From Thiobacillus denitrificans (GTDB lineage: Bacteria > Pseudomonadota > Gammaproteobacteria > Burkholderiales > Thiobacillaceae): DNA of 64,000 nucleotides. Positions 1 to 64,000 of the stretch are shown here, in pieces. Location: the NCBI GenBank assembly GCA_020723405.1, contig DYIY01000003.1:1-64000 (forward strand), given 5' to 3'. The notes under the pieces are model-generated. The model made no database searches and was not told where the DNA came from. It worked only from the letters and a program-made list of their open reading frames with translations. Made by a program: the position numbers and the translations under genes. Within the stretch, counting starts at the first letter, position 1; each line of letters opens with the position of its first letter.

Positions 1-62
1 GTGAGGAGTGAGGAGTGAGGAGTGAGGAGTGAGGAGTGAGGAGTGAGGAGTGAGGAGTGAGG
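1..62. repeat. Heptanucleotide tandem repeat (GTGAGGA)
   Basis: Eight perfect copies of GTGAGGA plus a partial ninth open the window, so the array may continue to the left. The related unit CTCACCC (reverse complement GGGTGAG) recurs just before ubiE (about 400-420) and next to the hoxU start (about 5615-5645). It is a short microsatellite with no spacer structure, so it is not a CRISPR array. Confidence 0.9.
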
Positions 63-126
63 GGGGCCGGGAGGGGGTTTTTCGGCTACCATCGCTTTCA
101 TTGGAATCACTGACTTGGAGCAGCAA

Positions 127-393
127 ATGGCGCGTATGGTGCAATGCGTGAAACTCGGCCGGGAGGCCGAAGGTCTGGACTTTCCCCCTCTGCCCGGGGA
201 GCTGGGCAAGCGGGTGTTCGAGAGCATTTCCAAGGAAGCCTGGCAGGGCTGGATCAAGCTCCAGACCATGATCATCAACGAGAACCGTCTCAACCTGGCC
301 GATGTCCAGCACCGCAAATACCTGATGGAGCAGGCCGAGAAGTACTTCTTCGGCGACGGCGTGGGCAACCCCGAAGGCTTCCGTCCCCACTGA
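127..393 (+). CDS. yggX: Probable Fe(2+)-trafficking protein YggX
   Basis: An 88-residue cytosolic protein of the YggX family, which protects labile Fe-S clusters and is linked to iron handling during oxidative stress. The family hallmarks are visible: the N-terminal [19 protein letters not shown] stretch with the single conserved cysteine, the PGELGKR motif and the SKEAWQ-W helix. The length matches the family (about 90). I chose the ATG at 127 because GGAG lies six bases upstream and because it places the conserved arginine and cysteine at their usual positions. An in-frame TTG at 115 is less likely. The gene is followed after 35 bases by ubiE on the same strand. Confidence 0.95.
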
Positions 394-395
394 TT

Positions 396-421
396 TTTCC
401 CCTCACCCCTCACCCCTCACC
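396..421. repeat. CTCACCC heptamer repeat before ubiE
   Basis: Three near-perfect copies of CTCACCC fill the gap between yggX and ubiE. This is the reverse-complement relative of the array at the window start. The repeat occupies the place where a Shine-Dalgarno sequence for ubiE would normally be, and no purine-rich site is seen there. Confidence 0.8.
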
Positions 422-428
422 GCCCCCC

Positions 429-1166
429 ATGTCCGACAAGCAAACCCACTTCGGCTTCAAGACCGTCGCCGAGGAAGAAAAGGCCCGCAAGGTGGCCGAG
501 GTCTTCCATTCCGTGGCCGACCGCTACGACGTGATGAACGACCTCATGTCCATGGGCCTGCACCGGGTCTGGAAGCGTTTTCTCGCTCTCCACGCCCGGC
601 TGCGTCCGGGGGCGAAGGTGCTGGACATTGCCGGCGGCACCGGCGACATCGCCCGGCTGCTGGCGGAGGAGACGGGCCCCACCGGGGAAGTCTGGCTCAC
701 CGACATCAACGGCTCCATGCTGGGCGTGGGCCGGGACCGCATGCTGGACAAGGGCCTCATGCTGCCCGTGGCCCAGTGCGATGCGGAAAAGCTGCCCTTC
801 CCCGGCGACTATTTCGACCTGGTCACCGTGGCCTTCGGTCTGCGCAACATGACCCACAAGGAAGAGGCCCTGGCCGAAATGCGCCGGGTGCTGAAACCCG
901 GGGGCAAACTCATGGTGCTGGAGTTCTCCAAGGTGTGGAAACCCCTGGCGCCCCTCTACGATCTCTATTCCTTCCAGGTGCTGCCCCGCCTGGGCCAGGT
1001 GGTCACCCAGGATCCGGAAAGCTATCGCTACCTGGCCGAATCCATCCGCATGCATCCCGACCAGGAAACCCTGAAGGGCATGATGGAGGCCGTGGGCTTC
1101 CAGAAGGTGGATTACTTCAACATGACCGTGGGGGTGGTGGCCCTGCACGTGGGCTACAAACTCTGA
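429..1166 (+). CDS. ubiE: Demethylmenaquinone / 2-methoxy-6-polyprenyl-benzoquinol methyltransferase UbiE
   Basis: A 245-residue SAM-dependent C-methyltransferase of ubiquinone (and menaquinone) biosynthesis. The N-terminal THFGFKTV signature, the SAM-binding loop [15 protein letters not shown] (about residues 60-74), the VAFGLRNM motif and the C-terminal [11 protein letters not shown] are typical of UbiE. Length is as expected (E. coli 251). The ATG at 429 gives the classic start [10 protein letters not shown]; the reading frame is open far upstream, but that part has no family similarity. No Shine-Dalgarno is visible because a CTCACCC repeat occupies the region. It is convergent with the HDOD gene, with only six bases between the stops. 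Confidence 0.97.
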
Positions 1167-1172
1167 CCCGCC

Positions 1173-2003
1173 TCAGTGGGCGGCCAGCCGCTCGTTGAGG
1201 TCGTCCTCGAATTCCCGCAGGCCTTCCTCGGCCACGCCGATTTCCGCCAGGGCCTTGCGGCGCAGGCCGGGCCAGTCGTGGTCTTCCTTCATGGCATTGA
1301 CGTTGTAGAGGTGGATGGCCGTCTGCAGGATGGCCACCATGGTGGCGGCCTTATCGTTGACGTTCACCGGGTCGTGGTGCCAGCGGATGGCCTCGCACAC
1401 GTAGCCGGGCAGGCGCCAGTGTTTGGCCGCCAGATAGCCCACCACGGCATGGTCGGTGTTGTGCCGTTGGTCCTCGGCCACCACGTGGGGCCAGACGTGG
1501 CCCCTGGCGGTGATGAAGGGGTACTCGTACTGTTCCAGGTGCTGGATCAGGATGGGCACGCCACAATCCACGAACAGGGCTGCCAGGTGGGCGTGTTCGG
1601 GGAAGATGTTGCACACCATGCGCTGCCGGTGGGCGATGGCGGCGGCATAGCGGGCGATCTCGTTGGCCCGCTCCCAGAACCAGGGATAGAAGAGGGATTC
1701 GCCGTAGAGGGCGGCCTGGATGGACAGCCCGCCCACCAGGTCGGCAATGGTTTGCAGGCCCACCAGGGAGACGGCCCTGGCCACGGTTTCCGGCGGCTTG
1801 CGCAGGCCATAGATGGGGGTGGCCAGGGTCCTGAACAGGCCGGCGGTGATGCCCGCATCTTGCTGCACCAGGCCGGCGATGATGTCCATGTTGGTGTTGG
1901 GATTTCCTAAAGCCTGCTCCAGTTCGTCCACCAGGGGCGGCGGGGAGGGGATGCGCAGGGAAAGCCCCGTCTTGGGGTCCTTGAAGACTTTGTGCTTGGC
2001 CAT
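1173..2003 (-). CDS. HDOD-domain signalling protein
   Basis: A 276-residue protein made mainly of one HDOD domain, a metal-site-lacking relative of HD phosphohydrolases found in bacterial signalling proteins. Visible features are the N-terminal SPPPLVDELEQAL segment, the QDAGITAGLFRT helix, the VSLVGLQTIADLV core typical of HDOD and a C-terminal AIRWHHDP segment. There is no fused receiver or output domain, so the partner cannot be told from sequence. It sits between ubiE (convergent) and hoxW (same strand, 66 bases further upstream). Its role here is unknown; a link to hydrogenase is not implied. Confidence 0.8.
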   Translation of the reverse strand: MAKHKVFKDPKTGLSLRIPSPPPLVDELEQALGNPNTNMDIIAGLVQQDAGITAGLFRTLATPIYGLRKPPETVARAVSLVGLQTIADLVGGLSIQAALYGESLFYPWFWERANEIARYAAAIAHRQRMVCNIFPEHAHLAALFVDCGVPILIQHLEQYEYPFITARGHVWPHVVAEDQRHNTDHAVVGYLAAKHWRLPGYVCEAIRWHHDPVNVNDKAATMVAILQTAIHLYNVNAMKEDHDWPGLRRKALAEIGVAEEGLREFEDDLNERLAAH

Positions 2004-2069
2004 GGGGGGCTGGGAACCGGCTGAAAATAGGCGACTACACCCGTCTTATCGGTCGGCCGGGCCGTTTCC

Positions 2070-2531
2070 TTAAGGGGCCCGCTGCCGGACCAGCCATCCG
2101 GTCAGAAATTCTTGGGCGGCGGCCAGATTGGCGGCGGCTTCCGGGCTCAGGTCGTCGCCCAGCTCGAAGCCGTAGGCCCGGATGCCCAAGGTCCAGGCCG
2201 GCGGTGGCGGCCGGCCGAAATGGCGGGCATAGGCGGCCAGCACCGCTTCCGGCGCCAGGGCGTGGCTGGTGTAGCTGGCGTCGGGCAGGGGCCCGGCGGG
2301 GCTGAAGCGGAAGGGGGCGTCGCCGGCCACACTGGCGTCCACGAAGACCACCCGCGCCCGGCCGTCCAGGTCCAGGAGGAATTCCACCTGCAACTGGTAG
2401 TCCTCCAGCAGTTCCACGCCGGGCAGGGCCAGGCTTGCCAGGCCTTTGAGCAGCAGGGGCCCCAGGGCGTCGTCGCCCCGGCTGGGGTTGCCGATGCCGA
2501 TGACCAGGGTGGGGGCCGGCTCCCCCGTCAC
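2070..2531 (-). CDS. hoxW: Hydrogenase maturation endopeptidase HoxW
   Basis: A 153-residue endopeptidase of the HybD/HoxW family that removes the C-terminal tail of the nickel-loaded HoxH subunit. The N-terminal LVIGIGNPSRGDDALGP motif holds the first acidic nickel ligand. VFVDAS supplies the second (Asp) and SHALAP the His. The start is a GTG whose last two bases share the TGA of hoxH (GTGA overlap), so translation is probably coupled. It is the last gene of hoxFUYHW. The size agrees with HoxW (about 160 residues). Confidence 0.92.
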   Translation of the reverse strand: MTGEPAPTLVIGIGNPSRGDDALGPLLLKGLASLALPGVELLEDYQLQVEFLLDLDGRARVVFVDASVAGDAPFRFSPAGPLPDASYTSHALAPEAVLAAYARHFGRPPPPAWTLGIRAYGFELGDDLSPEAAANLAAAQEFLTGWLVRQRAP

Positions 2532-3994
2532 GGGGCCGTGCCCAGCCGGTCCAGCAGGGCCCCGTCCGGGCCCAGCAGTTCCAGTTCCAGGGGCATCTTG
2601 CCCAGGGCGTGGGTGGCGCAGGACAGGCAGGGGTCGAAGGCCCGCACCGCGACTTCGATGTGGTTGAGCAGGCCTTCCGTGAGGGTCTGGCCGTCCAGGT
2701 ACTGGCTGGCCACCCGGCGGATGGCCTCGTTCATGGCCTGGTTGTTGTGGGTGGTGGAGACGATGAGGTTGGCCCGTACCACCAGATCGTTCTCGTCCAC
2801 CCGGTAGTGGTGGATGAGGGTGCCCCGGGGGGCCTCGATCATGCCCACGCCCCGCTCCCGGCGTTCCCCGGTGACCAGCAGGTCCTGGCCCAGCAGGTCG
2901 TCGTCGTGGAGCAGTTCCTTGATCATCTCGGCGGCGTGCAGCATCTCGATCATGCGCGCCCAGTGGTAGCCCAGGGTGGCGCCGGCCGCGTTGCCGCCGT
3001 CGAAGGCCAGGAAGTCCCGCCGCTCGTGGTCGGCGAAGGGGGTGGGGATGAAGTCGCACTGGCTCACCCGGGTCAGGGGCCCCACCCGGTACCAGCCGGC
3101 TTCGGGACCCAGTTCCCGGAAGAAAGGGAATTTCATGTAGGACCAGGACTTCACCTCTTCGTGGATGTGTTCCCAGTAGTGGTCGTAGTTCTCGTGGTCG
3201 AACAGGGTCTTGCCGTCCACCGTGCGGGCCCGCAGGCCCCCGTGGTAAAGGTCCATGGCCCCGTCGGCGCGGATCAGGCACAGGCTGTGGGCGTCGAAGC
3301 GGCCGAAACTGTTGTAGCGCTCCAGGTCCTGTTCGAACAGGCGCCGGGCCAGGGCCACGGCTTCCCGGCTCCAGGCGATGATCGGGTAGATGTCCTTGAG
3401 CAGGTGGTCCCGTTCCTCGCTGCTCAGGTTCTTGTTCACCCCGCCGGGCACGGAGCTGGTGCCGTGGACCCGCTTGCCGGCGGTGACCCGGATGACCTCC
3501 TGGCCGTACTTGCGCAGCAGCACCCCCTGTTTCGCCACGTCCGGATGGGCGGCGGCCACGCCGACGATGTTGCGCCGGGCCACCTCGGACCCGAAGCCGA
3601 ACAGCAGGTCCGGGGAGGAAAGATGGAAGAAATGCAGGGCGTGGGATTGCAGGATCTGCCCGTAGTGCATGAGCCGGCGCAGCTTTTCCGCCGTGGGCGT
3701 CAGGTGGTCCACGCCGACGATCTGGTCCATGGCCTTGGAGGCGGCCAGGTGGTGGGACACCGGGCAGATGCCGCACAGGCGCTGGACCATGACCGGGATT
3801 TCCCAGAAGGGCCGACCCTGGACGAACTTCTCGAAGCCGCGGAATTCCACGATGTGCAGACGGGCCTGCCGGACGTGGTTGTCCTCGTCGATGAGCAGGG
3901 TCACCTTGCCGTGGCCTTCCACCCGGGAAATGGGCTCGATGGCGACCCGGCGCAGGGTTTCCGGGTGGGGAGCGGTTTCCAGTTGCAGGGTCAT
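2528..3994 (-). CDS. hoxH: NAD-reducing hydrogenase large [NiFe] subunit HoxH
   Basis: A 488-residue catalytic subunit of the soluble bidirectional NAD-linked hydrogenase, which oxidises H2 or evolves it from NADH. The two cysteine pairs that hold the Ni-Fe site are present: RLCGICPVSHH (Cys74, Cys77) near the N terminus and DPCLSCATH (Cys456, Cys459, then His462) near the end. The 26 residues after His462 form the tail expected to be cut by HoxW, encoded next. GAGGA nine bases upstream supports the ATG at 3994. The spacer to hoxY carries two palindromic repeats. Confidence 0.98.
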   Translation of the reverse strand: MTLQLETAPHPETLRRVAIEPISRVEGHGKVTLLIDEDNHVRQARLHIVEFRGFEKFVQGRPFWEIPVMVQRLCGICPVSHHLAASKAMDQIVGVDHLTPTAEKLRRLMHYGQILQSHALHFFHLSSPDLLFGFGSEVARRNIVGVAAAHPDVAKQGVLLRKYGQEVIRVTAGKRVHGTSSVPGGVNKNLSSEERDHLLKDIYPIIAWSREAVALARRLFEQDLERYNSFGRFDAHSLCLIRADGAMDLYHGGLRARTVDGKTLFDHENYDHYWEHIHEEVKSWSYMKFPFFRELGPEAGWYRVGPLTRVSQCDFIPTPFADHERRDFLAFDGGNAAGATLGYHWARMIEMLHAAEMIKELLHDDDLLGQDLLVTGERRERGVGMIEAPRGTLIHHYRVDENDLVVRANLIVSTTHNNQAMNEAIRRVASQYLDGQTLTEGLLNHIEVAVRAFDPCLSCATHALGKMPLELELLGPDGALLDRLGTAP

Positions 3995-4038
3995 GGGGTG
4001 GGGTCCTCGGTGAATGGGGTGGGAATGGCGGGCGTTGG

Positions 4039-4071
4039 AATCCCCCCTAGCCCCCCTTTACAAAAGGGGGG
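4039..4071. repeat. G/C palindromic repeat, copy 1 (forward)
   Basis: The unit reads AATCCCCCCT, two variable bases, CCCCCCTTT, a short loop, then AAAGGGGGG. The CCCCCCTTT and AAAGGGGGG arms can form a hairpin. It lies in the hoxY-hoxH spacer and is paired with an inverted copy 26 bases further on. Confidence 0.9.
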
Positions 4072-4096
4072 AAGGGCTGGTCTGAACCGCGACCCG

Positions 4097-4132
4097 CTCC
4101 CCCCTTTGTTAAAGGGGGGTTGGGGGGGATTC
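4097..4132. repeat. G/C palindromic repeat, copy 2 (inverted)
   Basis: Inverted copy of the same unit, ending in AGGGGGG-TT-GGGGGGGATT. Together with copy 1 it can fold into a larger cruciform, because the unpaired AATCCCCCC arm of one is complementary to the GGGGGGATT arm of the other. Confidence 0.9.
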
Positions 4133-4163
4133 CGCCTTTCCAGCCCAAGCATCGCTTTACCCA

Positions 4164-4700
4164 TCAGTCGTACTTGATCAAGCCGTGCCCCAGCTTGGGC
4201 GTGCGCCCGGCGATGAGGTCGGTGAGGAATTTCCAGATGGCGTCCGCCGAGGGGGGGCAGCCGGGGATGAAGTAGTCCACCTTCACCACTTCATGGAGGG
4301 GGTGGACCTTGTCCAGGGGCAGGGGCAGTTCCGGGTCGTTGGGGATCAGGCCGTGTTCCAGGCCCCCTTCGGTGAGATAGACCTCCGACAGGCAGGCCCC
4401 CAGGTCCAGGTGGTTGCGCTGGGCGGGCAGGCCCCCGGTGACGGCGCAGGCGCCGATGGCGATGAGGGTCTTGCAGTTGGCCCGGAACTCCCGCAGTACG
4501 TGGACGTTTTCCGCGTTGCAGATGCCGCCTTCCACGATGCCGATGTCGCAGGGCCCGCAGTGCTTGATGTCGGTGAGGGGCGAGCGGTCGAATTCGATGA
4601 GGTCCAGGAGGGGAAACAGCCGCTCGTCGATGTCCAGCAGGGACATGTGGCAGCCGAAGCAGCCGGCCAGGGAGGTGGTAGCGACTTTGAGTTTAGGCAT
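4164..4700 (-). CDS. hoxY: NAD-reducing hydrogenase small subunit HoxY
   Basis: A 178-residue small subunit of the HoxYH hydrogenase module that carries the proximal [4Fe-4S] cluster next to the Ni-Fe site. The cluster ligands are visible as Cys14 and Cys17 (LAGCFGCHMSLLD), Cys85 (IGACAVTGG) and Cys148 (IPGCPPS). I start at the ATG at 4700 (MPKLKV). The frame stays open upstream, but that part is encoded by the palindromic repeat and is not hydrogenase sequence. No clear Shine-Dalgarno is seen. It lacks a twin-arginine signal, which fits a cytoplasmic enzyme. Confidence 0.96.
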   Translation of the reverse strand: MPKLKVATTSLAGCFGCHMSLLDIDERLFPLLDLIEFDRSPLTDIKHCGPCDIGIVEGGICNAENVHVLREFRANCKTLIAIGACAVTGGLPAQRNHLDLGACLSEVYLTEGGLEHGLIPNDPELPLPLDKVHPLHEVVKVDYFIPGCPPSADAIWKFLTDLIAGRTPKLGHGLIKYD

Positions 4701-4748
4701 GGTGGGGGTCCGGCTGCGCGGGGACGGGGTGGTGTGCGGGGCGGGACG

Positions 4749-4783
4749 AAACCCCCCCTGACCCCCCTTTTTCAAAGGGGGGG
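4749..4783. repeat. G/C palindromic repeat, copy 3 (forward)
   Basis: Same unit as copies 1 and 2, in the hoxU-hoxY spacer, with the arms CCCCCCTTTT and AAAGGGGGGG. If translated from an upstream start it would add a false N-terminal extension to HoxY. Confidence 0.9.
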
Positions 4784-4804
4784 ACACCGTCGCGGGGTTG
4801 TTGC

Positions 4805-4838
4805 TCCCCCCTTTGCAAAAGGGGGGCTGGGGGGGATT
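4805..4838. repeat. G/C palindromic repeat, copy 4 (inverted)
   Basis: Inverted partner of copy 3, with a 21-base gap between them. The same forward-inverted layout is seen in the hoxY-hoxH spacer. Confidence 0.9.
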
Positions 4839-4853
4839 TGCTGTTTGCCACAG

Positions 4854-5609
4854 TCACTCCTTCCCCTCACAAGCCGTGCATTTCCCTGCGCCGTCGGCCG
4901 TCCGGGGCGCGTCCCGCAGGGCCTGGGCGCTGATGGGCTGGGGATCGTAGCGGCGCTGGCCGATGGGCTGGGCGAAGCCCACCCGCTTCTTCAGGATCAC
5001 CCCCACGGGACAGACTTCCATGGCCTTGTCGGTCAGGGCCACGTCGGTGTCCGCCAGCAGGCCCGATTCGGCGTTGACCACCAGATGCTTGGTGAGACCC
5101 CGGCCGGACAGGGCGAAGACGCACTTGCCGTCCACCTCGCAGGAGGCCCGCACGCACAGTTCGCAGAGGATGCAGCGGTTGAAGTCCAGCAGGATGTCCG
5201 GGTGGGAAGCGTCCACCGGCCGGTCCGGGAAGAAATGCCGGAAGCCGGCGGTCATCACCCCCAGGTCGTAGCCCAGGGCCTGGAGGGTGCAGTTGCCGCT
5301 CTTCTCGCAGGAGGGGCAGAAATGGTTGCCCTCGGCGAACAGCATCTGCACCAGGGTGCGGCGCAGGTCGTTGACCTCGTCGCTGTCGCTTTCCACCGCC
5401 ATGCCCGCCTGGGCCGGCAGGGTGCAGGAGGCCACCAGGCGCCCGTCGGCCTTCACCGTGCACACCTTGCAACTGCCGTGGGGCTTGAACTCCGGGTGGT
5501 AGCACAGGTGGGGGATGTAGCGCCCGGCGGACAGGGCCGCCTGGATCACCGTCTGGCCCGGCTGGAAGGGGACTTCCTCGCCGTCGAGGAGAAAGGTGGC
5601 GTCAGTCAT
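4854..5609 (-). CDS. hoxU: NAD-reducing hydrogenase diaphorase small subunit HoxU
   Basis: A 251-residue NuoG-like electron-transfer subunit that links HoxF to HoxYH. It has an N-terminal [2Fe-2S] ferredoxin fold (Cys36, Cys47, Cys50, Cys62), then a His-Cys3 [4Fe-4S] motif (HFCPSCEKSGNC, His96, Cys98, Cys101, Cys107), then a ferredoxin-type motif CILCELCVRASC (Cys146, 149, 152, 157) with Cys200 in CPVGVI. This matches HoxU of the soluble hydrogenases in length and order. The start codon is preceded by CTCACC-type heptamer repeats rather than a Shine-Dalgarno. It is second in the operon; the spacer to hoxF is about 370 bases and is full of repeats. Confidence 0.97.
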   Translation of the reverse strand: MTDATFLLDGEEVPFQPGQTVIQAALSAGRYIPHLCYHPEFKPHGSCKVCTVKADGRLVASCTLPAQAGMAVESDSDEVNDLRRTLVQMLFAEGNHFCPSCEKSGNCTLQALGYDLGVMTAGFRHFFPDRPVDASHPDILLDFNRCILCELCVRASCEVDGKCVFALSGRGLTKHLVVNAESGLLADTDVALTDKAMEVCPVGVILKKRVGFAQPIGQRRYDPQPISAQALRDAPRTADGAGKCTACEGKE

Positions 5610-5611
5610 TT

Positions 5612-5645
5612 GTTGGTGAGGGGTGAGGAGTGTGGGGTGAGGAGA
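5612..5645. repeat. GGGTGAG heptamer repeat at the hoxU start
   Basis: Imperfect GGTGAGG / GGTGAGG / AGTGTGG / GGTGAGG units abut the hoxU start codon. They belong to the same microsatellite family as the arrays at 1-62 and 396-421. Confidence 0.7.
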
Positions 5646-5667
5646 GCGGTCCCCTCAGCGGGGCTGT

Positions 5668-5704
5668 TCTCCCCTCTTTGGTAAAGGGGGGCTGGGGGGG
5701 ATTT
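5668..5704. repeat. G/C palindromic repeat, copy 5 (inverted)
   Basis: Inverted unit in the hoxF-hoxU spacer. It is followed by a flank (TCGAGGGTGGCCAGGGC, then GATGTC and TGAAT) that is repeated almost exactly after copy 7. The repeated block is therefore about 70 bases long (5668-5736 versus 5811-5879). Confidence 0.9.
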
Positions 5705-5731
5705 ATCGAGGGTGGCCAGGGCTGATGTCTT

Positions 5732-5767
5732 GAATCCCCCCTCACCCCCCTTTTCCAAAGGGGGGAA
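5732..5767. repeat. G/C palindromic repeat, copy 6 (forward)
   Basis: Forward-oriented unit between copies 5 and 7, with arms CCCCCCTTTT and AAAGGGGGG. Confidence 0.9.
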
Positions 5768-5810
5768 TATGCGAGTGGCCAATCCGACGAGGTTTGCTGC
5801 CGTCGCGGGG

Positions 5811-5848
5811 TTCTCCCCCCTTTTGTAAAGGGGGGCTGGGGGGGATTT
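5811..5848. repeat. G/C palindromic repeat, copy 7 (inverted)
   Basis: Inverted unit with the same 30-base flank as copy 5, which suggests a local duplication of the larger block. It lies just downstream of the hoxF stop codon. Confidence 0.9.
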
Positions 5849-5982
5849 GCCGAGGGTGGCCAGGGCCGATGTCCTGAATTCCTCCGCATCCTCTTCATCC
5901 CGGAACGGGGGCTTTCCCAACCAGGGGAATCCCGGAGTCACCCGGCGGATGACGCCACCCCTGCTCGCGCCAGACGCCCACC

Positions 5983-7836
5983 TCATGGCTCCGTCCTCAG
6001 GTGCGCCCCCGCGTCGTCCCGGCCGGTCATCTGCCGGGCCCGTTCCAGGGCGCCGTCCAGGTCGAAGGCGGGTTCGAAGTCCAGGGACTTGAGGCGCCGT
6101 TCGTACATGGGGCGAAAGCGCTTCAGGGTGTCCAGGGTGGGGTTGCAGGCGGTGTGGCCCAGGCCGCAGTGGGCGCTCATGTGCAGCACCCGGTCCAGCT
6201 TGTCGATCTCCGCCAGGTCGTAGGGGGTGCCGTGGCCGGCGGCGATCTTGTCCAGGGTGGTCTTGAGCATGGCGGTGCCCACCCGGCAGGGGGTGCAGAA
6301 GCCGCAGCTTTCGTGGGCGAAGAAGTGGCTGTAGTTGCGCGCCACCTCGAACATGTCCCGGCTGCTGTCGAACACGGTGAAGGCGCCGGCGGTGGGCAGG
6401 TCTTCGAAGGCGATGCGCCGGTGGAACTCGGAGGCGTCGATGCACACCCCCGAGGGGCCGCTGATCTGCACGGCCAGGGTGTTCCCGGCGCCGCAGTCGG
6501 CCAGCACCTGGCTCACCGGGGTGCCGAAGGGATATTCGTAGATGCCCGGCCGGGCGCAGTCGCCGGCCACCGACAGGAGCTTGCTGCCGGCCGACTTGGC
6601 GGTGCCCATGGCCCGGTACCAGTCGCCGCCGTGTTTGGCGATGAGGGCGGCGGCGGCGAAGGTTTCCACGTTGTTCACCACCGTGGGCTTCTGCAGGTAG
6701 CCGTGGGTCACCGGGAAGGGCGGCCGGTTGCGCGGCACGCCCCGCTTGCCTTCCAGGGATTCGATGAGGGCCGATTCCTCGCCGCACACGTAGGCGCCGG
6801 CCCCCAGGCGGATTTCGATGTCGAAGTCGAAGCCGGCCCGGCCCAGGATGCCGTTGCCCAGCAGCCCGGCGGCCCGGCGCCGGTCCAGCACGGCGTTGAG
6901 GGGATCCAGCAGGAAGCGGTATTCGCCGCGCAGGTAGAGGAAGCCCTGGCGGGCCCCCACCACGTGGGCGCAGACGGTCATGCCCTCGAACACCAGGTCG
7001 GCCTGGCGGGCCAGCAGCACCCGGTCCTTGAAGGTGCCCGGTTCCCCTTCGTCGGCGTTGCACACCACGTAGCGGGGCTGGCCCGGGGCGTTGCGGCAGG
7101 CTTCCCACTTGAGGCCCGTGGTGAAGCCGGCACCCCCCCGGCCCCGCAGGTTGGCCCGCTTGATCTCTTCCAGGGTGGCGGTGGCGCCGGCCGGGGTGCC
7201 GTGGCCTTCCCGCCAGGAGCGGGCGTTGGCGGCCTGTTCCGGGGTGTCTTCCGCATCCCGGGCCAGGGCGGCGGCCAGGGCTTCGCCGGGGGCCAGGCCA
7301 TGGTCCAGCAGGGGACCGGCCCGGCGGACGTTGTCGTGGATTTCAAACAGTTCGGCGGGCCAGTCGTCCATGGGGGTCCGGGCCAGGATCAGGTCGGCCA
7401 CCCGGTCGAGTTTTTCCCGGGTGAGCCCCCCCAGGGCCCGGCCGTTGACCAGCAGGCCCGGACCCTGGTCGCACAGGCCGGTGCAGGAGGTGGTGTCCAC
7501 GGACACCAGGCCGTCTTCCGAGAGGCGGCCCTGTTCCACCCAGAGCTTCTCGCAGAAGGCGGCCAGGAGGGCCTGGTTGCCCTGCATGCGGTCGGTGATG
7601 TTGTCGGAAAAGAGCACCCGGTAGCGGCCCTGGGGCCGGTCGCTGAGGAAGGCGTAGAAACCGATCACCCCCCACACCCGGGCCAGGGGCACGCCCAGGC
7701 TTTCCGCCAGGGCCGAGGCGGCGGCCGGCGGTACGTGGCCATGTTCGGCCTGGACCTCGATGAGGGCCTGCAAGAGGCGTTCCGGCCGGCCGGCATGGCG
7801 GGCCAGGACGGCGTCCAGCGCGTCCGTTGTCTCCAT
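5983..7836 (-). CDS. hoxF: NAD-reducing hydrogenase diaphorase large subunit HoxF
   Basis: A 617-residue NADH-oxidoreductase subunit, first gene of hoxFUYHW. Residues 1 to about 160 are NuoE-like and the rest NuoF-like. The FMN/NAD region shows GRGGAGFTTGLKW and GAGAYVCGEESAL. The C-terminal ESCGFCTPCRVG plus a later Cys (HTACNP) hold a [4Fe-4S] cluster. In the NuoE-like part only the second cysteine pair (SCTGLC) is present. The usual first pair is replaced by a Ser and an Asp (SDNITDRM), so that [2Fe-2S] site looks incomplete. Length fits HoxF (about 600). The 96-base gap to priA has no promoter I can assign with confidence. Confidence 0.97.
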   Translation of the reverse strand: METTDALDAVLARHAGRPERLLQALIEVQAEHGHVPPAAASALAESLGVPLARVWGVIGFYAFLSDRPQGRYRVLFSDNITDRMQGNQALLAAFCEKLWVEQGRLSEDGLVSVDTTSCTGLCDQGPGLLVNGRALGGLTREKLDRVADLILARTPMDDWPAELFEIHDNVRRAGPLLDHGLAPGEALAAALARDAEDTPEQAANARSWREGHGTPAGATATLEEIKRANLRGRGGAGFTTGLKWEACRNAPGQPRYVVCNADEGEPGTFKDRVLLARQADLVFEGMTVCAHVVGARQGFLYLRGEYRFLLDPLNAVLDRRRAAGLLGNGILGRAGFDFDIEIRLGAGAYVCGEESALIESLEGKRGVPRNRPPFPVTHGYLQKPTVVNNVETFAAAALIAKHGGDWYRAMGTAKSAGSKLLSVAGDCARPGIYEYPFGTPVSQVLADCGAGNTLAVQISGPSGVCIDASEFHRRIAFEDLPTAGAFTVFDSSRDMFEVARNYSHFFAHESCGFCTPCRVGTAMLKTTLDKIAAGHGTPYDLAEIDKLDRVLHMSAHCGLGHTACNPTLDTLKRFRPMYERRLKSLDFEPAFDLDGALERARQMTGRDDAGAHLRTEP

Positions 7837-7932
7837 CCTTGTCTCTTTGCTTATGGCTTTGCCTTAGTCTAATCCCCAGGATTGCCGGCGCCAGTTAAGT
7901 TTTTTTTATCCGGGCCGGGGCCCGGCGGGGGC

Positions 7933-10128
7933 TCAGTAATCCACCGGATCCACGTCCAGGCTCCAGCGCAAACCCCGGGCGGGCAGGGCGGCCAGCCGGG
8001 TCATCCAGGCCGAGAGGAAGGCCCGCAGCCGGGCCCGGGCCGGGCATTGCAGGAGCAGTTGGTAGCGGTGCCGGTTGGCCACCCTGGCCAGCAGGGCGGG
8101 CACCGGGTCGAAGAGCAGCACGCCGGGGTCAAGGGACGTCCCCGCTTCCCGGGCGGCCAGCAGGAAGCCCAGGGCGGCTTCTTCGCTGCCGGCGTCCACC
8201 CGCAGCAGGGCCTGGCTCACGAAGGGGGGGGCGTCGGCGCCCCGGCGTTCCTTGAGGGTGGCGTCGGCGAAGCCCGGGTAGTCGTGGCGGGCCAGGGCCT
8301 GGTAGAGGGGGTGGCCCGGGTAGCCGGTCTGGATCAGCACCTCGCCGGGCCGCTCGGCCCGTCCGGCCCGGCCCGCCACCTGCATGAGCTGGGCGAACAG
8401 CCGTTCCGTGGCGCGGAAGTCCGGGGAGATGAGGGCCTGGTCGGCGCCGATGACGCCTACCAGGGTGAGGTGGGGGAAGTCGTGGCCCTTGGCCACGATC
8501 TGGGTGCCCACCAGGATGTCCACCTGGCGGGCCTCCACCTGCTCGCGCATGGCGGCGAAGGCCCCCTTGCGCCCGGCCGTGTCCCGGTCGATGCGCAGGA
8601 TGCGGGCTTCGGGGAAGCGTTCCACCAGGGTTTCCTCCACCCGCTGGGTGCCCTGGCCGGCGGCCCGCAGGTCCAGTCCGCCGCATTGGGGGCAGGCGTC
8701 GGGTGGGCGGGCGGTGAGGCCGCAATGGTGGCAGAGCAGGCGGTAGCCACCGGAGTGGCGGTGCAGGATCAGGTGGGCGGAACAGCGGGGACAGGGAAAG
8801 ACGTGGCCGCAGCCGTTGCACAACAGGGTGGGGGCGTAGCCCCGCCGGTTGATGAACACCAGGCTCTGCTCGGCCCGTTCCAGACGCTCGGTGAGGGCTT
8901 CGACCAGACGCTGGCTCAGGCCCAGCTTGGGCCGGTCGGTGCGGCTGTCCACCAGGTCCACCCGGGGCAGGCGGGCCTGGGCGTTGGCCCGCCGGGTGAG
9001 GCTCAGGAGCCGGTAGCGGCCGGCCTTGGCGTTGCGCCAGGATTCCAGGGAGGGGGTGGCGGAACCCAGCAGCACCGGCACGTCCCGCTGCCGGCCCCGC
9101 CAGACGGCCACGTCCCGGGCCGAGTAGCGCATGCCTTCCATCTGCTTGTAGGCCCCGTCGTGTTCCTCGTCCACCACGATGAGGCCCAGGCGGGGCAGGG
9201 GGGTGAACACGGCCAGACGGGTGCCCAGGACGATGTCCGCCCGGCCGGCCAGGGCATCCAGCCAGGCGGCGCGCCGTTCTCCGTCGTTGAGGCCGCTGTG
9301 CAGGCCGATGAGGCGCCGGCCGGGAAAGCGGCGGGCAAAACGCTCGGTGAGCTGGGGGGTCAGGTGGATTTCCGGCACCAGCACCAGGGCCTGGCGGCCC
9401 TGGGTCAGGGCGTCGGCCACCAGGTTCAGGTAGATCTCGGTCTTGCCGCTGCCGGTGACGCCGTGGAGCAGCCAGGGGGCGAAGCCGGCCGGGCCGGCGC
9501 GGAAGGCGTCCAGGACGGCCTGTTGCTGAGCGTTGAGAGCGGGGCCGGGGACGCTGGGCAGATCGGCCGGCCCGTCTTCGGGGGCCAGGACGACTACCCA
9601 GCCCTTGGCCAGCCAGTCGCGCAACAGGGGGCGTTCCCGGTCGCTGGCATCGGCGTGGGCCAGGGGCCCCTGGGTCAGCCGTTCTGCCAGGGCCCGTTTG
9701 GCCGTGGCCCGGGCCGGCAGTTGGGCCAGGGCGCTCTGCCCCTCTTCGGTGAGGCGCCAGGCCGTGGGCGGCGGGGTCCGGCGCGAGCTTTCCGCCCGGC
9801 GCAGGGCCGGGGGCAGCAGGCCGGCCAGCACGGACCCCAGGGGGTGGTGGTAGTAGCCGGCGGCGAAGCGGGCCAGGTGCAGCACTTCTTCGGGCAGGGG
9901 CGGGGTGGTCCGGTCGATGGGGCCCAGGGGCTTGAGGGCGGCGGCGGGCAGGTCGGAGCGGTCCACCAGTTCCAGCAGCACCCCTACCTGGCGGCGATGG
10001 CCGAAGGGCACTTCCACCCGGCGGCCGATGTCGTCGGCCGTGGCTTCCGGGGCCAGGTAGTCGAACAGGCTGTCCAGGGGGGTGTCCAGGGCCACCCGGG
10101 CGATGGGGTTGGGCAGGGGGGCTACCAC
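7933..10128 (-). CDS. priA: Primosomal protein N', replication-restart helicase PriA
   Basis: A 731-residue superfamily 2 DNA helicase that reloads the replisome at stalled forks. The N-terminal DNA-binding region is followed by Walker A GVTGSGKT and a DEEH box (VVDEEHDGAYKQ). Next come the zinc-binding cysteines in CNGCGHVFPCPRC and CHHCG...CPQCGG, and then the helicase motifs with IVAKGHDFP and QVAGRAGR. Length is normal. The ATG at 10128 gives the usual short N-terminal start. A DnaA-box cluster and a candidate promoter lie upstream. hoxF follows on the same strand 96 bases after the priA stop. Confidence 0.98.
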   Translation of the reverse strand: MVAPLPNPIARVALDTPLDSLFDYLAPEATADDIGRRVEVPFGHRRQVGVLLELVDRSDLPAAALKPLGPIDRTTPPLPEEVLHLARFAAGYYHHPLGSVLAGLLPPALRRAESSRRTPPPTAWRLTEEGQSALAQLPARATAKRALAERLTQGPLAHADASDRERPLLRDWLAKGWVVVLAPEDGPADLPSVPGPALNAQQQAVLDAFRAGPAGFAPWLLHGVTGSGKTEIYLNLVADALTQGRQALVLVPEIHLTPQLTERFARRFPGRRLIGLHSGLNDGERRAAWLDALAGRADIVLGTRLAVFTPLPRLGLIVVDEEHDGAYKQMEGMRYSARDVAVWRGRQRDVPVLLGSATPSLESWRNAKAGRYRLLSLTRRANAQARLPRVDLVDSRTDRPKLGLSQRLVEALTERLERAEQSLVFINRRGYAPTLLCNGCGHVFPCPRCSAHLILHRHSGGYRLLCHHCGLTARPPDACPQCGGLDLRAAGQGTQRVEETLVERFPEARILRIDRDTAGRKGAFAAMREQVEARQVDILVGTQIVAKGHDFPHLTLVGVIGADQALISPDFRATERLFAQLMQVAGRAGRAERPGEVLIQTGYPGHPLYQALARHDYPGFADATLKERRGADAPPFVSQALLRVDAGSEEAALGFLLAAREAGTSLDPGVLLFDPVPALLARVANRHRYQLLLQCPARARLRAFLSAWMTRLAALPARGLRWSLDVDPVDY

Positions 10129-10190
10129 GGGAAGTTAAAGTGATTTGCGAAGAAAGCCGGGGAACGGGAGGGCCCGATTGAGGGTTTTTC

Positions 10191-10229
10191 CCTTGTCCAC
10201 GGAACCTGTGGATAACTGTGTGGACAAGG
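10191..10229. promoter_or_regulatory. DnaA-box cluster with 10-bp inverted repeat upstream of priA
   Basis: TGTGGATAA at 10207-10215 is a perfect DnaA box (TTATCCACA reversed). TGTGGACAA at 10219-10227 has one mismatch and TTGTCCACG at 10194-10202 has two. The outer boxes sit in a perfect inverted repeat, CCTTGTCCAC at 10191-10200 and GTGGACAAGG at 10220-10229. An AT-rich stretch follows (about 10235-10335). The site is 63-100 bases upstream of the priA start. Confidence 0.6.
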
Positions 10230-10304
10230 CGTCATCAAACCGAAAAATATCCTTACGGGACGCCACTTTAGGGCATGGGCCCAAAAAATGGGCAGTAAAA
10301 ATAC

Positions 10305-10334
10305 GATATAAAAACAATGAGTTAATGAATTCAA
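10305..10334 (-). promoter_or_regulatory. Candidate sigma-70 promoter for priA
   Basis: On the minus strand a TTGAAT hexamer (10329-10334) is followed after 18 bases by TATATC (10305-10310). Transcription would start near 10298 and run through the DnaA boxes before the priA start at 10128. Assigned by eye only. Confidence 0.35.
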
Positions 10335-10412
10335 TCGGGGGGCTCGCCCTATTCTGGCCGAATCGGCTTGTCAAGCCCTCCGATGTGCATAAGTGAATGG
10401 TTAATTGCTGTT

Positions 10413-11846
10413 TCAGGGGCCGGCTTTTCCCCCCTGCGGCCGGGCTGTCCCGGACCCGTCATCCATGGCCACCGCCCAGGCCAGCAGGGCGTCCTGGGCC
10501 TTCCCGGCGGCGGCTGCCTGGTTGTGGTTGACCAGCATGACCAGCACCCGGCGACGGCCGTCCGCCCCCAGCACGTAACCCGCCAGGTTGCGGGAGCCGT
10601 TCAGGCTGCCGGTTTTCAGCCAGGCCCGCCCCGCCAGGGGGGAATCGCCCAGGCGGCCCTTCTGGGTGCCTTCCAGGCCCACGGCCGGCAGGCTGGCGGC
10701 GAACTCGTAGTAGGCCGGGCGGCTGGCGGCCCAGGCCAGCAGGCGGGCCAGGCTGGCGGTGGAGATGCGTTCGATGCGCGACAGGCCGGAGCCGTTTTCC
10801 AGGACGATCTCCGGGCTCCACAGGCCCTGCTCGGCGAGCCAGGCGCGCACTGCCCGGGCGCCCTTGTCCCAGGTGGCCGGCCCGCCGAAGCGGGCGGCGC
10901 CCAGGTTGAGGAAGAGCATCTTGGCCATGACGTTGTTGCTGAACTTGTTCACGTCCCGCGCCAACTCGGCCAGGGGGGGCGAGTCGAACTCCAGCAGCAG
11001 CCGGGCCTCGGGGCCGGGGATGCAGGGCAGGATGGCGCCGCTGTGGCGGCCGCCCAGTTCCAGCCACAGGGCGCGGAACCAGGCCGCCACGCTGGCCTCC
11101 GGAGCGAGGAGGTTGAGGGGGTGAAGCTGTTCGCCGCAGGCCAGGGGATAACTGCCCTCCAGGATGAGACGGCCTTCCTCCAGGCGCAGGCCGACGCTTT
11201 CCCGCCAGTTGCCGCACAGGCCGTCGCCCCCCGCCAGATTGTTGTCCAGGGGCAGGGCCAGGTCCGGTTCCAGGCTGGCCCGGACCTGGCCGGCCACGGG
11301 GGCCAGGCGCAGGTTCATGGCGTTGAAGTTGGCCAGCAGGGCGGCCGGCGGCGCGTTGTAGGGGCGCAGGGGCGCCTGGTCGAAGGCGCCCGGGTCGATG
11401 GGCTCCAGTTCGTAGAGGCTGCCGTCCAGCAGGACGTTGCCGCGAATCTCCCGGATGCCCCGGGCGCGGATCTCCCGCAGCAGCAGCCAGAAGCGCTCCC
11501 GGGTGAGGCCCGGGTCCCCCCCGCCTTGCAGGATCAGGTTGCCGGTGAGTACGTCGTCCTTGACTTCGCCCTCCACCCAGACCCGGGTCTTGAAGACATG
11601 GGCGGGGCCCAGGGTGTCCAGGGCGGCCAGGGTGGTGACCAGCTTCATTACCGAGGCGGGGTTGAAGGAGCGCTCGATTCCGTGGGCCAGGCGGGGGGTG
11701 GGGCTGTCCAGGTCCTGGACCAGGACGCCCACGTGGCTGTCGGGGATGCCGGCCTGCTTCAGGGCCTGGGCCAGGGCAGGGGGCAGGTCGGCCCGGGCAG
11801 GCAGGGCGAGGAGGAGGGTGGCCAGCAAGACGGTAAACCAGACCAC
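10413..11846 (-). CDS. dacB: D-alanyl-D-alanine carboxypeptidase/endopeptidase (PBP4 family)
   Basis: A 477-residue periplasmic penicillin-binding protein of the S13 family that trims peptidoglycan peptides. The N terminus is a signal peptide (WFTVLLATLLLALPARA). The catalytic motifs are SVMK (Ser65, Lys68), SNN (about residue 295) and KTG (in LKTGSLNG, about residue 430). I start at the GTG at 11846, directly before the signal peptide, with GGAGG about ten bases upstream. The frame is open further upstream, but that part is palindromic-repeat sequence. Length equals E. coli DacB. Confidence 0.93.
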   Translation of the reverse strand: MVWFTVLLATLLLALPARADLPPALAQALKQAGIPDSHVGVLVQDLDSPTPRLAHGIERSFNPASVMKLVTTLAALDTLGPAHVFKTRVWVEGEVKDDVLTGNLILQGGGDPGLTRERFWLLLREIRARGIREIRGNVLLDGSLYELEPIDPGAFDQAPLRPYNAPPAALLANFNAMNLRLAPVAGQVRASLEPDLALPLDNNLAGGDGLCGNWRESVGLRLEEGRLILEGSYPLACGEQLHPLNLLAPEASVAAWFRALWLELGGRHSGAILPCIPGPEARLLLEFDSPPLAELARDVNKFSNNVMAKMLFLNLGAARFGGPATWDKGARAVRAWLAEQGLWSPEIVLENGSGLSRIERISTASLARLLAWAASRPAYYEFAASLPAVGLEGTQKGRLGDSPLAGRAWLKTGSLNGSRNLAGYVLGADGRRRVLVMLVNHNQAAAAGKAQDALLAWAVAMDDGSGTARPQGGKAGP

Positions 11847-11887
11847 CCCCCATTCCCTCCTTTCATGAAGGGGGGCCAGGGGGGATT
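11846..11887. repeat. G/C palindromic repeat, copy 8 (inverted, degenerate)
   Basis: Member of the hox-spacer repeat family with one mutated arm (CCATTCCCTCCTTTC). It overlaps the translation start of dacB, whose Shine-Dalgarno GGAGG falls inside the degenerate arm. Confidence 0.75.
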
Positions 11888-11918
11888 TTGCTCCCGTGGC
11901 TGCTGGGCGACCGTCTGA

Positions 11919-11954
11919 AAATCCCCCCTGCCCCCCTTTGCCACAGGGGGGAAA
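11919..11954. repeat. G/C palindromic repeat, copy 9 (forward)
   Basis: Well-preserved unit (AATCCCCCCT, then CCCCCCTTT and an AGGGGGG arm) in the tviC-dacB spacer, forming an opposed pair with copy 8. Confidence 0.85.
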
Positions 11955-11982
11955 CCCCGGGGTGGCCAGGGCAGGGCCCGTC

Positions 11983-13026
11983 TCAGCCTTCCCCACGCCG
12001 GGTCAGGTCGTTCACGTACCAGTCCATGGCTTCCAGCAGACCTTCGTGGATGCGGTGGCTGGGCTCGTAGCCCAGCAGGGTGCGGGCCTTGCTGACGTCG
12101 GCCAGGGAATGGCGCACGTCGCCGGCCCGGAAATCCCGGTAGATGGGCTTGAAATCCTTCAGGTGGGGGAAGCGGGGTTCCAGGATGGAACGGATGGACT
12201 CGAACAGGTCGTTGAGGGTGGTGCGGTCCCCCACCGCCACGTTGTAGACCTGGTTGGCGGCGTCGGGATGCCGGGCGGTGGCCGCCAGCAGGTTGGCCTG
12301 GACGGTGTTGGCGATGTAGCAGAAGTCCCGGCTGGTTTCCCCGTCGCCGTTGATGTACAGGGGCTCGTTGTGGATCATGGCCGAGGTCCACTTGGGCACC
12401 ACGGCGGCGTAGGCGCCGTTGGGATCCTGGTGGGCGCCGAAGATGTTGAAGTAGCGCAGGCCGATGGTCTTGAAGCCGTAGGCCCGGGCGAACACGTCGG
12501 CATACTGCTCGTTGACCAGCTTGGTCACCGCGTAGGGGGACAGGGGCTTGCCGATCACGTCCTCCACCTTGGGCAGGCCCGGGTGGTCGCCGTAGGTGGA
12601 GCTGGAGGCGGCGTAGACGAACCGGGTCACTTTGGCGTCCCGGGCGGCCACCAGCATGTTGAGGAAGCCGTCGATGTTGGACTGGTTGGTGGTGATGGGG
12701 TCTTCCAGGGAGCGTGGCACCGAGCCCAGGGCCGCCTGGTGCAGCACGAAGTCCACCCCGGCACAGGCCGCCTGGCAGTCCTCCAGCTTGCGGATGTCGC
12801 CTTCGATGAGGCGGAAGCGGGCCCACTGGGCCGGCGTCACCGCCGCCCGGATCTGCTCCAGGTTGTGGCGATGGCCGGTGGCGAAGTTGTCAAGGCCCAC
12901 CACCTGCTGGTCCAGGGTCAGCAGGCGCTCCAGCAGGTTGCAGCCGATGAAACCGGCCACGCCGGTGACGAGCCAGGTCTTGGGGGCAGAAGGAAGCTGA
13001 GCCAGCAGGTCTGAATATGCAGTCAT
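11983..13026 (-). CDS. tviC: UDP-N-acetylglucosamine(uronate) 4-epimerase, WbpP/TviC family
   Basis: A 347-residue short-chain dehydrogenase/reductase that interconverts UDP-GlcNAc and UDP-GalNAc, or the uronic acids. It has the NAD-binding [10 protein letters not shown] loop at about residue 20, the catalytic AASSSTYGD serine region and the YAVTK Tyr-x-x-x-Lys pair. The N-terminal extension before the Rossmann fold (about 18 residues) is typical of WbpP rather than GalE. It follows tviB after 58 bases on the same strand, so the pair probably makes UDP-GalNAcA. The precise substrate (acid or neutral sugar) is not fixed by sequence. Confidence 0.9.
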
Positions 13027-13084
13027 GGGGAATTCTTCACTGGGATTGCCACCCCACCGCCGTCGGCGATGGGGTGGTGGGGGC

Positions 13085-14368
13085 TCACACCCGCCAGAGT
13101 ACGGCGCCGGAAGCGCGGATGGCGGCCGGGTCGTAGGCGGACTTCACGTCGGTGAAGACTCCGCCCTGCTTCAGCTTGCCCAGGATGTCGGCCAGGGCCA
13201 TGGCCTTGTACTGCTTGTGGGAGACGGCGGCCACGATGGCGTCGGCCGCCGCGGGCAGTTTGTCCCAGGCGGTCAGGCTGATGCCATATTCGTGTTCGGC
13301 CTCGCTGTTCTCGGCGATGGGGTCGTGGACCGACACGTCGCAGCCGAAGGATTGCAGTTCCTTCACCAGGTCGGCCACCTTGGAGTTGCGCAGGTCCGGA
13401 CAGTCTTCCTTGAAGGTGAGGCCCAGTACGATGACCTTGGCACCCTTCACCTGGGTGCCGCCGTTGATCATGTTCTTCACGGTCTGCTGGGCCACCCAGG
13501 CCGCCATGCCGTCGTTGATGCGCCGGCCGGCCAGGATCACCTGGGGGTGGTAGCCGAGCATCTCGGCCTTGTGGGTCAGGTAATAGGGGTCCACGCCTAT
13601 GCAATGGCCGCCCACCAGGCCGGGCCGGAAGGGCAGGAAGTTCCACTTGGTCCCGGCCGCCTGGAGGACTTCCAGGGTGTCGATGCCCAGGCGGTCGAAG
13701 ATCAGGGCCAGTTCGTTCATCAGGGCGATGTTCAGGTCCCGCTGGGTGTTCTCGATGACCTTGGCCGCTTCGGCCACCTTGATGCTGCTGGCCCGGTGCA
13801 CGCCGGCCACGATGACCGACTCATACAGGTCGCCCAACACCTTGAGGGTGGGGGCGTCGTCGCCGGACACCACCTTGACGATGCGGGTGATGGTGCGTTC
13901 CTTGTCGCCCGGGTTCACCCGCTCGGGGGAGTAGCCCACGTGGAAGTCCTGCATCCATTTCATGCCGGAGTGCTTTTCCAGCAGGGGGATGCAGACCTCT
14001 TCCGTGGCGCCGGGATAGACGGTGGATTCATAACAGACGATGGCGCCCTTCTTCATGTACTTGCCCACGGTGGTGGAAGAGCCCACCAGGGGGGAGAAGT
14101 CGGGGATGTGGGCCTCGTCCACCGGGGTGGGCACGGCCACGATGATCACGTCGGCCTTGCCGATGGAAGAAGGATCCGTGCTCACCGTGAGCCGGGTCGC
14201 CGCCTTCAGGTCTTCGCTGCTGACCTCGCCGGTGGGGTCACAGTAGTTCTTGTAGTTGGCGATCTTGGCTTCCGACAGGTCGTAGCCGATGGTCTCAAAC
14301 TTCTTGCCGAATTCGACGGCCAAGGGCAGGCCCACGTAGCCCAAGCCCACAACAGCGACGATGGTCAT
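13085..14368 (-). CDS. tviB: UDP-N-acetylglucosamine 6-dehydrogenase, TviB/WbpO family
   Basis: A 427-residue NAD-dependent nucleotide-sugar dehydrogenase that oxidises C6 of UDP-GlcNAc or UDP-GalNAc to the uronic acid. Visible are the Rossmann loop [12 protein letters not shown] at residues 6-17, the [16 protein letters not shown] central motif, and [15 protein letters not shown] with the catalytic Cys. The ATG at 14368 has GGGAG five bases upstream; the open frame before it is not part of the family. Besides TviC, its product UDP-GlcNAcA could also feed the WbpB-WbpE-WbpD branch encoded at 25.6-28.4 kb. The protease gene diverges from it. Confidence 0.93.
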
Positions 14369-14447
14369 TGCGACTCCCGAGAAAATAAGCGGTGACATTC
14401 TACCGATGAAAGCCCATGGCATGATGGCGGCCTTGACGGAGGACACC

Positions 14448-15239
14448 ATGGGCACGGTGCTGACAACCTTTCTGTTAACGGCGTGGTTCGCCGTTTCATT
14501 GAGCGGATTTTGTCCCGCCGCGCGGGCCGATATCGTCGAATTGCTGCCGCGCATCAAGTCCTCCGTGGTGGGGGTGGGCTCCCAGCATCCCCTGCGCAAT
14601 CCCCGCGCCAGGCTGACCGGGACGGGGTTTGTGGTGGGGGACGGCCGGCACGTGATTACGAATGCCCATGTGCCGCCCAACGACATGGAAGAGGACAAGG
14701 GCGAGCACCTGGCCGTGTTCCTGCGCGGCCCTACCGGCGTGGACACCCGGCGGGCGGAAAAGGTGGCCGCCGACCCGGACCACGACCTGCTCCTCCTGAA
14801 AATTGAGGGGGACCCTGTCCCCGCCCTGTCCCTGAGCCAGGCCGACCAGGCCCGGGAAGGCCAGCTCTACTATTTCACCGGTTACCCCATCGGCGCCGCC
14901 CTGGGCCTCTACCCCGCCACCCACCGGGCAGGCCTGGCCGCCATCGCCCCGGTCTTCTCCCCCTTGCCCGGCGCCCGGAAGCTCACCGCCAATCTTATCA
15001 AGCGGGCCGACACCCCCTTCCTGATCTACCAACTGGACGCCACTGCCTACCCGGGCAACAGCGGCAGTCCCCTCTACGACGGTGACAGCGGCCAGGTCAT
15101 CGGCGTGATCAACGCGGTGTACGTGAAGGGAGCCAAGGAGAACGTGCTGAGCAATCCCAGCGGGATCAGTTATGCGATTCCGGTGCGGTATGTCAGGGAG
15201 TTGCTGGGGAAGGAGGCTGTGACCAACCACGTCCGGTAA
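14448..15239 (+). CDS. Secreted trypsin-like serine protease (DegP-type catalytic domain, no PDZ)
   Basis: A 263-residue protein with a signal peptide (about residues 1-26, ending PAARA) and a single chymotrypsin-fold protease domain. The catalytic triad is readable: His in ITNAHV, Asp in DPDHDLLLLKI and Ser in YPGNSGSPLY. No PDZ domain follows, unlike DegP or DegS. I chose the ATG at 14448 because GGAGGA lies just upstream and the signal peptide starts directly after it. It is divergent from tviB (79 bases). Its substrate is unknown; a link to the nearby glycan genes is only positional. Confidence 0.85.
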   Translation: MGTVLTTFLLTAWFAVSLSGFCPAARADIVELLPRIKSSVVGVGSQHPLRNPRARLTGTGFVVGDGRHVITNAHVPPNDMEEDKGEHLAVFLRGPTGVDTRRAEKVAADPDHDLLLLKIEGDPVPALSLSQADQAREGQLYYFTGYPIGAALGLYPATHRAGLAAIAPVFSPLPGARKLTANLIKRADTPFLIYQLDATAYPGNSGSPLYDGDSGQVIGVINAVYVKGAKENVLSNPSGISYAIPVRYVRELLGKEAVTNHVR

Positions 15240-15605
15240 AGGGAACCTTGATGGCCTGTCCGATGCGCGGCTGGTAAGCCCGCTCGTCTCCCGACTGCGA
15301 CTGCTCGTCGAAATGGTCATCCACCTGGTGGTGGCCGATCTGGCGCTGACCTATTTCCCCTGACTGGTCTGGCTGGTGGGGGGTGCATGCGAATACGCCT
15401 GCCCGATGCTGTGGTAAGGGAGAGTTTCCGCAGGTTGCGGGTATTGCCGAAGTGGCGTGGGTAGGTCGATCCGGTTTGATCTGCCGGCGGGTATTCCGGG
15501 CGGCATTCCCCCAGACGGAAACGGACTGCGCTGCCTGTCACCCAGGCCCAATTTCAGTGGCTGAAAAACCCGGATGCAATAAGTTGGCAAGGTGTGCCAA
15601 ATCTC
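15240..15605. other. Gene-free stretch between convergent genes
   Basis: This 366-base stretch separates the protease from the end of the GT2 gene. I see no convincing coding sequence, no RNA gene and no clear terminator. Short open frames here lack starts with ribosome binding sites and resemble nothing I recognise. It marks the left edge of the glycan island. Confidence 0.6.
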
Positions 15606-16529
15606 TTAAGCGCACGGTCTTTCTTTGTCAGCATTTTTTTTCCAGGGTGCTGCTCCGTGCCATTTTAGGCGAATGGTTCGGCTGACCAAGGAGGCTAAAT
15701 CCGATATCATGTTTCGCCGCTGAATAATGAAGACGGAGCCGCAGCAAATAATCGCCAATAACTTGTTGTGCATGCTAAGGGGTGATTGAAGAACGGCCCG
15801 GATGTACTCGAAAGGAATGCGCCAATGCGGACAAAATCTGTGCCTACGGTTGGGAAAAAGCACAGAGAAGTAACGTTTTAGTCTTTGATCAGTCGTTTCC
15901 GGCTCACGCACCAATCTTCTGAACCAAGTTGTTTCCGGCACAACTATGAAATAGCCGCGCAATGCAAGTTCGCCTAGCAGTACGGCTCCATTTCCAATTA
16001 TCAGTAAATTTGTGCGGCATTGGCGAAGTGTGGATAGCCTGTACATGCCGTATAAAGCATGCTGGTTTCCCCACAGAGTAATGTTGAAACGTGCCAATGG
16101 GCTCAATCCAGACGTATCTAGAAAGGATACCGCCCGGTCCTGACGCTGTCCCCGTTCATCCACCCAGACTGTGCGTCCATATGCTAGGACTGCCTGATCT
16201 TCGGTCTCCAATGCGGCGACCAGGTGTTCCAAATAGTTGTCGGACCAAAGGTCGTGCGCCCCGGCCAGGACGAAATATTGTCCTTGCGCTTGCTCAACCA
16301 GGGTGTGGAAATTCAGAATGGCCCCAATATTTCTACTCTGGCGGAAGTGCCTAACCCGGGGATCAGTCCGCGCGTATCGCTGCGCGATCTCCGGTGTACT
16401 GTCATCGGAGGCGTTATCTGCGATGATGACCTCGTAATCCTGATACCCCTGTCTCAGGATCGAATCCAGAGTTGAGACAAGATGAGCTTCCTCGTTGTAG
16501 GCCATGACTCCAACGGTTACGGTCGGCAT
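15606..16529 (-). CDS. Glycosyltransferase family 2
   Basis: A 307-residue GT-A fold glycosyltransferase, last gene of the long minus-strand glycan operon. The N terminus shows the GT2 nucleotide-sugar site: VGVMAYNEEAHL, then VIIADNASDDSTPEI. The usual DxD triplet is replaced by AGAHDLWSDNYL, as in many rhamnosyl- or uncharacterised GT2 enzymes. A hydrophobic segment near residues 255-275 suggests membrane association. It starts 14 bases after the flippase stop. Donor and acceptor cannot be told from sequence. Confidence 0.88.
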   Translation of the reverse strand: MPTVTVGVMAYNEEAHLVSTLDSILRQGYQDYEVIIADNASDDSTPEIAQRYARTDPRVRHFRQSRNIGAILNFHTLVEQAQGQYFVLAGAHDLWSDNYLEHLVAALETEDQAVLAYGRTVWVDERGQRQDRAVSFLDTSGLSPLARFNITLWGNQHALYGMYRLSTLRQCRTNLLIIGNGAVLLGELALRGYFIVVPETTWFRRLVREPETTDQRLKRYFSVLFPNRRHRFCPHWRIPFEYIRAVLQSPLSMHNKLLAIICCGSVFIIQRRNMISDLASLVSRTIRLKWHGAAPWKKNADKERPCA

Positions 16530-16543
16530 TTTTTACCTCAGAT

Positions 16544-17977
16544 TCATCCGGCTCGAGTTGAATGCAAAGGCCATGCCCTCAACAGTACGGCAGAGAGCAC
16601 GACAAACAAGGCAGATTTGGCCAGCAAGGCAGTCCAGTCGCCACCCATGGATTGGGAGATTGCGTAATGTCCTGCTACGCCAAGCAGAAAAATCATGGTC
16701 GGCCGGAACAGCCGCACGAGAGGAAATGCATCGATGTGCAGGATGTGCCGCACGACGAACCAAGCAATGAAGACCATCAACAAAAATGAGACAAGAGTTG
16801 TGTAGGCAGCTGCCTCATAACCGAATACTGGTAGCAACCACAAATTGAGTCCCCAGTTCGACACGGCACCGATCAAGGCAATTATGGATACATGCCACAT
16901 TCGCTTTGAATACGACACCTCGCGCAGGTATATTTTGTATACTGAATTGAAGACGTAGCCAATAACAATGATAGGAATGATCGGCAGCGCTTCCTGAAAG
17001 GCTCTGCTCGCCAGAATCTGCAACAACTCCTGGCTGAAGCAGATCAGGCCCAGCGCGAAACTCAATGTGATACGGAAGTTAAAATCAGACAAATCATCTG
17101 CCTTGCCTCGTTCGCCTGAATTAAGATGTTTGAACCAATAGGGCACAAGAGCAGAATGTAGCGCCGTACTGGCCATGTCGAGCAACATGCCCACATTGTA
17201 GGCGAGGCTGTAAAGGCCCGCCTCCGCCGGGCCGATCATTTTGTTGATCATGATCCTGTCCAGTTGCCCCAGCACGATGTTGCCTAAGGAATAGAACACC
17301 AGAGGCAGGGAGTAAACGGCCATGTAGTTGAAGTGTTCCTTGCAGGGTTCCCAGTGCGCTTGTCTTGCCAGCGTGAGCAGCACCCAGATGGCAACTATGC
17401 CAAAGGCAATTGTGCTTCCAAGTATCGGACCAAGATGGCGTTCTGAAGCCAGAAAAAATAGCAACCCCACCCCAAGGGTTACCCCGCCATAGCCCCGTAA
17501 AACCGAGACAACAAAAAGGACCTTGCTTTTCTGAGTGGCGACGCATTGCGCATGAAACACGTTGAAGATCGCTGCGAACAGGATGGCCGGATACAGCAGG
17601 TAGACCATTTCGCTGGTGATGCCCAGACCTTTTGCCACAATGATCGTAAAAGGCAGTGTCGCCATGGCGGCCATGGCAACAGTGCCAACGGTGAGAAACA
17701 ATATGCTACCCATGAATCCGGAATCGTGGCCATCGGCTTCCAGGGTTCGGCGTGTGACGGAGGAAGCCACGTTCATCGTAAACAGAACGGCACCGATCGC
17801 TACATAGCTATTGAAAATCTGGTAAAGCCCATACTCGCCGGGAACCAGCAGGCGAGTGAATATCGGGATTGAGATCAAATGCAGAAATGCCAGTGCCGCA
17901 TGTGACGAAAAGTAGTTCAGGGCGTGGCGAAGAACGGCCCCCCGTCCGGACGGGGGGGGCTCTTGTTTTATGGTCAT
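16544..17977 (-). CDS. Polysaccharide flippase (Wzx-like, MOP superfamily)
   Basis: A 477-residue inner-membrane protein with about 12-14 hydrophobic segments. It has the family's N-terminal pattern (LNYFSSHAALAFLHLISIPIFTRLLVPGEYGLYQ) and the GPAEAGLYSLAYNV repeat of the second half. Such proteins flip undecaprenyl-linked oligosaccharides to the periplasm. In this locus it would deliver the glycan to the PglL/Wzy-like ligase at 39.6 kb. An eight-base C run lies at codons 7-9, but runs of this length also occur in unrelated genes here. Confidence 0.9.
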   Translation of the reverse strand: MTIKQEPPPSGRGAVLRHALNYFSSHAALAFLHLISIPIFTRLLVPGEYGLYQIFNSYVAIGAVLFTMNVASSVTRRTLEADGHDSGFMGSILFLTVGTVAMAAMATLPFTIIVAKGLGITSEMVYLLYPAILFAAIFNVFHAQCVATQKSKVLFVVSVLRGYGGVTLGVGLLFFLASERHLGPILGSTIAFGIVAIWVLLTLARQAHWEPCKEHFNYMAVYSLPLVFYSLGNIVLGQLDRIMINKMIGPAEAGLYSLAYNVGMLLDMASTALHSALVPYWFKHLNSGERGKADDLSDFNFRITLSFALGLICFSQELLQILASRAFQEALPIIPIIVIGYVFNSVYKIYLREVSYSKRMWHVSIIALIGAVSNWGLNLWLLPVFGYEAAAYTTLVSFLLMVFIAWFVVRHILHIDAFPLVRLFRPTMIFLLGVAGHYAISQSMGGDWTALLAKSALFVVLSAVLLRAWPLHSTRAG

Positions 17978-18017
17978 GGAAGCGGGCTGATGGAGAATGG
18001 GTGTTATTGCTTCCTGT

Positions 18018-18797
18018 TCAGCGGATTCGCTTGAGGAATCCCTCTGGAGCCACTGTTATCAGAAGCTTGTGTTGAATGCTTTTGTCAATTTCGAACTCTG
18101 GATGATTTTTCAGGTATTCGCTTACTGCGGTTTTTGGGTTGTTTCCAGGTCCCCAAGGTCGGTCTTGAAACATGCCACTTGGCATATCTTCGATGATGGT
18201 ATCGAAGACGACGCAATAACTCCCCTGGGAGACAAGCGGTGCATAAGCATCAAGCTCTCCCAGGACATGCTCGTGGGTATGGTTGGAATCCAGGCAGACG
18301 AGCACCCGGTTGAAGCCCTTGGCTACCCGCCTCACCTCCTCGACAACTTCCAGAGCGACGCTGGAGCCCTGGATCATCTGGATCCGGGAAGCCATGGGGT
18401 GGGCTTCTATGGCTGCCCGGTTGTGGGAGCGGATGTCGATATCGATACCCAGCACCTTGCGACTGGATTTCATGGGATTAATCGTTGCCCCCTTTTCGAT
18501 CGCTTCCGCCATGTCGAGCAACGCAAGCATCGAAGCGCTGAAGATGATAGAACCACCATGGGCGATCCCGGTTTCGATGATCAAATCCGGCTTGATTGCC
18601 CAGATCAACTCCTGCATGGCCCAGGCATCGTTGGGGAATTGAATCGCAGGCCTGCCCAGCCAGGAAAAATTATAGGCCCATTTGTGTGGGCTGATTTCAC
18701 GTATCCAGATGCGTGATAGAGCCTGCAAATCGAGATCTCGCCCCAATGTCTCGATATTCTCGTTCACTTCCGCACGGAATTGCTCAGTGGGGTTCAT
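18018..18797 (-). CDS. CmcI-like (cephalosporin hydroxylase family) SAM-dependent enzyme
   Basis: A 259-residue protein of the CmcI family, whose founder acts in cephamycin C synthesis and which has a class I methyltransferase fold. The SAM/active-site regions are LIIETGIAHGGSIIFSAS and KVLGIDIDIRSHNR, followed by VLVCLDSNHTHEHV and a C-terminal VFDTIIEDMP. In glycan loci these proteins are thought to be O-methyltransferases or related modifying enzymes, but the reaction is not established. I use the ATG at 18797 (GGAGG ten bases upstream); a TTG further up is in frame but weaker. It overlaps the WbqC-like gene by 14 bases. Confidence 0.85.
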   Translation of the reverse strand: MNPTEQFRAEVNENIETLGRDLDLQALSRIWIREISPHKWAYNFSWLGRPAIQFPNDAWAMQELIWAIKPDLIIETGIAHGGSIIFSASMLALLDMAEAIEKGATINPMKSSRKVLGIDIDIRSHNRAAIEAHPMASRIQMIQGSSVALEVVEEVRRVAKGFNRVLVCLDSNHTHEHVLGELDAYAPLVSQGSYCVVFDTIIEDMPSGMFQDRPWGPGNNPKTAVSEYLKNHPEFEIDKSIQHKLLITVAPEGFLKRIR

Positions 18798-19533
18798 CCG
18801 CGAAATCCCTCCAGTCAATTGATGTTGAGCGAATTACTTGAATACCCTCGCGCCCACGGTTGGCTACGAGATCAAGAGCCGTGACATAGGGAGTGAACTC
18901 GCTGTGGAGTTGAGGATATGGTATGTACTGGTAGTCCATATACTGCACGGCGATGCCCGATTTTTCGAAAAGGTAATGGTCCAGGTAATTGCGTGCCCCG
19001 TGACCCGTTATATAGACGTTGCCTCCCAGCGTTTTGACAATATCATGTAGGCGCTGACTGCTGCTCCCTGAAATACCAAGTGTGCCGGAATCCAGAAAGT
19101 GACAGCCATCTGTCAACCCGAAGTAATCTGCCATTACCAGAATGGATGCCTTGGATACGTCCGCCAAGGTCGTCGCAGGTTGCTCGAATACACGATCCAT
19201 CAAAGCCAGCATTTCATCCCGAAAGCGCGCTGTGACATAGGCCTGTCGCAGGATGTCCCGATGTTGGCTGCGCCAGTCAGACCGATCATCGATATACACT
19301 TCATTGATCTTCTGACCCCGATGCAGGTCTCTGATCGGTACGGTTATCCATTTCATTCCATGAGCGGTTTTGATCTGCACACGGTTAAAAAAGCCGCGCG
19401 TGTACTGAACATCATCGTAATGAACAAAAATATCAGCCAGTCGCACTTGTTCTAGCAGGCCGACCCATGGGAAATACATCGACTGTGAAATGACAATTTT
19501 TCCGATTTTTCGGGGGGGCATCAACGCAACCAT
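18784..19533 (-). CDS. WbqC-like family protein
   Basis: A 249-residue member of the WbqC family (named after an O-antigen cluster gene), whose biochemical role is not settled. Family hallmarks are the N-terminal ISQSMYFPWVGLLEQV, HYDDVQYTRGFFNRVQIKT, the WITVPI strand and the central SKASILVMADYFGL. A conserved GHGARNYLD segment lies near residue 190. It overlaps both neighbours, the formyltransferase and the CmcI-like gene, so the three are probably translated together. The ATG at 19533 has GAGGG six bases upstream; another ATG at 19521 touches the upstream stop. Confidence 0.85.
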   Translation of the reverse strand: MVALMPPRKIGKIVISQSMYFPWVGLLEQVRLADIFVHYDDVQYTRGFFNRVQIKTAHGMKWITVPIRDLHRGQKINEVYIDDRSDWRSQHRDILRQAYVTARFRDEMLALMDRVFEQPATTLADVSKASILVMADYFGLTDGCHFLDSGTLGISGSSSQRLHDIVKTLGGNVYITGHGARNYLDHYLFEKSGIAVQYMDYQYIPYPQLHSEFTPYVTALDLVANRGREGIQVIRSTSIDWRDFADEPH

Positions 19534-20207
19534 TCGATGCCCTCATTTCTCAGAAACTTATTGAAAGCTTCTGCGAGTCGCTGGTCTTGCAAGGCGGGGT
19601 TGGCCCAGGAGAGTATGGGAAGAACCGAGGCTGAAACATCATGGTCAATGAGTGTTGCAAGTGCGTCGTGTTCGGCCAGTTCCCACAGCACCAGGAGTAG
19701 ATACAGTTTCTGGGCAAATGAAAGTCGCTCAAGCAATTGAACCGACGCGCCGTGTGGAATAGGTGCAATCACCTGCCCCAGAATCGGGCCTGCATCCGAT
19801 GACTCATCGGTCAGATGAGCCGTGGCCCCCATGAAGCGGGATCCGCTTTCCAAAGTTCTGCGCACTGCACCAAATCCTGGGAAAGCCGGGAGAATCGATG
19901 GATGGATGTTCAGACAGATACCCCGCGCGAACAGATCGGATGACACCAGCCTCGAGAAAAACAGGCAGGTCCAATCCACCTGGTGCTTATCGAACAGCCA
20001 AGCGGCAGCTTGGCGACTGAAACCTTCGCGAGTTGGGTCCTCTATCCGCCGCCATTCAATCCCCAGGCGCTCACACTCGTTTTCCACGCCGCAAGGCCGA
20101 TCGGTAACGACCACTGTGACAGGCCTGTATCCGCATTCTCGCAGCAAGTCCATGGCGGCAACGAATACAGCGCCACCACTCGAACAAACAATCCCCAGAC
20201 GCGTCAT
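19521..20207 (-). CDS. Formyltransferase (PurN/sugar N-formyltransferase type)
   Basis: A 228-residue enzyme with the formyltransferase fold that uses N10-formyltetrahydrofolate. The catalytic triad can be placed at Asn100 and His102 (LNIHPSILPAFPG) and Asp138 (SSDAGPILGQ). It is far shorter than Fmt and is embedded in a nucleotide-sugar operon one gene away from a DegT aminotransferase, so a sugar N-formyltransferase acting on an amino sugar is more likely than a purine enzyme. That assignment is inference from context. It abuts the methyltransferase gene with a one-base overlap. Confidence 0.82.
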   Translation of the reverse strand: MTRLGIVCSSGGAVFVAAMDLLRECGYRPVTVVVTDRPCGVENECERLGIEWRRIEDPTREGFSRQAAAWLFDKHQVDWTCLFFSRLVSSDLFARGICLNIHPSILPAFPGFGAVRRTLESGSRFMGATAHLTDESSDAGPILGQVIAPIPHGASVQLLERLSFAQKLYLLLVLWELAEHDALATLIDHDVSASVLPILSWANPALQDQRLAEAFNKFLRNEGIEWLR

Positions 20208-20890
20208 CAGCCTGTGGACTTGCGATGAGCCCCATACCCCAACCCCGGGGCATCTTCACGATAGAGGTATAGGGTGTATTCAAACATTGGATAAGCATGG
20301 TCCATGCGTATGCGGGGGGTTAATTCTGTCATGCACCATGCCAACAACTCGACGGGGTTTCGGTAATAAAGATTTTGTGCCATGAAATTGACGTGAGTGG
20401 TCATCGTGTTGAAGGCGATGCCTATGTTGCACAGCGAAAACATCTTGGTAACCAAGGCCTTCGCGTATTCATCCATCTGGCGAATTGAAGCATCCAGTTT
20501 TTGGGTCAGTATTCCATTGCAAACGACATAGTCATAATTTTCCGTCGCATCCAGTTTCAGGATATCGCCGGTTGACCATCGTGCATTGGGGAATTTCTCC
20601 CTGGCGGCCTGAATCATGGGCTCGCACAGATCAATGCCGTGATAATCGACAGACATACGGCGCTCATGGATCAGGTCAAGTAAGCTGCCATAACCACACC
20701 CCACATCCAATAGGGACAGTGGATTGCGGTGGGGCATGCCTAACTCTGTCACGGCCAACATCCGGTCCAATCTCATGCGGTGATCGTCTGGGTTAACGCC
20801 CCAATCCACTCCCTCTGGCCTCTGGCCATGGCTCGCGAACGTACGGGAATAGTGTTCGCCCAGCGACCGGCTGATCTCATCTACACTCAA
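20207..20890 (-). CDS. Class I SAM-dependent methyltransferase
   Basis: A 227-residue methyltransferase with a clear SAM-binding motif I (LSLLDVGCGYGSLLDLI, about residues 58-74), an acidic residue at the end of strand 2 (YHGIDL) and motif IV-like DYVVCNGILTQ. Substrate is not evident. By position between the aminotransferase and the formyltransferase it may methylate the CDP-sugar or the finished glycan. It overlaps the DegT gene by four bases (ATGA). Confidence 0.85.
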   Translation of the reverse strand: MSVDEISRSLGEHYSRTFASHGQRPEGVDWGVNPDDHRMRLDRMLAVTELGMPHRNPLSLLDVGCGYGSLLDLIHERRMSVDYHGIDLCEPMIQAAREKFPNARWSTGDILKLDATENYDYVVCNGILTQKLDASIRQMDEYAKALVTKMFSLCNIGIAFNTMTTHVNFMAQNLYYRNPVELLAWCMTELTPRIRMDHAYPMFEYTLYLYREDAPGLGYGAHRKSTG

Positions 20891-22005
20891 TATTCTCTCC
20901 CACGTTGCATGCTCTCATATATCACCTTGCAAACCCGATTGATATCAGCGATGCTCATGTCGTGATAACTGGGCAAATTACAGGCGCGGAGATATATGCC
21001 ATAGGAGACTTGGTGTTCAATCTGAGCATCGAACATGGGCAATGAGGATAATGGCCAGAAGAAAACGCGGCCATCAATCCCTTCTTTCCTGAATAAAGCC
21101 AGAAGATGATCTCGATCGAAGGGTACGCCTTCATCAACAACGATGGTGGGCATCCAATAGCCATTCACTGTATCAATCTTCTCTGGATTCATGCGAAGGG
21201 GCAAATCCTTCAATCCCTCTCTGTAGCCCAAAAAGATGTTGCGCTTCGCATGGATCAATTCGTCAATACGCTCAATTTGGGCACACCCGATGGCAGCCTG
21301 GATGTTCGACATCTTGTACTTGAATCCCAACATGTCCGGCCAGAACTGCTTGGTCTGCCCCCGAGCACGTCCATGGTTGCTCAGGGTGAGGACATGTTCG
21401 TACAGATCCGGATCATTGGTGACAAACATCCCGCCTTCCCCGGTCGTCAGCGTTTTGGTGCCGTGGAAGGAAAACGTGCCGAACCTACCCATGGAACCGG
21501 CCCGCTTGTCATGGTAGATAGAGCCAATAGCCTCCGCCGCATCTTCGATGACCGGGATACCATGCTTATCACCAATCGCCAGGAGTTGATCCATTTCGCA
21601 CAGGTTACCGTAGAGGTGCACGGCGACGATGGCCCTGGTGCGCGGGGTAATGGCCGCCTCGGCCAACTCCGGGTTGATGCACCATGTGTCCGGCAGGATG
21701 TCGACAAAAACCGGCTTGGCCCCCAGGTAGGTGATGGGGGCCGCACTGGCGATCCAGTTTGTCTCCGCCAGGATCACTTCGTCGCCCGGTCCGACCCCTA
21801 ACGCGGCCAGTCCCATGTGCAGCGCCCCGCTGCAACTGGAGGTGGCGATGGCATAGTGCACGCCCAAGTGCTGTTTGAACGACTCCTCGAAACGGTTGAT
21901 GTATTCATGACAGCGCTCGCCCCAGCCGTTGCGCGCAGCGTCGGTGGCGTACTCGACTTCCTTTTCGGTAATCGAGGGTTTGGTGTAGAGGATGCGGTTC
22001 TTCAT
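20887..22005 (-). CDS. DegT/DnrJ/EryC1/StrS sugar aminotransferase
   Basis: A 372-residue PLP enzyme that converts a keto group on a nucleotide sugar to an amine, with glutamate as usual donor. The PLP lysine lies in SFHGTKTLTTGEGG, and VIEDAAEAIGS holds the aspartate that contacts the pyridine nitrogen. It resembles 4-aminotransferases of the perosamine-synthase type (NGWGERCHEYINRFEESF). The catalytic Lys rules out an RfbH-type 3-dehydrase. Given RfbF/RfbG upstream, the likely substrate is a CDP-4-keto-6-deoxyhexose, with the product then N-formylated. It overlaps both flanking genes by four bases. Confidence 0.9.
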   Translation of the reverse strand: MKNRILYTKPSITEKEVEYATDAARNGWGERCHEYINRFEESFKQHLGVHYAIATSSCSGALHMGLAALGVGPGDEVILAETNWIASAAPITYLGAKPVFVDILPDTWCINPELAEAAITPRTRAIVAVHLYGNLCEMDQLLAIGDKHGIPVIEDAAEAIGSIYHDKRAGSMGRFGTFSFHGTKTLTTGEGGMFVTNDPDLYEHVLTLSNHGRARGQTKQFWPDMLGFKYKMSNIQAAIGCAQIERIDELIHAKRNIFLGYREGLKDLPLRMNPEKIDTVNGYWMPTIVVDEGVPFDRDHLLALFRKEGIDGRVFFWPLSSLPMFDAQIEHQVSYGIYLRACNLPSYHDMSIADINRVCKVIYESMQRGREY

Positions 22006-23228
22006 GTCACTTCCAGTCGCGACACCGCCGTCACGAAACTGCCACCCCAGGCCCGGATGTAGACCAACTGCTGCATGATTTCAGCCTTGATGTTCCATGG
22101 CAGGATAACGACGAAATCAGGCCTCTCTTCCCTTAGCCTGGCCTCATCCACGATGGGGATGCGGCTGCCTGGCATGTATTTTCCCTGCTTGGCGGGATTG
22201 CGGTCCACCACGAACGGGATCAGATCGGGGCGTATGCCTGCGTAGTTCATCAGAGTGTTGCCCTTGGCGGCCGCGCCGTAGGCTGCCACGCGTTTCCCCT
22301 GCCGCTTGCATTCCAGCAGGAACAGCAGGAAGTCGTCCTTTACCTGGTCGATTCTGGCCTGGAGACCGGCGTAGTAAGCAGCCCTGTTCATGCCGCGCCG
22401 GGCTTCCTCCGCCAACACACGGTCTACCCGCGGCTCGCGCATGTGCCGGCCGGAATCTGCGCGCTGGGCGAATATGCGCAAGCTGCCGCCATGGGTGGGC
22501 AACTCCTCGACGTCGAACACAGCCAGCCCGTTTACGGCAAAGATGCCCTCGACAGCCGTCAGCGACAGATAGGAAAAGTGCTCATGGTAGATGGTATCGA
22601 ACTGGGTTTCCTCGATCAGCCGCATGAGATGGGGAAACTCGAAGGTGGCTACGCCTTGGGGCTTGAGCAGTAGGGCGAAGCCTGCGACGAAGTCGTTGAT
22701 GTCAGGGACGTGGGCGAGCACGTTGTTCGCTGTCGTCAGGTCGGCCTGCTTGCTCTGGGCCACCAGTTCCCGGGCCAGCCGCACTCCGAAGAAATCCTCC
22801 ACGATCGGGATGCCCTTGGCACGGGCAGCAGCGGCAGCGCTCGCGGCGGGTTCCACGCCAGTACAGGGGATACCGCGTGCCTTGACGTATTGCAACAGGT
22901 AGCCGTCGTTGGCGGCGATCTCGATCACGTGGCTGTCTTTGGTCAGGCCGAGACGGGCTGTCATTTCTCCAACGTAGCGCTCGCTATGGGCCAGCCAGCT
23001 GCTGGAGAAACCGCTGAAGTAGGCATAGTCAGCATCGAACAGATCGGCTGCCTGGGTGAAATCCTCGGTTTGTGCCAGCCAGCAGCGTTCGCATACCAGG
23101 ACGCGCAGGGGGAACCATTTTTCCGGGGCATGCAGGGTTTGCCCGGTCAGGTAGGCATTGGAGGGAGGGGCGCTGCCCAGATCCACGAGTGGCAGCCTGA
23201 GTTCGGCGCCGCAATGACGACACTTCAT
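22002..23228 (-). CDS. Sugar C-methyltransferase (NovU/TylC3-type three-domain)
   Basis: A 408-residue enzyme with the three domains of sugar C-methyltransferases. There is an N-terminal zinc-binding part (CRHCGA near residue 3 and CERC near residue 48), a SAM domain (HVIEIAANDGYLLQYV, then TTANNVLAHVPDINDF) and a C-terminal domain (VAAYGAAAKGNTLMNY, then FVVDRNPAKQGKYMPGSRIPI). Known members add a methyl to C3 or C5 of 4-keto-6-deoxy nucleotide sugars. It sits directly after the RmlC-like epimerase, overlapping by four bases. ATG at 23228; longer open frame upstream is the epimerase gene read in another frame. Confidence 0.88.
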   Translation of the reverse strand: MKCRHCGAELRLPLVDLGSAPPSNAYLTGQTLHAPEKWFPLRVLVCERCWLAQTEDFTQAADLFDADYAYFSGFSSSWLAHSERYVGEMTARLGLTKDSHVIEIAANDGYLLQYVKARGIPCTGVEPAASAAAAARAKGIPIVEDFFGVRLARELVAQSKQADLTTANNVLAHVPDINDFVAGFALLLKPQGVATFEFPHLMRLIEETQFDTIYHEHFSYLSLTAVEGIFAVNGLAVFDVEELPTHGGSLRIFAQRADSGRHMREPRVDRVLAEEARRGMNRAAYYAGLQARIDQVKDDFLLFLLECKRQGKRVAAYGAAAKGNTLMNYAGIRPDLIPFVVDRNPAKQGKYMPGSRIPIVDEARLREERPDFVVILPWNIKAEIMQQLVYIRAWGGSFVTAVSRLEVT

Positions 23229-23788
23229 GGTGTGTTGCCGGAAAAGTCGCTGCTCACGAACGGGTGCGCGGCATCCTTCAGTGACAAGCCGGAAACCGGC
23301 AGGGGCCAGCGGATGCCCAGCCGGGGGTCTTCGGCATGCAGGCCGGCTTCGGCGGCCGGCTGGTAAACGGCGGTGTGGAAATACAGCAGCTCGCAGTCGT
23401 CGCTGAGGGTCTGGAATCCATGGGCGAAGCCCTCCGGGATGACCAGTGTCTTGTGGTTGTCGGCACTGAGCAGCTCGGCGTGCCATTGCAGGAAGGTGGG
23501 AGAATCGGCGCGGACGTCAACGGCGACATCGAATACCTCCCCCCACAGGCAGCTCACGAACTTGGTCTCGGCATGAGGCGACTTCTGGAAATGCATGCCG
23601 CGCACGGTGCCTCGCCTGGCCGTCAGGGTGTGGTTGATCTGGGCGATCTGCCTGCTGGAAACCAGGGACTGCAATTCATCCATGCAGAACATTCGCTCCA
23701 GGTAGCCCCGGTTGTCACCGATGGGTTTGCGCTGCAGGACCTGCAGACCGGCGATCGGGGTGGCAAGGAGGTCGAAACGGGTGTTCAT
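23225..23788 (-). CDS. RmlC-like nucleotide-sugar 3,5-epimerase family protein
   Basis: A 187-residue cupin of the dTDP-4-dehydrorhamnose 3,5-epimerase family. Readable features are the N-terminal DNRGYLERMF, the RGMHFQKSPHAETK segment with the catalytic His and Lys, VDVRADSPTF, and PEGFAHGFQTL. In this operon it most likely acts on a CDP-4-keto-6-deoxyhexose rather than a dTDP sugar. It may be a mono-epimerase working before C-methylation; that is inference. ATG at 23788 overlaps the rfbG stop (ATGA). Confidence 0.88.
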   Translation of the reverse strand: MNTRFDLLATPIAGLQVLQRKPIGDNRGYLERMFCMDELQSLVSSRQIAQINHTLTARRGTVRGMHFQKSPHAETKFVSCLWGEVFDVAVDVRADSPTFLQWHAELLSADNHKTLVIPEGFAHGFQTLSDDCELLYFHTAVYQPAAEAGLHAEDPRLGIRWPLPVSGLSLKDAAHPFVSSDFSGNTP

Positions 23789-24855
23789 GCCTGCTTGGTT
23801 GCCACTTCGTATTCGTGAATTTGTCGCAGGCTGACTTCGGACATGTCCTGGCCGCTCCTCCAGGCCTGATGCCAGGCCAACGTCATGGCGAGGGCAGTCT
23901 CCAGATGCCAGCGTGGCCGCCAGCCCAGCTCGGCCTTGGCCTTGGCGCTGTCCAGCTTGAGGGTGTGCGCCTCGTGGGGCTGGGGCACGGCGTCGCAGCG
24001 CCATGCCGCGCCAGATACCTGGCTGCATAAGGTCTCGACGATCCATTGCACCGTCCGGGAATCGTTCTCCTCGGGGCCGAAGTTCCATGGCGCCGCGAAG
24101 GCCGGGCCTTTCGTGCAGAGCCTCTCGGCCAACATGAGATAGCCCAATAGCGGTTCCAGAACATGCTGCCAGGGACGCGTGGCGAGGGGGGAGCGGATAG
24201 CGAGGGGCTGGCCCGCATCCAGGGCGCGCAAGAAATCCGGTAGCAGCCGGTCGGCGGCCCAGTCCCCGCCGCCGATGACATTGCCGGCGCGCACGGTGGC
24301 GGCATGGATCCCGGCAGGCTCCAGATACGACCTGCGATATGCGGCAGTGACCAGCTCCGCACAGCCTTTGCTGCTCGCATAGGGGTCGAAACCGCCCATG
24401 GCCTCGTTTTCCCGGTAGGGCCAGACCCATTCCCGGTTTTCGTAGCACTTGTCGGATGTGACGTTGACCACTGCCTTCACACCACCTGTTTTTCGCACGG
24501 CCTCCAGGAAGTGCACCGTGCCCATGACGTTGACGGCGTAGGTTTCCACCGGCGCCGCGTAGGAATGGAGCACCAGTGACTGGGCGGCCAGGTGAAACAC
24601 CACCTCGGGACGAGCGGATTGCATGGCGCGGGTCAGCGCAGTTTCGTCGCGGATATCGGCAATCGTACTGCTGGCCAGACGGCTGTGTAGATCTGTGACC
24701 GTGAAGAAGTTGGGGTCGGTGGGCGGGTTCAGCGCAAAGCCATGCACTTCGGCTCCCATGTCGGCCAGCCACAGCGCCAGCCATCCCCCCTTGAATCCGG
24801 TATGGCCGGTGAGGAATACCCGCTTGCGCTGCCAGAAGGCCCGGTTCAAGTCCAT
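23785..24855 (-). CDS. rfbG: CDP-glucose 4,6-dehydratase
   Basis: A 356-residue SDR enzyme that turns CDP-glucose into CDP-4-keto-6-deoxyglucose. The NAD loop is LTGHTGFKGGWLALWL, followed by VFHLAAQSLV, VTSDKCYENREW, and the Tyr/Lys pair in DPYASSKGCAELV. The GNVIGGGDWAADRLLPDF stretch is highly typical of RfbG. Start taken at the ATG at 24855, which overlaps rfbF by ten bases and gives the usual family length; an in-frame GTG lies 30 bases earlier. Confidence 0.95.
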   Translation of the reverse strand: MDLNRAFWQRKRVFLTGHTGFKGGWLALWLADMGAEVHGFALNPPTDPNFFTVTDLHSRLASSTIADIRDETALTRAMQSARPEVVFHLAAQSLVLHSYAAPVETYAVNVMGTVHFLEAVRKTGGVKAVVNVTSDKCYENREWVWPYRENEAMGGFDPYASSKGCAELVTAAYRRSYLEPAGIHAATVRAGNVIGGGDWAADRLLPDFLRALDAGQPLAIRSPLATRPWQHVLEPLLGYLMLAERLCTKGPAFAAPWNFGPEENDSRTVQWIVETLCSQVSGAAWRCDAVPQPHEAHTLKLDSAKAKAELGWRPRWHLETALAMTLAWHQAWRSGQDMSEVSLRQIHEYEVATKQA

Positions 24856-25619
24856 ATCTTCCAGGGTGCCCTGCCTGAAGCCCACAGGTCTTCCAGCAGG
24901 TTCTTTTCACGCAGGGTGTCCATGGGTTGCCAGAAACCCAGGTGCGAGAACGCCATGAGCTGATCCTGCTCGGCCAGGCGCGCCAGGGTTTGACCTTCCC
25001 AACTGGTTTCATCACCCGGGATCAAGTCAAGGCAGCGCGGCGAAAGTACAAAAAAACCGCCATTGATCAGGCCGCCGTCGCCGCGTGGTTTTTCCGTGAA
25101 GCCGGATACCATGTCGCCGTACATCTCCAGGGCGCCATAGCGCCCTGGAGGCTGCACCGCTGTAACGGTGGCCCATTTGCCGTGCCGGCGGTGAAAGGCG
25201 ATTTCGGCGGAAATGTCGATATCGGCGATGCCGTCTCCGTAGGTAAAGCAGAAGCAATCCTCGCCACTCAAGTAGTCGGCAACCCTTTTCAGGCGCCCGC
25301 CGGTGAGGGTGTCCTCGCCGGTGTCGACCAGGGTGACGCGCCACGGCTCCGCCTTGTGCTGATGGACTTCCATCCGGTTGTCTGCCATGTCGAAAGTGAC
25401 ATCCGACATGTGCAGGAAGTAGTTGGCGAAATATTCCTTGATGAGATAGCCCTTGTAGCCACAGCAGATGATGAATTCGTTCACACCGTGCGAGGAGTAG
25501 ATCTTCATGATGTGCCACAGGATCGGTCGGCCGCCGATCTCGATCATGGGCTTGGGCTTGAGGTGGGTTTCCTCGGCGATACGTGTGCCCAGCCCGCCAG
25601 CCAGAATCACCGCTTTCAA
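24846..25619 (-). CDS. rfbF: Glucose-1-phosphate cytidylyltransferase
   Basis: A 257-residue nucleotidyltransferase that makes CDP-glucose from glucose-1-phosphate and CTP, the entry step of the CDP-sugar branch. The N-terminal signature VILAGGLGTRIAEET with KPKPMIEIGG is diagnostic, as are the FTYGDGIADID and INGGFFVL segments. The start codon is TTG at 25619, overlapping the stop of the preceding aminotransferase gene (TTGA), which favours translational coupling. Confidence 0.95.
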   Translation of the reverse strand: MKAVILAGGLGTRIAEETHLKPKPMIEIGGRPILWHIMKIYSSHGVNEFIICCGYKGYLIKEYFANYFLHMSDVTFDMADNRMEVHQHKAEPWRVTLVDTGEDTLTGGRLKRVADYLSGEDCFCFTYGDGIADIDISAEIAFHRRHGKWATVTAVQPPGRYGALEMYGDMVSGFTEKPRGDGGLINGGFFVLSPRCLDLIPGDETSWEGQTLARLAEQDQLMAFSHLGFWQPMDTLREKNLLEDLWASGRAPWKIWT

Positions 25620-26735
25620 TCTGTCCTCCCCTCTGCCAGATTCTGTGCTTTCGCACCGACCAATGATGCTACGACAGTGTGGATATCCCGCTCGGCCAGG
25701 TCGGCGCCCATGGGCAGGCTCATCACTCGTGACGCCGCGAGGTCGGCAACTGGAGTCGAACGCTCAGGGCATGAAGCACGATAGGCCGGTTGTCGATTCA
25801 GGGGCGCAGGGTAGTGAACGGCGGTGGGTATTCCGGCCTGTTCGAGCAGGTGCCGAGCCCTTTCCCGTTCATCGATGAAAACGGTGTACTGAGCGAACAC
25901 GCTGGTCCTATCCGAACGCTGGCGAACGCGAGGAATACCTGTATCGTCCATCAACCTGTTGTACTGCCCCCCCCTTATGAATGCGCTGGTCTAGTTCCCA
26001 GTCGAACCGCTCCAATTTAGCCAGCACAATGGCGCATTGCAGCGTGTCCATTCGTCCCCCGACCCCTATGCGCGTGTGGTGGTAGCGCCGTTCCTGCCCA
26101 TGAACGCGAATCACGCGCATGGTTTTGGCCAGGGCGTCATCACTGGTGAAGATGGCGCCACCATCGCCGTAGCAGCCCAGGGGCTTGCTGGGAAAGAAGC
26201 TGGTGCAGCCGATGGTGGAAAGATTGCAGCTCTTGCGGCCCATGTATACCGCGCCGAAGCTCTGGGCCCCATCCTCGATTACCGGCAGGCCATGCCGGGC
26301 TGCAATGGCGTTGATCTCGTCCATGTCCGCCGGCTGCCCATAGAGGCTCACCGGCATGATGGCCCGGGTCTTGGGGGTGATGGCCGCCTCGATCAGCCGT
26401 GCATCGATGTTGCAGGTATCCGGTTCGATATCCACGAAAACGGGTGTTGCGCCCAACAGGGCGATGACCTCCGCGGTGGCGACGAAAGTGAAGGGGGTGG
26501 TGATCACCTCGTCGCCCGCCTTGATGCCCAGGGCCAGGAGGGAGATGAGCAGGGCCTCCGTGCCGGATGCGACAGTGATGCAATGGGAAGCACCGGTGTA
26601 GGCCGCCAGTTTCTCCTCCAGCTCTCCGACCTCGGGCCCCATGATGTACTGGCCGTGCTCGAGCACCCGCTCGATCCGGCTGTGGATGGATTCCTTCAGC
26701 TCGTGGTATTGGGTCCTGAGATCAATGAATTCCAT
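25616..26735 (-). pseudogene. wbpE: Sugar 3-aminotransferase (WbpE/WlbC family), frameshifted at an eight-G run
   Basis: Two overlapping frames together encode a full DegT-family aminotransferase of the WbpE/WlbC type, which makes UDP-3-amino-GlcNAcA from the 3-keto sugar. The first part (26735 to about 25967) runs from MEFIDLRTQYHEL to the PLP-lysine loop FFPSKPLGCYGDGG and LERFDWELDQRI. The second part (from about 25966) continues with DDTGIPRVRQRS, AQYTVFID and AVHYPAPLNRQPAY. The frame breaks exactly at a run of eight G on the coding strand (25967-25974); seven G would restore it. This may be a real null allele, a slippage switch or a sequencing error. WbpE function would be lost as written. 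Confidence 0.85.
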
Positions 26736-26743
26736 GGCGAGCT

Positions 26744-27319
26744 TCAAAGGGGGCGACATTCCTTTTCGGTCATCTCATAGCGGGTGCCGCAGGCCGCGCA
26801 GTCGAACAGACCCACCGAATCCGGCAGGCGTGTGCCGCATTGGCACATCCACCCGGCCCGGCGGGCGGGCACGCCCAGCATCAGAGCATAGGGTACAACA
26901 TCTGAAGTCACCACCGCCCCTGCGCCAATGAAGGCATATTCACCCAGGGTGTGGCCGCACAGGATGGTGGCGTTGGCACCGATACTGACACCCTGCTTCA
27001 CCAGCGTTGCCCTGTATTCATGTTTGCGCGGCACGTGGGAGCGGGGATTGATGACGTTGGTGAACACCATGCTGGGGCCGCAGAACACGTCATTTTCCAG
27101 GGTCACGTCGTCGTATATGGACACATTGTTCTGGACCCGCACGTTATTGCCGATCACCACCCGGTTGCCGACGAAGACGTTCTGGCCAAAGGAGCACCGC
27201 TCGCCGATCACCGCGCCGGCGCAGATGTGCACCCAATGCCAGACATGGGTGCCGGCGCCGATGCGTGCGCCCTCGTCCACGATGGCAGTGGCGTGGATAA
27301 AGACTTCGGGTTGATCCAT
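26744..27319 (-). CDS. wbpD: UDP-2-acetamido-3-amino-2,3-dideoxyglucuronate N-acetyltransferase (WbpD/WlbB)
   Basis: A 191-residue left-handed beta-helix acetyltransferase with clear hexapeptide repeats ([42 protein letters not shown]). The [12 protein letters not shown] and [24 protein letters not shown] segments are typical of the WbpD family. The C terminus adds CQCGTRLP and CAACGTRYE, a small putative zinc ribbon found in some members. It starts one base inside the wbpB stop (TGATG). It would act last in making UDP-2,3-diacetamido-2,3-dideoxy-glucuronate. Confidence 0.93.
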
Positions 27320-28386
27320 CAGTACTCCAGGGGCAGGGCGACGCGGCGCGCGTCGCGGGCCGAGCGGTACATGGCGATCAGCACCTCCAGGGAGCGCAGG
27401 CCTTCCCGTCCATCCGTGTCAGGCGCAGCTTCGCCCCGCAATACCTTGATCACATTGTCGTAATAGCGGGGGTGACCATACCCGTAAACGGAGGTAGTGG
27501 CATAGCTGGCATCCTTGACCAGTTCGTCATCCGGGTCGGGATCCATGAATTCCCAATGCTGAATGTCATTCACCGCCACCCCGCCCACCCGAACGGTGCC
27601 CTTTTCACCGATGATGGTGATGGATCCCTCCAGGTTCTTCGGGTAGGTGAGCATGGTGACATTGACGCTCCCCATGGCGCCGGAACGCCATTTGATCAGG
27701 GCCACGCCACTGTCTTCCACCTCGATGTTTCGTGCCAGGGTGGCTGTATAGGCATGCACGCTTTCCACGGGGCCGATCAGCCAGTCCAGCAAATCCACGT
27801 AGTGGCTGGCCTGGTTCATGAATGCGCCACCGTCGAATTCCCAGGTGCCGCGCCAGTCATCGCTGTCGTAATAGTCCTGGGGACGCGTCCAGAAGACGTT
27901 GATGGTCACCATGTAAACCCGGCCGAAGCGTTTTTTGTCCATGGCCCGCTTGAGCAATTGCAAGGTGGCGTTCTGCCGGTTCTGCTTGACCACGAACAGA
28001 TGGACCCCGGCCGCATCGCAGCTCTGTACCATGCGCTTGCCATCCTGCCAGCGGGTCGCCATGGGCTTCTCGGTCATGATATGCCTGCCGTTGGCGGCAA
28101 TCTGTATGGTTTGCTCCGCATGCAGACCACTGGGCGTGGCTATGGCCACCAGATCCGCCTGGGTGTTGTGTAGCATGTCGGTGAGCTGGGCAAAGCCTTC
28201 TGCACCTGTCTGGGATACCGCCTGGGCCAATCTGTCCGGGGCGTTGTCGCAGACCCCCACGAGTTCCAGATTTTGGCGATGCTGGGCGATGGCCCCCAAA
28301 TGATTCCGAGCGATGCGGCCGCAGCCAAGCAATGCAACGCGAATTTTACGATCTACGATCGGAGGAATTTGTCTGCTCGTCTTCAT
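27319..28386 (-). CDS. wbpB: UDP-GlcNAc(A) 3-dehydrogenase (WbpB/WlbA)
   Basis: A 355-residue Gfo/Idh/MocA oxidoreductase that oxidises C3 of UDP-GlcNAcA in the WbpB-WbpE-WbpD route. The Rossmann loop [18 protein letters not shown] lies near residue 17, the EKPMATRW motif holds the catalytic Lys, and the [24 protein letters not shown] segment is family-typical. The ATG at 28386 overlaps the stop of a tiny upstream frame, and no Shine-Dalgarno is obvious. It opens the recognised part of the minus-strand operon; substrate would come from TviB at 13-14 kb. Confidence 0.93.
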
Positions 28387-28825
28387 AGGTTCAGTCTGGG
28401 CTTGATGTCATCACGGGCAATCATAAGGCTCTGGCTGGTCGCAACAGTAATCCGGGCCAGATATTTGATGGTTCTTGGCGAAACCGAGCGGGTAGTACGG
28501 CCCACCAGGGGCAGGGTGTGCTGCTCCCACATGACAAAGGCTGTCATGGAACCATGTGCGCCCTTTCCAGCCGGTGAGCATCTCCCTTGTCCTGTTTGCA
28601 GGTGCTGCATCCGGCGCAAGCCTTACGAATCCGGGCGTTGGCGTCGTCCGCCACTGTCTGGTGTGACGCAGCGACAGGACACTTGGGTAGCGTTTTCCCA
28701 GGAGACGGTTTGCTAGGGGCGGCTAGAATCTGTGACTTGAGTGCGAGCACGGCATGGCTGATGTGGCCATGGAGGTCCAGCCTGTCCGGCGGTGGTGACC
28801 ACACATCGATTCCATCCGGGTTCAT
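28383..28825 (-). other. Two possible small ORFs upstream of wbpB
   Basis: A 93-codon frame (28544-28825) with a CAGCSTC cysteine cluster ends in an ATGA overlap with a 54-codon frame (28383-28547). That frame in turn ends in an ATGA overlap with wbpB. The chain of overlaps is what real coupled genes look like, but neither product resembles anything I recognise, and no ribosome binding site supports the first start. They may be remnants of a truncated gene or chance frames. Confidence 0.25.
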
Positions 28826-28901
28826 TGCGCCAACTGTTGCGCTTGAGTTGTACTAATGGCCCAGGTGAAGGATTGGGGTAAATGGAGGGCTTTTGAATTG
28901 A
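28826..28901. other. Spacer between divergent glycan operons
   Basis: The short stretch between the candidate small ORFs and the sulfotransferase gene should hold the start signals for the plus-strand operon. I see no hexamer pair good enough to call a promoter. Confidence 0.4.
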
Positions 28902-29870
28902 ATGCCGTTTCTTAGTGAATTCGAGATTTGCGGCGCCCTGCCAAGGATGCAATCAATGACCATTGGATCTCCGTTTGATCATTTTCTGGCCAGTGTCCGT
29001 CTTGTTGCCGACTATATTGTTACCAATCCACCCGGCTTTTCCCTGGAGCGCCTCAAGGCCTTTGTTGTCCCCGGCAATAGAAGCCCAGGAGCGGATGGGC
29101 AGATCGATGTGTTTTTCTGTCTTTCCACGGGGCGTGTCGGAACTAAAACCCTCGCTGCTCTGCTTGCAACGTCACCGGACTTGCTCGTTCGCCATGAGCC
29201 TCGTCCGCTTCTCTTTGGCTTGTCCAAAGCAGCGTACATGAGTCCCGAAATTCTCGAAACCGAGTTTGCTGGATTTGCATTTCAGGCAGCCAGGTCTGAC
29301 ATTATTCATCATGCCGGCAAGATTGGCCGCGCCTACGTGGAGACCAGTCCCCATGCCACGTTTTTGTCGCCACTCATTGCACGTGCATTACCCGGTGCAA
29401 AATTCATTCATCTAGTCCGCAATCCTGCAGATGTTGTTCGTTCAGGGATGCGTAGGCGTTGGTATCAAGGTCATCCGGCAGATCATACGCGTATCCAGCC
29501 TCAAGTCGGTAGTGATGATGCAGTTTCATGGGAAAATTGGAGCCCATTCCAAAAAAATTGCTGGCTCTGGTCGGAGACAAACCAATGGATTCTTGACTTC
29601 ACCGGCAAGTTGCCAGCGGAGCGTACCTTGTTGATGAAATCGGAGGATATATATAGCGCAGACCCGATTGCCCTCGGGCAGTTGCAGAATTTCATTGGTT
29701 TGCCTGACTTGGCTGGATCGCGCGTGACCGGGATTCTGAAGCGGCCTCTGAATGTTCAAAGGGATGGGGACTTTCCTTTCTATGATCACTGGGCCGATGA
29801 AGAAAAAAGGAGTTTTGCTGAAATGGTGGGTGTTGTTGCGGGCCGGCTTGGGTATCGGATTGGTGGCTAA
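28902..29870 (+). CDS. PAPS-dependent sulfotransferase family protein
   Basis: A 322-residue protein with the two PAPS-binding regions of sulfotransferases. A 5'-phosphosulfate loop variant lies near residue 75 (FFCLSTGRVGTKTLAALL), and the 3'-phosphate site appears as FIHLVRNPADVVRSGMRRRW near residue 170. It opens the plus-strand glycan operon and may add sulfate to a sugar or lipid carrier. The start is uncertain. ATG 28902 is 12 bases from GGAGGG, and ATG 28956 has a better spaced AAGGA; the latter gives a 304-residue protein that keeps all motifs. Base composition is lower in GC than the genome flanks. Confidence 0.78.
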   Translation: MPFLSEFEICGALPRMQSMTIGSPFDHFLASVRLVADYIVTNPPGFSLERLKAFVVPGNRSPGADGQIDVFFCLSTGRVGTKTLAALLATSPDLLVRHEPRPLLFGLSKAAYMSPEILETEFAGFAFQAARSDIIHHAGKIGRAYVETSPHATFLSPLIARALPGAKFIHLVRNPADVVRSGMRRRWYQGHPADHTRIQPQVGSDDAVSWENWSPFQKNCWLWSETNQWILDFTGKLPAERTLLMKSEDIYSADPIALGQLQNFIGLPDLAGSRVTGILKRPLNVQRDGDFPFYDHWADEEKRSFAEMVGVVAGRLGYRIGG

Positions 29871-29934
29871 TTGATGAATCGGGGCAAATGGGGGTTGTCA
29901 ATTTCATTTTTGGCAAATTGGGCAAGTGGACGGT

Positions 29935-31326
29935 ATGCTCCTGATTGAAGCGGGTGGAAGTCATCGTTATGCTCGAGATTATGTGGCCCATGTTGTTTTT
30001 GGGGAATTTCTTGGCTTGGAATTTCGGATAATCCAAACGAATCGCCCAGGGTGGTGCATTAAATGCGCAGGCAGGCGTGGTGAACTTCTCCTTCCCGACG
30101 ATTTTTTTTCCATGCCCGCGCGCATGTGGCTTGGGCATGAATCCTTGCCTAATCCTCCGCTGGCTCAGTGGTCCTACTGTTTGGATGATGGTCATTCGTC
30201 ATTCAGAGGCATCTTGCCTGTTCTATTCTGCCAGGGTGAGAGCCGACTTGGCCGTCTGACTGTTGCTGCTGACTCAGTTCGATTGGATATTGATGTGTTA
30301 GGCACAATTTTTTTTATGCTCTCGCGCTACGAGGAAATCATTCTCGATCAGCGTGATCTCCATGGGCGATTTCCAGGCGGTGCTTCCCTGGCTGCCAGAT
30401 GTGGCTTTCTACTTCGGCCCGTTGTGGATGAATATGTCGAAGTCCTGTGGCGATGCATGCGGCTCCTTTGGCCGGATATTGTCCGCAAGTCAAGTCCGGG
30501 AACCGTACATGTCGGATGCGACGTGGATGTGCCCTATGACTGTGATGCCCGAGATGGCTGGCGGGTATTGGTTTCCTCGGTGCGTGATCTGATCCGCCGG
30601 AAGCATGGTGGTGTCATTGCCAAGCGAGTGCGAAATCATCTGGCAAGCAGACGGGGGGATTATTCCTTGGATCCCAATCACACTTTCGACTGGTATATGG
30701 ACGCCTGTGACAAAGCTGGGAGGCGGGCTGCATTCAACTTTATCGCAGGCCACTCGGCAGGTGCAGTGGATGGATGTTATCGCATCGAAGAGCCAAGAAT
30801 CCTGTCTCTCATGGGGCACATCCATCGTCGCGGCCACGAACTGGGGCTACATGCCAGCTATAACAGTTTTCGTGATGGGGGCGTAATCAGGCAAGAACTG
30901 GAGCGTCTGGCGGCAACATGCCATCACAACGGAATTGGTGCGGATATCATCGGTAACCGGCAGCATTTCCTCCGCTGGGATGCGGCTGAAACAGCCGATC
31001 ATCTGGACGAAGCGGGCCTCGAGTACGACGCCACCGGGGGATATGCTGATCTGCCCGGATTTCGCTATGGCACAGGGAAATCTTTTTCCATGTGGAGCTG
31101 GAAGCGCCAGGCAGCGTTGAAACTGCGCCAGAGGCCACTGATCATGATGGAATGCACCATTATGTCGGCGCGTTACCTTGGTCTGGGGCATGGACAAGAG
31201 GCCGCTGACATGATGAACAAACTCAAGCAGTCTGCCCTTGAATATGGAGGAGACTTCAGTTTTCTCTGGCATAACTCGAATCTGCAGCACGGTGTCGAGC
31301 GTGAACTTTTTCTCTCGCTGTTGTAA
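29935..31326 (+). CDS. Polysaccharide deacetylase family protein
   Basis: A 463-residue protein with an N-terminal uncharacterised domain (about residues 1-180) and a C-terminal carbohydrate esterase 4-like fold. The metal-site motifs are HVGCDVDVPYD (aspartate pair) and GHELGLHASYN (two histidines). Such proteins are common in exopolysaccharide clusters, where they may remove N-acetyl groups or act on a peptide or sugar substituent; substrate unknown. ATG 29935 is preferred over a GTG nine bases earlier. The gene lies 64 bases after the sulfotransferase. Confidence 0.78.
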   Translation: MLLIEAGGSHRYARDYVAHVVFGEFLGLEFRIIQTNRPGWCIKCAGRRGELLLPDDFFSMPARMWLGHESLPNPPLAQWSYCLDDGHSSFRGILPVLFCQGESRLGRLTVAADSVRLDIDVLGTIFFMLSRYEEIILDQRDLHGRFPGGASLAARCGFLLRPVVDEYVEVLWRCMRLLWPDIVRKSSPGTVHVGCDVDVPYDCDARDGWRVLVSSVRDLIRRKHGGVIAKRVRNHLASRRGDYSLDPNHTFDWYMDACDKAGRRAAFNFIAGHSAGAVDGCYRIEEPRILSLMGHIHRRGHELGLHASYNSFRDGGVIRQELERLAATCHHNGIGADIIGNRQHFLRWDAAETADHLDEAGLEYDATGGYADLPGFRYGTGKSFSMWSWKRQAALKLRQRPLIMMECTIMSARYLGLGHGQEAADMMNKLKQSALEYGGDFSFLWHNSNLQHGVERELFLSLL

Positions 31327-31355
31327 GACATTGCCAAGTCATTGCCGCAGGAAGA

Positions 31356-32678
31356 TTGAAAACATTGAAGATTCTGATCATCACGGCGTTTTTTCCACCA
31401 CAGAATTCCATTGCTTCACTGCGCCCCTACACCTGGGCAAAGTATTGGGCTCGCGGTGGGCATCGGGTTACAGTGCTGACCCCCCCCAAGGGGGAGGCAC
31501 TGTCAGGGTTGGCGTTGCCCTTGTCCGGATTTACTACCCTCGAAGTTCCCATTCCCGGCTGGGCACGCTTGCGCAGCTCTTTCGGTTTGAGCAGTGGGGG
31601 GGCTGCCTGTAATGCCCAGTCTGGATCCGCCACCGTAAAGCACGGCCTCAAGCTACGGCTGCGCCAGCTGCTTGCCAACTGGCAGCGCCGAACCGGCGTT
31701 GCCCTCAGTTGCCGGATGCCTGACCCCATGGATCTCTGGACAGCGCCCGCGTATCGGGCTGTGTCAGGTTCCCGCTGGGACCTGGTGGTCAGCACGGCAG
31801 GACCCTATTGTGTGCACCGGCCTGCCTATGAGCTCAAAAGACAAGGACTGGCCGGAAAATGGATCGCGGACTGGCGTGATCTCTGGAGTGACAACCACAT
31901 CTATCCTGGTCTTTGGGGCTTGCGGGGTTTCGAGAAATGGCTGGAACGGCGCTGGTGTGCTCAGGCTGACATCCTCACCACGGTTTCCGAACCCCTGGCC
32001 GAAACGCTGCGCAGGAACCACGGTGATAAGGTTGTCGTGGTGCCAAATGGCTTCGACCCGGAGGATTATCCCAGTCAGTCCAGCGAGGCGTCTTTTCCCA
32101 ATGATGGGTGCGTTCGCATCCTCTATACCGGGTCTCTTTATCCCGGCAGCCAGGACCCTTCGCCCTTGTTCAAAGCCATCAGGGACGTGCGGGACAGCCA
32201 TGGGGTCGGCCCCGACAGGCTGAAAGTATTGTTTTGTGGCAACCGTGCCAACGCAGATGATCTGGCTGCCCTGGAAGGCGTGGCCGATTTTGTCGAGTAT
32301 CTGGGCCTAGTGCCGAGAAATGAGGCTTTGCGCATGCAAAGGGACGCCAACGCCTTGCTGTTTCTTGAATTTGACCATGCCGGAGCGCGAGGCGTGGTCA
32401 CCGGAAAAATCTTCGAGTATCTTCGCGCTGGTCCCCCCATTCTGTCGATTGGTACAGGCCATGATTCGGGCGTGGAGGGTTTGTTGGAGCGAACCGGGTG
32501 CGGGCTGACCTGCGGGACGGATACGCACCGGATCAAAGCTTTCCTCCTGGGACTCCTCAACGGAGACCCCTGGCGCGTTTCCCGGAACCAGGCGGAGATC
32601 GATGCCTACGACAGGCGGCGCCTTGCAGAAGCGATGCTTGACCTGGCAGGAACTCCGGCCGGCACGTCCGATGGATAA
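31356..32678 (+). CDS. Glycosyltransferase family 4
   Basis: A 440-residue GT-B glycosyltransferase. It shows the N-terminal ILIITAFFPPQNSIASLRPYTWAKY acceptor region, WIADWRDLWSDN, then LTTVSEPLAETLRRNHGDKVVVVPNGFDPEDY, and a donor-side GKIFEYLRAGPPIL motif. The start appears to be TTG at 31356, directly after GGAAG; another TTG nine bases later is possible. It overlaps the next GT2 gene by eight bases. Linkage and sugar are not predictable. Confidence 0.87.
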   Translation: MKTLKILIITAFFPPQNSIASLRPYTWAKYWARGGHRVTVLTPPKGEALSGLALPLSGFTTLEVPIPGWARLRSSFGLSSGGAACNAQSGSATVKHGLKLRLRQLLANWQRRTGVALSCRMPDPMDLWTAPAYRAVSGSRWDLVVSTAGPYCVHRPAYELKRQGLAGKWIADWRDLWSDNHIYPGLWGLRGFEKWLERRWCAQADILTTVSEPLAETLRRNHGDKVVVVPNGFDPEDYPSQSSEASFPNDGCVRILYTGSLYPGSQDPSPLFKAIRDVRDSHGVGPDRLKVLFCGNRANADDLAALEGVADFVEYLGLVPRNEALRMQRDANALLFLEFDHAGARGVVTGKIFEYLRAGPPILSIGTGHDSGVEGLLERTGCGLTCGTDTHRIKAFLLGLLNGDPWRVSRNQAEIDAYDRRRLAEAMLDLAGTPAGTSDG

Positions 32679-33576
32679 GACGACCACCATTGCCGTTGTG
32701 GTGTGTTATGAGCCGGACTTGGCGCGTTTGACCGAATTGCTGTCTGCCACGCGACCACAGGTGGACGCGCTGGTCGTGGTGGACAACGGGTCGGATGTGG
32801 AGGTTGAGAGCGTGCTTGCCGAAATGGCTCTGCATGGTGAGATCCATGTTCTCCTGCTTTCCGAAAATTCAGGCCTTGCCTATGCCCAGAATCAGGGTAT
32901 TGAGTGGGCCCGCAGCCAAGGAGCCAGTCACATCCTGCTTCTCGATCAGGACAGCCTGCCGGCCAAGAACATGGTAGGGATTCTCCTCGCAGCCCACGCA
33001 GAACTGCTTGCTGCGGGGCTATGTCCATCTGCAGTGGGACCGAGGCTCACCGATGCGCACCTCCAAAGGCGTACATCCTTTTTTCGGAGCGAGGGATTGC
33101 GGACCAGGTGGTTGAACTGCGAGACGGGTATCGAGACCCATGCCGTGGATGGCCTCATCGCATCCGGGAGCTTGATCCCCATCACCGTGCTGGCCGCAGT
33201 TGGCCCCATGAATGGCGATTTGTTCATCGACTATGTGGACCGGGAATGGCATTTGCGTGCGCGGCGATGTGGTTTCCAGGCATTTGGGATTTGTGCCGCG
33301 AACATGATTCATCGTCTGGGGGATGAACCGGTCAAGGTGGCAGGACAAGCCGTGCCCATGCATCAATCATTGCGGCACTACTATTATTTTCGCAATGCGG
33401 TCTGGTTGTATCGCCAGTCATGGGTACCCTGGGTCTGGAAGTTGTCGGATGGCTGGAGACTGATTCGAAAGTTTGTTTTTTACGCAGTATTTGCCCATCC
33501 GCGCCGTGCGCATCTGGCCATGATGCTTCGGGGAATACGGCATGGTATGGCGAATCGTCTGGGTAAATTCGGATGA
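32671..33576 (+). CDS. Glycosyltransferase family 2, rhamnosyltransferase-like
   Basis: A 301-residue GT2 enzyme. The nucleotide-binding VVDNGSDVE and the DQD variant of the DxD motif in LLLDQDSLPAK are typical of the WbbL/rhamnosyltransferase group. The FIDYVDREWHLRARRCGF segment near residue 185 is the usual catalytic-base region (ED/DR-W). The ATG at 32671 overlaps the previous stop. Being in a rhamnosyltransferase-like group does not prove a rhamnose donor, and no dTDP-rhamnose genes are in the window. Confidence 0.85.
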   Translation: MDKTTTIAVVVCYEPDLARLTELLSATRPQVDALVVVDNGSDVEVESVLAEMALHGEIHVLLLSENSGLAYAQNQGIEWARSQGASHILLLDQDSLPAKNMVGILLAAHAELLAAGLCPSAVGPRLTDAHLQRRTSFFRSEGLRTRWLNCETGIETHAVDGLIASGSLIPITVLAAVGPMNGDLFIDYVDREWHLRARRCGFQAFGICAANMIHRLGDEPVKVAGQAVPMHQSLRHYYYFRNAVWLYRQSWVPWVWKLSDGWRLIRKFVFYAVFAHPRRAHLAMMLRGIRHGMANRLGKFG

Positions 33577-34694
33577 CCATGCCGGATGGTCCTATGCAAG
33601 GGCGGCCGCTCCGCATATTGTCCCTGCCTCGCTACACCCGTTTGGGAGCAAGCAGTCGTTTGCGCACATTCCAGTTTTTGCCGGCATTGGCCGTATCCGG
33701 GTTGCAAATTTCGGTGCAACCCCTCTTCCGGGAAAACTACCTGCAACGTCTCTATGCCGGAAAGAAAACGGCATGGCATGAGGTGATCGGCGATTATCTG
33801 GCCCGAATCCGGGCACTTCGCCATGCCGCCGATTTCGATCTTCTTTGGCTGGAAAAGGAGCTGTTGCCAGGATTTCCCGCCTGGCTTGAAACCTGGCTGT
33901 TCCGCTCAGGCATACCCTACGTGGTGGATTACGACGATGCGCTCTTTCATCGGTACGATGGTTTGGAGGGAACACGCCGGTCCTTGTTTCCGGGCAAGAT
34001 CGATCAGGTGATCCGTCATGCCGCATTGGTAATCAGCGGCAACGAATATCTTGCCCAGCATGCGCGGGCCGCCGGCGCCCGCCGGGTGGAAATCCTGCCG
34101 ACCGTGGTGGACTTGGCCCGCTATGCCCCCAGCGTGGCCAGGGACCGTCAGGTCCTGAGGGTTGGCTGGATCGGCTCTCCCGCCACGGTCAAGTACCTTG
34201 CCGGCATCGCACCCATCCTCGCCGCAGCCGCGCAGACGTTTCCCCTGGAACTGCGGGTAATCGGTGCCCGTTTCCAATGGCCCGGGCTGAACATTGAATC
34301 ACGGCCTTGGTCCGAGCAAACAGAAGCGATGGAGTTACGCGAACTCGATGTCGGCATCATGCCTTTGCCGGACGCCCCTTGGGAGCGTGGCAAATGCGGC
34401 TACAAGCTGATCCAGTACCTGGCTTCCGGATTGCCGGTCATCGCGTCACCGGTGGGGGTGAATCGGGAGATCGTCAAACCGGGGGTCAATGGCTTCCTGG
34501 CCGATTCGGATGAGGCTTGGCTGGATGCGCTTACATTCCTCCAGCGTGACAGGGAGGCAAGTCTCAGCATGGGTGAAGCGGGGCGACAACTGGTGGATGC
34601 GGAGTATTCACTGGAAACCATGGCACCCACCTTGGCCAGGTTGTTGATCGAAGTCGTATGTGAAGGACAGAGGGTCCGGGGAGATCGTGAGTAG
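33573..34694 (+). CDS. Glycosyltransferase family 4
   Basis: A 373-residue GT-B enzyme with an N-terminal LRILSLPRYTRLGASSRLR acceptor segment, VVDYDDALFHRY, and the donor-binding part VGWIGSPATVKYL, GIMPLPDAPWERGKCGYKLIQYLASGLPVIASPVGVN. It starts in an ATGA overlap with the GT2 gene and overlaps the next GT4 by eight bases, so the four glycosyltransferases form a tightly coupled block. Confidence 0.87.
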   Translation: MTMPDGPMQGRPLRILSLPRYTRLGASSRLRTFQFLPALAVSGLQISVQPLFRENYLQRLYAGKKTAWHEVIGDYLARIRALRHAADFDLLWLEKELLPGFPAWLETWLFRSGIPYVVDYDDALFHRYDGLEGTRRSLFPGKIDQVIRHAALVISGNEYLAQHARAAGARRVEILPTVVDLARYAPSVARDRQVLRVGWIGSPATVKYLAGIAPILAAAAQTFPLELRVIGARFQWPGLNIESRPWSEQTEAMELRELDVGIMPLPDAPWERGKCGYKLIQYLASGLPVIASPVGVNREIVKPGVNGFLADSDEAWLDALTFLQRDREASLSMGEAGRQLVDAEYSLETMAPTLARLLIEVVCEGQRVRGDRE

Positions 34695-35829
34695 CTTGCC
34701 CAATCGAGCCAGATCCCTGCGTGCCAAGATCATTTTTCTGGTGAGCGAGGATTGGTATTTCGTGTCCCACCGCCTGGCCCTTGCCCGATCTGCCGTGGAT
34801 ATGGGCTTTGATGTCGTGGTGGCTACAAGGCCAGGGCGCCATCGAGACTTGATTGAAGCAGCCGGGATCCGCTTGGTGCCCATGGAAATAAGTCGGGGCA
34901 TTGAAAGTCCCCTGGCAGATATGTCCGGGATACTCCGAATCTGGCGCCTGTACCGGCATGAGCGGCCGGATATCGTCCATCATGTGGCGCTTAAACCGAT
35001 TCTGCTGGGGGGAGTGGCTGCCCGACTCGCAGGGATAAGCCGCGTCGTCGCCGCTGTTGCCGGCTTGGGCTTCCTCTTCAGCGCTGGAGGTCGCGCACCC
35101 GTTCTGGCCAGGTTGCTGCGCCGGCTCATGCCGATCCTGGTGGGGCGGGGCCGGGCCATTGTCCAGAACCCGGACGATGCCGCTGTCCTGACCGCCTGGG
35201 GAGTACCCGATGGGCAAGTGCGTTTGATCCGGGGCGCCGGCGTGGATACCCAGCATTATACCCCTCGTCCCGAGGCGGGGGGCATACCCCTGGTTCTCCT
35301 GCCCGCCCGTTTGCTATGGGACAAGGGGGTCGGCGAATTCATCGAAGCGGCCCGGAGGATACGTGCCGCTGGGCTGCCTGCCCGCTTCGTCCTGGCAGGA
35401 GCCCCGGACCTGGCCAACCCAGCCAGCGTTTCCGAGGCCACCGTGAAAGCCTGGGTGGACGAGGGCGTGGTGGAATGGTGGGGGCATCGGGACGATATGC
35501 CGGAAACGTTTGGCGCCAGCGCCATTGTCTGTCTTCCCTCCTATCGGGAGGGCCTGCCCAAGTCCCTGTTGGAGGCGGCGGCTTGCGGCCGCCCCATCGT
35601 CACCACCGACGTGCCAGGATGCCGGGAGGTGGTGCTGGACGGTGACAATGGGTATCTCGTCCCGGCGCGGGATGTACCGTCCCTGGTCCTGGCCCTGACC
35701 CGCCTGATCGGGGATCCGGAACAGCGCCGGCTCATGGGCGAGCGGGGACGGCTGCGGGCGGAAGCGGAGTTTTCCCAGCAACGTGTCTGCGCCGAAACCC
35801 TGGCGGTTTATCGGGAGCTGCTGTCTTGA
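34687..35829 (+). CDS. Glycosyltransferase family 4 (PglA/WbpX-like)
   Basis: A 380-residue GT-B enzyme similar to bacterial N-acetylhexosamine transferases. It has IIFLVSEDWYFVSHRLALAR near the start, HHVALKPILLGGVAARLAG, LLPARLLWDKGVGEFIEAARR and the E-x7-E donor motif in SYREGLPKSLLEAAACGRPIVTTDVPGCRE. GTG at 34687 is used (GGAG close upstream); a GTG 27 bases earlier is possible. In related loci this enzyme adds the second sugar to the lipid carrier after WbpL; here that is inference. Confidence 0.87.
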   Translation: MSSLPNRARSLRAKIIFLVSEDWYFVSHRLALARSAVDMGFDVVVATRPGRHRDLIEAAGIRLVPMEISRGIESPLADMSGILRIWRLYRHERPDIVHHVALKPILLGGVAARLAGISRVVAAVAGLGFLFSAGGRAPVLARLLRRLMPILVGRGRAIVQNPDDAAVLTAWGVPDGQVRLIRGAGVDTQHYTPRPEAGGIPLVLLPARLLWDKGVGEFIEAARRIRAAGLPARFVLAGAPDLANPASVSEATVKAWVDEGVVEWWGHRDDMPETFGASAIVCLPSYREGLPKSLLEAAACGRPIVTTDVPGCREVVLDGDNGYLVPARDVPSLVLALTRLIGDPEQRRLMGERGRLRAEAEFSQQRVCAETLAVYRELLS

Positions 35830-36782
35830 CCGGCAGGGTGCTGATCACTGGCGCGGCCGGCTTCATCGGCCGGGGCCTTCAGCCCGTGCTGGAACGGGCT
35901 GGCTGGGTGGTGTGCGCTTCAAGCCGCCGCGCACCCGCCGGGCCCGGCTGGGTGCGGGTTGGCGAACTCGGTCCGGACACGGACTGGCGTGCAGCCCTGG
36001 CCGGTTGTGACGCTGTGGTGCACCTGGCCGCCCGGGTCCATGTGCTGCGGGAGTCGGAATCCGACGCGGTTTCGGCCTACCGGATTGCCAACGTGGCGGG
36101 CACCGAGCGCCTGGCCAGACAAGCAGCCCGGGCGGGGGTCCGCCGTCTCGTCTACCTATCCAGCATCAAGGTGAACGGCGAGGCCACGACGCCGGGCCGG
36201 CCATTCCGGGGACATGATTCGCCCAGGCCCCAGGACGCCTATGGCGAATCCAAGTGGGCGGCGGAACAGGCCCTGGCCCGGGTGGGCCGGGAAACCGGCC
36301 TGGAATGGGTCGTGTTGCGTCCGCCGCTCGTCTATGGGCCTGGCGTTGGGGCCAATTTTTTGCGCCTGATGGAATGGGTGCGCCGGGGTTGGCCCCTGCC
36401 CCTGGGGGGGGTGGACAACCGGCGCAGCCTGGTGGGCGTGGCCAACCTGGCGGATGCCGTGGCCCGCTGCCTGACCGAGCCCCGGGCGGCGGGACGGGTC
36501 TACCTGCCCGCCGACGGTGAGGATGTTTCCACGGCGGAACTGATCCGCCGCCTGGCCACCCGCATGGGCCGCCCGGCCCGGCTGATGCCCTGGCCGCCGG
36601 CCTGGCTGGAGGGGATGGGCCGCTTGCTGGGCCGGGGCAGCGAAGTGAGCCGCCTCACCGGATCACTCTGCGTGGATCCCGGACCCCTGCGCGATGAACT
36701 GGGCTGGCAGCCGGTTCAGTCCCTGGACGCCGGCCTGGCGGACACGGTGGCCTGGTTCCTGGCCCGGGAGCGGCAAACATGA
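35826..36782 (+). CDS. NAD-dependent epimerase/reductase next to WbpL-WbpM (WbpV/WbpK-like)
   Basis: A 318-residue SDR protein with the Rossmann loop VLITGAAGFIGRGLQPVL, YLSSIKVNGE and the YGESKWAAE catalytic Tyr/Lys. In wbpL-wbpM loci this position holds a 4-reductase that converts UDP-4-keto-6-deoxy-GlcNAc (from WbpM) to UDP-QuiNAc or UDP-FucNAc. That is the likely job, but 4-epimerase activity cannot be excluded. The start is TTG in a TTGA overlap with the GT4 stop; an alternative GTG lies 12 bases later. Composition is back to the high GC of the flanks. Confidence 0.85.
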   Translation: MTGRVLITGAAGFIGRGLQPVLERAGWVVCASSRRAPAGPGWVRVGELGPDTDWRAALAGCDAVVHLAARVHVLRESESDAVSAYRIANVAGTERLARQAARAGVRRLVYLSSIKVNGEATTPGRPFRGHDSPRPQDAYGESKWAAEQALARVGRETGLEWVVLRPPLVYGPGVGANFLRLMEWVRRGWPLPLGGVDNRRSLVGVANLADAVARCLTEPRAAGRVYLPADGEDVSTAELIRRLATRMGRPARLMPWPPAWLEGMGRLLGRGSEVSRLTGSLCVDPGPLRDELGWQPVQSLDAGLADTVAWFLARERQT

Positions 36783-37738
36783 CCTCGCTCTGGCTGGCTC
36801 CCCTGCTGGCCCTGGCCGTCTGCCTGCTGGTGCTGGCCGGCCTCATGGCCCGCGCCCACCGCCTGCCCCAGGACCACCCCAACGAACGTTCCCTGCACCA
36901 ACGGCCGGTTCCCCGGGTGGGGGGGGTGGGCCTGGCAGCCGGGCTGGGGGCGGCCCTGGCGGTGGCCGGGACGGGGGACCTGGCCGCACTCTGGCTGGCG
37001 GCAGGCCTGCTGGCCCTGATGTCCTGGTTCGACGACCTGCGTGGATTGCCGGTGGCCCTGCGGCTTTCGGCCCATGTCCTGGCCGCCGGCCTGCTGACCC
37101 TGGAGATGGGCCTGGATGGCGGGACCCTGGTCCTGGTATGCCTGCTGCTCGTCTGGTCCACCAATCTCTACAACTTCATGGACGGGACTGACGGACTGGC
37201 GGGGGGAATGGCCCTCATCGGGTTCTCCGTCCTCGCCTGGGCCGCCCACCTCCACGGGGACGTCGGTCTGGCACGGGCCTGTCTGGCTGTGGCCCTCTCC
37301 GCCCTGGGCTTCCTGGCCTTCAACTTTCCCCCCGCCCGGCTGTTCCTGGGGGATTCGGGGGCCATCCCCCTGGGTTTCCTGGCCGCCGGCCTGGGGCTGG
37401 CCGGCTGGCGTGAAGGGGCCTGGCCGGCCGCTTTTCCCCTGCTGGTTTTTTCCCCCTTCCTGGTGGACGCCAGCCTGACCCTGCTTCGCCGGGGCCTGGC
37501 CGGGGAAAGGCTATGGCGGGCCCACCGGGACCATTACTATCAGCGGCTGGTGCGCCTGGGCTGGAGCCACCGGCGCCTGGCGCTGGCGGCATATGCCCTG
37601 ATGGCCGCAGCCGGGGCCAGCGCCCTGGCGCTGCTGGTGGTCCCCCAGGTCGACGCCTGGCTGCTGGGTGCCTGGGCCGGCCTGTATCTGGCCCTGGCCC
37701 TGGTCATCGAACGAAGATGGAGGCGCAGTGAAGCTTAA
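36779..37738 (+). CDS. wbpL: Undecaprenyl-phosphate glycosyl-1-phosphate transferase (WbpL/WecA family)
   Basis: A 319-residue integral membrane enzyme with about ten hydrophobic segments that loads the first sugar phosphate onto undecaprenyl phosphate. The conserved cytosolic motifs are PRVGGVGL, the SWFDDL aspartate pair, NLYNFMDGTDGLAGG, RLFLGDSGAIPLGF and RAHRDHYYQRLV. By neighbours its substrate should be UDP-QuiNAc or UDP-FucNAc. It overlaps the epimerase/reductase by four bases and wbpM by eleven. Confidence 0.92.
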   Translation: MTSLWLAPLLALAVCLLVLAGLMARAHRLPQDHPNERSLHQRPVPRVGGVGLAAGLGAALAVAGTGDLAALWLAAGLLALMSWFDDLRGLPVALRLSAHVLAAGLLTLEMGLDGGTLVLVCLLLVWSTNLYNFMDGTDGLAGGMALIGFSVLAWAAHLHGDVGLARACLAVALSALGFLAFNFPPARLFLGDSGAIPLGFLAAGLGLAGWREGAWPAAFPLLVFSPFLVDASLTLLRRGLAGERLWRAHRDHYYQRLVRLGWSHRRLALAAYALMAAAGASALALLVVPQVDAWLLGAWAGLYLALALVIERRWRRSEA

Positions 37739-39632
37739 TCCCCGCATCGCGGTGGTCATCGTCCACGATGTGGCCGCGACGACATTGGCCTGGCTGGGCA
37801 GTTACTGGCTTCGCTTCAACATGGCTCTGCCCGGCGAGTATCTGTCCGCGGCCCTGGCCACCCTGGTCTGGGTGGTACCCCTGCAATCCCTGGTGTTCTG
37901 GCGCTTCGGGCTCTACCGGGGCCTGTGGCGCTTCGCCAGTCTTCCCGACCTCAAGCGGATCCTCCTGGCCGTGGGTGTCGCGGCCGTCCTGGTCCCGGTG
38001 TGCATCATCATGTTCCGGGTCAAGGCGGTCGTCCCGCGTTCAATTCTGCTGCTGGACCCCTTGTTGCTGGTGCTCATCATGGGGGGCAGTCGATTCCTCT
38101 ACCGGGCCTGGAAGGACCGGAGTCTGGGCATGACGATGGGGGAATCGCGTCCCTGCCTCGTCCTGGGGGCCGGCGCCACCGCCGATCATCTGCTCCGCGA
38201 TGTCTCCCGCAGTCGCTCGGAGATCCGGGTCGTGGGCCTCCTGGATGACGACCCCGCCCTTCATGGGCGGTTGATACAAGGTGTTCCCGTGCTCGGCGGT
38301 CTCGAGGAATTGGCCAGGGTGGTCGGCGAGAGGTCCGTCCGCGAAGCCATCCTGGCCATGCCGACGGCAACGCCGGGTCTGCGCAAAAGGATGCTGGACA
38401 CCTGCGATACCCTGGGCATCCACCTCCTCACCGTGCCTTCGCTGGAGGACATCGTCCAGGGCAAGGTCTCGGTGGCGGACCTGCGCCCCATCGAACTGGA
38501 CGACCTGCTGGGCCGGGCCCCGGTGCAACTCGACGATGCGGGGCTCAGCGAGCTCATGGCGGGCAGGACCGTGCTGGTCACGGGGGCCGGCGGTTCCATT
38601 GGTTCCGAGCTTTGCCGGCAGATCGCCGCATTCAGGCCGGCCCGGCTGGTCATGTTCGAACTGAACGAGTTCGCCCTGTACCAGATGCAGCAGGAATTCC
38701 AGTCACGCTTTCCGGAACTGGACATCGCCTGCCTGATCGGCGACGTGAAGGATGAGACCAGGGTGCGGCAAGTCTTGAATGAACACGCGCCCGCCCTGGT
38801 ATTCCATGCCGCAGCCTACAAGCATGTGCCGCTGATGGAGGACGACAACGCATTCCAGTGCCTGGCCAACAATGTGCTGGGCACCTGGGTGCTGGCCCGG
38901 GAGTCCCGGGAGGCTGGCGTATCCCGATTCGTCATGGTCTCCACGGACAAGGCCGTGAACCCGACCAACGTCATGGGGGCCAGCAAACGGGCGGCGGAGA
39001 TGGTTTGCCAGGCGCTCCAGGCCGAGGGCTGGGGCGGGACAGCCTTCGTGTCGGTCCGGTTCGGAAACGTGATGGGGTCATCCGGCAGCGTCATCCCGAA
39101 ATTCCGGCAGCAGATCGAGGCGGGTGGGCCGGTGACGGTGACCCATCCGGACATCACCCGTTACTTCATGACCATTCCCGAGGCCGCCCAACTCGTGCTG
39201 CAAGCCGGGTTGATGGGGCGCGGCGGGGAAATCTTCGTGCTGGACATGGGCGAGCCCATCCGCATCGTCGACCTGGCCCGGCTCATGATCCGCCTTGCCG
39301 GCAAGGACGAGGGGGATGTGCCCATCCGCTACACCGGCCTGCGGCCCGGGGAAAAGCTGTATGAGGAATTGCTCGCCGACAGCGAAAACACATTGCCCAC
39401 CCCCCACGCCAAGTTGCGTATCGCTCAGGCGAGCCAGGTCTCCGTCGAAGCGGTGGCAAGCCTCCTGAACACCGTTGCAGACCTGGGTAAAAGCGGGGGG
39501 GGGGATGTCATGGCGATGAAAAGGCAGCTATGGGGCTGGATCGGCCAGACGCTGCCGGGACAAAACGAACCGCTGGGGGAGATTCCCCACGCTCCTGAAG
39601 CCGGGAGTGCAACCCCCGATCGAGGTGCCTGA
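37728..39632 (+). CDS. wbpM: UDP-GlcNAc C4/C6-dehydratase WbpM
   Basis: A 634-residue membrane-bound nucleotide-sugar dehydratase. About four N-terminal membrane segments (to residue 120) are followed by a CoA-binding-like domain (LVLGAGATADHLL). The catalytic SDR domain carries VLVTGAGGSIGSELCRQI, HAAAYKHVPLME, VSTDKAVNPTNVMGASKRAAE and the RYFMTIPEAAQLVLQA stretch. It makes UDP-4-keto-6-deoxy-GlcNAc for the neighbouring reductase. GTG at 37728 has GGAGG four bases upstream. A run of ten G near codon 590 would shift the last 45 residues if it slipped. The stop lies five bases from the convergent ligase gene. Confidence 0.95.
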   Translation: MKLNPRIAVVIVHDVAATTLAWLGSYWLRFNMALPGEYLSAALATLVWVVPLQSLVFWRFGLYRGLWRFASLPDLKRILLAVGVAAVLVPVCIIMFRVKAVVPRSILLLDPLLLVLIMGGSRFLYRAWKDRSLGMTMGESRPCLVLGAGATADHLLRDVSRSRSEIRVVGLLDDDPALHGRLIQGVPVLGGLEELARVVGERSVREAILAMPTATPGLRKRMLDTCDTLGIHLLTVPSLEDIVQGKVSVADLRPIELDDLLGRAPVQLDDAGLSELMAGRTVLVTGAGGSIGSELCRQIAAFRPARLVMFELNEFALYQMQQEFQSRFPELDIACLIGDVKDETRVRQVLNEHAPALVFHAAAYKHVPLMEDDNAFQCLANNVLGTWVLARESREAGVSRFVMVSTDKAVNPTNVMGASKRAAEMVCQALQAEGWGGTAFVSVRFGNVMGSSGSVIPKFRQQIEAGGPVTVTHPDITRYFMTIPEAAQLVLQAGLMGRGGEIFVLDMGEPIRIVDLARLMIRLAGKDEGDVPIRYTGLRPGEKLYEELLADSENTLPTPHAKLRIAQASQVSVEAVASLLNTVADLGKSGGGDVMAMKRQLWGWIGQTLPGQNEPLGEIPHAPEAGSATPDRGA

Positions 39633-39637
39633 GTGCC

Positions 39638-41446
39638 CTATTCCTGTCGACGCGGTTGGCGGTTGGCCTTCACGCGGCGGGTCATGTCCAGGAATGCCGC
39701 CATCCCGGGTCTGGCCGAGAAGCTGTTCTCCACGATGGCCAGATAGGGCTCGAACTGTCCCGGAAAAAGCCGCTCGGCCTGGTGCAGCCAGGCTTCGGCT
39801 TCCTGGTGGCGGCCGGCCAGCCAGAGCAGGGTGGTGTGGTGGAAATAGGGGGTGGCGTCCCCGCCGAAACGGATGACGTTGGCGTTCAGGCGCAACTTCA
39901 TTTCGACCAACTCCCTGGGCGTCCCCTCCGGAATGGGCAACTGGGCAAACATGGAGTCGGTGATGGGCTGGAGGAAGGGGTTCATCTGGGCCACGTCCAG
40001 ATCCCTGCCTAAATCGGCGTTGGTAGTCGGATTGCGCACGGGTTGCCGCGCGTTGGCCCAGGCGCGCTCCAGGGCGTGATTGGTGAGGTAGGCAAATCCG
40101 GCCAGGGCAAAGCCGAGGAGCAGAATCAGCCCGCCCAGGCGGCGCAGGCTGCCCAGGGGCATGGCGAAGCGCAGGGGGCGCTCGTCCGCCAGGGCAAGCA
40201 TGATGGCGAAAAGGGCCAGGAAGTTGGCGTACCAGAGGGGGTACTCCAGCAGGCTGTGCAGGGACAGCACGGCCAGGGCGGCGGCCATGAACCACTGTTC
40301 CAGCGTGACGACGCGGACCATGAACCGGCCCAACCACCAGCCCATGGCCAGCAGGAGGGGGAGCACGGCGAGGCCGAATTCGGCCAGCAGATGCAGCACG
40401 ATGTTATGGGCATGGGTCCAGCGGTAAAGCTCCATGCGGTCGGGTTGATCCAAGAAGGCCGAAGTCCCGGCCCGGATCAACTCCAAATGGTTCCAGGCAT
40501 AGTTCTGGTGACCCACCCCCAGCCAGGGATGGGCCAGAAACATGCGCCAGGCGTCTTCCCACATGGCCTGGCGCACCGGGAATTCATCTGCGGATTCCAG
40601 AATGCGCAAATTGGCCGTTTGCACCCCCGAGACGGGGAAAATGACCGGGATGAGCAGTTGCCAGGCCTGGAAAGCGGCCGTCAGTGACAGGACGTACCAG
40701 ACGAGCCGCCGCCCGGCCGGGTTGTCAGCCCGGTAGCGCCAGACCAGGGCCAGGGCCAGCATGGCCGCTAGATACAGCCAGACCGAACGGGAAGCGGAGA
40801 GGGCCATGCCCAGGGTCAGGAGGGCGGCCAGGGGCAGAATGGCATACCAGGGGAGCTTGTTCTTCAACTGGAGATACAAGGTGGCCGCCAGGCCGATGGC
40901 CAGGTAGTCGGCGTAATTGTTGCGCTGGCCGATGAGTCCGACGCTGAGGGTGCCGAAGCCGGTGCTGGTGAAGGCATCGATGAGCGGAGCATGGATGCCC
41001 GATGCCTGGACAAGGCTGGCCAGGACGTTGTAGGCGCTGCCGGCCAGCAGGGCCCAGGCAAGGATGACCAGGATCTCGTCCCGGGGTTGCTGCTCTGCCA
41101 GGCCGCCCAGGACCACCATGAGCAGCAATGCCCAGACCAGATAGAGCATGCTGAGCCAACCCTGGGCCGGATAGACCGGGTCGGTGAGCAGCGTGTGCAG
41201 GGCGATCAGGCCGGCCAGGCCGGCAAGGGCCAGACCCGGGCGGGACAGAGAAATGACGGGGCGCGCCTGACAGGCCAGCCAGGCCGCGGCGAGGACCAGA
41301 CCGAGGAAAAAGGCCCACCACTCCATATGGAAGGACATGATCGGCTGGTAGTGCCAGGGCAGAACAAACGGAAACACGAGCAATCCAGCCAGCGTCAGGC
41401 TTTGGATGGCAGAACCTGCTCGGCAGGCCGGTATTGGGGAACTCAT
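39638..41446 (-). CDS. PglL/Wzy-type O-oligosaccharyltransferase or polymerase
   Basis: A 602-residue polytopic membrane protein with about 12 hydrophobic segments. It has the Wzy_C/O-antigen ligase core (NNYADYLAIGLAATLYL; FLAHPWLGVGHQNYAWNH; RWTHAHNIVLHLLAEFGL) and a C-terminal Wzy_C_2-like region. The HAHN motif and the position next to a pilin gene favour a PglL-type ligase that moves lipid-linked glycan onto pilin, but a polymerase role is possible. The start is taken at ATG 41446, before the first membrane segment; no good Shine-Dalgarno is visible. It is separated from the pilin gene by a terminator, so expression may depend on read-through. Confidence 0.85.
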   Translation of the reverse strand: MSSPIPACRAGSAIQSLTLAGLLVFPFVLPWHYQPIMSFHMEWWAFFLGLVLAAAWLACQARPVISLSRPGLALAGLAGLIALHTLLTDPVYPAQGWLSMLYLVWALLLMVVLGGLAEQQPRDEILVILAWALLAGSAYNVLASLVQASGIHAPLIDAFTSTGFGTLSVGLIGQRNNYADYLAIGLAATLYLQLKNKLPWYAILPLAALLTLGMALSASRSVWLYLAAMLALALVWRYRADNPAGRRLVWYVLSLTAAFQAWQLLIPVIFPVSGVQTANLRILESADEFPVRQAMWEDAWRMFLAHPWLGVGHQNYAWNHLELIRAGTSAFLDQPDRMELYRWTHAHNIVLHLLAEFGLAVLPLLLAMGWWLGRFMVRVVTLEQWFMAAALAVLSLHSLLEYPLWYANFLALFAIMLALADERPLRFAMPLGSLRRLGGLILLLGFALAGFAYLTNHALERAWANARQPVRNPTTNADLGRDLDVAQMNPFLQPITDSMFAQLPIPEGTPRELVEMKLRLNANVIRFGGDATPYFHHTTLLWLAGRHQEAEAWLHQAERLFPGQFEPYLAIVENSFSARPGMAAFLDMTRRVKANRQPRRQE

Positions 41447-41454
41447 CGGGTCAT

Positions 41455-41484
41455 GAAAATGAAAAGCCCCTCCGTAGAGGGGCT
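41455..41484 (-). terminator. Rho-independent terminator after the pilin gene
   Basis: On the minus strand the stem AGCCCCTC / GAGGGGCT (41465-41484) with a TACG loop is followed by TTTTCATTTT. It lies between the pilin stop (41515) and the ligase start (41446), just nine bases from the latter. Confidence 0.85.
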
Positions 41485-41514
41485 GTGCTGGAAACCTGAA
41501 TTGAAGTGATGCCG

Positions 41515-41943
41515 TTATTGCGGGCACGCCACGCCATTGGCCTCGACAGTGGCATCCGTGTCACAATCCCAGTTGAGATCGGAAGTGTCATATACCAGTG
41601 AGACAGTGCCATTGTTATTTTTGCCGGCATTAAACGTATAAACCAACGTGCAGGTCGGGGTATTGCCCGTAGCAGAAACACCACCGTATTGGCCCGTCGT
41701 CGTCAGGGTGGAGTTCAGCCCACCTGAGCAAGCCTGACCACTTGTCGCTTCGCCGATGTACAGGTTCATGGGGGTTTTCAGCCCGTCCAGTAGCGCAAAC
41801 GCTTCCGACGCCTGGGCCCGGGCCACATAGCTCTGGTAGGCCGGCACGGCGATGGCGGCCAGGATGCCGATGATGGCCACCACGATCAGCAGTTCGATCA
41901 GGGTGAAGCCGGCTTGGATGCGACGCATGGGTTGTGATGTCAT
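41515..41943 (-). CDS. pilA: Type IV major pilin (PilA-like)
   Basis: A 142-residue prepilin. A 12-residue leader ending in Gly12 is followed by [27 protein letters not shown], with Glu at mature position 5, the standard cleavage and N-methylation signal. The C-terminal pair of cysteines (NWDC...VACPQ) would form the D-region disulfide loop. AGGAG seven bases before the ATG and a sigma-54 promoter 54-69 bases upstream fit a strongly expressed pilin. A PglL/Wzy-type ligase follows, so the pilin may be O-glycosylated at Ser/Thr. Confidence 0.96.
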
Positions 41944-41996
41944 GATGACTCTCCTGAAGGTTGAATTCGCGCCCTGGTGGGCTGCGGTTGGCTCTG

Positions 41997-42012
41997 AGCG
42001 AGATGTGTGCCA
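41997..42012 (-). promoter_or_regulatory. Sigma-54 promoter of the pilin gene
   Basis: The minus strand carries TGGCAC, five bases, then TCGCT, giving the GG-N10-GC spacing that defines a -24/-12 promoter (consensus TGGCAC-N5-TTGCW, one mismatch). Transcription would start near 41985, about 42 bases before the ATG. Pilin genes of this type are normally activated by PilR, not encoded here. Confidence 0.88.
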
Positions 42013-42143
42013 AGTCTTTCCGTCCCGGCCAGACCCTTTATCGGCTACTGCGGATTTTCCTTTAGCCCCTGGGGGAATCCCCATGGTTCCGGGCTTCCCG
42101 GCCCGGGTGTAGGGTGCGCGCGGCAGCGCCGGGGTCGACCGTG

Positions 42144-42212
42144 CCTAACCCCGGGTCAGGATGGCATGTGACGATTTTCGTCACATGCCTGCCGCGTTAG
42201 GACATTTGACCC
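42144..42212. repeat. Compound palindrome upstream of the helicase gene
   Basis: A perfect 12-bp inverted repeat, GGCATGTGACGA (42163-42174) and TCGTCACATGCC (42178-42189) with a TTT loop, is framed by CCTAAC (42144) / GTTAGG (42196). It is also framed by GGGTCA (42153) / TGACCC (42207). The two outer pairs interleave, so they cannot both form in one simple hairpin. It lies between the pilin promoter and the start of the AddA/RecB-like gene, and no T-run follows, so it is not a terminator. Confidence 0.75.
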
Positions 42213-42234
42213 AGGGGGGGCGAGGGCCGGGATA

Positions 42235-45200
42235 ATGGCTGCCTGTCCGCCGCTGTCTCCCATGACCAACCCCCTCCTCCCCGCCCTGGACCCGGCCTCT
42301 TCCGCCGTGGTGGAAGCCTGCGCCGGTAGCGGCAAGACCTGGCTGCTGGTGTCGCGCATGCTGCGTTTGCTGCTGGCCGGGGCGGCGCCGTCCGAACTGC
42401 TGGCCATCACCTTCACCCGCAAGGCGGCGGCGGAGATGCGGGAGCGCCTGGACCGCTGGCTGGCGGACCTGGCCCTGTTGCCCGACGAGGCGGTGGTGGA
42501 CTTCCTGGTCCAGCGGGGGCTGACGGAACAGGCGGCCCGGGGAGCCCTACCGGCGGCCCGGGGCTTGCTGGAGCGGGTCATGGCCGACCGGCCCGGGCCC
42601 ATGCTCACCACCTTCCACGGCTGGTTTTTCCATTTGCTGTCCCGGTCGCCCCTGGCCCTGCGCCTGCCCGGGGAGGTCATCGAGGACGGGGCCCTGTTGC
42701 GGGCCGAGGCCTGGCAGGCCTTCGCCGAGGGCCTGGGGCGGGCCCGGGGCGGGCCGGAGGAGGCGGCCTTCGCCACCCTGGCCGGGGCGGTGAAGCTGGG
42801 CAACATCCGCACCCTGCTGGAGGGCCTCCTGGAACGGCGGGGCGAGTGGTGGGCGGCCTTCGGCCAGGAACCGGACCCCCTGGCCGCCGCCGGCCGGGCC
42901 CTGGAGGACCTGCTGGGGGTGGGGGAGGACGAGGACCTGTCGGCCGGCCTGTGGGCCCAGCCCGGCTTCCGGGCCAATCTGGCCGCCTTCCGGGAACGCC
43001 TGGCGGTGGAGGCGGCGCACCTGGACAGCGAAGCCAAGCGGCTGGCCCATCTGGACCGGGCCCTGGAACTGGCGGATGACGACCCGGACGGGGCCGCCGC
43101 CCTGGACCGGGCCCTGCTGACCCAGGCGGGGGAGCCCCGGGCCCTCAAGTGGAGCAAGGCCCTGGCCGCCCGGCAACAGGGCCGGGAACAGGAATACCTG
43201 GACCTCTACGCCGCCCTGGCCGAGGACGTGCAGGCTTTGCGCCGCCGCCAGGCCGACCAGCGGGCCCTGGTCCTCAACCGTTTGGGCCTGCGCTGCGGCC
43301 AGGCCTATCTGGCCAGTTATCAGGCCTGCAAGGCGGAACGGGGGGGGCTGGATTTCGCCGACGGGGAACTGGAGGCGGCCCGCCTGCTGGCCGACGAGGA
43401 GGCCGCCGCCGCCGTGCTCATGAAACTGGATTGCCGCTGGAAGCACGTGCTGCTGGACGAGTTCCAGGACACCAACCCCCTGCAATGGCGCATCCTCCGG
43501 ACCTGGCTGGAGGCCTACGGGGCCGACGGCGAACGGCCCACCGTCTTCATGGTGGGGGACCCCAAGCAGTCCATCTACCGCTTCCGCCGCGCCGAGCCCC
43601 GGCTGTTCGGGGCTGCCGCCCAATGGCTGGAGCAGCGCTACGGGGCCCGGCACTTTCCCCACAACGAGACCCGCCGCTGCGCGCCCCGGGTGGTGGCCTG
43701 GGTCAACGCCCTGTTCGGCGGGCGGGAGGACTACCCGGGCTTCCAGCCCCATGCCGCCCACCAGGCCGGCCTGCCCGGCTGGTGCGAGGTGCAGCCCTTG
43801 TCCCCGGGGGAGGGCGACGGGGCAGAACCCTTCCGCCATCCCCTGCAAACGCCGCCCCCCAGCCTGGCCCCCAAGCGGGCCCTGGAAGCCGCCTGGGTGG
43901 CCCGGCGCATCGGCCAGCTGGTGGGCCGGCTGCGGGTCCGGGACGGCGACGGGGAACGGCCGGCCCGCCATGCCGACGTGCTGGTGCTCTACGCCAGTCG
44001 GGGCGAGCTGGAGGACTTCGAGGCCGCCTTCCGGGCCGCCCATATTCCTTATGTGGGCGACCGGCGGGGCGGCCTGCTGGACACCCTGGAAGCCGGCGAC
44101 CTGACGGACCTGCTCAAGGTGCTGGTCTCGCCCTTCGAGGACCTGGCCCTGGCCCGGGTGTTGAAGTCGCCCCTGTTCGGCCTGGGCGACGGGGAACTGC
44201 TGGCCTTGTCCCGGGGCGAGGGCCCCTGGTGGCGGCGTCTGGCCAGCGGGCCGGAGGCCGCCCGGCAGGCCGGCGCCCAATTGGCCGCCTGGCGGGCCAG
44301 CGCCGGCCGGCTGCCGGTCCACGACCTGCTGGATCGCATCTACCACGAGGGCCGGGTCCAGGAACGTTATGCCCGGGCCGTGCCGGCCCGGCTGCGGGCC
44401 ACGGTCCGGGCCAACCTGGACGGCTTCCTGGCCCTGGCCCTGAACCTGTCCGGGGGGCGTTTTCCCAGCCTGGCCCGCTTCCTGGAAGAACTGCGCCAGT
44501 GGCGGGACAAGGCCGGCCAGGACGCCCCGGACGAGCCCCCCGCCGCCGCCGGGGACGCCCTGCGCATGATGACCATCCACGGCGCCAAGGGCCTGGAGGC
44601 CCCGGTGGTGTTCCTGGTGAAGGCCGACCAGACCGGGGGCAAGGACGACGCCTACGGGGTCTGCCTGGACTGGCCGCCGGAGGCGGACCGGCCCCGCCAT
44701 TTCTCCCTGTATGGCAGCAAGGACTGGCGGGGCCCGGGGCGGGACGAACTGTTCGACCGGGAAAAGGCCCAGGCCCGACGGGAACGCCTCAACCTGCTCT
44801 ACGTGGCCATGACCCGGGCCCGCCAGGCCCTGTTCATCAGCGGGGTGGAGAATCCGGAGGGAAAAAACCGGGAGGACAGTTGGCTGGGGCTGGCCAGGGA
44901 TTCCCTGGACGAAGAGGCCATGGCGGCCCTGCCGCAGATGGATTGGCCGGAAGGGCCCCCGGCCGAGGCCCCCGCCCCGCCCGCCAGGCCGCCTGGGGGG
45001 GCGGCCCCGGGCCAGGGCGAGGTGGACGGCGAGGTGGCCATCGGCCAGCGGGTGGATCCGGGCGGCCCGGAAGCCGATTTCGGCGTCCAGGTCCACGCCT
45101 GGCTGGAAGGCTGCACCGAAGGCCAGGACGAGGCCACCCTGGCGGCCCGGCTCAACCTGGCCGATCCCGGCCCGGTGGCGGCCATGGCCCGGCGCATCCT

Positions 45201-45519
45201 GGCCATCCCGGAACTGGCCCCGGCCTTCGACCCGGACCGGCACCGGGCGGCCCGCAACGAAATGGACTGCCTGGACCCGGAGGGCCGCCTCACCCGCCTG
45301 GACCGGCTGGTGGAATTCGCCGATGCCGTCTGGGTGTTGGACTACAAGACCGGCGGCCTGGGGGAGCCGGACCTGGCCCGCCGGGCCGCCCCCCACCTGG
45401 CCCAGATGGCCGGTTACCGGGCGGCGGCCCGGGCCCTCCACCCCGGCAAGGCGGTGCGGGTGGCCCTGGTGTTCGGCGACGGCCGGGTCCATTGGCTCCC
45501 CGATGAAGCCACCCCATAA
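42235..45519 (+). CDS. AddA/RecB-like UvrD helicase with C-terminal nuclease domain
   Basis: A 1094-residue double-strand-break repair enzyme of the AddA/RecB group. The superfamily 1 helicase motifs are Walker A ACAGSGKTWLLV, LAITFTRKAAAEMRERL, LLDEFQDTNPLQW, VGDPKQSIYRFRRAEP and MMTIHGAKGLEAPVVF. The C terminus has the AddA-type nuclease signs: FGVQVHAWLEG and WVLDYKTGGL (the D-x-K of the PD-(D/E)xK site). An AddB partner is usual but is not beside it in this window. ATG 42235 has GAGG nine bases upstream; ATG 42262 is an alternative. The opposite strand is also open for over 4 kb here, a by-product of GC-rich codon usage. Confidence 0.92.
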   Translation: MAACPPLSPMTNPLLPALDPASSAVVEACAGSGKTWLLVSRMLRLLLAGAAPSELLAITFTRKAAAEMRERLDRWLADLALLPDEAVVDFLVQRGLTEQAARGALPAARGLLERVMADRPGPMLTTFHGWFFHLLSRSPLALRLPGEVIEDGALLRAEAWQAFAEGLGRARGGPEEAAFATLAGAVKLGNIRTLLEGLLERRGEWWAAFGQEPDPLAAAGRALEDLLGVGEDEDLSAGLWAQPGFRANLAAFRERLAVEAAHLDSEAKRLAHLDRALELADDDPDGAAALDRALLTQAGEPRALKWSKALAARQQGREQEYLDLYAALAEDVQALRRRQADQRALVLNRLGLRCGQAYLASYQACKAERGGLDFADGELEAARLLADEEAAAAVLMKLDCRWKHVLLDEFQDTNPLQWRILRTWLEAYGADGERPTVFMVGDPKQSIYRFRRAEPRLFGAAAQWLEQRYGARHFPHNETRRCAPRVVAWVNALFGGREDYPGFQPHAAHQAGLPGWCEVQPLSPGEGDGAEPFRHPLQTPPPSLAPKRALEAAWVARRIGQLVGRLRVRDGDGERPARHADVLVLYASRGELEDFEAAFRAAHIPYVGDRRGGLLDTLEAGDLTDLLKVLVSPFEDLALARVLKSPLFGLGDGELLALSRGEGPWWRRLASGPEAARQAGAQLAAWRASAGRLPVHDLLDRIYHEGRVQERYARAVPARLRATVRANLDGFLALALNLSGGRFPSLARFLEELRQWRDKAGQDAPDEPPAAAGDALRMMTIHGAKGLEAPVVFLVKADQTGGKDDAYGVCLDWPPEADRPRHFSLYGSKDWRGPGRDELFDREKAQARRERLNLLYVAMTRARQALFISGVENPEGKNREDSWLGLARDSLDEEAMAALPQMDWPEGPPAEAPAPPARPPGGAAPGQGEVDGEVAIGQRVDPGGPEADFGVQVHAWLEGCTEGQDEATLAARLNLADPGPVAAMARRILAIPELAPAFDPDRHRAARNEMDCLDPEGRLTRLDRLVEFADAVWVLDYKTGGLGEPDLARRAAPHLAQMAGYRAAARALHPGKAVRVALVFGDGRVHWLPDEATP

Positions 45520-45528
45520 TCCCCGCCC

Positions 45529-46143
45529 ATGACCGAACCCATCATCACCATCGTCGACGATGACGAGGCCGTGCGGGATTCCCTGGCCCTGCTCCTCAAC
45601 TTCCGCGGCTACCGCACCCGGGCCTTCGCCAGCGCCGAGGATTGCCTGGCCCACTGGCAGGGGGACTGGCGGGGCTGCCTGCTCCTGGACCTGCGCATGG
45701 GCGGCATGGACGGCCTGGCCCTGCAACGGGCCCTGGCCGACCAGGGCAGCACCCTGCCCATCGTCTTCCTCACCGGCCACGGGGACCTGGCCCACGCCCG
45801 CACGGCCCTCAAGGGCGGCGCGGTGGATTTCCTGGAGAAGCCCTACGAGGAAGCCGCCCTGCTGGCGGCCATCGCCGAGGCCATCGACCGGGACCAGCGC
45901 CAGCACGCCGTGCAGACCAAGGCCGCCGAACTGCTGTCGCGCATGGAGCGGCTGTCGGACCGGGAACGCCAGGTCATGGACCTGGTGGTGGCCGGCCTGC
46001 CCAACCGGGACATCGCCACGGAACTGGGCATCAGCCCCCGCACCGTGGAGGTGTTCAAGGCACGCATGATGGAAAAGATGCAGGCCCGCAGCGTGCCGGA
46101 ACTGGTGCGCATCTGCCTGGAGGCGGGGACGGCCGGGGCCTGA
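45529..46143 (+). CDS. FixJ-family response regulator (LuxR-type output)
   Basis: A 204-residue two-component regulator. The receiver has the acidic triad Asp10-Asp12, phosphoacceptor Asp54 (LLLDLRM), Thr82 and Lys104 (LEKPY). The output is a LuxR-type helix-turn-helix (LSDRERQVMDLVVAGLPNRDIATELGISPRTVEVFKARMMEKM). It lies nine bases after the helicase gene; no histidine kinase is nearby, so the partner and signal are unknown. The inverted repeat at 46149-46171 directly downstream could be one of its targets (inference). Confidence 0.92.
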   Translation: MTEPIITIVDDDEAVRDSLALLLNFRGYRTRAFASAEDCLAHWQGDWRGCLLLDLRMGGMDGLALQRALADQGSTLPIVFLTGHGDLAHARTALKGGAVDFLEKPYEEAALLAAIAEAIDRDQRQHAVQTKAAELLSRMERLSDRERQVMDLVVAGLPNRDIATELGISPRTVEVFKARMMEKMQARSVPELVRICLEAGTAGA

Positions 46144-46148
46144 CCATG

Positions 46149-46171
46149 CCTGTACGTTAATCCCGTACGGG
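46149..46171. promoter_or_regulatory. Inverted repeat before the CBS/transporter pair
   Basis: CCTGTACG and CGTACGGG form an 8-bp inverted repeat with one mismatch around TTAATCC. It sits right after the FixJ-type gene stop and 45 bases before the CBS gene. A dyad of this size is a plausible operator; no promoter hexamers are clear. Confidence 0.4.
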
Positions 46172-46215
46172 CGCCCGCGAATGTTGCCGGTCCGGGGCCT
46201 GGCGAAAATGGCGTC

Positions 46216-46680
46216 ATGACCCTGCGCGCCCTCTCCCACGGACCCTCCCCCCTCAGTCTGGCGGCCGATACCCCGGCCGGCCAGGTATTGCGGCACATGC
46301 TGGAACAGCGCATCAACCACGTGGCCCTGCGGGGGCCCGACGGACGCTTCGCGGGTCTGGTCAGCGTGCACAGCCTGCTGGAACGCATCGTGCCGGCCTC
46401 GGCCCGGGTGGAGCATGGCCTGGATCACCTGGCCTTCGTGGGCGACGCCCTGCCCATGCTCATCGATCATTTCCGGGACATCGTCCACGCCCCGGCCGGC
46501 AGTCTGGTGGAAGAGGGCGGTCCGCTGCTGCGCACCGACACGCCCATCATGGAGGCGGCCCTCCTGCTGTCCCGCAGCGGCCGACCCCTGCCCGTGCTGG
46601 ACGCGAATGATCTGCTGGTGGGGGTGCTGAGCCCCCGCACCCTGCTGGCCTTCCTGGCCACCCAGTCGGAAGGACGCTGA
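46216..46680 (+). CDS. CBS-domain protein
   Basis: A 154-residue protein with a pair of CBS motifs (HMLEQRINHVALRGPDGRFAGLVSVHSLLERIV and LLLSRSGRPLPVLDANDLLVGVLSPRTLLAFL), which usually bind adenine nucleotides. It ends two bases before the transporter gene, so it may regulate it by sensing energy state; this is inferred from position only. Confidence 0.87.
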   Translation: MTLRALSHGPSPLSLAADTPAGQVLRHMLEQRINHVALRGPDGRFAGLVSVHSLLERIVPASARVEHGLDHLAFVGDALPMLIDHFRDIVHAPAGSLVEEGGPLLRTDTPIMEAALLLSRSGRPLPVLDANDLLVGVLSPRTLLAFLATQSEGR

Positions 46681-46681
46681 C

Positions 46682-48022
46682 GTGCACGGCGCGACCCACC
46701 AGGCCAGCCAGGTGATCCTGGGCCTGTCCCCCCTGCTGGTGGCCCTGACGATCTTCGTGGCCACCTACGCGGTCATCGTCACCGAGCGCATCAACCGGGC
46801 CATCGTGGCCCTGCTGGGGGCCGGGGTCATGATCCTCACCGGGGTGCTGCACCAGAACGAGGCCTTCGCCGGCATCGACTTCAACACCATCGGCCTGCTC
46901 ACCGGCATGATGGTCATCGTCGCCATCACCCAGAAGAGCGGGGTGTTCCAGTACGTGGCGGTGAAGTCCGCCAAGCTGGTGAAGGCCGACCCCTGGGGGT
47001 TGATGGCCATGCTGGCCCTGGTGACGGCGGTGTTCTCCGCCCTGCTGGACAACGTGACCACCGTGCTGTTGGTGGCGCCGGTGGCCCTGCTCATCACCGA
47101 CGCCCTGCGCCTGAATCCCTACCCCTACCTGTTCGCCATCATCTTCGCCTCCAACATCGGCGGCACCGCCACCCTCATCGGCGATCCGCCCAACATCATG
47201 ATCGGCTCGGCGGTGGGCCTCACCTTCAACGAGTTTCTCTTCAACCTGGCGCCGGTGGCTTTGGTGGTGCTGTTCCTCACCCTCATTCCCCTGTGGTGGT
47301 TCTGGGGGCGCAAGCTGTCCACCAGCCTGGAACTGAGGGCCCAGGTCATGGGTTTCGATGAACGGGCCGCCATCACCGACGTGAAGTTGTTGAAGCAGTC
47401 CCTGGCCGTCACCGCCCTCACCATCGCCGGCTTCGTCTTCGCCCACTCCCTGGGCCTGGAACCCGCCACCGTGGCCATGACCGGTGCGGCCCTGCTGTTG
47501 CTGCTGCGGGCCCTGGGGCAGAGCGCGGAACACCAGGCGGAACAGGTGCACAAGAGCTTTGCCGAGGTGGAGTGGGTGACCATCTTCTTCTTCGTCGGCC
47601 TGTTCGTGGTGGTGGCCGGGGTGGAGAAGGCCGGCGCCCTGAAGCTGGCCGCCGACGCCCTGGTGGGCTTCACCGGCGGCGAACTGGCCCTCACCGCCTA
47701 CGTGATCCTCTGGGCCTCCGCCGTCATCTCGGCGGTGGTGGACAACATCCCCTTCGTGGCCACCATGATCCCGGTGATCCAGAACCTGGGCCCGGTGGTG
47801 GGCCAGGAGAACCTCAACACCCTCTGGTGGTCCCTGGCCCTGGGGGCCTGCCTGGGGGGCAACGGCAGCCTGGTGGGGGCCTCGGCCAACCTGGTGGTGG
47901 CCGGCTTCGCCGAACGGGCGGGCCATCCCATCCGCTTCCTGCCCTTCATGCTGGCGGCCTTTCCGTTGATGCTGATGAGCATCGCCGTGGCCCACCTTTA
48001 CCTGGCCTGGCGCTATTTATGA
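46682..48022 (+). CDS. ArsB/NhaD-family ion transporter
   Basis: A 446-residue membrane protein of the ion-transporter superfamily (ArsB/NhaD/P-protein group) with about 11-12 hydrophobic segments. Conserved parts are FAIIFASNIGGTATLIGDPPNIMIG and its second-half counterpart SLALGACLGGNGSLVGASANLVVAG, plus LLDNVTTVLL and VVDNIPFVATMIPV. Na+/H+ antiport is the commonest activity for such proteins; arsenite export is possible, but no ars genes are nearby. GTG start at 46682 follows the CBS gene directly. A terminator lies about 70 bases after the stop. Confidence 0.88.
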   Translation: MHGATHQASQVILGLSPLLVALTIFVATYAVIVTERINRAIVALLGAGVMILTGVLHQNEAFAGIDFNTIGLLTGMMVIVAITQKSGVFQYVAVKSAKLVKADPWGLMAMLALVTAVFSALLDNVTTVLLVAPVALLITDALRLNPYPYLFAIIFASNIGGTATLIGDPPNIMIGSAVGLTFNEFLFNLAPVALVVLFLTLIPLWWFWGRKLSTSLELRAQVMGFDERAAITDVKLLKQSLAVTALTIAGFVFAHSLGLEPATVAMTGAALLLLLRALGQSAEHQAEQVHKSFAEVEWVTIFFFVGLFVVVAGVEKAGALKLAADALVGFTGGELALTAYVILWASAVISAVVDNIPFVATMIPVIQNLGPVVGQENLNTLWWSLALGACLGGNGSLVGASANLVVAGFAERAGHPIRFLPFMLAAFPLMLMSIAVAHLYLAWRYL

Positions 48023-48092
48023 GTTGAGACGGCCAAAGCTTTTTCCGAATCCCTTGAGCGGGATGAGCTGTGCACGAGCGACAGCAGCTTTT

Positions 48093-48119
48093 CAGGCGAC
48101 TTCGGTTGCCTGTTTTTTT
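48093..48119 (+). terminator. Rho-independent terminator after the transporter gene
   Basis: CAGGC and GCCTG arms around a CTTCGG-containing loop are followed by seven T. It ends the CBS/transporter transcript and lies only two bases from the convergent toxin gene. Confidence 0.75.
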
Positions 48120-48121
48120 GC

Positions 48122-48568
48122 TCAGGCCGGTGCCGGGGGCAGGCGCCCCAGATGATCCCGGGCGGCCTCCACCAGTCGGGCGTCGAAGCTGAGCAGGGGG
48201 GCGCCCAGTTCCCCGGCCAGCCAGAGGTAGGCGGCATCGTAGGCGGAAAGCTTGTAGCGGGCGGCCAGGGTGAGCACGCCGGCCAGGTCCACATCGACCA
48301 GGTCGATGGCAAAGGATGCGAACCTTCCCAGACCCTCCTGGGCCTCGTTCAGTTGACACTCGCGACGGCGCAGTTTGTTCATGGCCACGTTGGCCATCTC
48401 GTAGCGCAATAGCATCGGCGCGATCGGTTGCTTGCCCAGCAGGGCGTTGAGCGCGTCGTCCAGCCGTTCTTCGTCGAAAACGATGGCGGCAATCACGTTG
48501 CAGTCCACCACGGCCGGCAACCTGGACCAATATTGGGCTGCCGGTTCGGCCACCAGCACCGGGCTCAT
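48122..48568 (-). CDS. PIN-domain toxin (VapC-like)
   Basis: A 148-residue PIN-fold ribonuclease. The acidic metal-site residues can be placed at Asp22 (VDCNVI), Glu57 (LRYEMANV), Asp111 (SAYDAAYL) and Asp129 (LSFDARL). It begins with a four-base overlap (ATGA) after the antitoxin gene, the normal layout of vapBC pairs. The target RNA is unknown. All four acidic residues are intact, so it is probably active. Confidence 0.9.
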   Translation of the reverse strand: MSPVLVAEPAAQYWSRLPAVVDCNVIAAIVFDEERLDDALNALLGKQPIAPMLLRYEMANVAMNKLRRRECQLNEAQEGLGRFASFAIDLVDVDLAGVLTLAARYKLSAYDAAYLWLAGELGAPLLSFDARLVEAARDHLGRLPPAPA

Positions 48569-48972
48569 GTCTGACCGGGCCGAGGGTCTTCGGTCTGATC
48601 AGGCGGCCAGGGGCCGTCCTTGATGCCGGCGGCGACCCAGGCTTCGCCGTAATGTTCGTCGCGCATCTGCCGGATGATCTCGGTGGATGAAGGCGACTTC
48701 CTGGGAATGGGGTGGGCTACGCGCATGGCGGCAACGAGTTGTTCCGCTGACTGAACCCCTCTGGAGACACCCGGTGGGCGCAAGGCTTCCAGGCGAGTAC
48801 GCCAATCAATGGCCGGGTTTGCGGCTTGCGCGACAAGGGGCGGCTGTTCGCTGACCGCCGCTTCCAGGATGGCCATCAACTCCCCCTGCAGGGAGCGATG
48901 GTTGCGGGCCGCCCGCTGGCGCAGGCTTTCCGCCAGGGCCTCGGGCACCGACTTGATGGAAAGATTGGGCAT
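48565..48972 (-). CDS. Ribbon-helix-helix antitoxin (FitA/VapB-like)
   Basis: A 135-residue protein. Residues 1-45 form an Arc/FitA-type DNA-binding ribbon-helix-helix (NLSIKSVPEALAESLRQRAARNHRSLQGEL) and the rest is the toxin-neutralising tail. It is longer than most such antitoxins (about 80). The ATG at 48972 lies three bases from a perfect 15-bp palindrome, the likely operator for self-repression. An ATG further upstream would place the palindrome inside the gene. Confidence 0.85.
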   Translation of the reverse strand: MPNLSIKSVPEALAESLRQRAARNHRSLQGELMAILEAAVSEQPPLVAQAANPAIDWRTRLEALRPPGVSRGVQSAEQLVAAMRVAHPIPRKSPSSTEIIRQMRDEHYGEAWVAAGIKDGPWPPDQTEDPRPGQT

Positions 48973-48974
48973 GG

Positions 48975-49008
48975 AATGGCTCCACTTTGGAAACAAAGTG
49001 GAGCCATT
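48975..49008. promoter_or_regulatory. Palindromic operator of the toxin-antitoxin operon
   Basis: AATGGCTCCACTTTG and CAAAGTGGAGCCATT are perfect 15-base arms around GAAA, directly before the antitoxin start codon. The place and symmetry suit binding by the ribbon-helix-helix antitoxin. A second short hairpin (GGGCGCC / GGCGCCC, 49023-49042) without a T-run lies between it and ahcY. Confidence 0.7.
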
Positions 49009-49053
49009 CTGGAACCGTGCCGGGGCGCCGTCAATGGCGCCCTGCCGCCGTGC

Positions 49054-50454
49054 TCAGTAGCGGTAGTGCTCGGCCTTGTAAGGCCCCTGCACCGGTACAC
49101 CGATGTAGGCCGCCTGCTGGTCGGTGAGCACGGTGAGCTGGGCGTTGAGCTTCTTCAACTGCAAGCGGGCCACCTTCTCGTCCAGATGCTTGGGCAGGGT
49201 GTACACGCCCACCGGGTACTTGTCGGTCTGGGTGAACAGCTCGATCTGGGCAATGGTCTGGTTGGCGAAGGAACTGGACATCACGTAGGACGGATGGCCG
49301 GTGGCGCAGCCCAGGTTCACCAGGCGACCCTTGGCCAGCAGGATGATGCGCTTGCCGTCCGGGAAGATGACGTGGTCCACCTGGGGCTTGATCTCCTCCC
49401 ACTGGTATTTCTCGATGGACGCCACGTCGATCTCGTTGTCAAAGTGGCCGATGTTGCAGACGATGGCCTGGTCCTTCATGGCGGCCATGTGGTCGTGGGT
49501 GATCACGTGGTAGTTGCCGGTGGCGGTGACGAAGATGTCGGCCTTGTCGGCGGCGTATTCCATGGTCACCACCCGGTAGCCTTCCATGGCGGCCTGGAGG
49601 GCGCAGATGGGGTCCACTTCGGTGACCCAGACCTGGGCGGAAAGGGCGCGCAGGGCCTGGGCGGAGCCCTTGCCCACGTCGCCGTAGCCGCATACCAGGG
49701 CCACCTTGCCGGCCACCATCACGTCGGTGGCCCGCTTGATGCCGTCCACCAGGGATTCCCGGCAGCCGTACAGGTTGTCGAACTTGGACTTGGTGACGGA
49801 ATCGTTGACGTTGATGCCGGGGAACTTGAGTTCGCCCCGCTCGTGCATCTGGTACAGGCGATGCACGCCGGTGGTGGTTTCCTCGGTGACGCCCTTGATC
49901 TGTTTCAGGCGGGTGGAATACCAGGTGGGGTCCGTGGCCAGCTTGGCCTTGATGGCGGCGAACAGGACGGTTTCCTCTTCGCCGCTGGGCTTGGCGACGA
50001 CGTTGATGTCCGCTTCCGCCCGGGCGCCGAGATGCAGCAGCAGGGTGGCGTCGCCGCCGTCGTCCAGGATCATGTTGGAGTAACCGCCGTCCGGCCACTC
50101 GAAGATCCTGTGGGTGTAGTCCCAGTACTCGGTGAGGGTTTCGCCCTTCACGGCGTAGACCGGAATGCCGTCGGCGGCGATGGCGGCGGCGGCGTGGTCC
50201 TGGGTGGAGAAGATGTTGCAGGAGGCCCAGCGCACTTCGGCGCCCAGGGCGGTGAGGGTCTCGATGAGCACGGCGGTCTGGATGGTCATGTGCAGGCTGC
50301 CGGTGATGCGGGCGCCCTTGAGGGGCTGGCTGGCCGCGAATTCCTCGCGGATGGCCATGAGACCGGGCATCTCGGTCTCGGCGATGCGGATTTCCTTGCG
50401 GCCCCAGTCGGCCAGGGCCATGTCGGCCACTTTGTAGTCGGTGAATTCAGCCAT
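49054..50454 (-). CDS. ahcY: Adenosylhomocysteinase (SAH hydrolase)
   Basis: A 466-residue NAD-dependent enzyme that splits S-adenosylhomocysteine into homocysteine and adenosine. It has the [15 protein letters not shown] segment near residue 80, [40 protein letters not shown] with the NAD loop, IGHFDNEID and the C-terminal [10 protein letters not shown]...[11 protein letters not shown] 50454 has AAGGAG six bases upstream; the frame continues upstream only because the leader is open, not because it is coding. It is controlled by the SAH riboswitch in front of it. Confidence 0.98.
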
Positions 50455-50527
50455 GGTGGACTCCTTGATGAATACCATGGCCGGGGAGGGAGGCTCACAT
50501 GCCTGCCCCGCACCCGGCGGGTTGGAC

Positions 50528-50606
50528 AAGTGAGCGCCGTTGGACAGTCCCCCGTCATGCCGGGGGGAACCGAGCCTGGGGAGGTCCTTGCAGCGCTCCT
50601 CGGTTC
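50528..50606 (-). ncRNA. SAH riboswitch upstream of ahcY
   Basis: On the minus strand the leader carries ACCGAGGAGCGCTGC, then CCAGGCTCGGT, then AACGGCGCTCAC. The ACCGAG and CTCGGT parts form the closing stem, and the GAGCGC segment can pair with GGCGCTC as the known pseudoknot. This is the conserved core of the SAH-binding riboswitch found before ahcY in proteobacteria. SAH binding raises expression in known cases. It begins about 150 bases before the ahcY start. Confidence 0.93.
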
Positions 50607-50626
50607 AAGGCCGCGATTCTATTACG

Positions 50627-51865
50627 TTATTTCCGCCCGGTGTCCATGCCGGCCCACAGGTTTTCCAGGTCGGTGATGCCCCAGGCGGCCGGGTCCTCGA
50701 AGCCGAGGATGCGCTCCCCGGGGGCCTGGGCCAGGTCCACCACCCGGGGGGGGACCCGGCGTTTGTTGGGAATGGAGTAGAAGACCTTCACCCGGGGGGT
50801 GAGCAGGGTTTCCCCGCTCTGGTCCAGCACCACCGCCAGGTAATTGGAAGCCAGGCGCACCAGGGTGCCGGTGGGGTAGATGCCCACCGTTTTCACGAAG
50901 GCGTGGAAGATGGCGGGGTCGAACTGGGTGGCACGCCACTCGGTCATGCGCCGCAGGGCATAGGCCGGTTGCCAGGCCACCTTGTAGGAACGGTTGGAGG
51001 TGGTGGCGTCATAGACATCGCAGACCGCCGCCATGCGGGCGTAGAGGCTGATGTTGTCGCCGGCCAGCCGGTCCGGGTAGCCGGTGCCGTCGAAGCGTTC
51101 GTGGTGGTGGCGGCACACGTCCAGCACCGCGTCCTCTGCGCCGCCGCCGGCCTGGAGGGTTTCATAGCCCATGTGGGCATGGCGGCGCAGCACTTCGAAT
51201 TCGTGGTCCTCCAGGCGGCCCGGCTTGTTGAGCAGGGCATCCTCGATGTGCACCTTGCCGATGTCATGGAGCAGGCCCGCCAGGCCGGCTTCCCGCAGGG
51301 CCCGTGGCGGCAGCCCCAGTTGGCGGCCCAGGGCCACCATCAGGGCCCCCACGGCGATGGAGTGCATGTAGGTGTAATGATCCTTGCGGCGCAGGCGGGC
51401 CAGGGCGATGAGCACCCCGGGATTGCGCAGCACCGATTCGGCGATCTCGTCCACCATGGGCATCACCTGGTCCACGCTGAGGGCCCGGCCGTGGCGGACT
51501 TGCTCGAAGAGGGCGGTGACCGCTTTCATGGAGGCGCCGAGGATCTTGGTGGCCCGGGCCGCTTCCCGCTCCATGGCCACCCGCTCGGGCAGAGGGGGAT
51601 CGTCCTCCGCCAGGGTCGCGTCCTCCACCAGAGCGTGTTCCACCTGGTCCGGGATGGCTGCTTCGGCCACGGGCTCGGCCACGTCCGGGCCCTGGGCCGT
51701 GTCGATCCAGACTTCCAGGATGCCGCTGTCCTGGACCTTCTTCAGGGCAGCGGCGCTATCGACCTTGAAGGCGCCCCGCCAGAAAGGATGGTCCAGCCAG
51801 GAGCCCCCCAGTTTGTTGACGAACATGCCCACCCGGAGGTCGCTGACCGGGATTTGCTTGATCAC
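50627..51865 (-). CDS. HD-GYP domain protein (likely cyclic-di-GMP phosphodiesterase)
   Basis: A 412-residue protein with an N-terminal DUF3391-like domain (IPVSDLRVGMFVNKLGGSWLDHPFW) and a C-terminal HD-GYP domain. The signatures are HSIAVG, LLHDIGKVHIEDALLNKPGRL, HAHMGYETL and HHHERFDGTGYPD; the GTGYP form counts as a functional GYP motif. Such proteins hydrolyse cyclic-di-GMP, which could affect pilus or polysaccharide output, although no direct link is shown. It lies between metK and the ahcY leader on the same strand. Confidence 0.92.
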   Translation of the reverse strand: MIKQIPVSDLRVGMFVNKLGGSWLDHPFWRGAFKVDSAAALKKVQDSGILEVWIDTAQGPDVAEPVAEAAIPDQVEHALVEDATLAEDDPPLPERVAMEREAARATKILGASMKAVTALFEQVRHGRALSVDQVMPMVDEIAESVLRNPGVLIALARLRRKDHYTYMHSIAVGALMVALGRQLGLPPRALREAGLAGLLHDIGKVHIEDALLNKPGRLEDHEFEVLRRHAHMGYETLQAGGGAEDAVLDVCRHHHERFDGTGYPDRLAGDNISLYARMAAVCDVYDATTSNRSYKVAWQPAYALRRMTEWRATQFDPAIFHAFVKTVGIYPTGTLVRLASNYLAVVLDQSGETLLTPRVKVFYSIPNKRRVPPRVVDLAQAPGERILGFEDPAAWGITDLENLWAGMDTGRK

Positions 51866-51942
51866 GTTGCCTGCCCTTGTTGTTTTCTGTGATGTCCCGC
51901 CCGCAGCCCGGATTGGGGCTGGTGGCGGATATGGGGGCCGGG

Positions 51943-53136
<1,194 letters not shown>

Positions 53137-53140
53137 GTCA

Positions 53141-53197
53141 CGCTCCTGTCATGATCCCCAGGTCTGTCCGGCGAACCGGCTCCGGGGATGAGGAGCG
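53141..53197 (-). promoter_or_regulatory. Structured metK leader that can hide the Shine-Dalgarno
   Basis: Reading the minus strand, CGCTCCT (53191-53197) pairs with AGGAGCG (53141-53147), ATCCCC (53184-53189) with GGGGAT (53154-53159), and inside this CCGG-TTCG-CCGG forms a small tetraloop hairpin. The outermost right arm contains the AGGAG Shine-Dalgarno of metK. The fold would block translation unless opened, a layout seen in translational SAM riboswitches. I do not recognise it as a known class. Confidence 0.6.
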
Positions 53198-53245
53198 GGA
53201 CGCTTTAGCTGCATTTGTATCCCGCCCGCAATTTGTCTTGATGCA

Positions 53246-53275
53246 TTGCTGCAATTAACTCGGCGGCTCGATAAT
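53246..53275 (+). promoter_or_regulatory. Candidate sigma-70 promoter for the acyltransferase operon
   Basis: TTGCTG (53246-53251), 18 bases, then GATAAT (53270-53275) precede the first lipid A acyltransferase start at 53338. Called by eye. Confidence 0.4.
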
Positions 53276-53337
53276 TCTAGGCGTTGGTCCTTTTACCGGT
53301 CAAACCCGCCAGACCATTTTCCTCTTCCCGATCCCCA

Positions 53338-54195
53338 GTGAAGCTATCCCGCACCCTGCTCAATCTGTTTGCCCGCCTGCCCCTGCCCGTGGTGCACGGC
53401 ATCGGTAGCCTGGTGGGCCTGCTCGCCCTGGGCAAGGCTTCCCTGCGGCGGCGCATGGCGGACAACCTGGAACGGGCCGGCTATGGCTCGATCCCGATGC
53501 GGGTGCGCGCCGCCCTCGAGTTCGGCAAGGGCATGGCGGAGCTGGTGCCCATCTGGCTCAGTCCCCTGGACCGGGCCACCGGCTGGGTCCGGGAAGTGCG
53601 AGGCATGGAATACATCGAGGCCGCCCGGGCCGAGGGCCGGGGGGTGATCATGCTGGGCCTGCATCTGGGCTGTCTGGAACTGGCCGGCCTGTACATGGCG
53701 GCCCACTTCCCGGTCACCGCCATGTACCGGGCGCCCCGCCAGGAGTGGGTCCACGAGATGATGATGGCCGGCCGCAACCGGGGCCACGGCAATACCGTGG
53801 AAGCCACCGTGCGCGGCGTGCGGGGCCTGCTGGCCGCCCTGAAGCGCAAGGAAGCGATCTGGGTGCTGCCCGACCAGAAGGCCAACAAGGGGGAGGGGGA
53901 ATGGGTGCCCCTGTTCGGCCGCTGGGGCTACATGCCCACCCTGCTCTACCGCCTGGCCCAGTCCACCGGGTCCCGTCCCGTCATGCTCTACTGCGAGCGC
54001 TTGTCCTGGGGCCGGGGCTACCGGGTGGTCATCGAGCCCCTGCCGGAACTGCCCGCCGACACCCCCGCCGCCATGCGCGTGGCCAACCGGGCCATGGAGG
54101 CGGCGGTGGCGCGCCTGCCGGCCCAGTACCTGTGGTCCTACGACCTGTTCCGCCTGCGCCGGGGCGAGACGCCCCCCGAGGGGCCGGCCCGGTGA
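53338..54195 (+). CDS. Lipid A biosynthesis acyltransferase (LpxL/LpxM family), first copy
   Basis: A 285-residue inner-membrane acyltransferase that adds a secondary fatty acid to Kdo2-lipid A. The catalytic H-x4-E motif is GLHLGCLEL, followed by AMYRAPRQEWVHEMMMAGR and VLPDQKANKGEGEWVPLFG. The start is GTG at 53338, with no strong Shine-Dalgarno; the frame also has a TTG 54 bases earlier. It overlaps the second acyltransferase by four bases. Confidence 0.9.
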   Translation: MKLSRTLLNLFARLPLPVVHGIGSLVGLLALGKASLRRRMADNLERAGYGSIPMRVRAALEFGKGMAELVPIWLSPLDRATGWVREVRGMEYIEAARAEGRGVIMLGLHLGCLELAGLYMAAHFPVTAMYRAPRQEWVHEMMMAGRNRGHGNTVEATVRGVRGLLAALKRKEAIWVLPDQKANKGEGEWVPLFGRWGYMPTLLYRLAQSTGSRPVMLYCERLSWGRGYRVVIEPLPELPADTPAAMRVANRAMEAAVARLPAQYLWSYDLFRLRRGETPPEGPAR

Positions 54196-55085
54196 GGCGC
54201 CTGGGGATCCTGGTCCTCTGGCTGCTCTGGCGCCTGCTGCCGGCCCCGGCCCTGGGCCGGCTGGGCGAGGCGCTGGGCGGCCTGCTCCACGCCCTGGTGC
54301 CGTCACGGCGGCGCATCGGTGCCACCAACCTGGCCCTGTGTTTCCCGGAAATGAGCGAGCCCGAGCGGGCCGCCCTGCTCAAGGCCCACTTCCGCGCCAT
54401 GGGCCGGGCCAGCCTCCTGGACACCATCTCCTGGTGGGGCAGCCGGGAGGACGTGGAACGCCTGACCCGCATCGAGGGCGAGGAGCACTACCTGGCCCAG
54501 GTCCGGGCGGGACGGCCGGTGATCTGGCTGGCGCCCCACTTCGTGGGCCTCAACATCGGCGGGGTGCGGGTCACGGCGGCCTTCTCGCCCCTGGTGTCCC
54601 TCTATTCCCGCATCCGCAATCCCCACCTGGACCGGCTCATGCTGCACTGCCGGACCCGCTTCGCCGCCCCCGACCGGCCCAACGAGATGTACTCCCGCCA
54701 CGACGGCATCAAGCCGGTGCTCAAGGCCATGCGCCGGGGCCTGCCGTTCTATTACCTGCCGGACCTGGACTTCGGCCGCAAGGACGCCCTCTTCGTGCCC
54801 TTCTTCGGCGTGCCGGCGGCCACCATCAGCGGCCTGCCCCGACTGGCCAAGGCCGTGGGGGCCGTGGTGGTGCCCTGCATCACACGCCGGGACGGGGATG
54901 GCTACGTGGTACGCATGTATCCGGCCTGGGAAGACTTCCCCAGCGGCGACGTGGAGGCCGATACCCGGCGCATGAACGCCTACATCGAGGAACGCATCCG
55001 CGAAATGCCCGAGCAGTACTTCTGGCTGCACAAGCGCTTCAAGACCCGGCCGGAAGGGGAGGGGAGCCTGTATGGCCGGGATTGA
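54192..55085 (+). CDS. Lipid A biosynthesis acyltransferase family, second copy (H-x4-N variant)
   Basis: A 297-residue paralogue of the gene before it. The family body is clear (NLALCFPEMSEPERAALL; YLPDLDFGRKDALFVPFFG; EQYFWLHKRFKTRP). The expected catalytic H-x4-D/E motif reads APHFVGLN, with Asn in place of the acidic residue, so activity may be altered. GTG start in a GTGA overlap with the first copy. The end overlaps the GNAT gene by 14 bases. Confidence 0.88.
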   Translation: MRRLGILVLWLLWRLLPAPALGRLGEALGGLLHALVPSRRRIGATNLALCFPEMSEPERAALLKAHFRAMGRASLLDTISWWGSREDVERLTRIEGEEHYLAQVRAGRPVIWLAPHFVGLNIGGVRVTAAFSPLVSLYSRIRNPHLDRLMLHCRTRFAAPDRPNEMYSRHDGIKPVLKAMRRGLPFYYLPDLDFGRKDALFVPFFGVPAATISGLPRLAKAVGAVVVPCITRRDGDGYVVRMYPAWEDFPSGDVEADTRRMNAYIEERIREMPEQYFWLHKRFKTRPEGEGSLYGRD

Positions 55086-55569
55086 CATCGGCCCCCTGGG
55101 CCTGGACGAGGCGGAGGCCCTGGTGGACCTGGCCGGGCGCATCTGGCGGGCCCACTACCCGGGCATCATCAGCCATGCCCAGATCGACTACATGCTGGCC
55201 CAGCGCTACAAGCCGGGCCTGGTGAAGCAACTGCTGGCCCGGGGCGACCTGTGGCTGGCGGCCCGGGACCAGGGTGAACTGGTGGGCTTCGCCCACGGCC
55301 ATCCCCTGGCGGACGGCGACTACAAGGTGGACAAGCTCTACGTGGCCAGCGACCGGCAACGCCGGGGCATCGGCGGCCGCTTGCTGGCGGAACTGGCCGG
55401 GCGGGCCCGCCAGCACGGCTTCAGCCGCCTGGTGCTGCGGGTCAACCGGCAGAACCAGGTGGCCATCGACGCCTATCTGAAGCACGGATTCCAGGTGGCC
55501 ACCCTGGTGGTGGAGGACATCGGCAACGGCTTCATCATGGACGACTACGTGATGGTGAAGGACCTGTAG
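55072..55569 (+). CDS. GNAT-family N-acetyltransferase
   Basis: A 165-residue acetyltransferase with the acetyl-CoA loop VDKLYVASDRQRRGIGGRLL (motif A, about residues 85-104) and the motif B segment VNRQNQVAIDAYLKHGF. The best guess is acetylation of a small molecule or peptide. It overlaps the second acyltransferase gene by 14 bases. Confidence 0.88.
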   Translation: MAGIDIGPLGLDEAEALVDLAGRIWRAHYPGIISHAQIDYMLAQRYKPGLVKQLLARGDLWLAARDQGELVGFAHGHPLADGDYKVDKLYVASDRQRRGIGGRLLAELAGRARQHGFSRLVLRVNRQNQVAIDAYLKHGFQVATLVVEDIGNGFIMDDYVMVKDL

Positions 55570-55631
55570 CGGCGCTTTTCCCCGCCAGTTCCTACAATGG
55601 CAACTGGTCAACGCCCCAAGGAGGACATCCC

Positions 55632-56048
55632 ATGCCTTTCGACAATCCCGGACCCGAGGAAATCAAGGCCCTGCTCAGGCGGGTGAAGACCATCGCCGTG
55701 GTGGGCCTGTCCCCCAAGCCGGACCGGCCCAGCTACGGCGTATCCCAGGCCATGCAGAAGTTCGGCTACCGCATCGTCCCGGTGCGTCCGGCGGTGGACC
55801 AGGTGCTGGGGGAGAAGGCCTACGCCCGTCTGGCGGACATCCCCTTCCCGGTGGATCTGGTGGACGTGTTCCGGGAGTCGGCGGCCATTCCCGGCATCGT
55901 TGACGAATGCCTGGCCATCAATGCCCCGGCCATCTGGATCCAGGAGGGCATCGTCCACGAGGAAGCCGCCGACAAGGCCCGGGAGGCGGGGATGTGCGTG
56001 GTCATGGACCGCTGCATCTTCAAGGACTACGTGGGCCTGATGGGATAG
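55632..56048 (+). CDS. CoA-binding domain protein (YccU-like)
   Basis: A 138-residue single-domain protein of the CoA_binding_2 family. The Rossmann-type IAVVGLSPKPDRPSYGVSQAMQKFGY start, the VDLVDVFRES strand and IWIQEGIVHEEAADKAREAGMCVVMDRC are characteristic. Function beyond CoA binding is not established. AAGGAGG seven bases upstream supports the ATG. It is followed after four bases by a small membrane protein gene. Confidence 0.9.
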   Translation: MPFDNPGPEEIKALLRRVKTIAVVGLSPKPDRPSYGVSQAMQKFGYRIVPVRPAVDQVLGEKAYARLADIPFPVDLVDVFRESAAIPGIVDECLAINAPAIWIQEGIVHEEAADKAREAGMCVVMDRCIFKDYVGLMG

Positions 56049-56052
56049 CGTC

Positions 56053-56538
56053 TTGTTCGACCTGGAAACCTGGGAGTTCCTCTCCTATCTGGTCACGGTG
56101 GTGGGTCTGCCCTTCGCCATCGGCGTCTTTCTCTACGACCAGCGCAAGGAGCGGGAAAACGAGGAGGAGGCCATCTGGCAGCAGTTGTCCGATGCCTACA
56201 TCGACTTCCTGGAAGTGGTCCTGGCCAACCCGGACCTGAAACTGCGCAGCCAGGCCTCCACCCCGGACCTCTCCGATGAACAGCGGGAGCGCATGTGGGT
56301 CATCTTCGACATGCTCATCTCCCTGTTCGAGCGGGCCTACCTGTTGGCCTACGAGCCGGACATGGCGGAGAAGCAGTTGCGCCGCTGGCATTCCTGGGAG
56401 GACTACATGCGCGAGTGGTGCCAGCGGGAGGACTTCCGCGCCCGCCTGCCCGATCTGCTGCGCGGAGAGGATCCGGACTTCGCCCATTACATTCTCAGGC
56501 TGGCCCAGGAAGAAGCGTGCCCTCCATCTACGACCTGA
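56053..56538 (+). CDS. Hypothetical membrane-anchored protein
   Basis: A 161-residue protein with one N-terminal membrane segment (FLSYLVTVVGLPFAIGVFLY, residues 9-28) and a mainly helical, charged soluble part that includes an ERENEEEAIWQQL coiled-coil-like stretch. I do not recognise a named family. The start is a TTG at 56053. It overlaps the CDP-alcohol phosphatidyltransferase gene by 22 bases, so it may belong to the phospholipid operon. Confidence 0.75.
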   Translation: MFDLETWEFLSYLVTVVGLPFAIGVFLYDQRKERENEEEAIWQQLSDAYIDFLEVVLANPDLKLRSQASTPDLSDEQRERMWVIFDMLISLFERAYLLAYEPDMAEKQLRRWHSWEDYMREWCQREDFRARLPDLLRGEDPDFAHYILRLAQEEACPPSTT

Positions 56539-57125
56539 AACCCGCCTTCCAGGGGCTGTTGCGCCCCCTCGTCAAAGGTCTTGCCCGGTCCGGCGTCACC
56601 GCCAATCAGGTGACCGTGGCGGCCATGGCCCTGTCCCTGGGCAGCGGCGCCCTGATCGCCTTGTTCGGCAGCGATCCGGTCTGGCTGTTGCTCCTGCCCG
56701 GGGTGCTGTTCCTGCGCATGGCCCTCAATGCCATCGACGGCATGCTGGCCCGGGAACACGACCAGAAGACCCCCCTGGGGGCGGTGCTCAACGAACTGGG
56801 GGACGTGATCTCCGACGCCGGCCTCTACCTGCCCCTGGCCCTGGTGCCGGGCTTTTCCCCGGTGCTGGTGGTGCTGCTGGTGCTGCTGGCCACCCTCAGC
56901 GAAATGACCGGGGTCCTCAACCAGGCCCTGGGGGGCAGCCGCCGCTACGACGGGCCCATGGGCAAGAGCGACCGGGCCTTCGTCGTCGGCGCCCTGGGCC
57001 TGGCCCTGGGTATGGGCTTCTCCGGGGCTGGCTGGCTCAACAACGTGCTGGGCATCGTGGTGCTGCTCCTGGCCTGGACCGTGGCCAACCGGGCTCGCCA
57101 CGGCCTGGCCGAACAGGCCCCCTGA
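56517..57125 (+). CDS. CDP-alcohol phosphatidyltransferase family protein
   Basis: A 202-residue membrane enzyme with several hydrophobic helices. The CDP-alcohol motif reads DGMLAREHDQKTPLGAVLN, with ELGDVISD after it. The classical D-G-x2-A-R-x8-G-x3-D-x3-D is kept except that the first of the last two acidic positions is Asn. It would join a CDP-linked lipid to an alcohol or phosphate acceptor. It overlaps the next gene by one base and forms a unit with the CdsA-like and PlsC-like genes. GTG start at 56517. Confidence 0.85.
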   Translation: MPSIYDLKPAFQGLLRPLVKGLARSGVTANQVTVAAMALSLGSGALIALFGSDPVWLLLLPGVLFLRMALNAIDGMLAREHDQKTPLGAVLNELGDVISDAGLYLPLALVPGFSPVLVVLLVLLATLSEMTGVLNQALGGSRRYDGPMGKSDRAFVVGALGLALGMGFSGAGWLNNVLGIVVLLLAWTVANRARHGLAEQAP

Positions 57126-58063
57126 TGTTCGCCGCCCTCACCGCCAACGCCGCCCTCTTCCTGGGGGGCATCTTCGCCCTGTTGCTGCTGGCCAGCGGCG
57201 TGGTGTTCCTGCTCAGGCGGGCCCACCCGGAGCGGGACTACGCCGAGTTGGCCGCCCGGGTGAATTCCTGGTGGGTCATGGCCGGGGTGTTCGCCGCCGC
57301 CATGGCCCTGTCGCGCAGCCTGTCCCTGGTCTTTCTGGCCTGCGTGAGCTTCCTGGCCCTCAAGGAATACCTGTCCCTGATCCCCACCCGCCGGGCTGAC
57401 CGGCGGGTGCTGTTCTGGGCCTACCTGGCCATTCCCGTGCAGTTCTGGTGGGTGCACACCGGCTGGTACGGCATGTTCATCATCTTCATCCCCGTCTACC
57501 TGTTCCTGCTCCTGCCCCTGCGCATGGTGCTCATCGGCGAGACGGCCGGTTTCCTGCGGGCCGCCGGCAGCCTGCACTGGGGGCTCATGCTCACCGTCTT
57601 CAACCTGTCCCACATGGCCTACCTGCTGGCCCTGCCCGAGGAGCGCAACCCGGCGGGGGGCGGCGCCGGCCTGGTGCTGTTCCTCATGTTCCTCACCCAG
57701 TTCAACGACGTGGCCCAGTACGTCTGGGGCAAGACCCTGGGCCGGCACAAGATCATCCCCAGGGTGAGCCCGAAGAAGACCTGGGAGGGCTTCCTCGGCG
57801 GCGTGGCCACCACCACGGCGGCGGCCTGGCTGCTGGCGCCCCTGCTCACCCCCCTGGCGGGCTGGGAGGCGCCGGCGGCGGGTCTGCTCATCGGCCTGGC
57901 CGGCTACGTGGGGGACGTGAACATCTCCGCCCTGAAGCGGGACCTGGGCATCAAGGACAGCGGCAGCCTGATCCCCGGCCACGGCGGCATCCTGGACCGG
58001 GTGGACAGCCTGACCTTCACCGCGCCCCTGTTCTTCCACTTCCTCTACTACCTGCACTACTGA
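57125..58063 (+). CDS. Phosphatidate cytidylyltransferase (CdsA family)
   Basis: A 312-residue polytopic membrane enzyme that makes CDP-diacylglycerol. The C-terminal signature is complete: SPKKTWEGFLGG and KRDLGIKDSGSLIPGHGGILDRVDS. The neighbours (a CDP-alcohol transferase before it, a PlsC-like acyltransferase after it) suggest a dedicated small phospholipid module, separate from a housekeeping cdsA that would be near tsf/pyrH/uppS elsewhere. TGATG coupling to the gene before. Confidence 0.92.
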   Translation: MFAALTANAALFLGGIFALLLLASGVVFLLRRAHPERDYAELAARVNSWWVMAGVFAAAMALSRSLSLVFLACVSFLALKEYLSLIPTRRADRRVLFWAYLAIPVQFWWVHTGWYGMFIIFIPVYLFLLLPLRMVLIGETAGFLRAAGSLHWGLMLTVFNLSHMAYLLALPEERNPAGGGAGLVLFLMFLTQFNDVAQYVWGKTLGRHKIIPRVSPKKTWEGFLGGVATTTAAAWLLAPLLTPLAGWEAPAAGLLIGLAGYVGDVNISALKRDLGIKDSGSLIPGHGGILDRVDSLTFTAPLFFHFLYYLHY

Positions 58064-58072
58064 GACCGGTTC

Positions 58073-58723
58073 GTGGCCCGCCTGCTGCGCTTCGCCTTCT
58101 ACCTGCTGGTGGCCCGGCCCATTGCCCTGCTGGTGCTGGGCCTCAACGTGCGCCACCGGCAGCGCCTGCCGGACCAAGGGCCGGCCATCGTCGCCGCCAA
58201 CCACAACAGCCACCTGGACACCCTGGTGCTGGTCTCCCTGTTTCCCCTGGCACTGCTGCCCCGGTTACGGCCGGTGGCGGCCGCCGACTACTTCACCCGC
58301 AATCCCCTGCTGGCCTGGTTCTCGTTGAACGTCATCGGCATCCTGCCCATCCGCCGGGAAGCCAAGGGCGGCGCCGATCCCCTGAAACCCTGCGAGGAAG
58401 CCCTGGAACGGGGCGAAATCCTCATCCTCTTCCCCGAGGGCAGCCGGGGGGAGCCGGAAGTGATGGGCCGCTTCAAGCGGGGCATCGCCGTGCTGGCGGC
58501 CCGCCGGCCGGCGGTGCCGGTCACCCCCGTCTTCCTGCACGGCCTGGGCAAGGCCCTGCCCAAGGGCGATCCGGTGCTGGTGCCCTTCTTCTGCGACGTA
58601 TTCGTGGGGGAGGCCCTGCACGGGGCAGACGACCAGACGGCCTTCCTGGCGGAACTGGAAAGCCGCATGGCGGCCCTGGCGGGGGAATTGCCCGTACCGG
58701 CCCAATCCGAAGGGCTGTCTTGA
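58073..58723 (+). CDS. 1-acylglycerol-3-phosphate acyltransferase-like (PlsC family)
   Basis: A 216-residue acyltransferase with the NHNSHLD motif (H-x4-D at about residue 44) and the [19 protein letters not shown] glycerol-phosphate binding motif. One N-terminal membrane segment is likely. It probably supplies phosphatidic acid to the CdsA-like enzyme upstream. GTG start; nine bases after the previous stop. Confidence 0.88.
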
Positions 58724-58751
58724 GTCCGGCTTTCTGCCGGATAATCCGTCC

Positions 58752-59582
58752 ATGAAGCTCTCTTTCACCAAGATGCAGGGCGCCGGCAACGACTTCGTCG
58801 TGCTGGACGGGGTGCGCCGCGCCCTGGCCCTGGCCCCGGACCAATACCGGGCCCTGGCCGACCGCCACTTCGGCGTGGGCTGCGACCAGATCCTGCTGGT
58901 GGAACCGGCCACCCGGCCCGACACGGATTTCCGCTACCGCATCTTCAACGCCGACGGCGGCGAAGTGCAGCAGTGCGGCAACGGCGCCCGCTGTTTCGTG
59001 CGCTTCGTCCACGAGCAGGGCCTCACCCCCAAGCGGGAGATCCGGGTGGAAACCGCCGCCGGCCTCATCGTGCCCCGCCTGGAAGACGACGGCCGGGTCA
59101 CGGTGGACATGGGCCCGCCCCGTTTCGCGCCCGCCGACATCCCCTTCGCCGCCCCGGCCCGCCAGACCACCTATGAGTTGGACGTGGCGGGCCGGGTGCT
59201 GGAGATTTCCGCCCTGTCCATGGGCAACCCCCACGCCGTCTGGCTGGTGGACGACGTGGACGGGGCGCCGGTGGCCGAGCTGGGCCCCCGCATCGAACAC
59301 CATCCCCGCTTCCCGGAACGGGTCAACGTGGGATTCCTGCAAGTGCTCCGGCGGGATGAAGTCCGCCTGCGGGTGTTCGAGCGGGGCAGCGGCGAAACCC
59401 TGGCCTGCGGCACCGGCGCCTGCGCCGCCGCCGTGGCCGGCATGAACCGGGGCCTGCTGGACGCCGACGTCCTGGTCCACGCCCGGGGCGGCGACCTGAC
59501 CATCCGCTGGGCCGGCGAGGGGCACTCCGTGTTCCTCACCGGCCCGGCCGTCACTGTTTTCCAAGGCGAAATCGAGATTTGA
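58752..59582 (+). CDS. dapF: Diaminopimelate epimerase
   Basis: A 276-residue enzyme converting LL- to meso-diaminopimelate for lysine and peptidoglycan synthesis. The two catalytic cysteines are Cys75 (QQCGNGARC) and the Cys of ACGTGACAAA near residue 218. The [10 protein letters not shown] start is also typical. Followed four bases later by the DUF484 gene and then xerC, a conserved order in proteobacteria. Confidence 0.98.
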
Positions 59583-59586
59583 TGCC

Positions 59587-60246
59587 ATGAACATCACCCC
59601 CGAACAGATCGGCGAATTCCTCAAGCTCAACCCGGAGTTCTTCGCCAGCCACCCGGACCTGCTGACCGAGATCAGCGTGCCCCATCCCTACAGCGGCCAG
59701 GCCATCTCCCTGGGGGAACGGCAGGTGCTGGCCCTGCGCGACAAATCCCGCAGCCTGGAGCTGAAACTGCGGGAGTTCATCCAGTTCGCCGAGGAGAACG
59801 ACGCCATCGGCGACAAGCTCCACGCCCTGGCCCTGGGCCTGATGCGCGCCCGCAGCCTGGAAGCCGTGTTCCAGTCCCTGTCCCTGAGCCTGTCGGAAAG
59901 CTTCGCCATCCCCCACGGTATCGTCCGGGTGTGGGCCGACAACGCCCCCGAGCTGGCGGAGTTCGCCGCCGTGAGCGCCGACGTGAAGGTGCTCATGACC
60001 GGCCTCACCCAACCCCGCTGCGGCCCCGATGTGCCCGACGAGATCCGCGCCTGGTTCGAACCCCTGGGCGCCAGCCAGAAATCCTTCGCCCTGGCGCCCC
60101 TGCGGGAGGACAACCTCAACGGCCTGCTGGTCCTGTCCTCGGAAGACCCCAAGCGCTTCTACCCGGAGATGGGCACCCTCTACCTGTCCTGGCTGGCGGA
60201 ACTGTCCGGGGCGGCCATCTCCCGGTTCTTGCCGGGCAACGGGTGA
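59587..60246 (+). CDS. DUF484 family protein
   Basis: A 219-residue cytosolic protein of the DUF484 family, usually located between dapF and xerC. The N-terminal FLKLNPEFFASHPDLLTEISVPHP is characteristic, with a coiled-coil-like helix after it and a GAF-like C-terminal half (FALAPLREDNLNGLLVLSSED). Function is unknown; the constant position suggests a link with XerC, not demonstrated. Confidence 0.93.
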   Translation: MNITPEQIGEFLKLNPEFFASHPDLLTEISVPHPYSGQAISLGERQVLALRDKSRSLELKLREFIQFAEENDAIGDKLHALALGLMRARSLEAVFQSLSLSLSESFAIPHGIVRVWADNAPELAEFAAVSADVKVLMTGLTQPRCGPDVPDEIRAWFEPLGASQKSFALAPLREDNLNGLLVLSSEDPKRFYPEMGTLYLSWLAELSGAAISRFLPGNG

Positions 60247-60327
60247 AGCTCGCCAGCACCCGCCGTCTCAAGGGGGTTGAATCCCCCCCCGGCCCGCATC
60301 CCCACTCTCCCCGGACCAGGGCCAACC

Positions 60328-61251
60328 ATGACCTCTCCTGAGCCTCCCTCGGCCCCCTCCGCCAACGGCCCCCTCTCCACCCCCATTGCCGCCTTCCTGG
60401 CCCACCTGGCCGCCCGCCGCTACAGCCCGGCCACCGTGGCCACCTACGCCTTCGACCTGCGCCATCTTCTGGAGCGGGTGGGCGAAGCGGCGCCCGACAG
60501 CCTCACCGCCCATCACGTCCGCCGGGCCCTGGCCGGCCTCCACGGCCAGGGACTCAAGGCCAAGACCCTGGCCCGCACCCTGTCCGCCTGGCGGGGCTTC
60601 TTCCACTACCTGGCCCGCCAGGGGCAGGTCCAGGCCAACCCCTGCCTGGGCCTGCGTCCCCCCAAGGGCGAGAAGAAACTGCCCAACGCCCTGTCGGTGG
60701 ACGCCATGGCCCGCCTGCTGGCGCCTCCCGCCGCTGACGACGTCTGGGCCATCCGCGACCTGGCCATGTTCGAACTCATGTATTCCTCCGGCCTGCGCCG
60801 GGCGGAACTCATCGGCCTGGAGCGGGACGGGGTGGACCGGGAGGGGGCGGAAGTGAAGGTCACCGGCAAGGGCTCCAAGACCCGGGTGGTGCCCGTGGGC
60901 CGCCAGGCCCTGGCGGCCCTGGATCGCTGGCTGGCGGTGCGCGACGCCCTGGCCGCCCCGGACGAGACCGCCCTGTTCCTGGGGGTGCGGGGCCGGCGCA
61001 TCGGCCCGGCGGTGCTGACCCGGGCCCTCAAGGACCTGGCCCGCCGCCAGGACGTGCAGGCCCGGGTCCATCCCCACGCCCTGCGCCACGCCTTCGCCAG
61101 CCACGTGCTGCAATCCTCCGGTGACCTGCGGGCGGTCCAGGAGATGCTGGGCCACGCCAGCCTGTCCACCACCCAGGTCTATACCCACCTGGATTTCCAG
61201 CACCTGGCCCAGGTCTATGACCAGGCCCATCCCAGGGCGAAGAAGAAATAG
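60328..61251 (+). CDS. xerC: Tyrosine recombinase XerC
   Basis: A 307-residue site-specific recombinase that resolves chromosome dimers at dif with XerD. The catalytic residues can be placed at Arg157 (SSGLRRAEL), Lys181 (TGKGSKTR), His250 and Arg253 (HPHALRH), His276 (LGHASLSTTQ) and Tyr285. The N-terminal SAM-like core-binding domain spans about residues 17-100. Start taken at ATG 60328, which suits the family length. An open frame continues 51 bases upstream. Confidence 0.95.
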   Translation: MTSPEPPSAPSANGPLSTPIAAFLAHLAARRYSPATVATYAFDLRHLLERVGEAAPDSLTAHHVRRALAGLHGQGLKAKTLARTLSAWRGFFHYLARQGQVQANPCLGLRPPKGEKKLPNALSVDAMARLLAPPAADDVWAIRDLAMFELMYSSGLRRAELIGLERDGVDREGAEVKVTGKGSKTRVVPVGRQALAALDRWLAVRDALAAPDETALFLGVRGRRIGPAVLTRALKDLARRQDVQARVHPHALRHAFASHVLQSSGDLRAVQEMLGHASLSTTQVYTHLDFQHLAQVYDQAHPRAKKK

Positions 61252-61371
61252 GTCGGCCATACTGAACGGCTGTTGGCCGCAGTTAACGGGGTGGGGTGGA
61301 GTGGGGTGGGCTCTTCCCGCCGGGATTGCGTAAGGTTGGGGCATTGGCCAGGGGCGCTCGGCGCCGCGTTC

Positions 61372-61395
61372 CTTTCTTTGCTGGTGCAAAGAAAG
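61372..61395. repeat. CTTTCTTTGC palindrome
   Basis: CTTTCTTTGC and GCAAAGAAAG are perfect 10-base arms with a TGGT loop. No T-run follows. Sequences of this kind are scattered in many proteobacterial genomes as intergenic repeats; this is from general knowledge. Confidence 0.7.
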
Positions 61396-61478
61396 TGCGC
61401 CCCACGTCGTCGCCCTTCGGGTTCCCTCGCCTGGAGGAAGGGCTGGGGCAGCTGCGTAACTTGCGCTGGCTTCCAGTT

Positions 61479-61550
61479 GATGCGGTTCGCTGCGCTCACC
61501 ACATCCTACGGTGGGGACTGGACAGGATGTGGTGAGGTACGAACCGCATC
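61479..61550. repeat. Two-step long inverted repeat
   Basis: GATGCGGTTCG (61479) pairs with CGAACCGCATC (61540), and inside it TCACCACATCCT (61496) pairs with AGGATGTGGTGA (61524), around a 16-base loop and with small bulges (CTGCGC and GGTA). The 72-base element could form one long hairpin or be a REP-like or miniature mobile element. Confidence 0.75.
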
Positions 61551-61697
61551 GTGTTTGTGAGTGAGTGCCTCCTGCCGAGCACAATGCCCTCTGCCGATGC
61601 CGGGCGCATCCCGGCCAACGCCAGGGCCCAGGGTCGCCGCCAGGACGGGACGGGCGTTGCCTGGATACCGACGAACACCTGCCTGACCGTCCAATGG

Positions 61698-61726
61698 AAA
61701 AGGGGCGCTGTGACCAGCGCCCCTTT
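61698..61726 (-). terminator. Rho-independent terminator of dksA
   Basis: The perfect stem GGGGCGCTG / CAGCGCCCC with a four-base loop is flanked by AAAA and TTT, so it can act in both directions. On the minus strand the T-run reads TTTTCC and lies about 60 bases after the dksA stop. Confidence 0.85.
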
Positions 61727-61788
61727 CGTCGCAACCCCCGTTCTGAACCGGCTGCCCCGGGTGGTCTTTCGCCAGGGGTCCGTCAAGC

Positions 61789-62673
61789 TCAGTCGGCGTA
61801 GAGTTTTTCCAGCCGCTCGTGCTTTTCCTGGGCCTCGATGGACAGCTCCGCAGTGGGCCGGGCCAGCAGGCGGGGGATGCCGATGGGATCGCCGGTTTCC
61901 AGGCAGTAGCCGTAGGCACCTTCCTCGATGCGGGCCAGGGAGGCGTTGATCTTCTTCAGGAGCTTGCGCTCCCGGTCCCGGACCCGCTGTTCCAGCAGAT
62001 TCTCTTCTTCCACGGTGGCCCGGTCGTTGGGGTCGGCGAAGACCTCGTTTTCCTTGAGGTGTTCGCCGGTTTCCCGGGCGTTCTCCAGGATTTCATCGCG
62101 CATGGCTTCCAGCTTGGCCTTGAAGAAGGCCAGTTGGGCTTCGTTCATGTAGTCCTTGTCGGACATGGCCAGAACGTCGGTCTCGCTGAGGAGGTTGCCG
62201 GGAGCTTTCTTGGGTGCCGCCTTGGCGGGTTTGCTGGCGGTGACTTTGGTTTCAGTGGCTTTCATGGCTTTCACGGGGGGTGAGGAGGCCGCCGGCTTGG
62301 CCTGGGGCGCGGGTTTCGCGGGGGCCGGGGCGGCTTTTTTCACGGCCGCCTTCGCGGGAGCGGCGGCGGGCTTGGCAACGGGTTTCGGGGCGGCGGCCTT
62401 GCTTGCCGGAGCAGGCTTGGCGGCCGGGGTCTTGGTGCTTGTAACGGGTTTCTTCGCGTCTTTCTTGAGGGGCGCGGCGGCCGGTTTCGCAGCTTTCGCT
62501 GGAGCAGCCTTGGCGGGCGACGGCTTCACCGCCACGGCCTTGACGGGCTTGGCGGCGGGCTTGGCCACCGCTTTGGCGGGGGCGGCCTTGGTGGCTGCCT
62601 TCGCCGGGGCGGCGGGCTTATTGGCGCTGCTCGTTACGGTCTTGCTTGCCGGTTTCTTGGCTGCTGTTGCCAC
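61789..62673 (-). CDS. dksA: RNA polymerase-binding factor DksA with Lys/Ala/Pro-rich N-terminal tail
   Basis: A 294-residue protein. Residues from about 160 onward are DksA: YMNEAQLAFFKAKL, the coiled-coil tip DPNDRAT (Asp214, Asp217, Ala219) that reaches the RNA polymerase active site, and YGYCLETGDPIGIPRLLARPTAELSIEAQEKHE. Only one of the four zinc cysteines remains (Cys257); this reduced form is usual in alpha- and some betaproteobacterial DksA. The first 155 residues are a low-complexity AKP-rich tail like histone H1, absent from E. coli DksA (151 residues). The start is GTG with GAGGA seven bases upstream. Confidence 0.94.
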   Translation of the reverse strand: MATAAKKPASKTVTSSANKPAAPAKAATKAAPAKAVAKPAAKPVKAVAVKPSPAKAAPAKAAKPAAAPLKKDAKKPVTSTKTPAAKPAPASKAAAPKPVAKPAAAPAKAAVKKAAPAPAKPAPQAKPAASSPPVKAMKATETKVTASKPAKAAPKKAPGNLLSETDVLAMSDKDYMNEAQLAFFKAKLEAMRDEILENARETGEHLKENEVFADPNDRATVEEENLLEQRVRDRERKLLKKINASLARIEEGAYGYCLETGDPIGIPRLLARPTAELSIEAQEKHERLEKLYAD

Positions 62674-62721
62674 GATCGCTTCCTCCGTCGGTGAGACTGC
62701 GAGCGAAAAATTAGCGGCGGA

Positions 62722-63810
62722 TTATGCCACGTTCGCGCCGGGGTAAAGCCCCAAGGGGTCGTCGGGGTCGATGCCGTCCATGAAGGGCTTGCTCCGCACC
62801 GAATGGGTGACCTGATACATGCAGCCCATCCAGTTGCCGATGACGGCCTCGGCGGTGTCGTGCCAAGTGTTGTCCAAGTTGGGCGCCACCAGGTCTTCCG
62901 GAAACTCCGGAGCGGGTTCTCCTCGGGCGAGGGCGGCCTTCAACCGCGCTTCCCATTCCTTAAGGATAGCCTGCTCGTGGGGCCGCAGGTAGTTGTCCGG
63001 GAAGGGCGGCCAGTGGGACAGCATGCCCTGGGCGGCCAGCAGGGCATCCCGCTTGTATTCCTTGAGCAGGGAGATGGTGTCGTATTCGGGATGGCCCTGG
63101 AAGAACACCATGCGCAGTCCGTCGTGGCTGGTGGCCAGATGCACGCCCACCTCGTCGCTTTCCGCCAGGACCCGCAGTCCCGCCGCCTCGAACTGGGCCC
63201 GGGACACGTCGTTCCAGCGGGAATGGGGCACGTCGAAACGGGTGTTCACGTCGGCCACCAGGGGGTGGCGCTTGTCCAGGACCCGGTGGGAGAACACGCC
63301 CCAGCGCTTGGTCTCCTGGCGCACCCGGTGCTGGCCATGGCGGAAGTGCAGCACGGCGTGGGTGGCCAGGCAGGAGAGGAGGGTGGTGGTGACGTTCTCC
63401 CAGGCCCAGTCGATGACTTCGCCGAGGGGCGCCCAGAAGGGCTCCTTGGACAGGTCCTCGCCGGTGACGTTGGCGCCGGTGATGATGAGGGCGTCCAGGC
63501 CTTCGGTGCGGATCCTGTCGAAGGGCTCGTAATAGCGGGCGATGTGTTCCCGGGCCTTGTCGCCCCGGGGCAGGGCGTCCAGGGTGAAGGGGTGCACGTA
63601 GAACTGGGCGATGGGGTTGCTCTCGCCCACCAGGCGGAAGAACTGCCGTTCGGTGGCCTCCAGGGCCGCGTCCGGCATCATGTTGAGCAGGCCCACGTGC
63701 AACTCCCGGATGTCCTGGCGGGCGGCCCGTTCCTCGGGTAGGACGATGGTGGTGCCGGCTTCCTTGAGCCGTTGCAGGGAGGGCAGGTCGTTGTGGGCGA
63801 CGATGGGCAT
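62722..63810 (-). CDS. metA: Homoserine O-succinyltransferase (MetA)
   Basis: A 362-residue enzyme activating homoserine for methionine synthesis. The catalytic Cys is Cys147 (TTTLLSCLATHAVLHF) and the His/Glu pair lies in FFQGHPEYDTISLL. The N-terminal LLNMMPDAALEATERQFFRL is characteristic. It is longer than the E. coli enzyme (309), with extra sequence at the C-terminal end after the KEWEARL helix. Specificity for succinyl or acetyl donor is not settled by sequence alone. Confidence 0.93.
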   Translation of the reverse strand: MPIVAHNDLPSLQRLKEAGTTIVLPEERAARQDIRELHVGLLNMMPDAALEATERQFFRLVGESNPIAQFYVHPFTLDALPRGDKAREHIARYYEPFDRIRTEGLDALIITGANVTGEDLSKEPFWAPLGEVIDWAWENVTTTLLSCLATHAVLHFRHGQHRVRQETKRWGVFSHRVLDKRHPLVADVNTRFDVPHSRWNDVSRAQFEAAGLRVLAESDEVGVHLATSHDGLRMVFFQGHPEYDTISLLKEYKRDALLAAQGMLSHWPPFPDNYLRPHEQAILKEWEARLKAALARGEPAPEFPEDLVAPNLDNTWHDTAEAVIGNWMGCMYQVTHSVRSKPFMDGIDPDDPLGLYPGANVA

Positions 63811-63821
63811 GGGGACCTCCG

Positions 63822-64000
63822 TCAGGGTTTCCTGGCGATGGCGGCTTCCACCAGGGCGAGGAAATCCGCTTCGTTCTTCACCTGGGCCACTTCCCGGGAG
63901 GTGACCGTGTAGCCGTGGGGCCCGGCGATGGCCTCGTAGCGGGGCACCCGGGAATGGAACAAGCGGGGGAAGACCCAGCGGGTGAAGTCGTTGGGCTCCA
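63822..64000 (-). CDS. Partial gene, C-terminal 58 residues, unidentified
   Basis: An open frame enters from the right edge and stops at 63822-63824, eleven bases before the metA start region. The visible end reads WVFPRLFHSRVPRYEAIAGP and ends with VKNEADFLALVEAAIARKP. I do not recognise the family. The close spacing and same strand suggest it is in one operon with metA. Confidence 0.6.
   Translation of the reverse strand, partial: EPNDFTRWVFPRLFHSRVPRYEAIAGPHGYTVTSREVAQVKNEADFLALVEAAIARKP

Follow-up and report, generated by a model that had tools for sequence, protein, structure and literature searches.

The palindromic units in the spacers of the hox operon are paired, in this genome and in many bacterial phyla, with a predicted nuclease gene of the DUF559 family (PF04480). 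This DUF559-repeat pairing is well supported, and on sequence comparison it appears to tie a new partner gene to the triplex-type repeats, both in this genome and as far afield as E. coli; the open-access literature, where the triplex-motif paper (PMC4666352) alone proved relevant, yielded no earlier link between DUF559 and repeats, although subscription papers may hold one. We think it probable that the units are dispersed end-repeat copies of a small element in which one DUF559 gene is flanked by inverted triplex-type palindromes and the nuclease would spread unit-bounded DNA. We infer that the DUF559 nuclease may mobilise the units, in what would be a REPIN/RAYT-like system built upon a different nuclease.

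The window (the whole 64,000-nt stretch analysed) holds nine copies of a 34-nt unit, seven across three hox spacers and two upstream of dacB. The A orientation (AATCCCCCC...) reads AAATCCCCCC-N2-3-CCCCCCTTT-N3-AAAGGGGGG; the B orientation is its reverse complement. Profile matches give the operon order hoxF-U-Y-H-W, with spacers of 373 (F-U), 153 (U-Y) and 169 bp (Y-H). The features are as follows.

2070..2531, minus strand: hoxW, maturation protease (TIGR00072); no unit
2528..3994, minus strand: hoxH (profile matches)
4039..4072, plus strand (A): unit, hoxY-hoxH spacer
4098..4132, minus strand (B): unit, hoxY-hoxH spacer; opposed pair with 4039-4072 (-71.7 kcal/mol, z -6.9)
4164..4700, minus strand: hoxY (profile matches and comparison with relatives)
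4749..4782, plus strand (A): unit, hoxU-hoxY spacer
4805..4839, minus strand (B): unit, hoxU-hoxY spacer; opposed pair with 4749-4782 (-63.5 kcal/mol)
4854..5609, minus strand: hoxU (top profile HoxU, under its cut-off; alignable to relatives)
5666..5756, no strand: duplicated block, first copy; shares 85% identity across 91 nt with 5810-5900
5670..5704, minus strand (B): unit, hoxF-hoxU spacer
5733..5766, plus strand (A): unit, hoxF-hoxU spacer; its B-A spacing to the 5670 unit falls in the tight 52-58 nt class
5810..5900, no strand: duplicated block, second copy
5814..5848, minus strand (B): unit, hoxF-hoxU spacer
5983..7836, minus strand: hoxF (NuoE/NuoF-type profiles)
10413..11846, minus strand: dacB, PBP4 family (TIGR00666)
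11852..11888, minus strand (B): unit, upstream of dacB
11918..11953, plus strand (A): unit, upstream of dacB

With up to three mismatches allowed, the core pattern matches the window 19 times, the nine units being hit in overlapping registers; shuffles predict 0.79 matches, and none of them attained 19. A sequence-only reading had placed seven units in the hoxF-U, hoxU-Y and hoxY-H spacers and two before dacB, and all nine were located. The hoxH-hoxW junction, which it had described as free of units, is an overlap of the two genes at 2528-2531 with no unit in it, and the duplication that it had noticed inside the hoxF-U spacer is the 91-nt block listed above. Its further claim that the array is still growing is unsupported, since 85% identity speaks against a very recent duplication. 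The large RNA hairpins that it had envisaged are predicted: the four hox pairings tested fold at -59 to -72 kcal/mol (z -5.6 to -6.9) and the dacB pair less strongly (-57.6 kcal/mol, z -3.3). A 98-codon open frame crosses all three units of the hoxF-U spacer (5602-5898, minus strand). At the contig end, positions 1-76 of the window consist of a tandem repeat, GTGAGGAGTGAGGA, and a related stretch occurs again at 5616-5649.

In two genomes whose HoxH is 88% identical (G015 and G020), the hoxU-hoxY and hoxY-hoxH gaps measure ∼15–18 bp and hold no units. Because the spacers of relatives are only tens of bases long and lack units, the hox units are insertions, and they part genes that in relatives touch or almost touch; the hox spacers of G015 and G020 are too diverged for the ends of the insertions to be fixed. 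In a genome from another genus of the family (G030), the hoxY-hoxH gap contains a GTAG-type REP pair (L041:2930-3160), consisting of TGTAGGAGCGGACCTCGTCCGC and an inverted copy with a run of N in between. Two unrelated repeat systems have struck this one spacer, one in G030 and the other in the present genome. The hoxY-hoxH gap of G021 and G007 (∼740 bp; L042, L052 ∼750–1500) seems to code for a PIN-domain toxin paired with an AbrB-type antitoxin.

Box C, PIT and triplex repeats have been recognised in E. coli since the 1990s and were subsequently counted in hundreds of genomes. In the window copies, CCCCCCTTT-N3-AAAGGGGGG-N2-3-GGGGGGATT forms a pyrimidine arm, a loop, a purine arm, a loop and a second purine block, with mirror symmetry. 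This layout places the unit among the G/C-rich class II purine-motif potential intrastrand triplex repeats (PIT/box C/TM). It shares with the E. coli box C/PIT/TMECO elements (PMC4666352) a C-rich arm, short loop, G-rich arm, ∼3-nt loop and second G-rich block, as well as opposed pairing, a mainly intergenic location, hundreds of copies in some genomes and a patchy distribution among close relatives. The stems differ, being CCCCCCTTT/AAAGGGGGG in the unit and CCCTCNCCC/GGGNGAGGG in TMECO/box C, and membership of the TMECO/box C subfamily was rejected because the stem that it requires is absent from the unit. Triplex formation has been demonstrated in vitro for TMECO, near which Holder et al. 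never found mobility genes (PMC4666352), whereas a partner gene was identified for the present unit. In a pattern scan of GTDB contigs, the unit was found in records of at least 15 phyla among the matches listed.

The unit also has the traits of a REP/REPIN sequence, being a 20–40 bp imperfect palindrome of high copy number that lies outside genes in opposed pairs, and Y1_Tnp genes are frequent in the genus. These likenesses would suit REPs of the ordinary kind, moved by a RAYT (Y1 transposase). The GTAG/CGTC tag of such repeats is not conserved, the bases preceding the stem in the window copies being TAG, CAA, TGA, CAG, TCA and TGG. A profile search matched no Y1_Tnp (PF01797) gene in the present genome (G000, 99.3% complete) or in the unit-carrying G020 and G021, and unit abundance over 61 relatives is uncorrelated with Y1_Tnp (p = 0.75). 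The RAYT link that the sequence-only reading had suggested is contradicted in this genome by these results; we rejected a RAYT-type REP identity for lack of the GTAG tag and of a Y1 transposase gene in the genome, and mobilisation by a RAYT is hardly credible. The resemblance to REPIN-RAYT systems (PMC3116915, PMC3733652) is one of organisation. Both comprise high-copy, gene-less inverted doublets and a single- or few-copy nuclease or transposase gene flanked by the same repeat, with the repeat type tied to the nuclease lineage and vertical persistence. They differ in that the present system has a Vsr-like DUF559 protein rather than a Y1 (HUH) transposase, lacks the GTAG tag and has a third G-block. 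CGTC-tagged REPs (PMC3733652) are likewise a palindromic family reported without a dedicated transposase, and differ from the units in sequence and tag.

Across the 4.15-Mb genome there are 169 asymmetric units (at most three mismatches); a reversed control pattern gave none. In an 855-kb sample of the genome, ∼88% coding, for which we called the genes ourselves, 61 of 74 units are extragenic. This bears out the earlier description of a dispersed, REP-like palindrome that favours intergenic sites, which make up ∼12% of the sample. All 23 occupied gaps in the sample are co-directional, while none of its 82 convergent and 78 divergent gaps holds a unit (Fisher p = 0.0075 by gap number; the preference is stronger by base pairs). 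Neighbouring units are spaced mostly 52–58 nt apart from B to A and 23–95 nt from A to B, and arrays of short period also occur (e.g., ∼135 in G012). Three unit pairs lie in frame within hypF and one within hypX (G000 C5:319510-322368 and 313456-315285; L083, L084), where they supply linkers such as EIPPSPPLQKGG...LPFVKGGQEGF.

The sole DUF559 gene of the genome, at C5:315422-315745, has a unit pair on either side (315326/315378 and 315803/315855). It is surrounded by a hydrogenase cluster with regulatory hydrogenase subunits, a sigma-54 activator, hypX, hypE, hypF, hypB and others. Unit density within 10 kb of the gene is ∼16-fold that elsewhere in the sample, and listings show comparable crowding near DUF559 in G020 and G012. 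The junction of hypE and hypX measures 504–769 bp and contains DUF559 and units in seven genomes, the present one included; it measures 3–19 bp and contains neither in five relatives; the two genes abut in G015, with the stop of hypE against the start of hypX. By presence and absence at this defined site, the DUF559 gene and its units are a cassette inserted in the hypE-hypX junction. The flanks at the hypE-hypX and hox sites are too diverged for precise ends or a target-site duplication to be read. Among 61 relatives, unit abundance tracks one DUF559 clade (clade DUF559 against at least two units, 11/0/5/45, p = 1e-8). The reading frame of the DUF559 gene is open across the flanking units, with no ATG before the domain and a GTG available.

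The protein matches the DUF559 profile at 112.9 bits (cut-off 20.6), and E21, D49, E60-x-D62-G63-x-x-H66, D76, R79 and R92 are invariant. Its AlphaFold2 model (pLDDT 88.7) retrieves the gonococcal DUF559 structure 3HRL first and I-Bth0305I (3R3P) next, with weaker matches, 1CW0 among them, to Vsr and TnsA. The conserved acidic and histidine residues are of active-site type, and together with the model they predict a Vsr-like PD-(D/E)XK nuclease. I-Bth0305I, a Vsr-type homing endonuclease and the second-best solved structure (E = 7e-5), is a mobile-DNA nuclease with the fold of DUF559; unlike I-Bth0305I, the DUF559 gene is framed by palindromic repeats.

When open reading frames were clustered from the first 80 loci fetched by the unit pattern, DUF559 was the only cluster that unrelated phyla had in common within ∼110 bp of their units; the clustering script named no family, and DUF559 was nevertheless suspected beforehand. 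PF04480 is present in 37 of the 42 genomes that were picked, across many phyla, for carrying units; many of the genomes analysed are MAGs. A tree built from 94 DUF559 domains places 43 of the 45 unit-flanked members in one 47-row clade that spans many phyla. The tree requires five label changes, compared with 31.8 when labels are shuffled (0/500 shuffles as low); it rests on 113 columns of a short domain, with poorly resolved deep forks, and the shuffles ignore relatedness. The nearest unit to the left of the gene is in the B orientation in 28 of 31 cases and that to the right in the A orientation in 34 of 39, so that the gene occupies the place of the ∼30-nt spacer in a gene-less B-A pair. 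Gene-bearing B-[DUF559]-A forms, often inside A-B...A-B, and the numerous gene-less A-B and B-A pairs have ends in common (B-gene-A versus B-N∼30-A). Two Okeania copies on separate contigs with differing flanks share 92% identity across a 460-bp stretch bounded by units. An apparently multi-copy DUF559 of G076, with matches at contig ends, was rejected, the main copy sharing no DNA with the others tested.

DUF559 genes outside the clade were initially taken as repeat-free, which proved wrong once any homopurine hairpin was searched for and box C-type repeats were revealed. A homopurine hairpin lies within 200 bp of 41 of these 52 genes, at a density of 1.65 per 400 bp nearby compared with 0.10 far off, and most have the box C-like arms CCCTCTCCC/GGGAGAGGG. 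The ratio of T-type to box C-type repeats is 42:2 inside the clade and 2:24 outside (p = 2.8e-14 on unmixed genes; nine genes outside the clade with both types and 12 with none were left out). This contrast shows that repeat type follows nuclease clade. In a sample of 299 Pseudomonadota, drawn without regard to units, 13 genomes carry at least one strict unit. Five carry at least two typical units (G000, G382, G103, G276 and G301); all five have DUF559, which in four of them has units of this type as its direct neighbours. The exception is G103, where the gene stands between two identical hairpins of box C type. G276 and G301 have hardly any units beyond those that frame it.

We propose that the DUF559 nuclease would recognise the folded or duplex unit and nick or cleave next to it, after which the unit-bounded DNA would be copied or moved, preferentially close to its source. 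This is likened to the supposed action of RAYT transposases on REPINs, although the nuclease class is unrelated. The hox units would then be gene-less passengers that landed in co-directional junctions, and any effect on hox mRNA would be a by-product or a later co-option. Several observations count against mobilisation by DUF559. The inner spacers of unit pairs are mostly unconserved. Within the genus, most carriers have the DUF559 gene at a single shared position, and so it appears to be mostly vertically inherited, like RAYT. Units also occur without a clade DUF559 gene in G050 (complete, 17 units), in G036 and in the incomplete G002, G005 and G009. Finally, a nuclease that merely tended such structures would likewise travel with units. 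The main rival reading develops this last point: DUF559 would be a caretaker or addiction partner that resolves or patrols triplexes or hairpins, or kills cells that lose it, while the repeats spread via replication slippage or recombination. Vsr-like enzymes are repair nucleases, and in Caulobacter a Vsr-like DUF559 protein triggers a DNA damage response once its methylation partner is missing (PMC12907096). Triplex motifs, moreover, are associated with genome instability (PMC4666352). A tidy-up role alone leaves unexplained the B-gene-A framing, the nearly identical unit-bounded copies of Okeania and the genomes with units almost solely around DUF559, and we hold this rival to be unlikely, though deserving of attention.

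If the hox units were RNA hairpins kept by selection to regulate HoxF:U:Y:H ratios or the stability of the mRNA, along the lines of the sequence-only reading, their strong predicted folding and the consistently co-directional setting of occupied gaps would be accounted for. Close relatives run the same operon without units, even at 88% HoxH identity, which argues against a conserved function; the units are scattered over hydrogenase and other loci, even in frame within hypF and hypX, and PIT/box C elements are reported to lack promoter or terminator activity (PMC4666352). We consider regulation improbable as the reason for their presence. Triplex-driven instability and slippage might alone create and spread units with no dedicated enzyme (the model of Holder et al. 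2015), as the local block duplication in the hoxF-U spacer and the short-period arrays would suggest. This model leaves the clade-specific repeat type, the co-occurrence with one DUF559 clade and the spread over many phyla unexplained, and it strikes us as very improbable.

E. coli K-12 has ycjD as its DUF559 gene, with a box C-like core across the 3′ end of the gene and, 168 bp downstream, element no. 9 of the published TMECO table (PMC4666352). The gene is present in 3,365 of 5,426 complete E. coli genomes. In ycjD-negative E. coli, an RND-efflux block upstream of fabI replaces sapF-ycjD (L338, L339, L349); a clean empty ycjD site was not found in their sapF-fabI region, where ends are unreadable. 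One E. coli control genome had no PF04480 match although MG1655 has ycjD, and is perhaps a ycjD-negative strain; the control figure of 2/14 for PF04480 was left out of the evidence.

The open-access literature searched names no spreading agent for box C/PIT repeats. A nuclease partner matched to the repeat by clade makes their spread testable, including in E. coli K-12 through ycjD. If the nuclease does move the units, bacterial chromosomes would hold a second, RAYT-unrelated solution for REPIN-like populations, and the annotation of a very common gene, DUF559 ('endonuclease domain-containing protein', function unknown), would change. We see an even chance that these loci represent an unrecognised class of minimal bacterial mobile elements. 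In each, a lone DUF559 (E. coli YcjD family) nuclease would be framed by triplex-type palindromes, with repeat types co-diverged across many phyla, explaining the origin of the E. coli box C/PIT repeats and of the CCCCCTTT/AAAGGGGG repeats of many genomes. On one contig with a viral classification, four units come after a DUF559 gene (L035:5717-6216), and this contig may be a transfer vehicle.

Follow-up and report, generated by a model that had tools for sequence, protein, structure and literature searches.

Kansosamine is a 4-amino-4,6-dideoxy sugar that carries a 3-C-methyl and a 2-O-methyl group. Cereose and cillose are also 3-C-methyl sugars, and their CDP-linked pathway finishes with a 4-reduction. 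A 4-amino-4,6-dideoxyhexose can be capped at its amine in more than one way. The GDP-perosamine N-formyltransferase WbkC acts straight on the sugar amine, and we know of no WbqC partner for it. In the E. coli O121 cluster, by comparison, the gene order is rfbB-rfbA-DegT-WbqC-GNAT, and S. dysenteriae 7 presumably has the same Qui4N(N-acetylglycyl) module. The N-acetylglycyl group on Qui4N is attributed in the literature to the E. coli O121 O-antigen.

In the consulted part of PMC4403928, fucose and N-acyl-kansosamine are given as the unique sugars of the Mycobacterium kansasii lipooligosaccharide; that part does not work out the synthesis of kansosamine, a sugar named in just 2 of the open papers searched. 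The title of a cited paper names 4-formamido-3-C-methyl-2-O-methyl-L-mannose for M. avium serovar 14, and the CDP-cereose/CDP-cillose pathway of Bacillus cereus is known (Li et al. 2017, as cited in PMC7725333). Given the serovar 14 sugar and these CDP pathways, the type of sugar proposed below is less unusual than a sequence-only reading of the locus had held.

An operon with a candidate gene for each kansosamine step

The window, i.e. the whole stretch of 64,000 nucleotides of Thiobacillus denitrificans DNA analysed here, encodes the following genes:

27319..28386, minus strand: Gfo/Idh/MocA dehydrogenase, part of a separate set that probably serves a UDP-3-amino sugar (PF02894/PF01408)
26744..27319, minus strand: hexapeptide N-acyltransferase of the separate set (PF00132; NeuD/PglB/VioB subfamily below cut-off)
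25616..26759, minus strand: DegT1 of the separate set, frame broken (N part at 25908-26759, C part in a different frame at 25616-25954)
24846..25619, minus strand: RfbF, glucose-1-phosphate cytidylyltransferase, TTG start (TIGR02623, 467.8 bits, cut-off 300.25)
23785..24855, minus strand: RfbG, CDP-glucose 4,6-dehydratase, ATG start at 24855 (TIGR02622, 486.1 bits, cut-off 278.45)
23225..23788, minus strand: RmlC-like 3,5-epimerase (RmlC 1dzr, 2.4e-39)
22002..23228, minus strand: NovU/TylC3-type 3-C-methyltransferase, CMT (PF08484, PF08421; PDB 4rv9, 2.8e-65)
20887..22005, minus strand: DegT2, perosamine-synthetase-like 4-aminotransferase with lysine K184 (PF01041, 406 bits; 3bn1, 3.4e-79)
20207..20890, minus strand: SAM-dependent methyltransferase, slot type c26 (PF13649 and others; weak similarity to CalS10/BamL)
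19521..20207, minus strand: PurN-like formyltransferase with triad N100/H102/D138 (PF00551; GAR transformylases, 1.4e-18)
18784..19533, minus strand: WbqC, proposed BshC-like aminoacyl ligase for the 4-amino group (PF08889, 212.7 bits; BshC 4wbd, Z 15.0)
18018..18818, minus strand: CmcI/rhamnosyl O-methyltransferase family, proposed sugar (2-)O-methyltransferase (PF04989, 330.7 bits)
16544..17977, minus strand: Wzx-type polysaccharide flippase (PF01943)
15606..16529, minus strand: GT2 glycosyltransferase (PF00535)

From rfbF to CmcI each gene overlaps the next by 1 to 35 bases, which bears out the single overlapping operon described from the sequence alone; downstream of CmcI come the flippase gene, 40 bases away, and then, after another 14 bases, the GT2 gene. 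The seven genes named in that reading (rfbF, rfbG, RmlC-like epimerase, C-methyltransferase, DegT, SAM methyltransferase and formyltransferase) are all present on the minus strand, and seven others in the range had gone unnamed (Gfo/Idh/MocA, hexapeptide acyltransferase, DegT1, WbqC, CmcI, flippase and GT2). The gene set listed for the pathway thus stands, but it left out WbqC and the O-methyltransferase CmcI. With the latter, the operon has a candidate gene for every kansosamine step: the CDP-6-deoxy-4-keto intermediate, 3,5-epimerisation, 3-C-methylation, 4-amination and O-methylation.

RfbF and RfbG both exceed the cut-offs of their curated models. CMT combines the Methyltransf_13 and Methyltransf_14 domains with likeness to characterised 3-C-methyltransferases (TylC3/NovU/TcaB9), its best characterised match being the D-mycarose 3-C-methyltransferase (4rv9). 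DegT2 has the DegT fold and is closest to characterised sugar 4-aminotransferases, with a perosamine synthetase (3bn1) as nearest solved relative, and its K184, which we take to be the PLP lysine, is invariant across the aligned relatives; no NCBIfam equivalog model passed its own cut-off with this protein. A 3,6-dideoxyhexose route via an E1/RfbH-type C3 dehydrase was considered and rejected, as DegT2 keeps K184 and scores 176 bits against 423 for RfbH. Profile searches of the operon's genes recognised no 4-ketoreductase.

It is very probable that the operon builds a CDP-3-C-methyl-4-amino sugar core. RfbF and RfbG would convert glucose-1-phosphate to CDP-4-keto-6-deoxyglucose, which the RmlC-like enzyme would epimerise towards the L series; CMT would then place a methyl on C3 and DegT2 would aminate C4. 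We infer that the product is a CDP-kansosamine-type sugar. The CDP carrier is shared with the cereose/cillose pathway of B. cereus, with a 4-aminotransferase here where the reductase stands there, while the 3-C-methyl, 4-amino-4,6-dideoxy, 2-O-methyl pattern proposed is that of the mycobacterial N-acyl-kansosamine and the serovar 14 sugar.

A widespread core with a variable slot

The search for this gene set in other genomes, suggested as a check on the sequence-only reading, recovered the same core in distant bacteria. We compared 82 related loci. Upstream DNA reaches 4.2 kb or more in 69 of them, and in 60 of these the rfbF-rfbG-rmlC-CMT block adjoins DegT2. CMT is no further than 2.5 kb upstream of DegT2 in 74/82 loci, and it is the next gene upstream, at no more than 150 bases, in 56 of the 75 with at least 1.5 kb upstream; this linkage spans several phyla. 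A PKS adjoins the same core in four mycobacterial-type loci, those of M. attenuatum (L077) and M. innocens (L087) and the loci L109 and L113, and the M. kansasii lipooligosaccharide cluster likewise carries core and PKS (Table 1 in PMC4403928). The earlier proposal that CDP activation, C-methylation and 4-amination belong to one pathway finds good support in the linkage conserved among distant bacteria, and further in the lipooligosaccharide locus that M. kansasii and its relatives carry. The mycobacterial loci share the rfbF-rfbG-rmlC-CMT-DegT2 core with the window but differ beyond it: their slot holds ATP-grasp, NAD-epimerase-like and TylF-like methyltransferase genes in place of SAM methyltransferase, PurN-like formyltransferase, WbqC and CmcI, and no CmcI was found in L077, L087, L109 or L113.

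CmcI is downstream in 62 of 71 loci, and the gene content of the slot between it and DegT2 varies. It holds a NeuD-like gene in two genomes of the same genus (G374 and G372), and a canonical sugar N-formyltransferase fills the slot in 9 of the 82 related cassettes and is also found in the mycobacterial genome L111. A GNAT (c10) co-occurs with WbqC in 12/12 cases, and L058 has a PurN-like formyltransferase where the PhyH-MT-GNAT-WbqC-CmcI loci have this GNAT; RfbF and RfbG were not seen in the DNA examined around L058. Slot types can overlap: WbqC is also present in one NeuD locus (L024) and in two ATP-grasp loci (L035, L094), while L091 has its PhyH and MT genes some kilobases away from WbqC. 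Slot type changes at least 40 times on the DegT2 tree, a rough count because placement on that tree is not firm (16 of 87 inner branches starred). These observations would fit a widespread CDP-kansosamine assembly line with a swappable amine cap, whose WbqC branch might add an aminoacyl group and then an N-formyl, N-acetyl or methyl group; we hold this scheme to be an even call.

WbqC and the PurN-like formyltransferase

WbqC clearly belongs to its Pfam family (PF08889; gathering score 21.3). Its predicted fold places BshC (4wbd) at rank 1 in VIA-align (Z 15.0, rmsd 3.3, 229/249 residues), the next row scoring 8.3, an agreement that denotes likeness of fold and not family membership. Despite it, no sequence similarity is detectable to BshC, whose chain has 540 residues: hmmsearch of the PDB up to E 10 recovered no BshC chain, and sequence comparison linked WbqC directly to no solved structure. 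Foldseek with the WbqC model gave no match at E <= 0.001, so that the likeness comes from VIA-align only. BshC joins cysteine to the amine of an amino sugar. By the modelled fold, WbqC is likely to be an aminoacyl ligase, which would place glycine or a similar amino acid on the 4-amine. In E. coli O121 too, WbqC and then an N-acyl-transferring enzyme come after DegT, although that cluster differs in its dTDP route, in having a GNAT instead of a formyltransferase, in lacking an annotated C-methyltransferase and in a WbqC only 27% identical; a Methylobacter WbqC gene used as blastn query had no match in E. coli genomes. A DegT-like match lies within 1.5 kb of WbqC in 22 of the 30 best WbqC loci of a phylum sample, in which one family dominates and similarities are mostly weak. 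In the open literature we found no paper covering both BshC and WbqC and nothing relevant on formyl-aminoacyl sugars, and the titles listed under the WbqC name suggest none on its function.

The formyltransferase triad aligns with that of PurN and is retained in 5/5 rows, including the window. GAR transformylases occupy the top 7 rows among its structural neighbours (the top 15 in another comparison), with deformylases and Fmt ranking closely behind. It scores 64.3 bits against the PurN model TIGR00639 (cut-off 150.1) and so falls outside that family. It shares the triad with canonical sugar N-formyltransferases, but neither closest kinship nor the N_formyltrans_C domain (PF18216), which is present in the L015 enzyme and had no match here at E <= 0.001. 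The PurN-like type adjoins WbqC in all five of its clusters (3/3 loci, the window and L132), few cases of which L065 (Frateuria) and L069 (Dyella) are related, and the canonical type occurs in the slot with WbqC in 0/9 (Fisher p=0.0014 for formyltransferase type versus WbqC presence, with the window counted and L132 left out). The distant cluster L132 has the same SAMMT-FT-WbqC-CmcI set at 34-51% identity, its RfbG match being just 31%. Searching the phylum with the profile of the formyltransferase yielded nine further hits outside the window (L123-L131), all without WbqC and with no pathway seed except the formyltransferase matched in their flanking DNA; these are presumably ordinary PurN.

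Because the PurN-like enzyme pairs with WbqC and the canonical type does not, direct N-formylation of the sugar, as first proposed, is less likely and not the best reading. We lean, on this pattern, towards the formyl sitting on an aminoacyl amine: the PurN-like enzyme would formylate the amine left free on the aminoacyl group, much as its relatives formylate an amino-sugar phosphate on its glycyl amide. There is about an even chance that the WbqC/PurN-like pair mirrors on a nucleotide sugar the early two-step of purine synthesis (glycyl amide, then formyl).

Weighing the alternatives

Overall, we judge it somewhat probable that the product of the operon is a branched amino sugar of the kansosamine type, linked to CDP, whose amine is capped in two steps by WbqC and the formyltransferase. 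A possible but rather doubtful alternative is direct formylation of the 4-amine with O-methylation, yielding CDP-N-formyl-kansosamine (4-formamido-4,6-dideoxy-3-C-methyl-2-O-methyl-mannose), with some other task for WbqC. Exactly this sugar is named in the serovar 14 title, canonical sugar N-formyltransferases fill the slot in the nine cassettes and in L111, and the triad is intact; moreover WbkC, which has the Formyl_trans_N fold and the 4-amino-4,6-dideoxyhexose metabolism in common with the window enzyme but, unlike what we propose for the latter, acts on the sugar amine, is itself fairly PurN-like (7.5e-5 and 4.7e-9 in two comparisons with the formyltransferase). This alternative, however, leaves WbqC without a role in spite of its constant pairing with this formyltransferase and absence beside the canonical type.

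Perosamine synthetases, the closest solved relatives of DegT2, are GDP enzymes. This and the known CDP-cereose and CDP-cillose routes could point to two pathways, in which RfbF, RfbG, RmlC and CMT yield a CDP-3-C-methyl-6-deoxyhexose of the cereose/cillose type while DegT2, the formyltransferase and WbqC act on another nucleotide sugar; the lack of a recognised 4-ketoreductase in the operon and the close CMT-DegT2 linkage across phyla make this improbable. Hardly credible is a non-sugar substrate in purine or folate housekeeping, with the formyltransferase in the operon by chance: GAR transformylases are its best sequence and structure matches, yet it falls far below the PurN cut-off, a stretch that we presume to be the PurN phosphate-binding motif is altered, three more genes of its kind match elsewhere in the genome, and its gene set recurs in L132.

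If capping in two steps is correct, the operon would provide a genetic route to kansosamine-type sugars via CDP rather than dTDP or GDP, and a testable job for WbqC (PF08889). It would also account for WbqC occurring with a formyltransferase in some loci and with an acetyltransferase in others, and surface-sugar caps would become predictable from sequence across many bacteria.

Flanking and accessory genes

CmcI is probably the O-methylating enzyme of the sugar, and would act at the position that is 2 in kansosamine. The extra SAM methyltransferase may add another methyl, and Wzx and GT2 would deliver the sugar into a surface polysaccharide. The upstream Gfo, hexapeptide and DegT1 genes, presumably the usual 3-amino-sugar set, were considered for the CDP sugar and rejected, because C3 of that sugar should bear the methyl and a UDP-sugar-type dehydrogenase gene is nearby; the set probably makes a UDP-3-amino sugar. 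DegT1 loses its frame where 8 G stand in a row (25974-25967).

The operon and its surroundings

The genes under study and their neighbors in the window are:
28386 to 15606, minus strand: operon of, in order, a Gfo/Idh/MocA dehydrogenase, a hexapeptide acyltransferase, a first DegT protein (DegT1), RfbF, RfbG, an RmlC-like epimerase, a NovU/TylC3-type 3-C-methyltransferase (CMT), a second DegT protein (DegT2, the proposed 4-aminotransferase), a SAM methyltransferase, a formyltransferase, WbqC, a CmcI/rhamnosyl-O-methyltransferase, a Wzx flippase and a GT2
25616-26759, minus strand: DegT1, divided over two frames at an 8-G run (25974-25967)
13085-14746, minus strand: UDPG/GDPM-type dehydrogenase
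11983-13026, minus strand: epimerase
28902-31326, plus strand: Sulfotransfer_3 and DUF7033 proteins just outside the operon, followed by glycosyltransferases
39638-41527: Wzy_C/Wzy_C_2 ligase or polymerase

From RfbF through CmcI all neighboring genes overlap, by 1 to 35 bases each, in line with the overlapping operon of the sequence-only reading; the catalytic triad which it had assigned to the formyltransferase was likewise borne out by alignment. Both RfbF and RfbG pass the curated models for the CDP route, and alignment of the RmlC-like epimerase with 1dzr revealed conservation of the catalytic His, Lys, Tyr and Asp of RmlC. Because DegT2 retains lysine K184 and has perosamine synthetases as its closest relatives, it is predicted that it should aminate rather than dehydrate. 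The SAM methyltransferase resembles CalS10 and BamL-type enzymes, but only weakly.

The G+C content is 0.59-0.64 from the Gfo/Idh/MocA gene to CMT as against 0.50-0.56 from DegT2 to GT2, a step within the operon that fits a mosaic origin. Across 16001-34000 it is 0.52-0.62 in 2-kb steps, as against 0.60-0.74 in the remaining window, and this low value suggests imported surface-polysaccharide genes. The frame break in DegT1 is slippage, an assembly error or a broken gene; the homologue in locus L056 of another genome (19242-20318) is a single open frame with no stop. The genes at 26744-28386 (Gfo/Idh/MocA, hexapeptide acyltransferase and DegT1) share their strand with those at 11983-14746, and together they look like a separate UDP-3-amino-uronic-acid pathway.

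Conservation of the core

DegT2 orthologues of 70-74% were recovered in three of 60 other genomes (genus, family and order), and their neighborhoods contain, in sequence, RfbG, RmlC, CMT, DegT2, one further gene and CmcI, with RfbF too where the contig extends far enough. A scan of named bacterial genomes yielded 383 relatives, the best 80 of which were retained and supplemented with two of the three near orthologues (L016 and L017; the third was already present as L025) to give 82 loci. In this set, selected by DegT2 similarity and not a random sample, the upstream core genes recur: where at least 4.2 kb lies upstream (69 loci) we found RfbF in 64, RfbG in 61, RmlC in 67 and CMT in 64, and the complete set of four in 60. 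Where 1.5 kb or more lies upstream (75 loci), CMT directly precedes DegT2, within 150 bases, in 56, and CmcI lies within 9 kb downstream, on either strand, in 62 of the 71 with at least 5 kb. Going by record titles, the carriers among the best 80 of 383 span Pseudomonadota, cyanobacteria, Nitrospira, Chlorobiaceae and mycobacteria; metagenome bins are numerous among them. Judged by gene context, the core genes are one predicted pathway rather than a chance collection.

A probable kansosamine-type sugar

Kansosamine is 4-amino-4,6-dideoxy-3-C-methyl-2-O-methyl-mannose, and each of these features likely has a gene in the window, CmcI being the predicted O-methyltransferase. The core also occurs in Mycobacterium attenuatum (L077) and M. 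innocens (L087), relatives of M. kansasii, and in two further genomes (L109, L113). All four have an epimerase and GT2 on the opposite strand before the core, and an ATP-grasp protein, an epimerase-like protein, a TylF-like methyltransferase, a second methyltransferase and a PKS behind DegT2. This order is that of the M. kansasii lipooligosaccharide cluster as tabulated in PMC4403928 (Table 1: GT, epimerase/dehydratase, GT, cytidylyltransferase, epimerase/dehydratase, rhamnose epimerase, methyltransferase, PKS), the correspondence to MKAN numbers being based on gene order and function. Between its rhamnose epimerase (27450) and its methyltransferase (27475) the table has no entry; this is where CMT, DegT2 and the genes for the ATP-grasp and epimerase-like proteins would lie. 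In the same paper's account the unique sugars of M. kansasii are fucose and N-acyl-kansosamine, and 4-formamido-3-C-methyl-2-O-methyl-L-mannose is named, for M. avium serovar 14, in the title of a work cited by PMC6268951. Across 248 Mycobacterium genomes we found seven with a DegT2 match at 68-71% and three further ones at 44-46%. In the open-access literature two papers mention kansosamine and four cereose or cillose; as the subscription literature lay mostly outside our search, we make no claim to novelty for the pathway.

In a Mycobacterium locus (L111:8294-10203) the gene after DegT2, on the opposite strand, encodes a canonical sugar N-formyltransferase that matches the L015 enzyme at 39%, and GT2 and epimerase genes nearby resemble those of the lipooligosaccharide loci; this genome is a candidate N-formyl-kansosamine producer.

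WbqC and the formyltransferase

Two kinds of formyltransferase occupy the variable slot between DegT2 and CmcI. The canonical kind carries the PF18216 domain, has Rv3404c and other formyltransferases as its closest solved chains, and lacks WbqC in nine of nine loci. The PurN-like kind is accompanied by WbqC in three of three loci and likewise in the window's operon and the distant L132 cluster (4/4 with the window in and L132 out, against 0/9; Fisher's test p = 0.0014, the sample including related bacteria at L065 and L069). At L058, where RfbF and RfbG were not seen in the available DNA of the locus, the PurN-like enzyme sits where a GNAT (cluster c10) stands in PhyH-methyltransferase-GNAT-WbqC-CmcI loci, and this GNAT is itself accompanied by WbqC in 12 of 12 cases. 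Because the formyltransferase replaces the GNAT and both co-occur with WbqC, formylation and acetylation look like alternatives on the same putative WbqC-made acceptor.

The predicted structure of WbqC (mean pLDDT 92.3) matches BshC, an enzyme that ligates cysteine to an amino-sugar amine; the match has a Z of 15.0 and spans 229 of 249 residues, and the next-ranked row reaches 8.3. No paper naming both proteins was found in the open-access literature, subscription papers being mostly outside the search. A WbqC also occurs in E. coli O121, with its order rfbB-rfbA-DegT-WbqC-GNAT, whose WbqC is 27% identical to that of the window over 214 residues and whose O-antigen is attributed an N-acetylglycyl group on Qui4N (PMC3210612). 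As annotation gives the remaining O121 cluster genes other likely roles, WbqC is the best candidate there for glycine addition and the GNAT for its acetylation.

If WbqC acylates the sole amine of the window's sugar, the formyltransferase would have to act on the amine of the added amino acid. PurN places its formyl group on the glycyl amide of an amino-sugar phosphate, chemistry that the WbqC/PurN-like pair would repeat on a CDP-sugar. Because WbkC, a direct sugar formyltransferase, is likewise fairly PurN-like, direct N-formylation of the sugar amine, as in the sequence-only reading, must count as a serious though less likely rival.

Turnover of the slot

Besides these, the slot, with each family identified through one or two representatives, may hold a NeuD-like acyltransferase (present in two genomes of the same genus as the window), PhyH with methyltransferase, GNAT and WbqC, ATP-grasp with epimerase-like protein and methyltransferase, AMP-binding with LuxE-like and LuxC-like proteins, and others. 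Types overlap (NeuD with WbqC at L024; ATP-grasp with WbqC at L035 and L094). A tree of 90 DegT2 proteins, itself weakly resolved, requires at least 40 changes of slot type for its 81 labelled rows, where 6 would be the fewest possible and shuffling gives a mean of 48.3. Such turnover is expected if the core supplies a 4-amino sugar and the slot determines its cap.

Slot proteins of cluster c13 (e.g. L082:11094-11798; 207-236 residues) are GNAT-like by eye, with no Pfam match for the one representative tested, and stand directly after DegT2 in four loci and farther downstream in the five AMP-binding loci; they are possibly an undescribed N-acyltransferase family. AMP-binding and LuxC-like genes occupy the slot at L074:11061-14864, L052, L060, L076 and L081, with a LuxE-like gene in four of the five, the naming resting on L074; such a set behind a sugar aminotransferase was unexpected.
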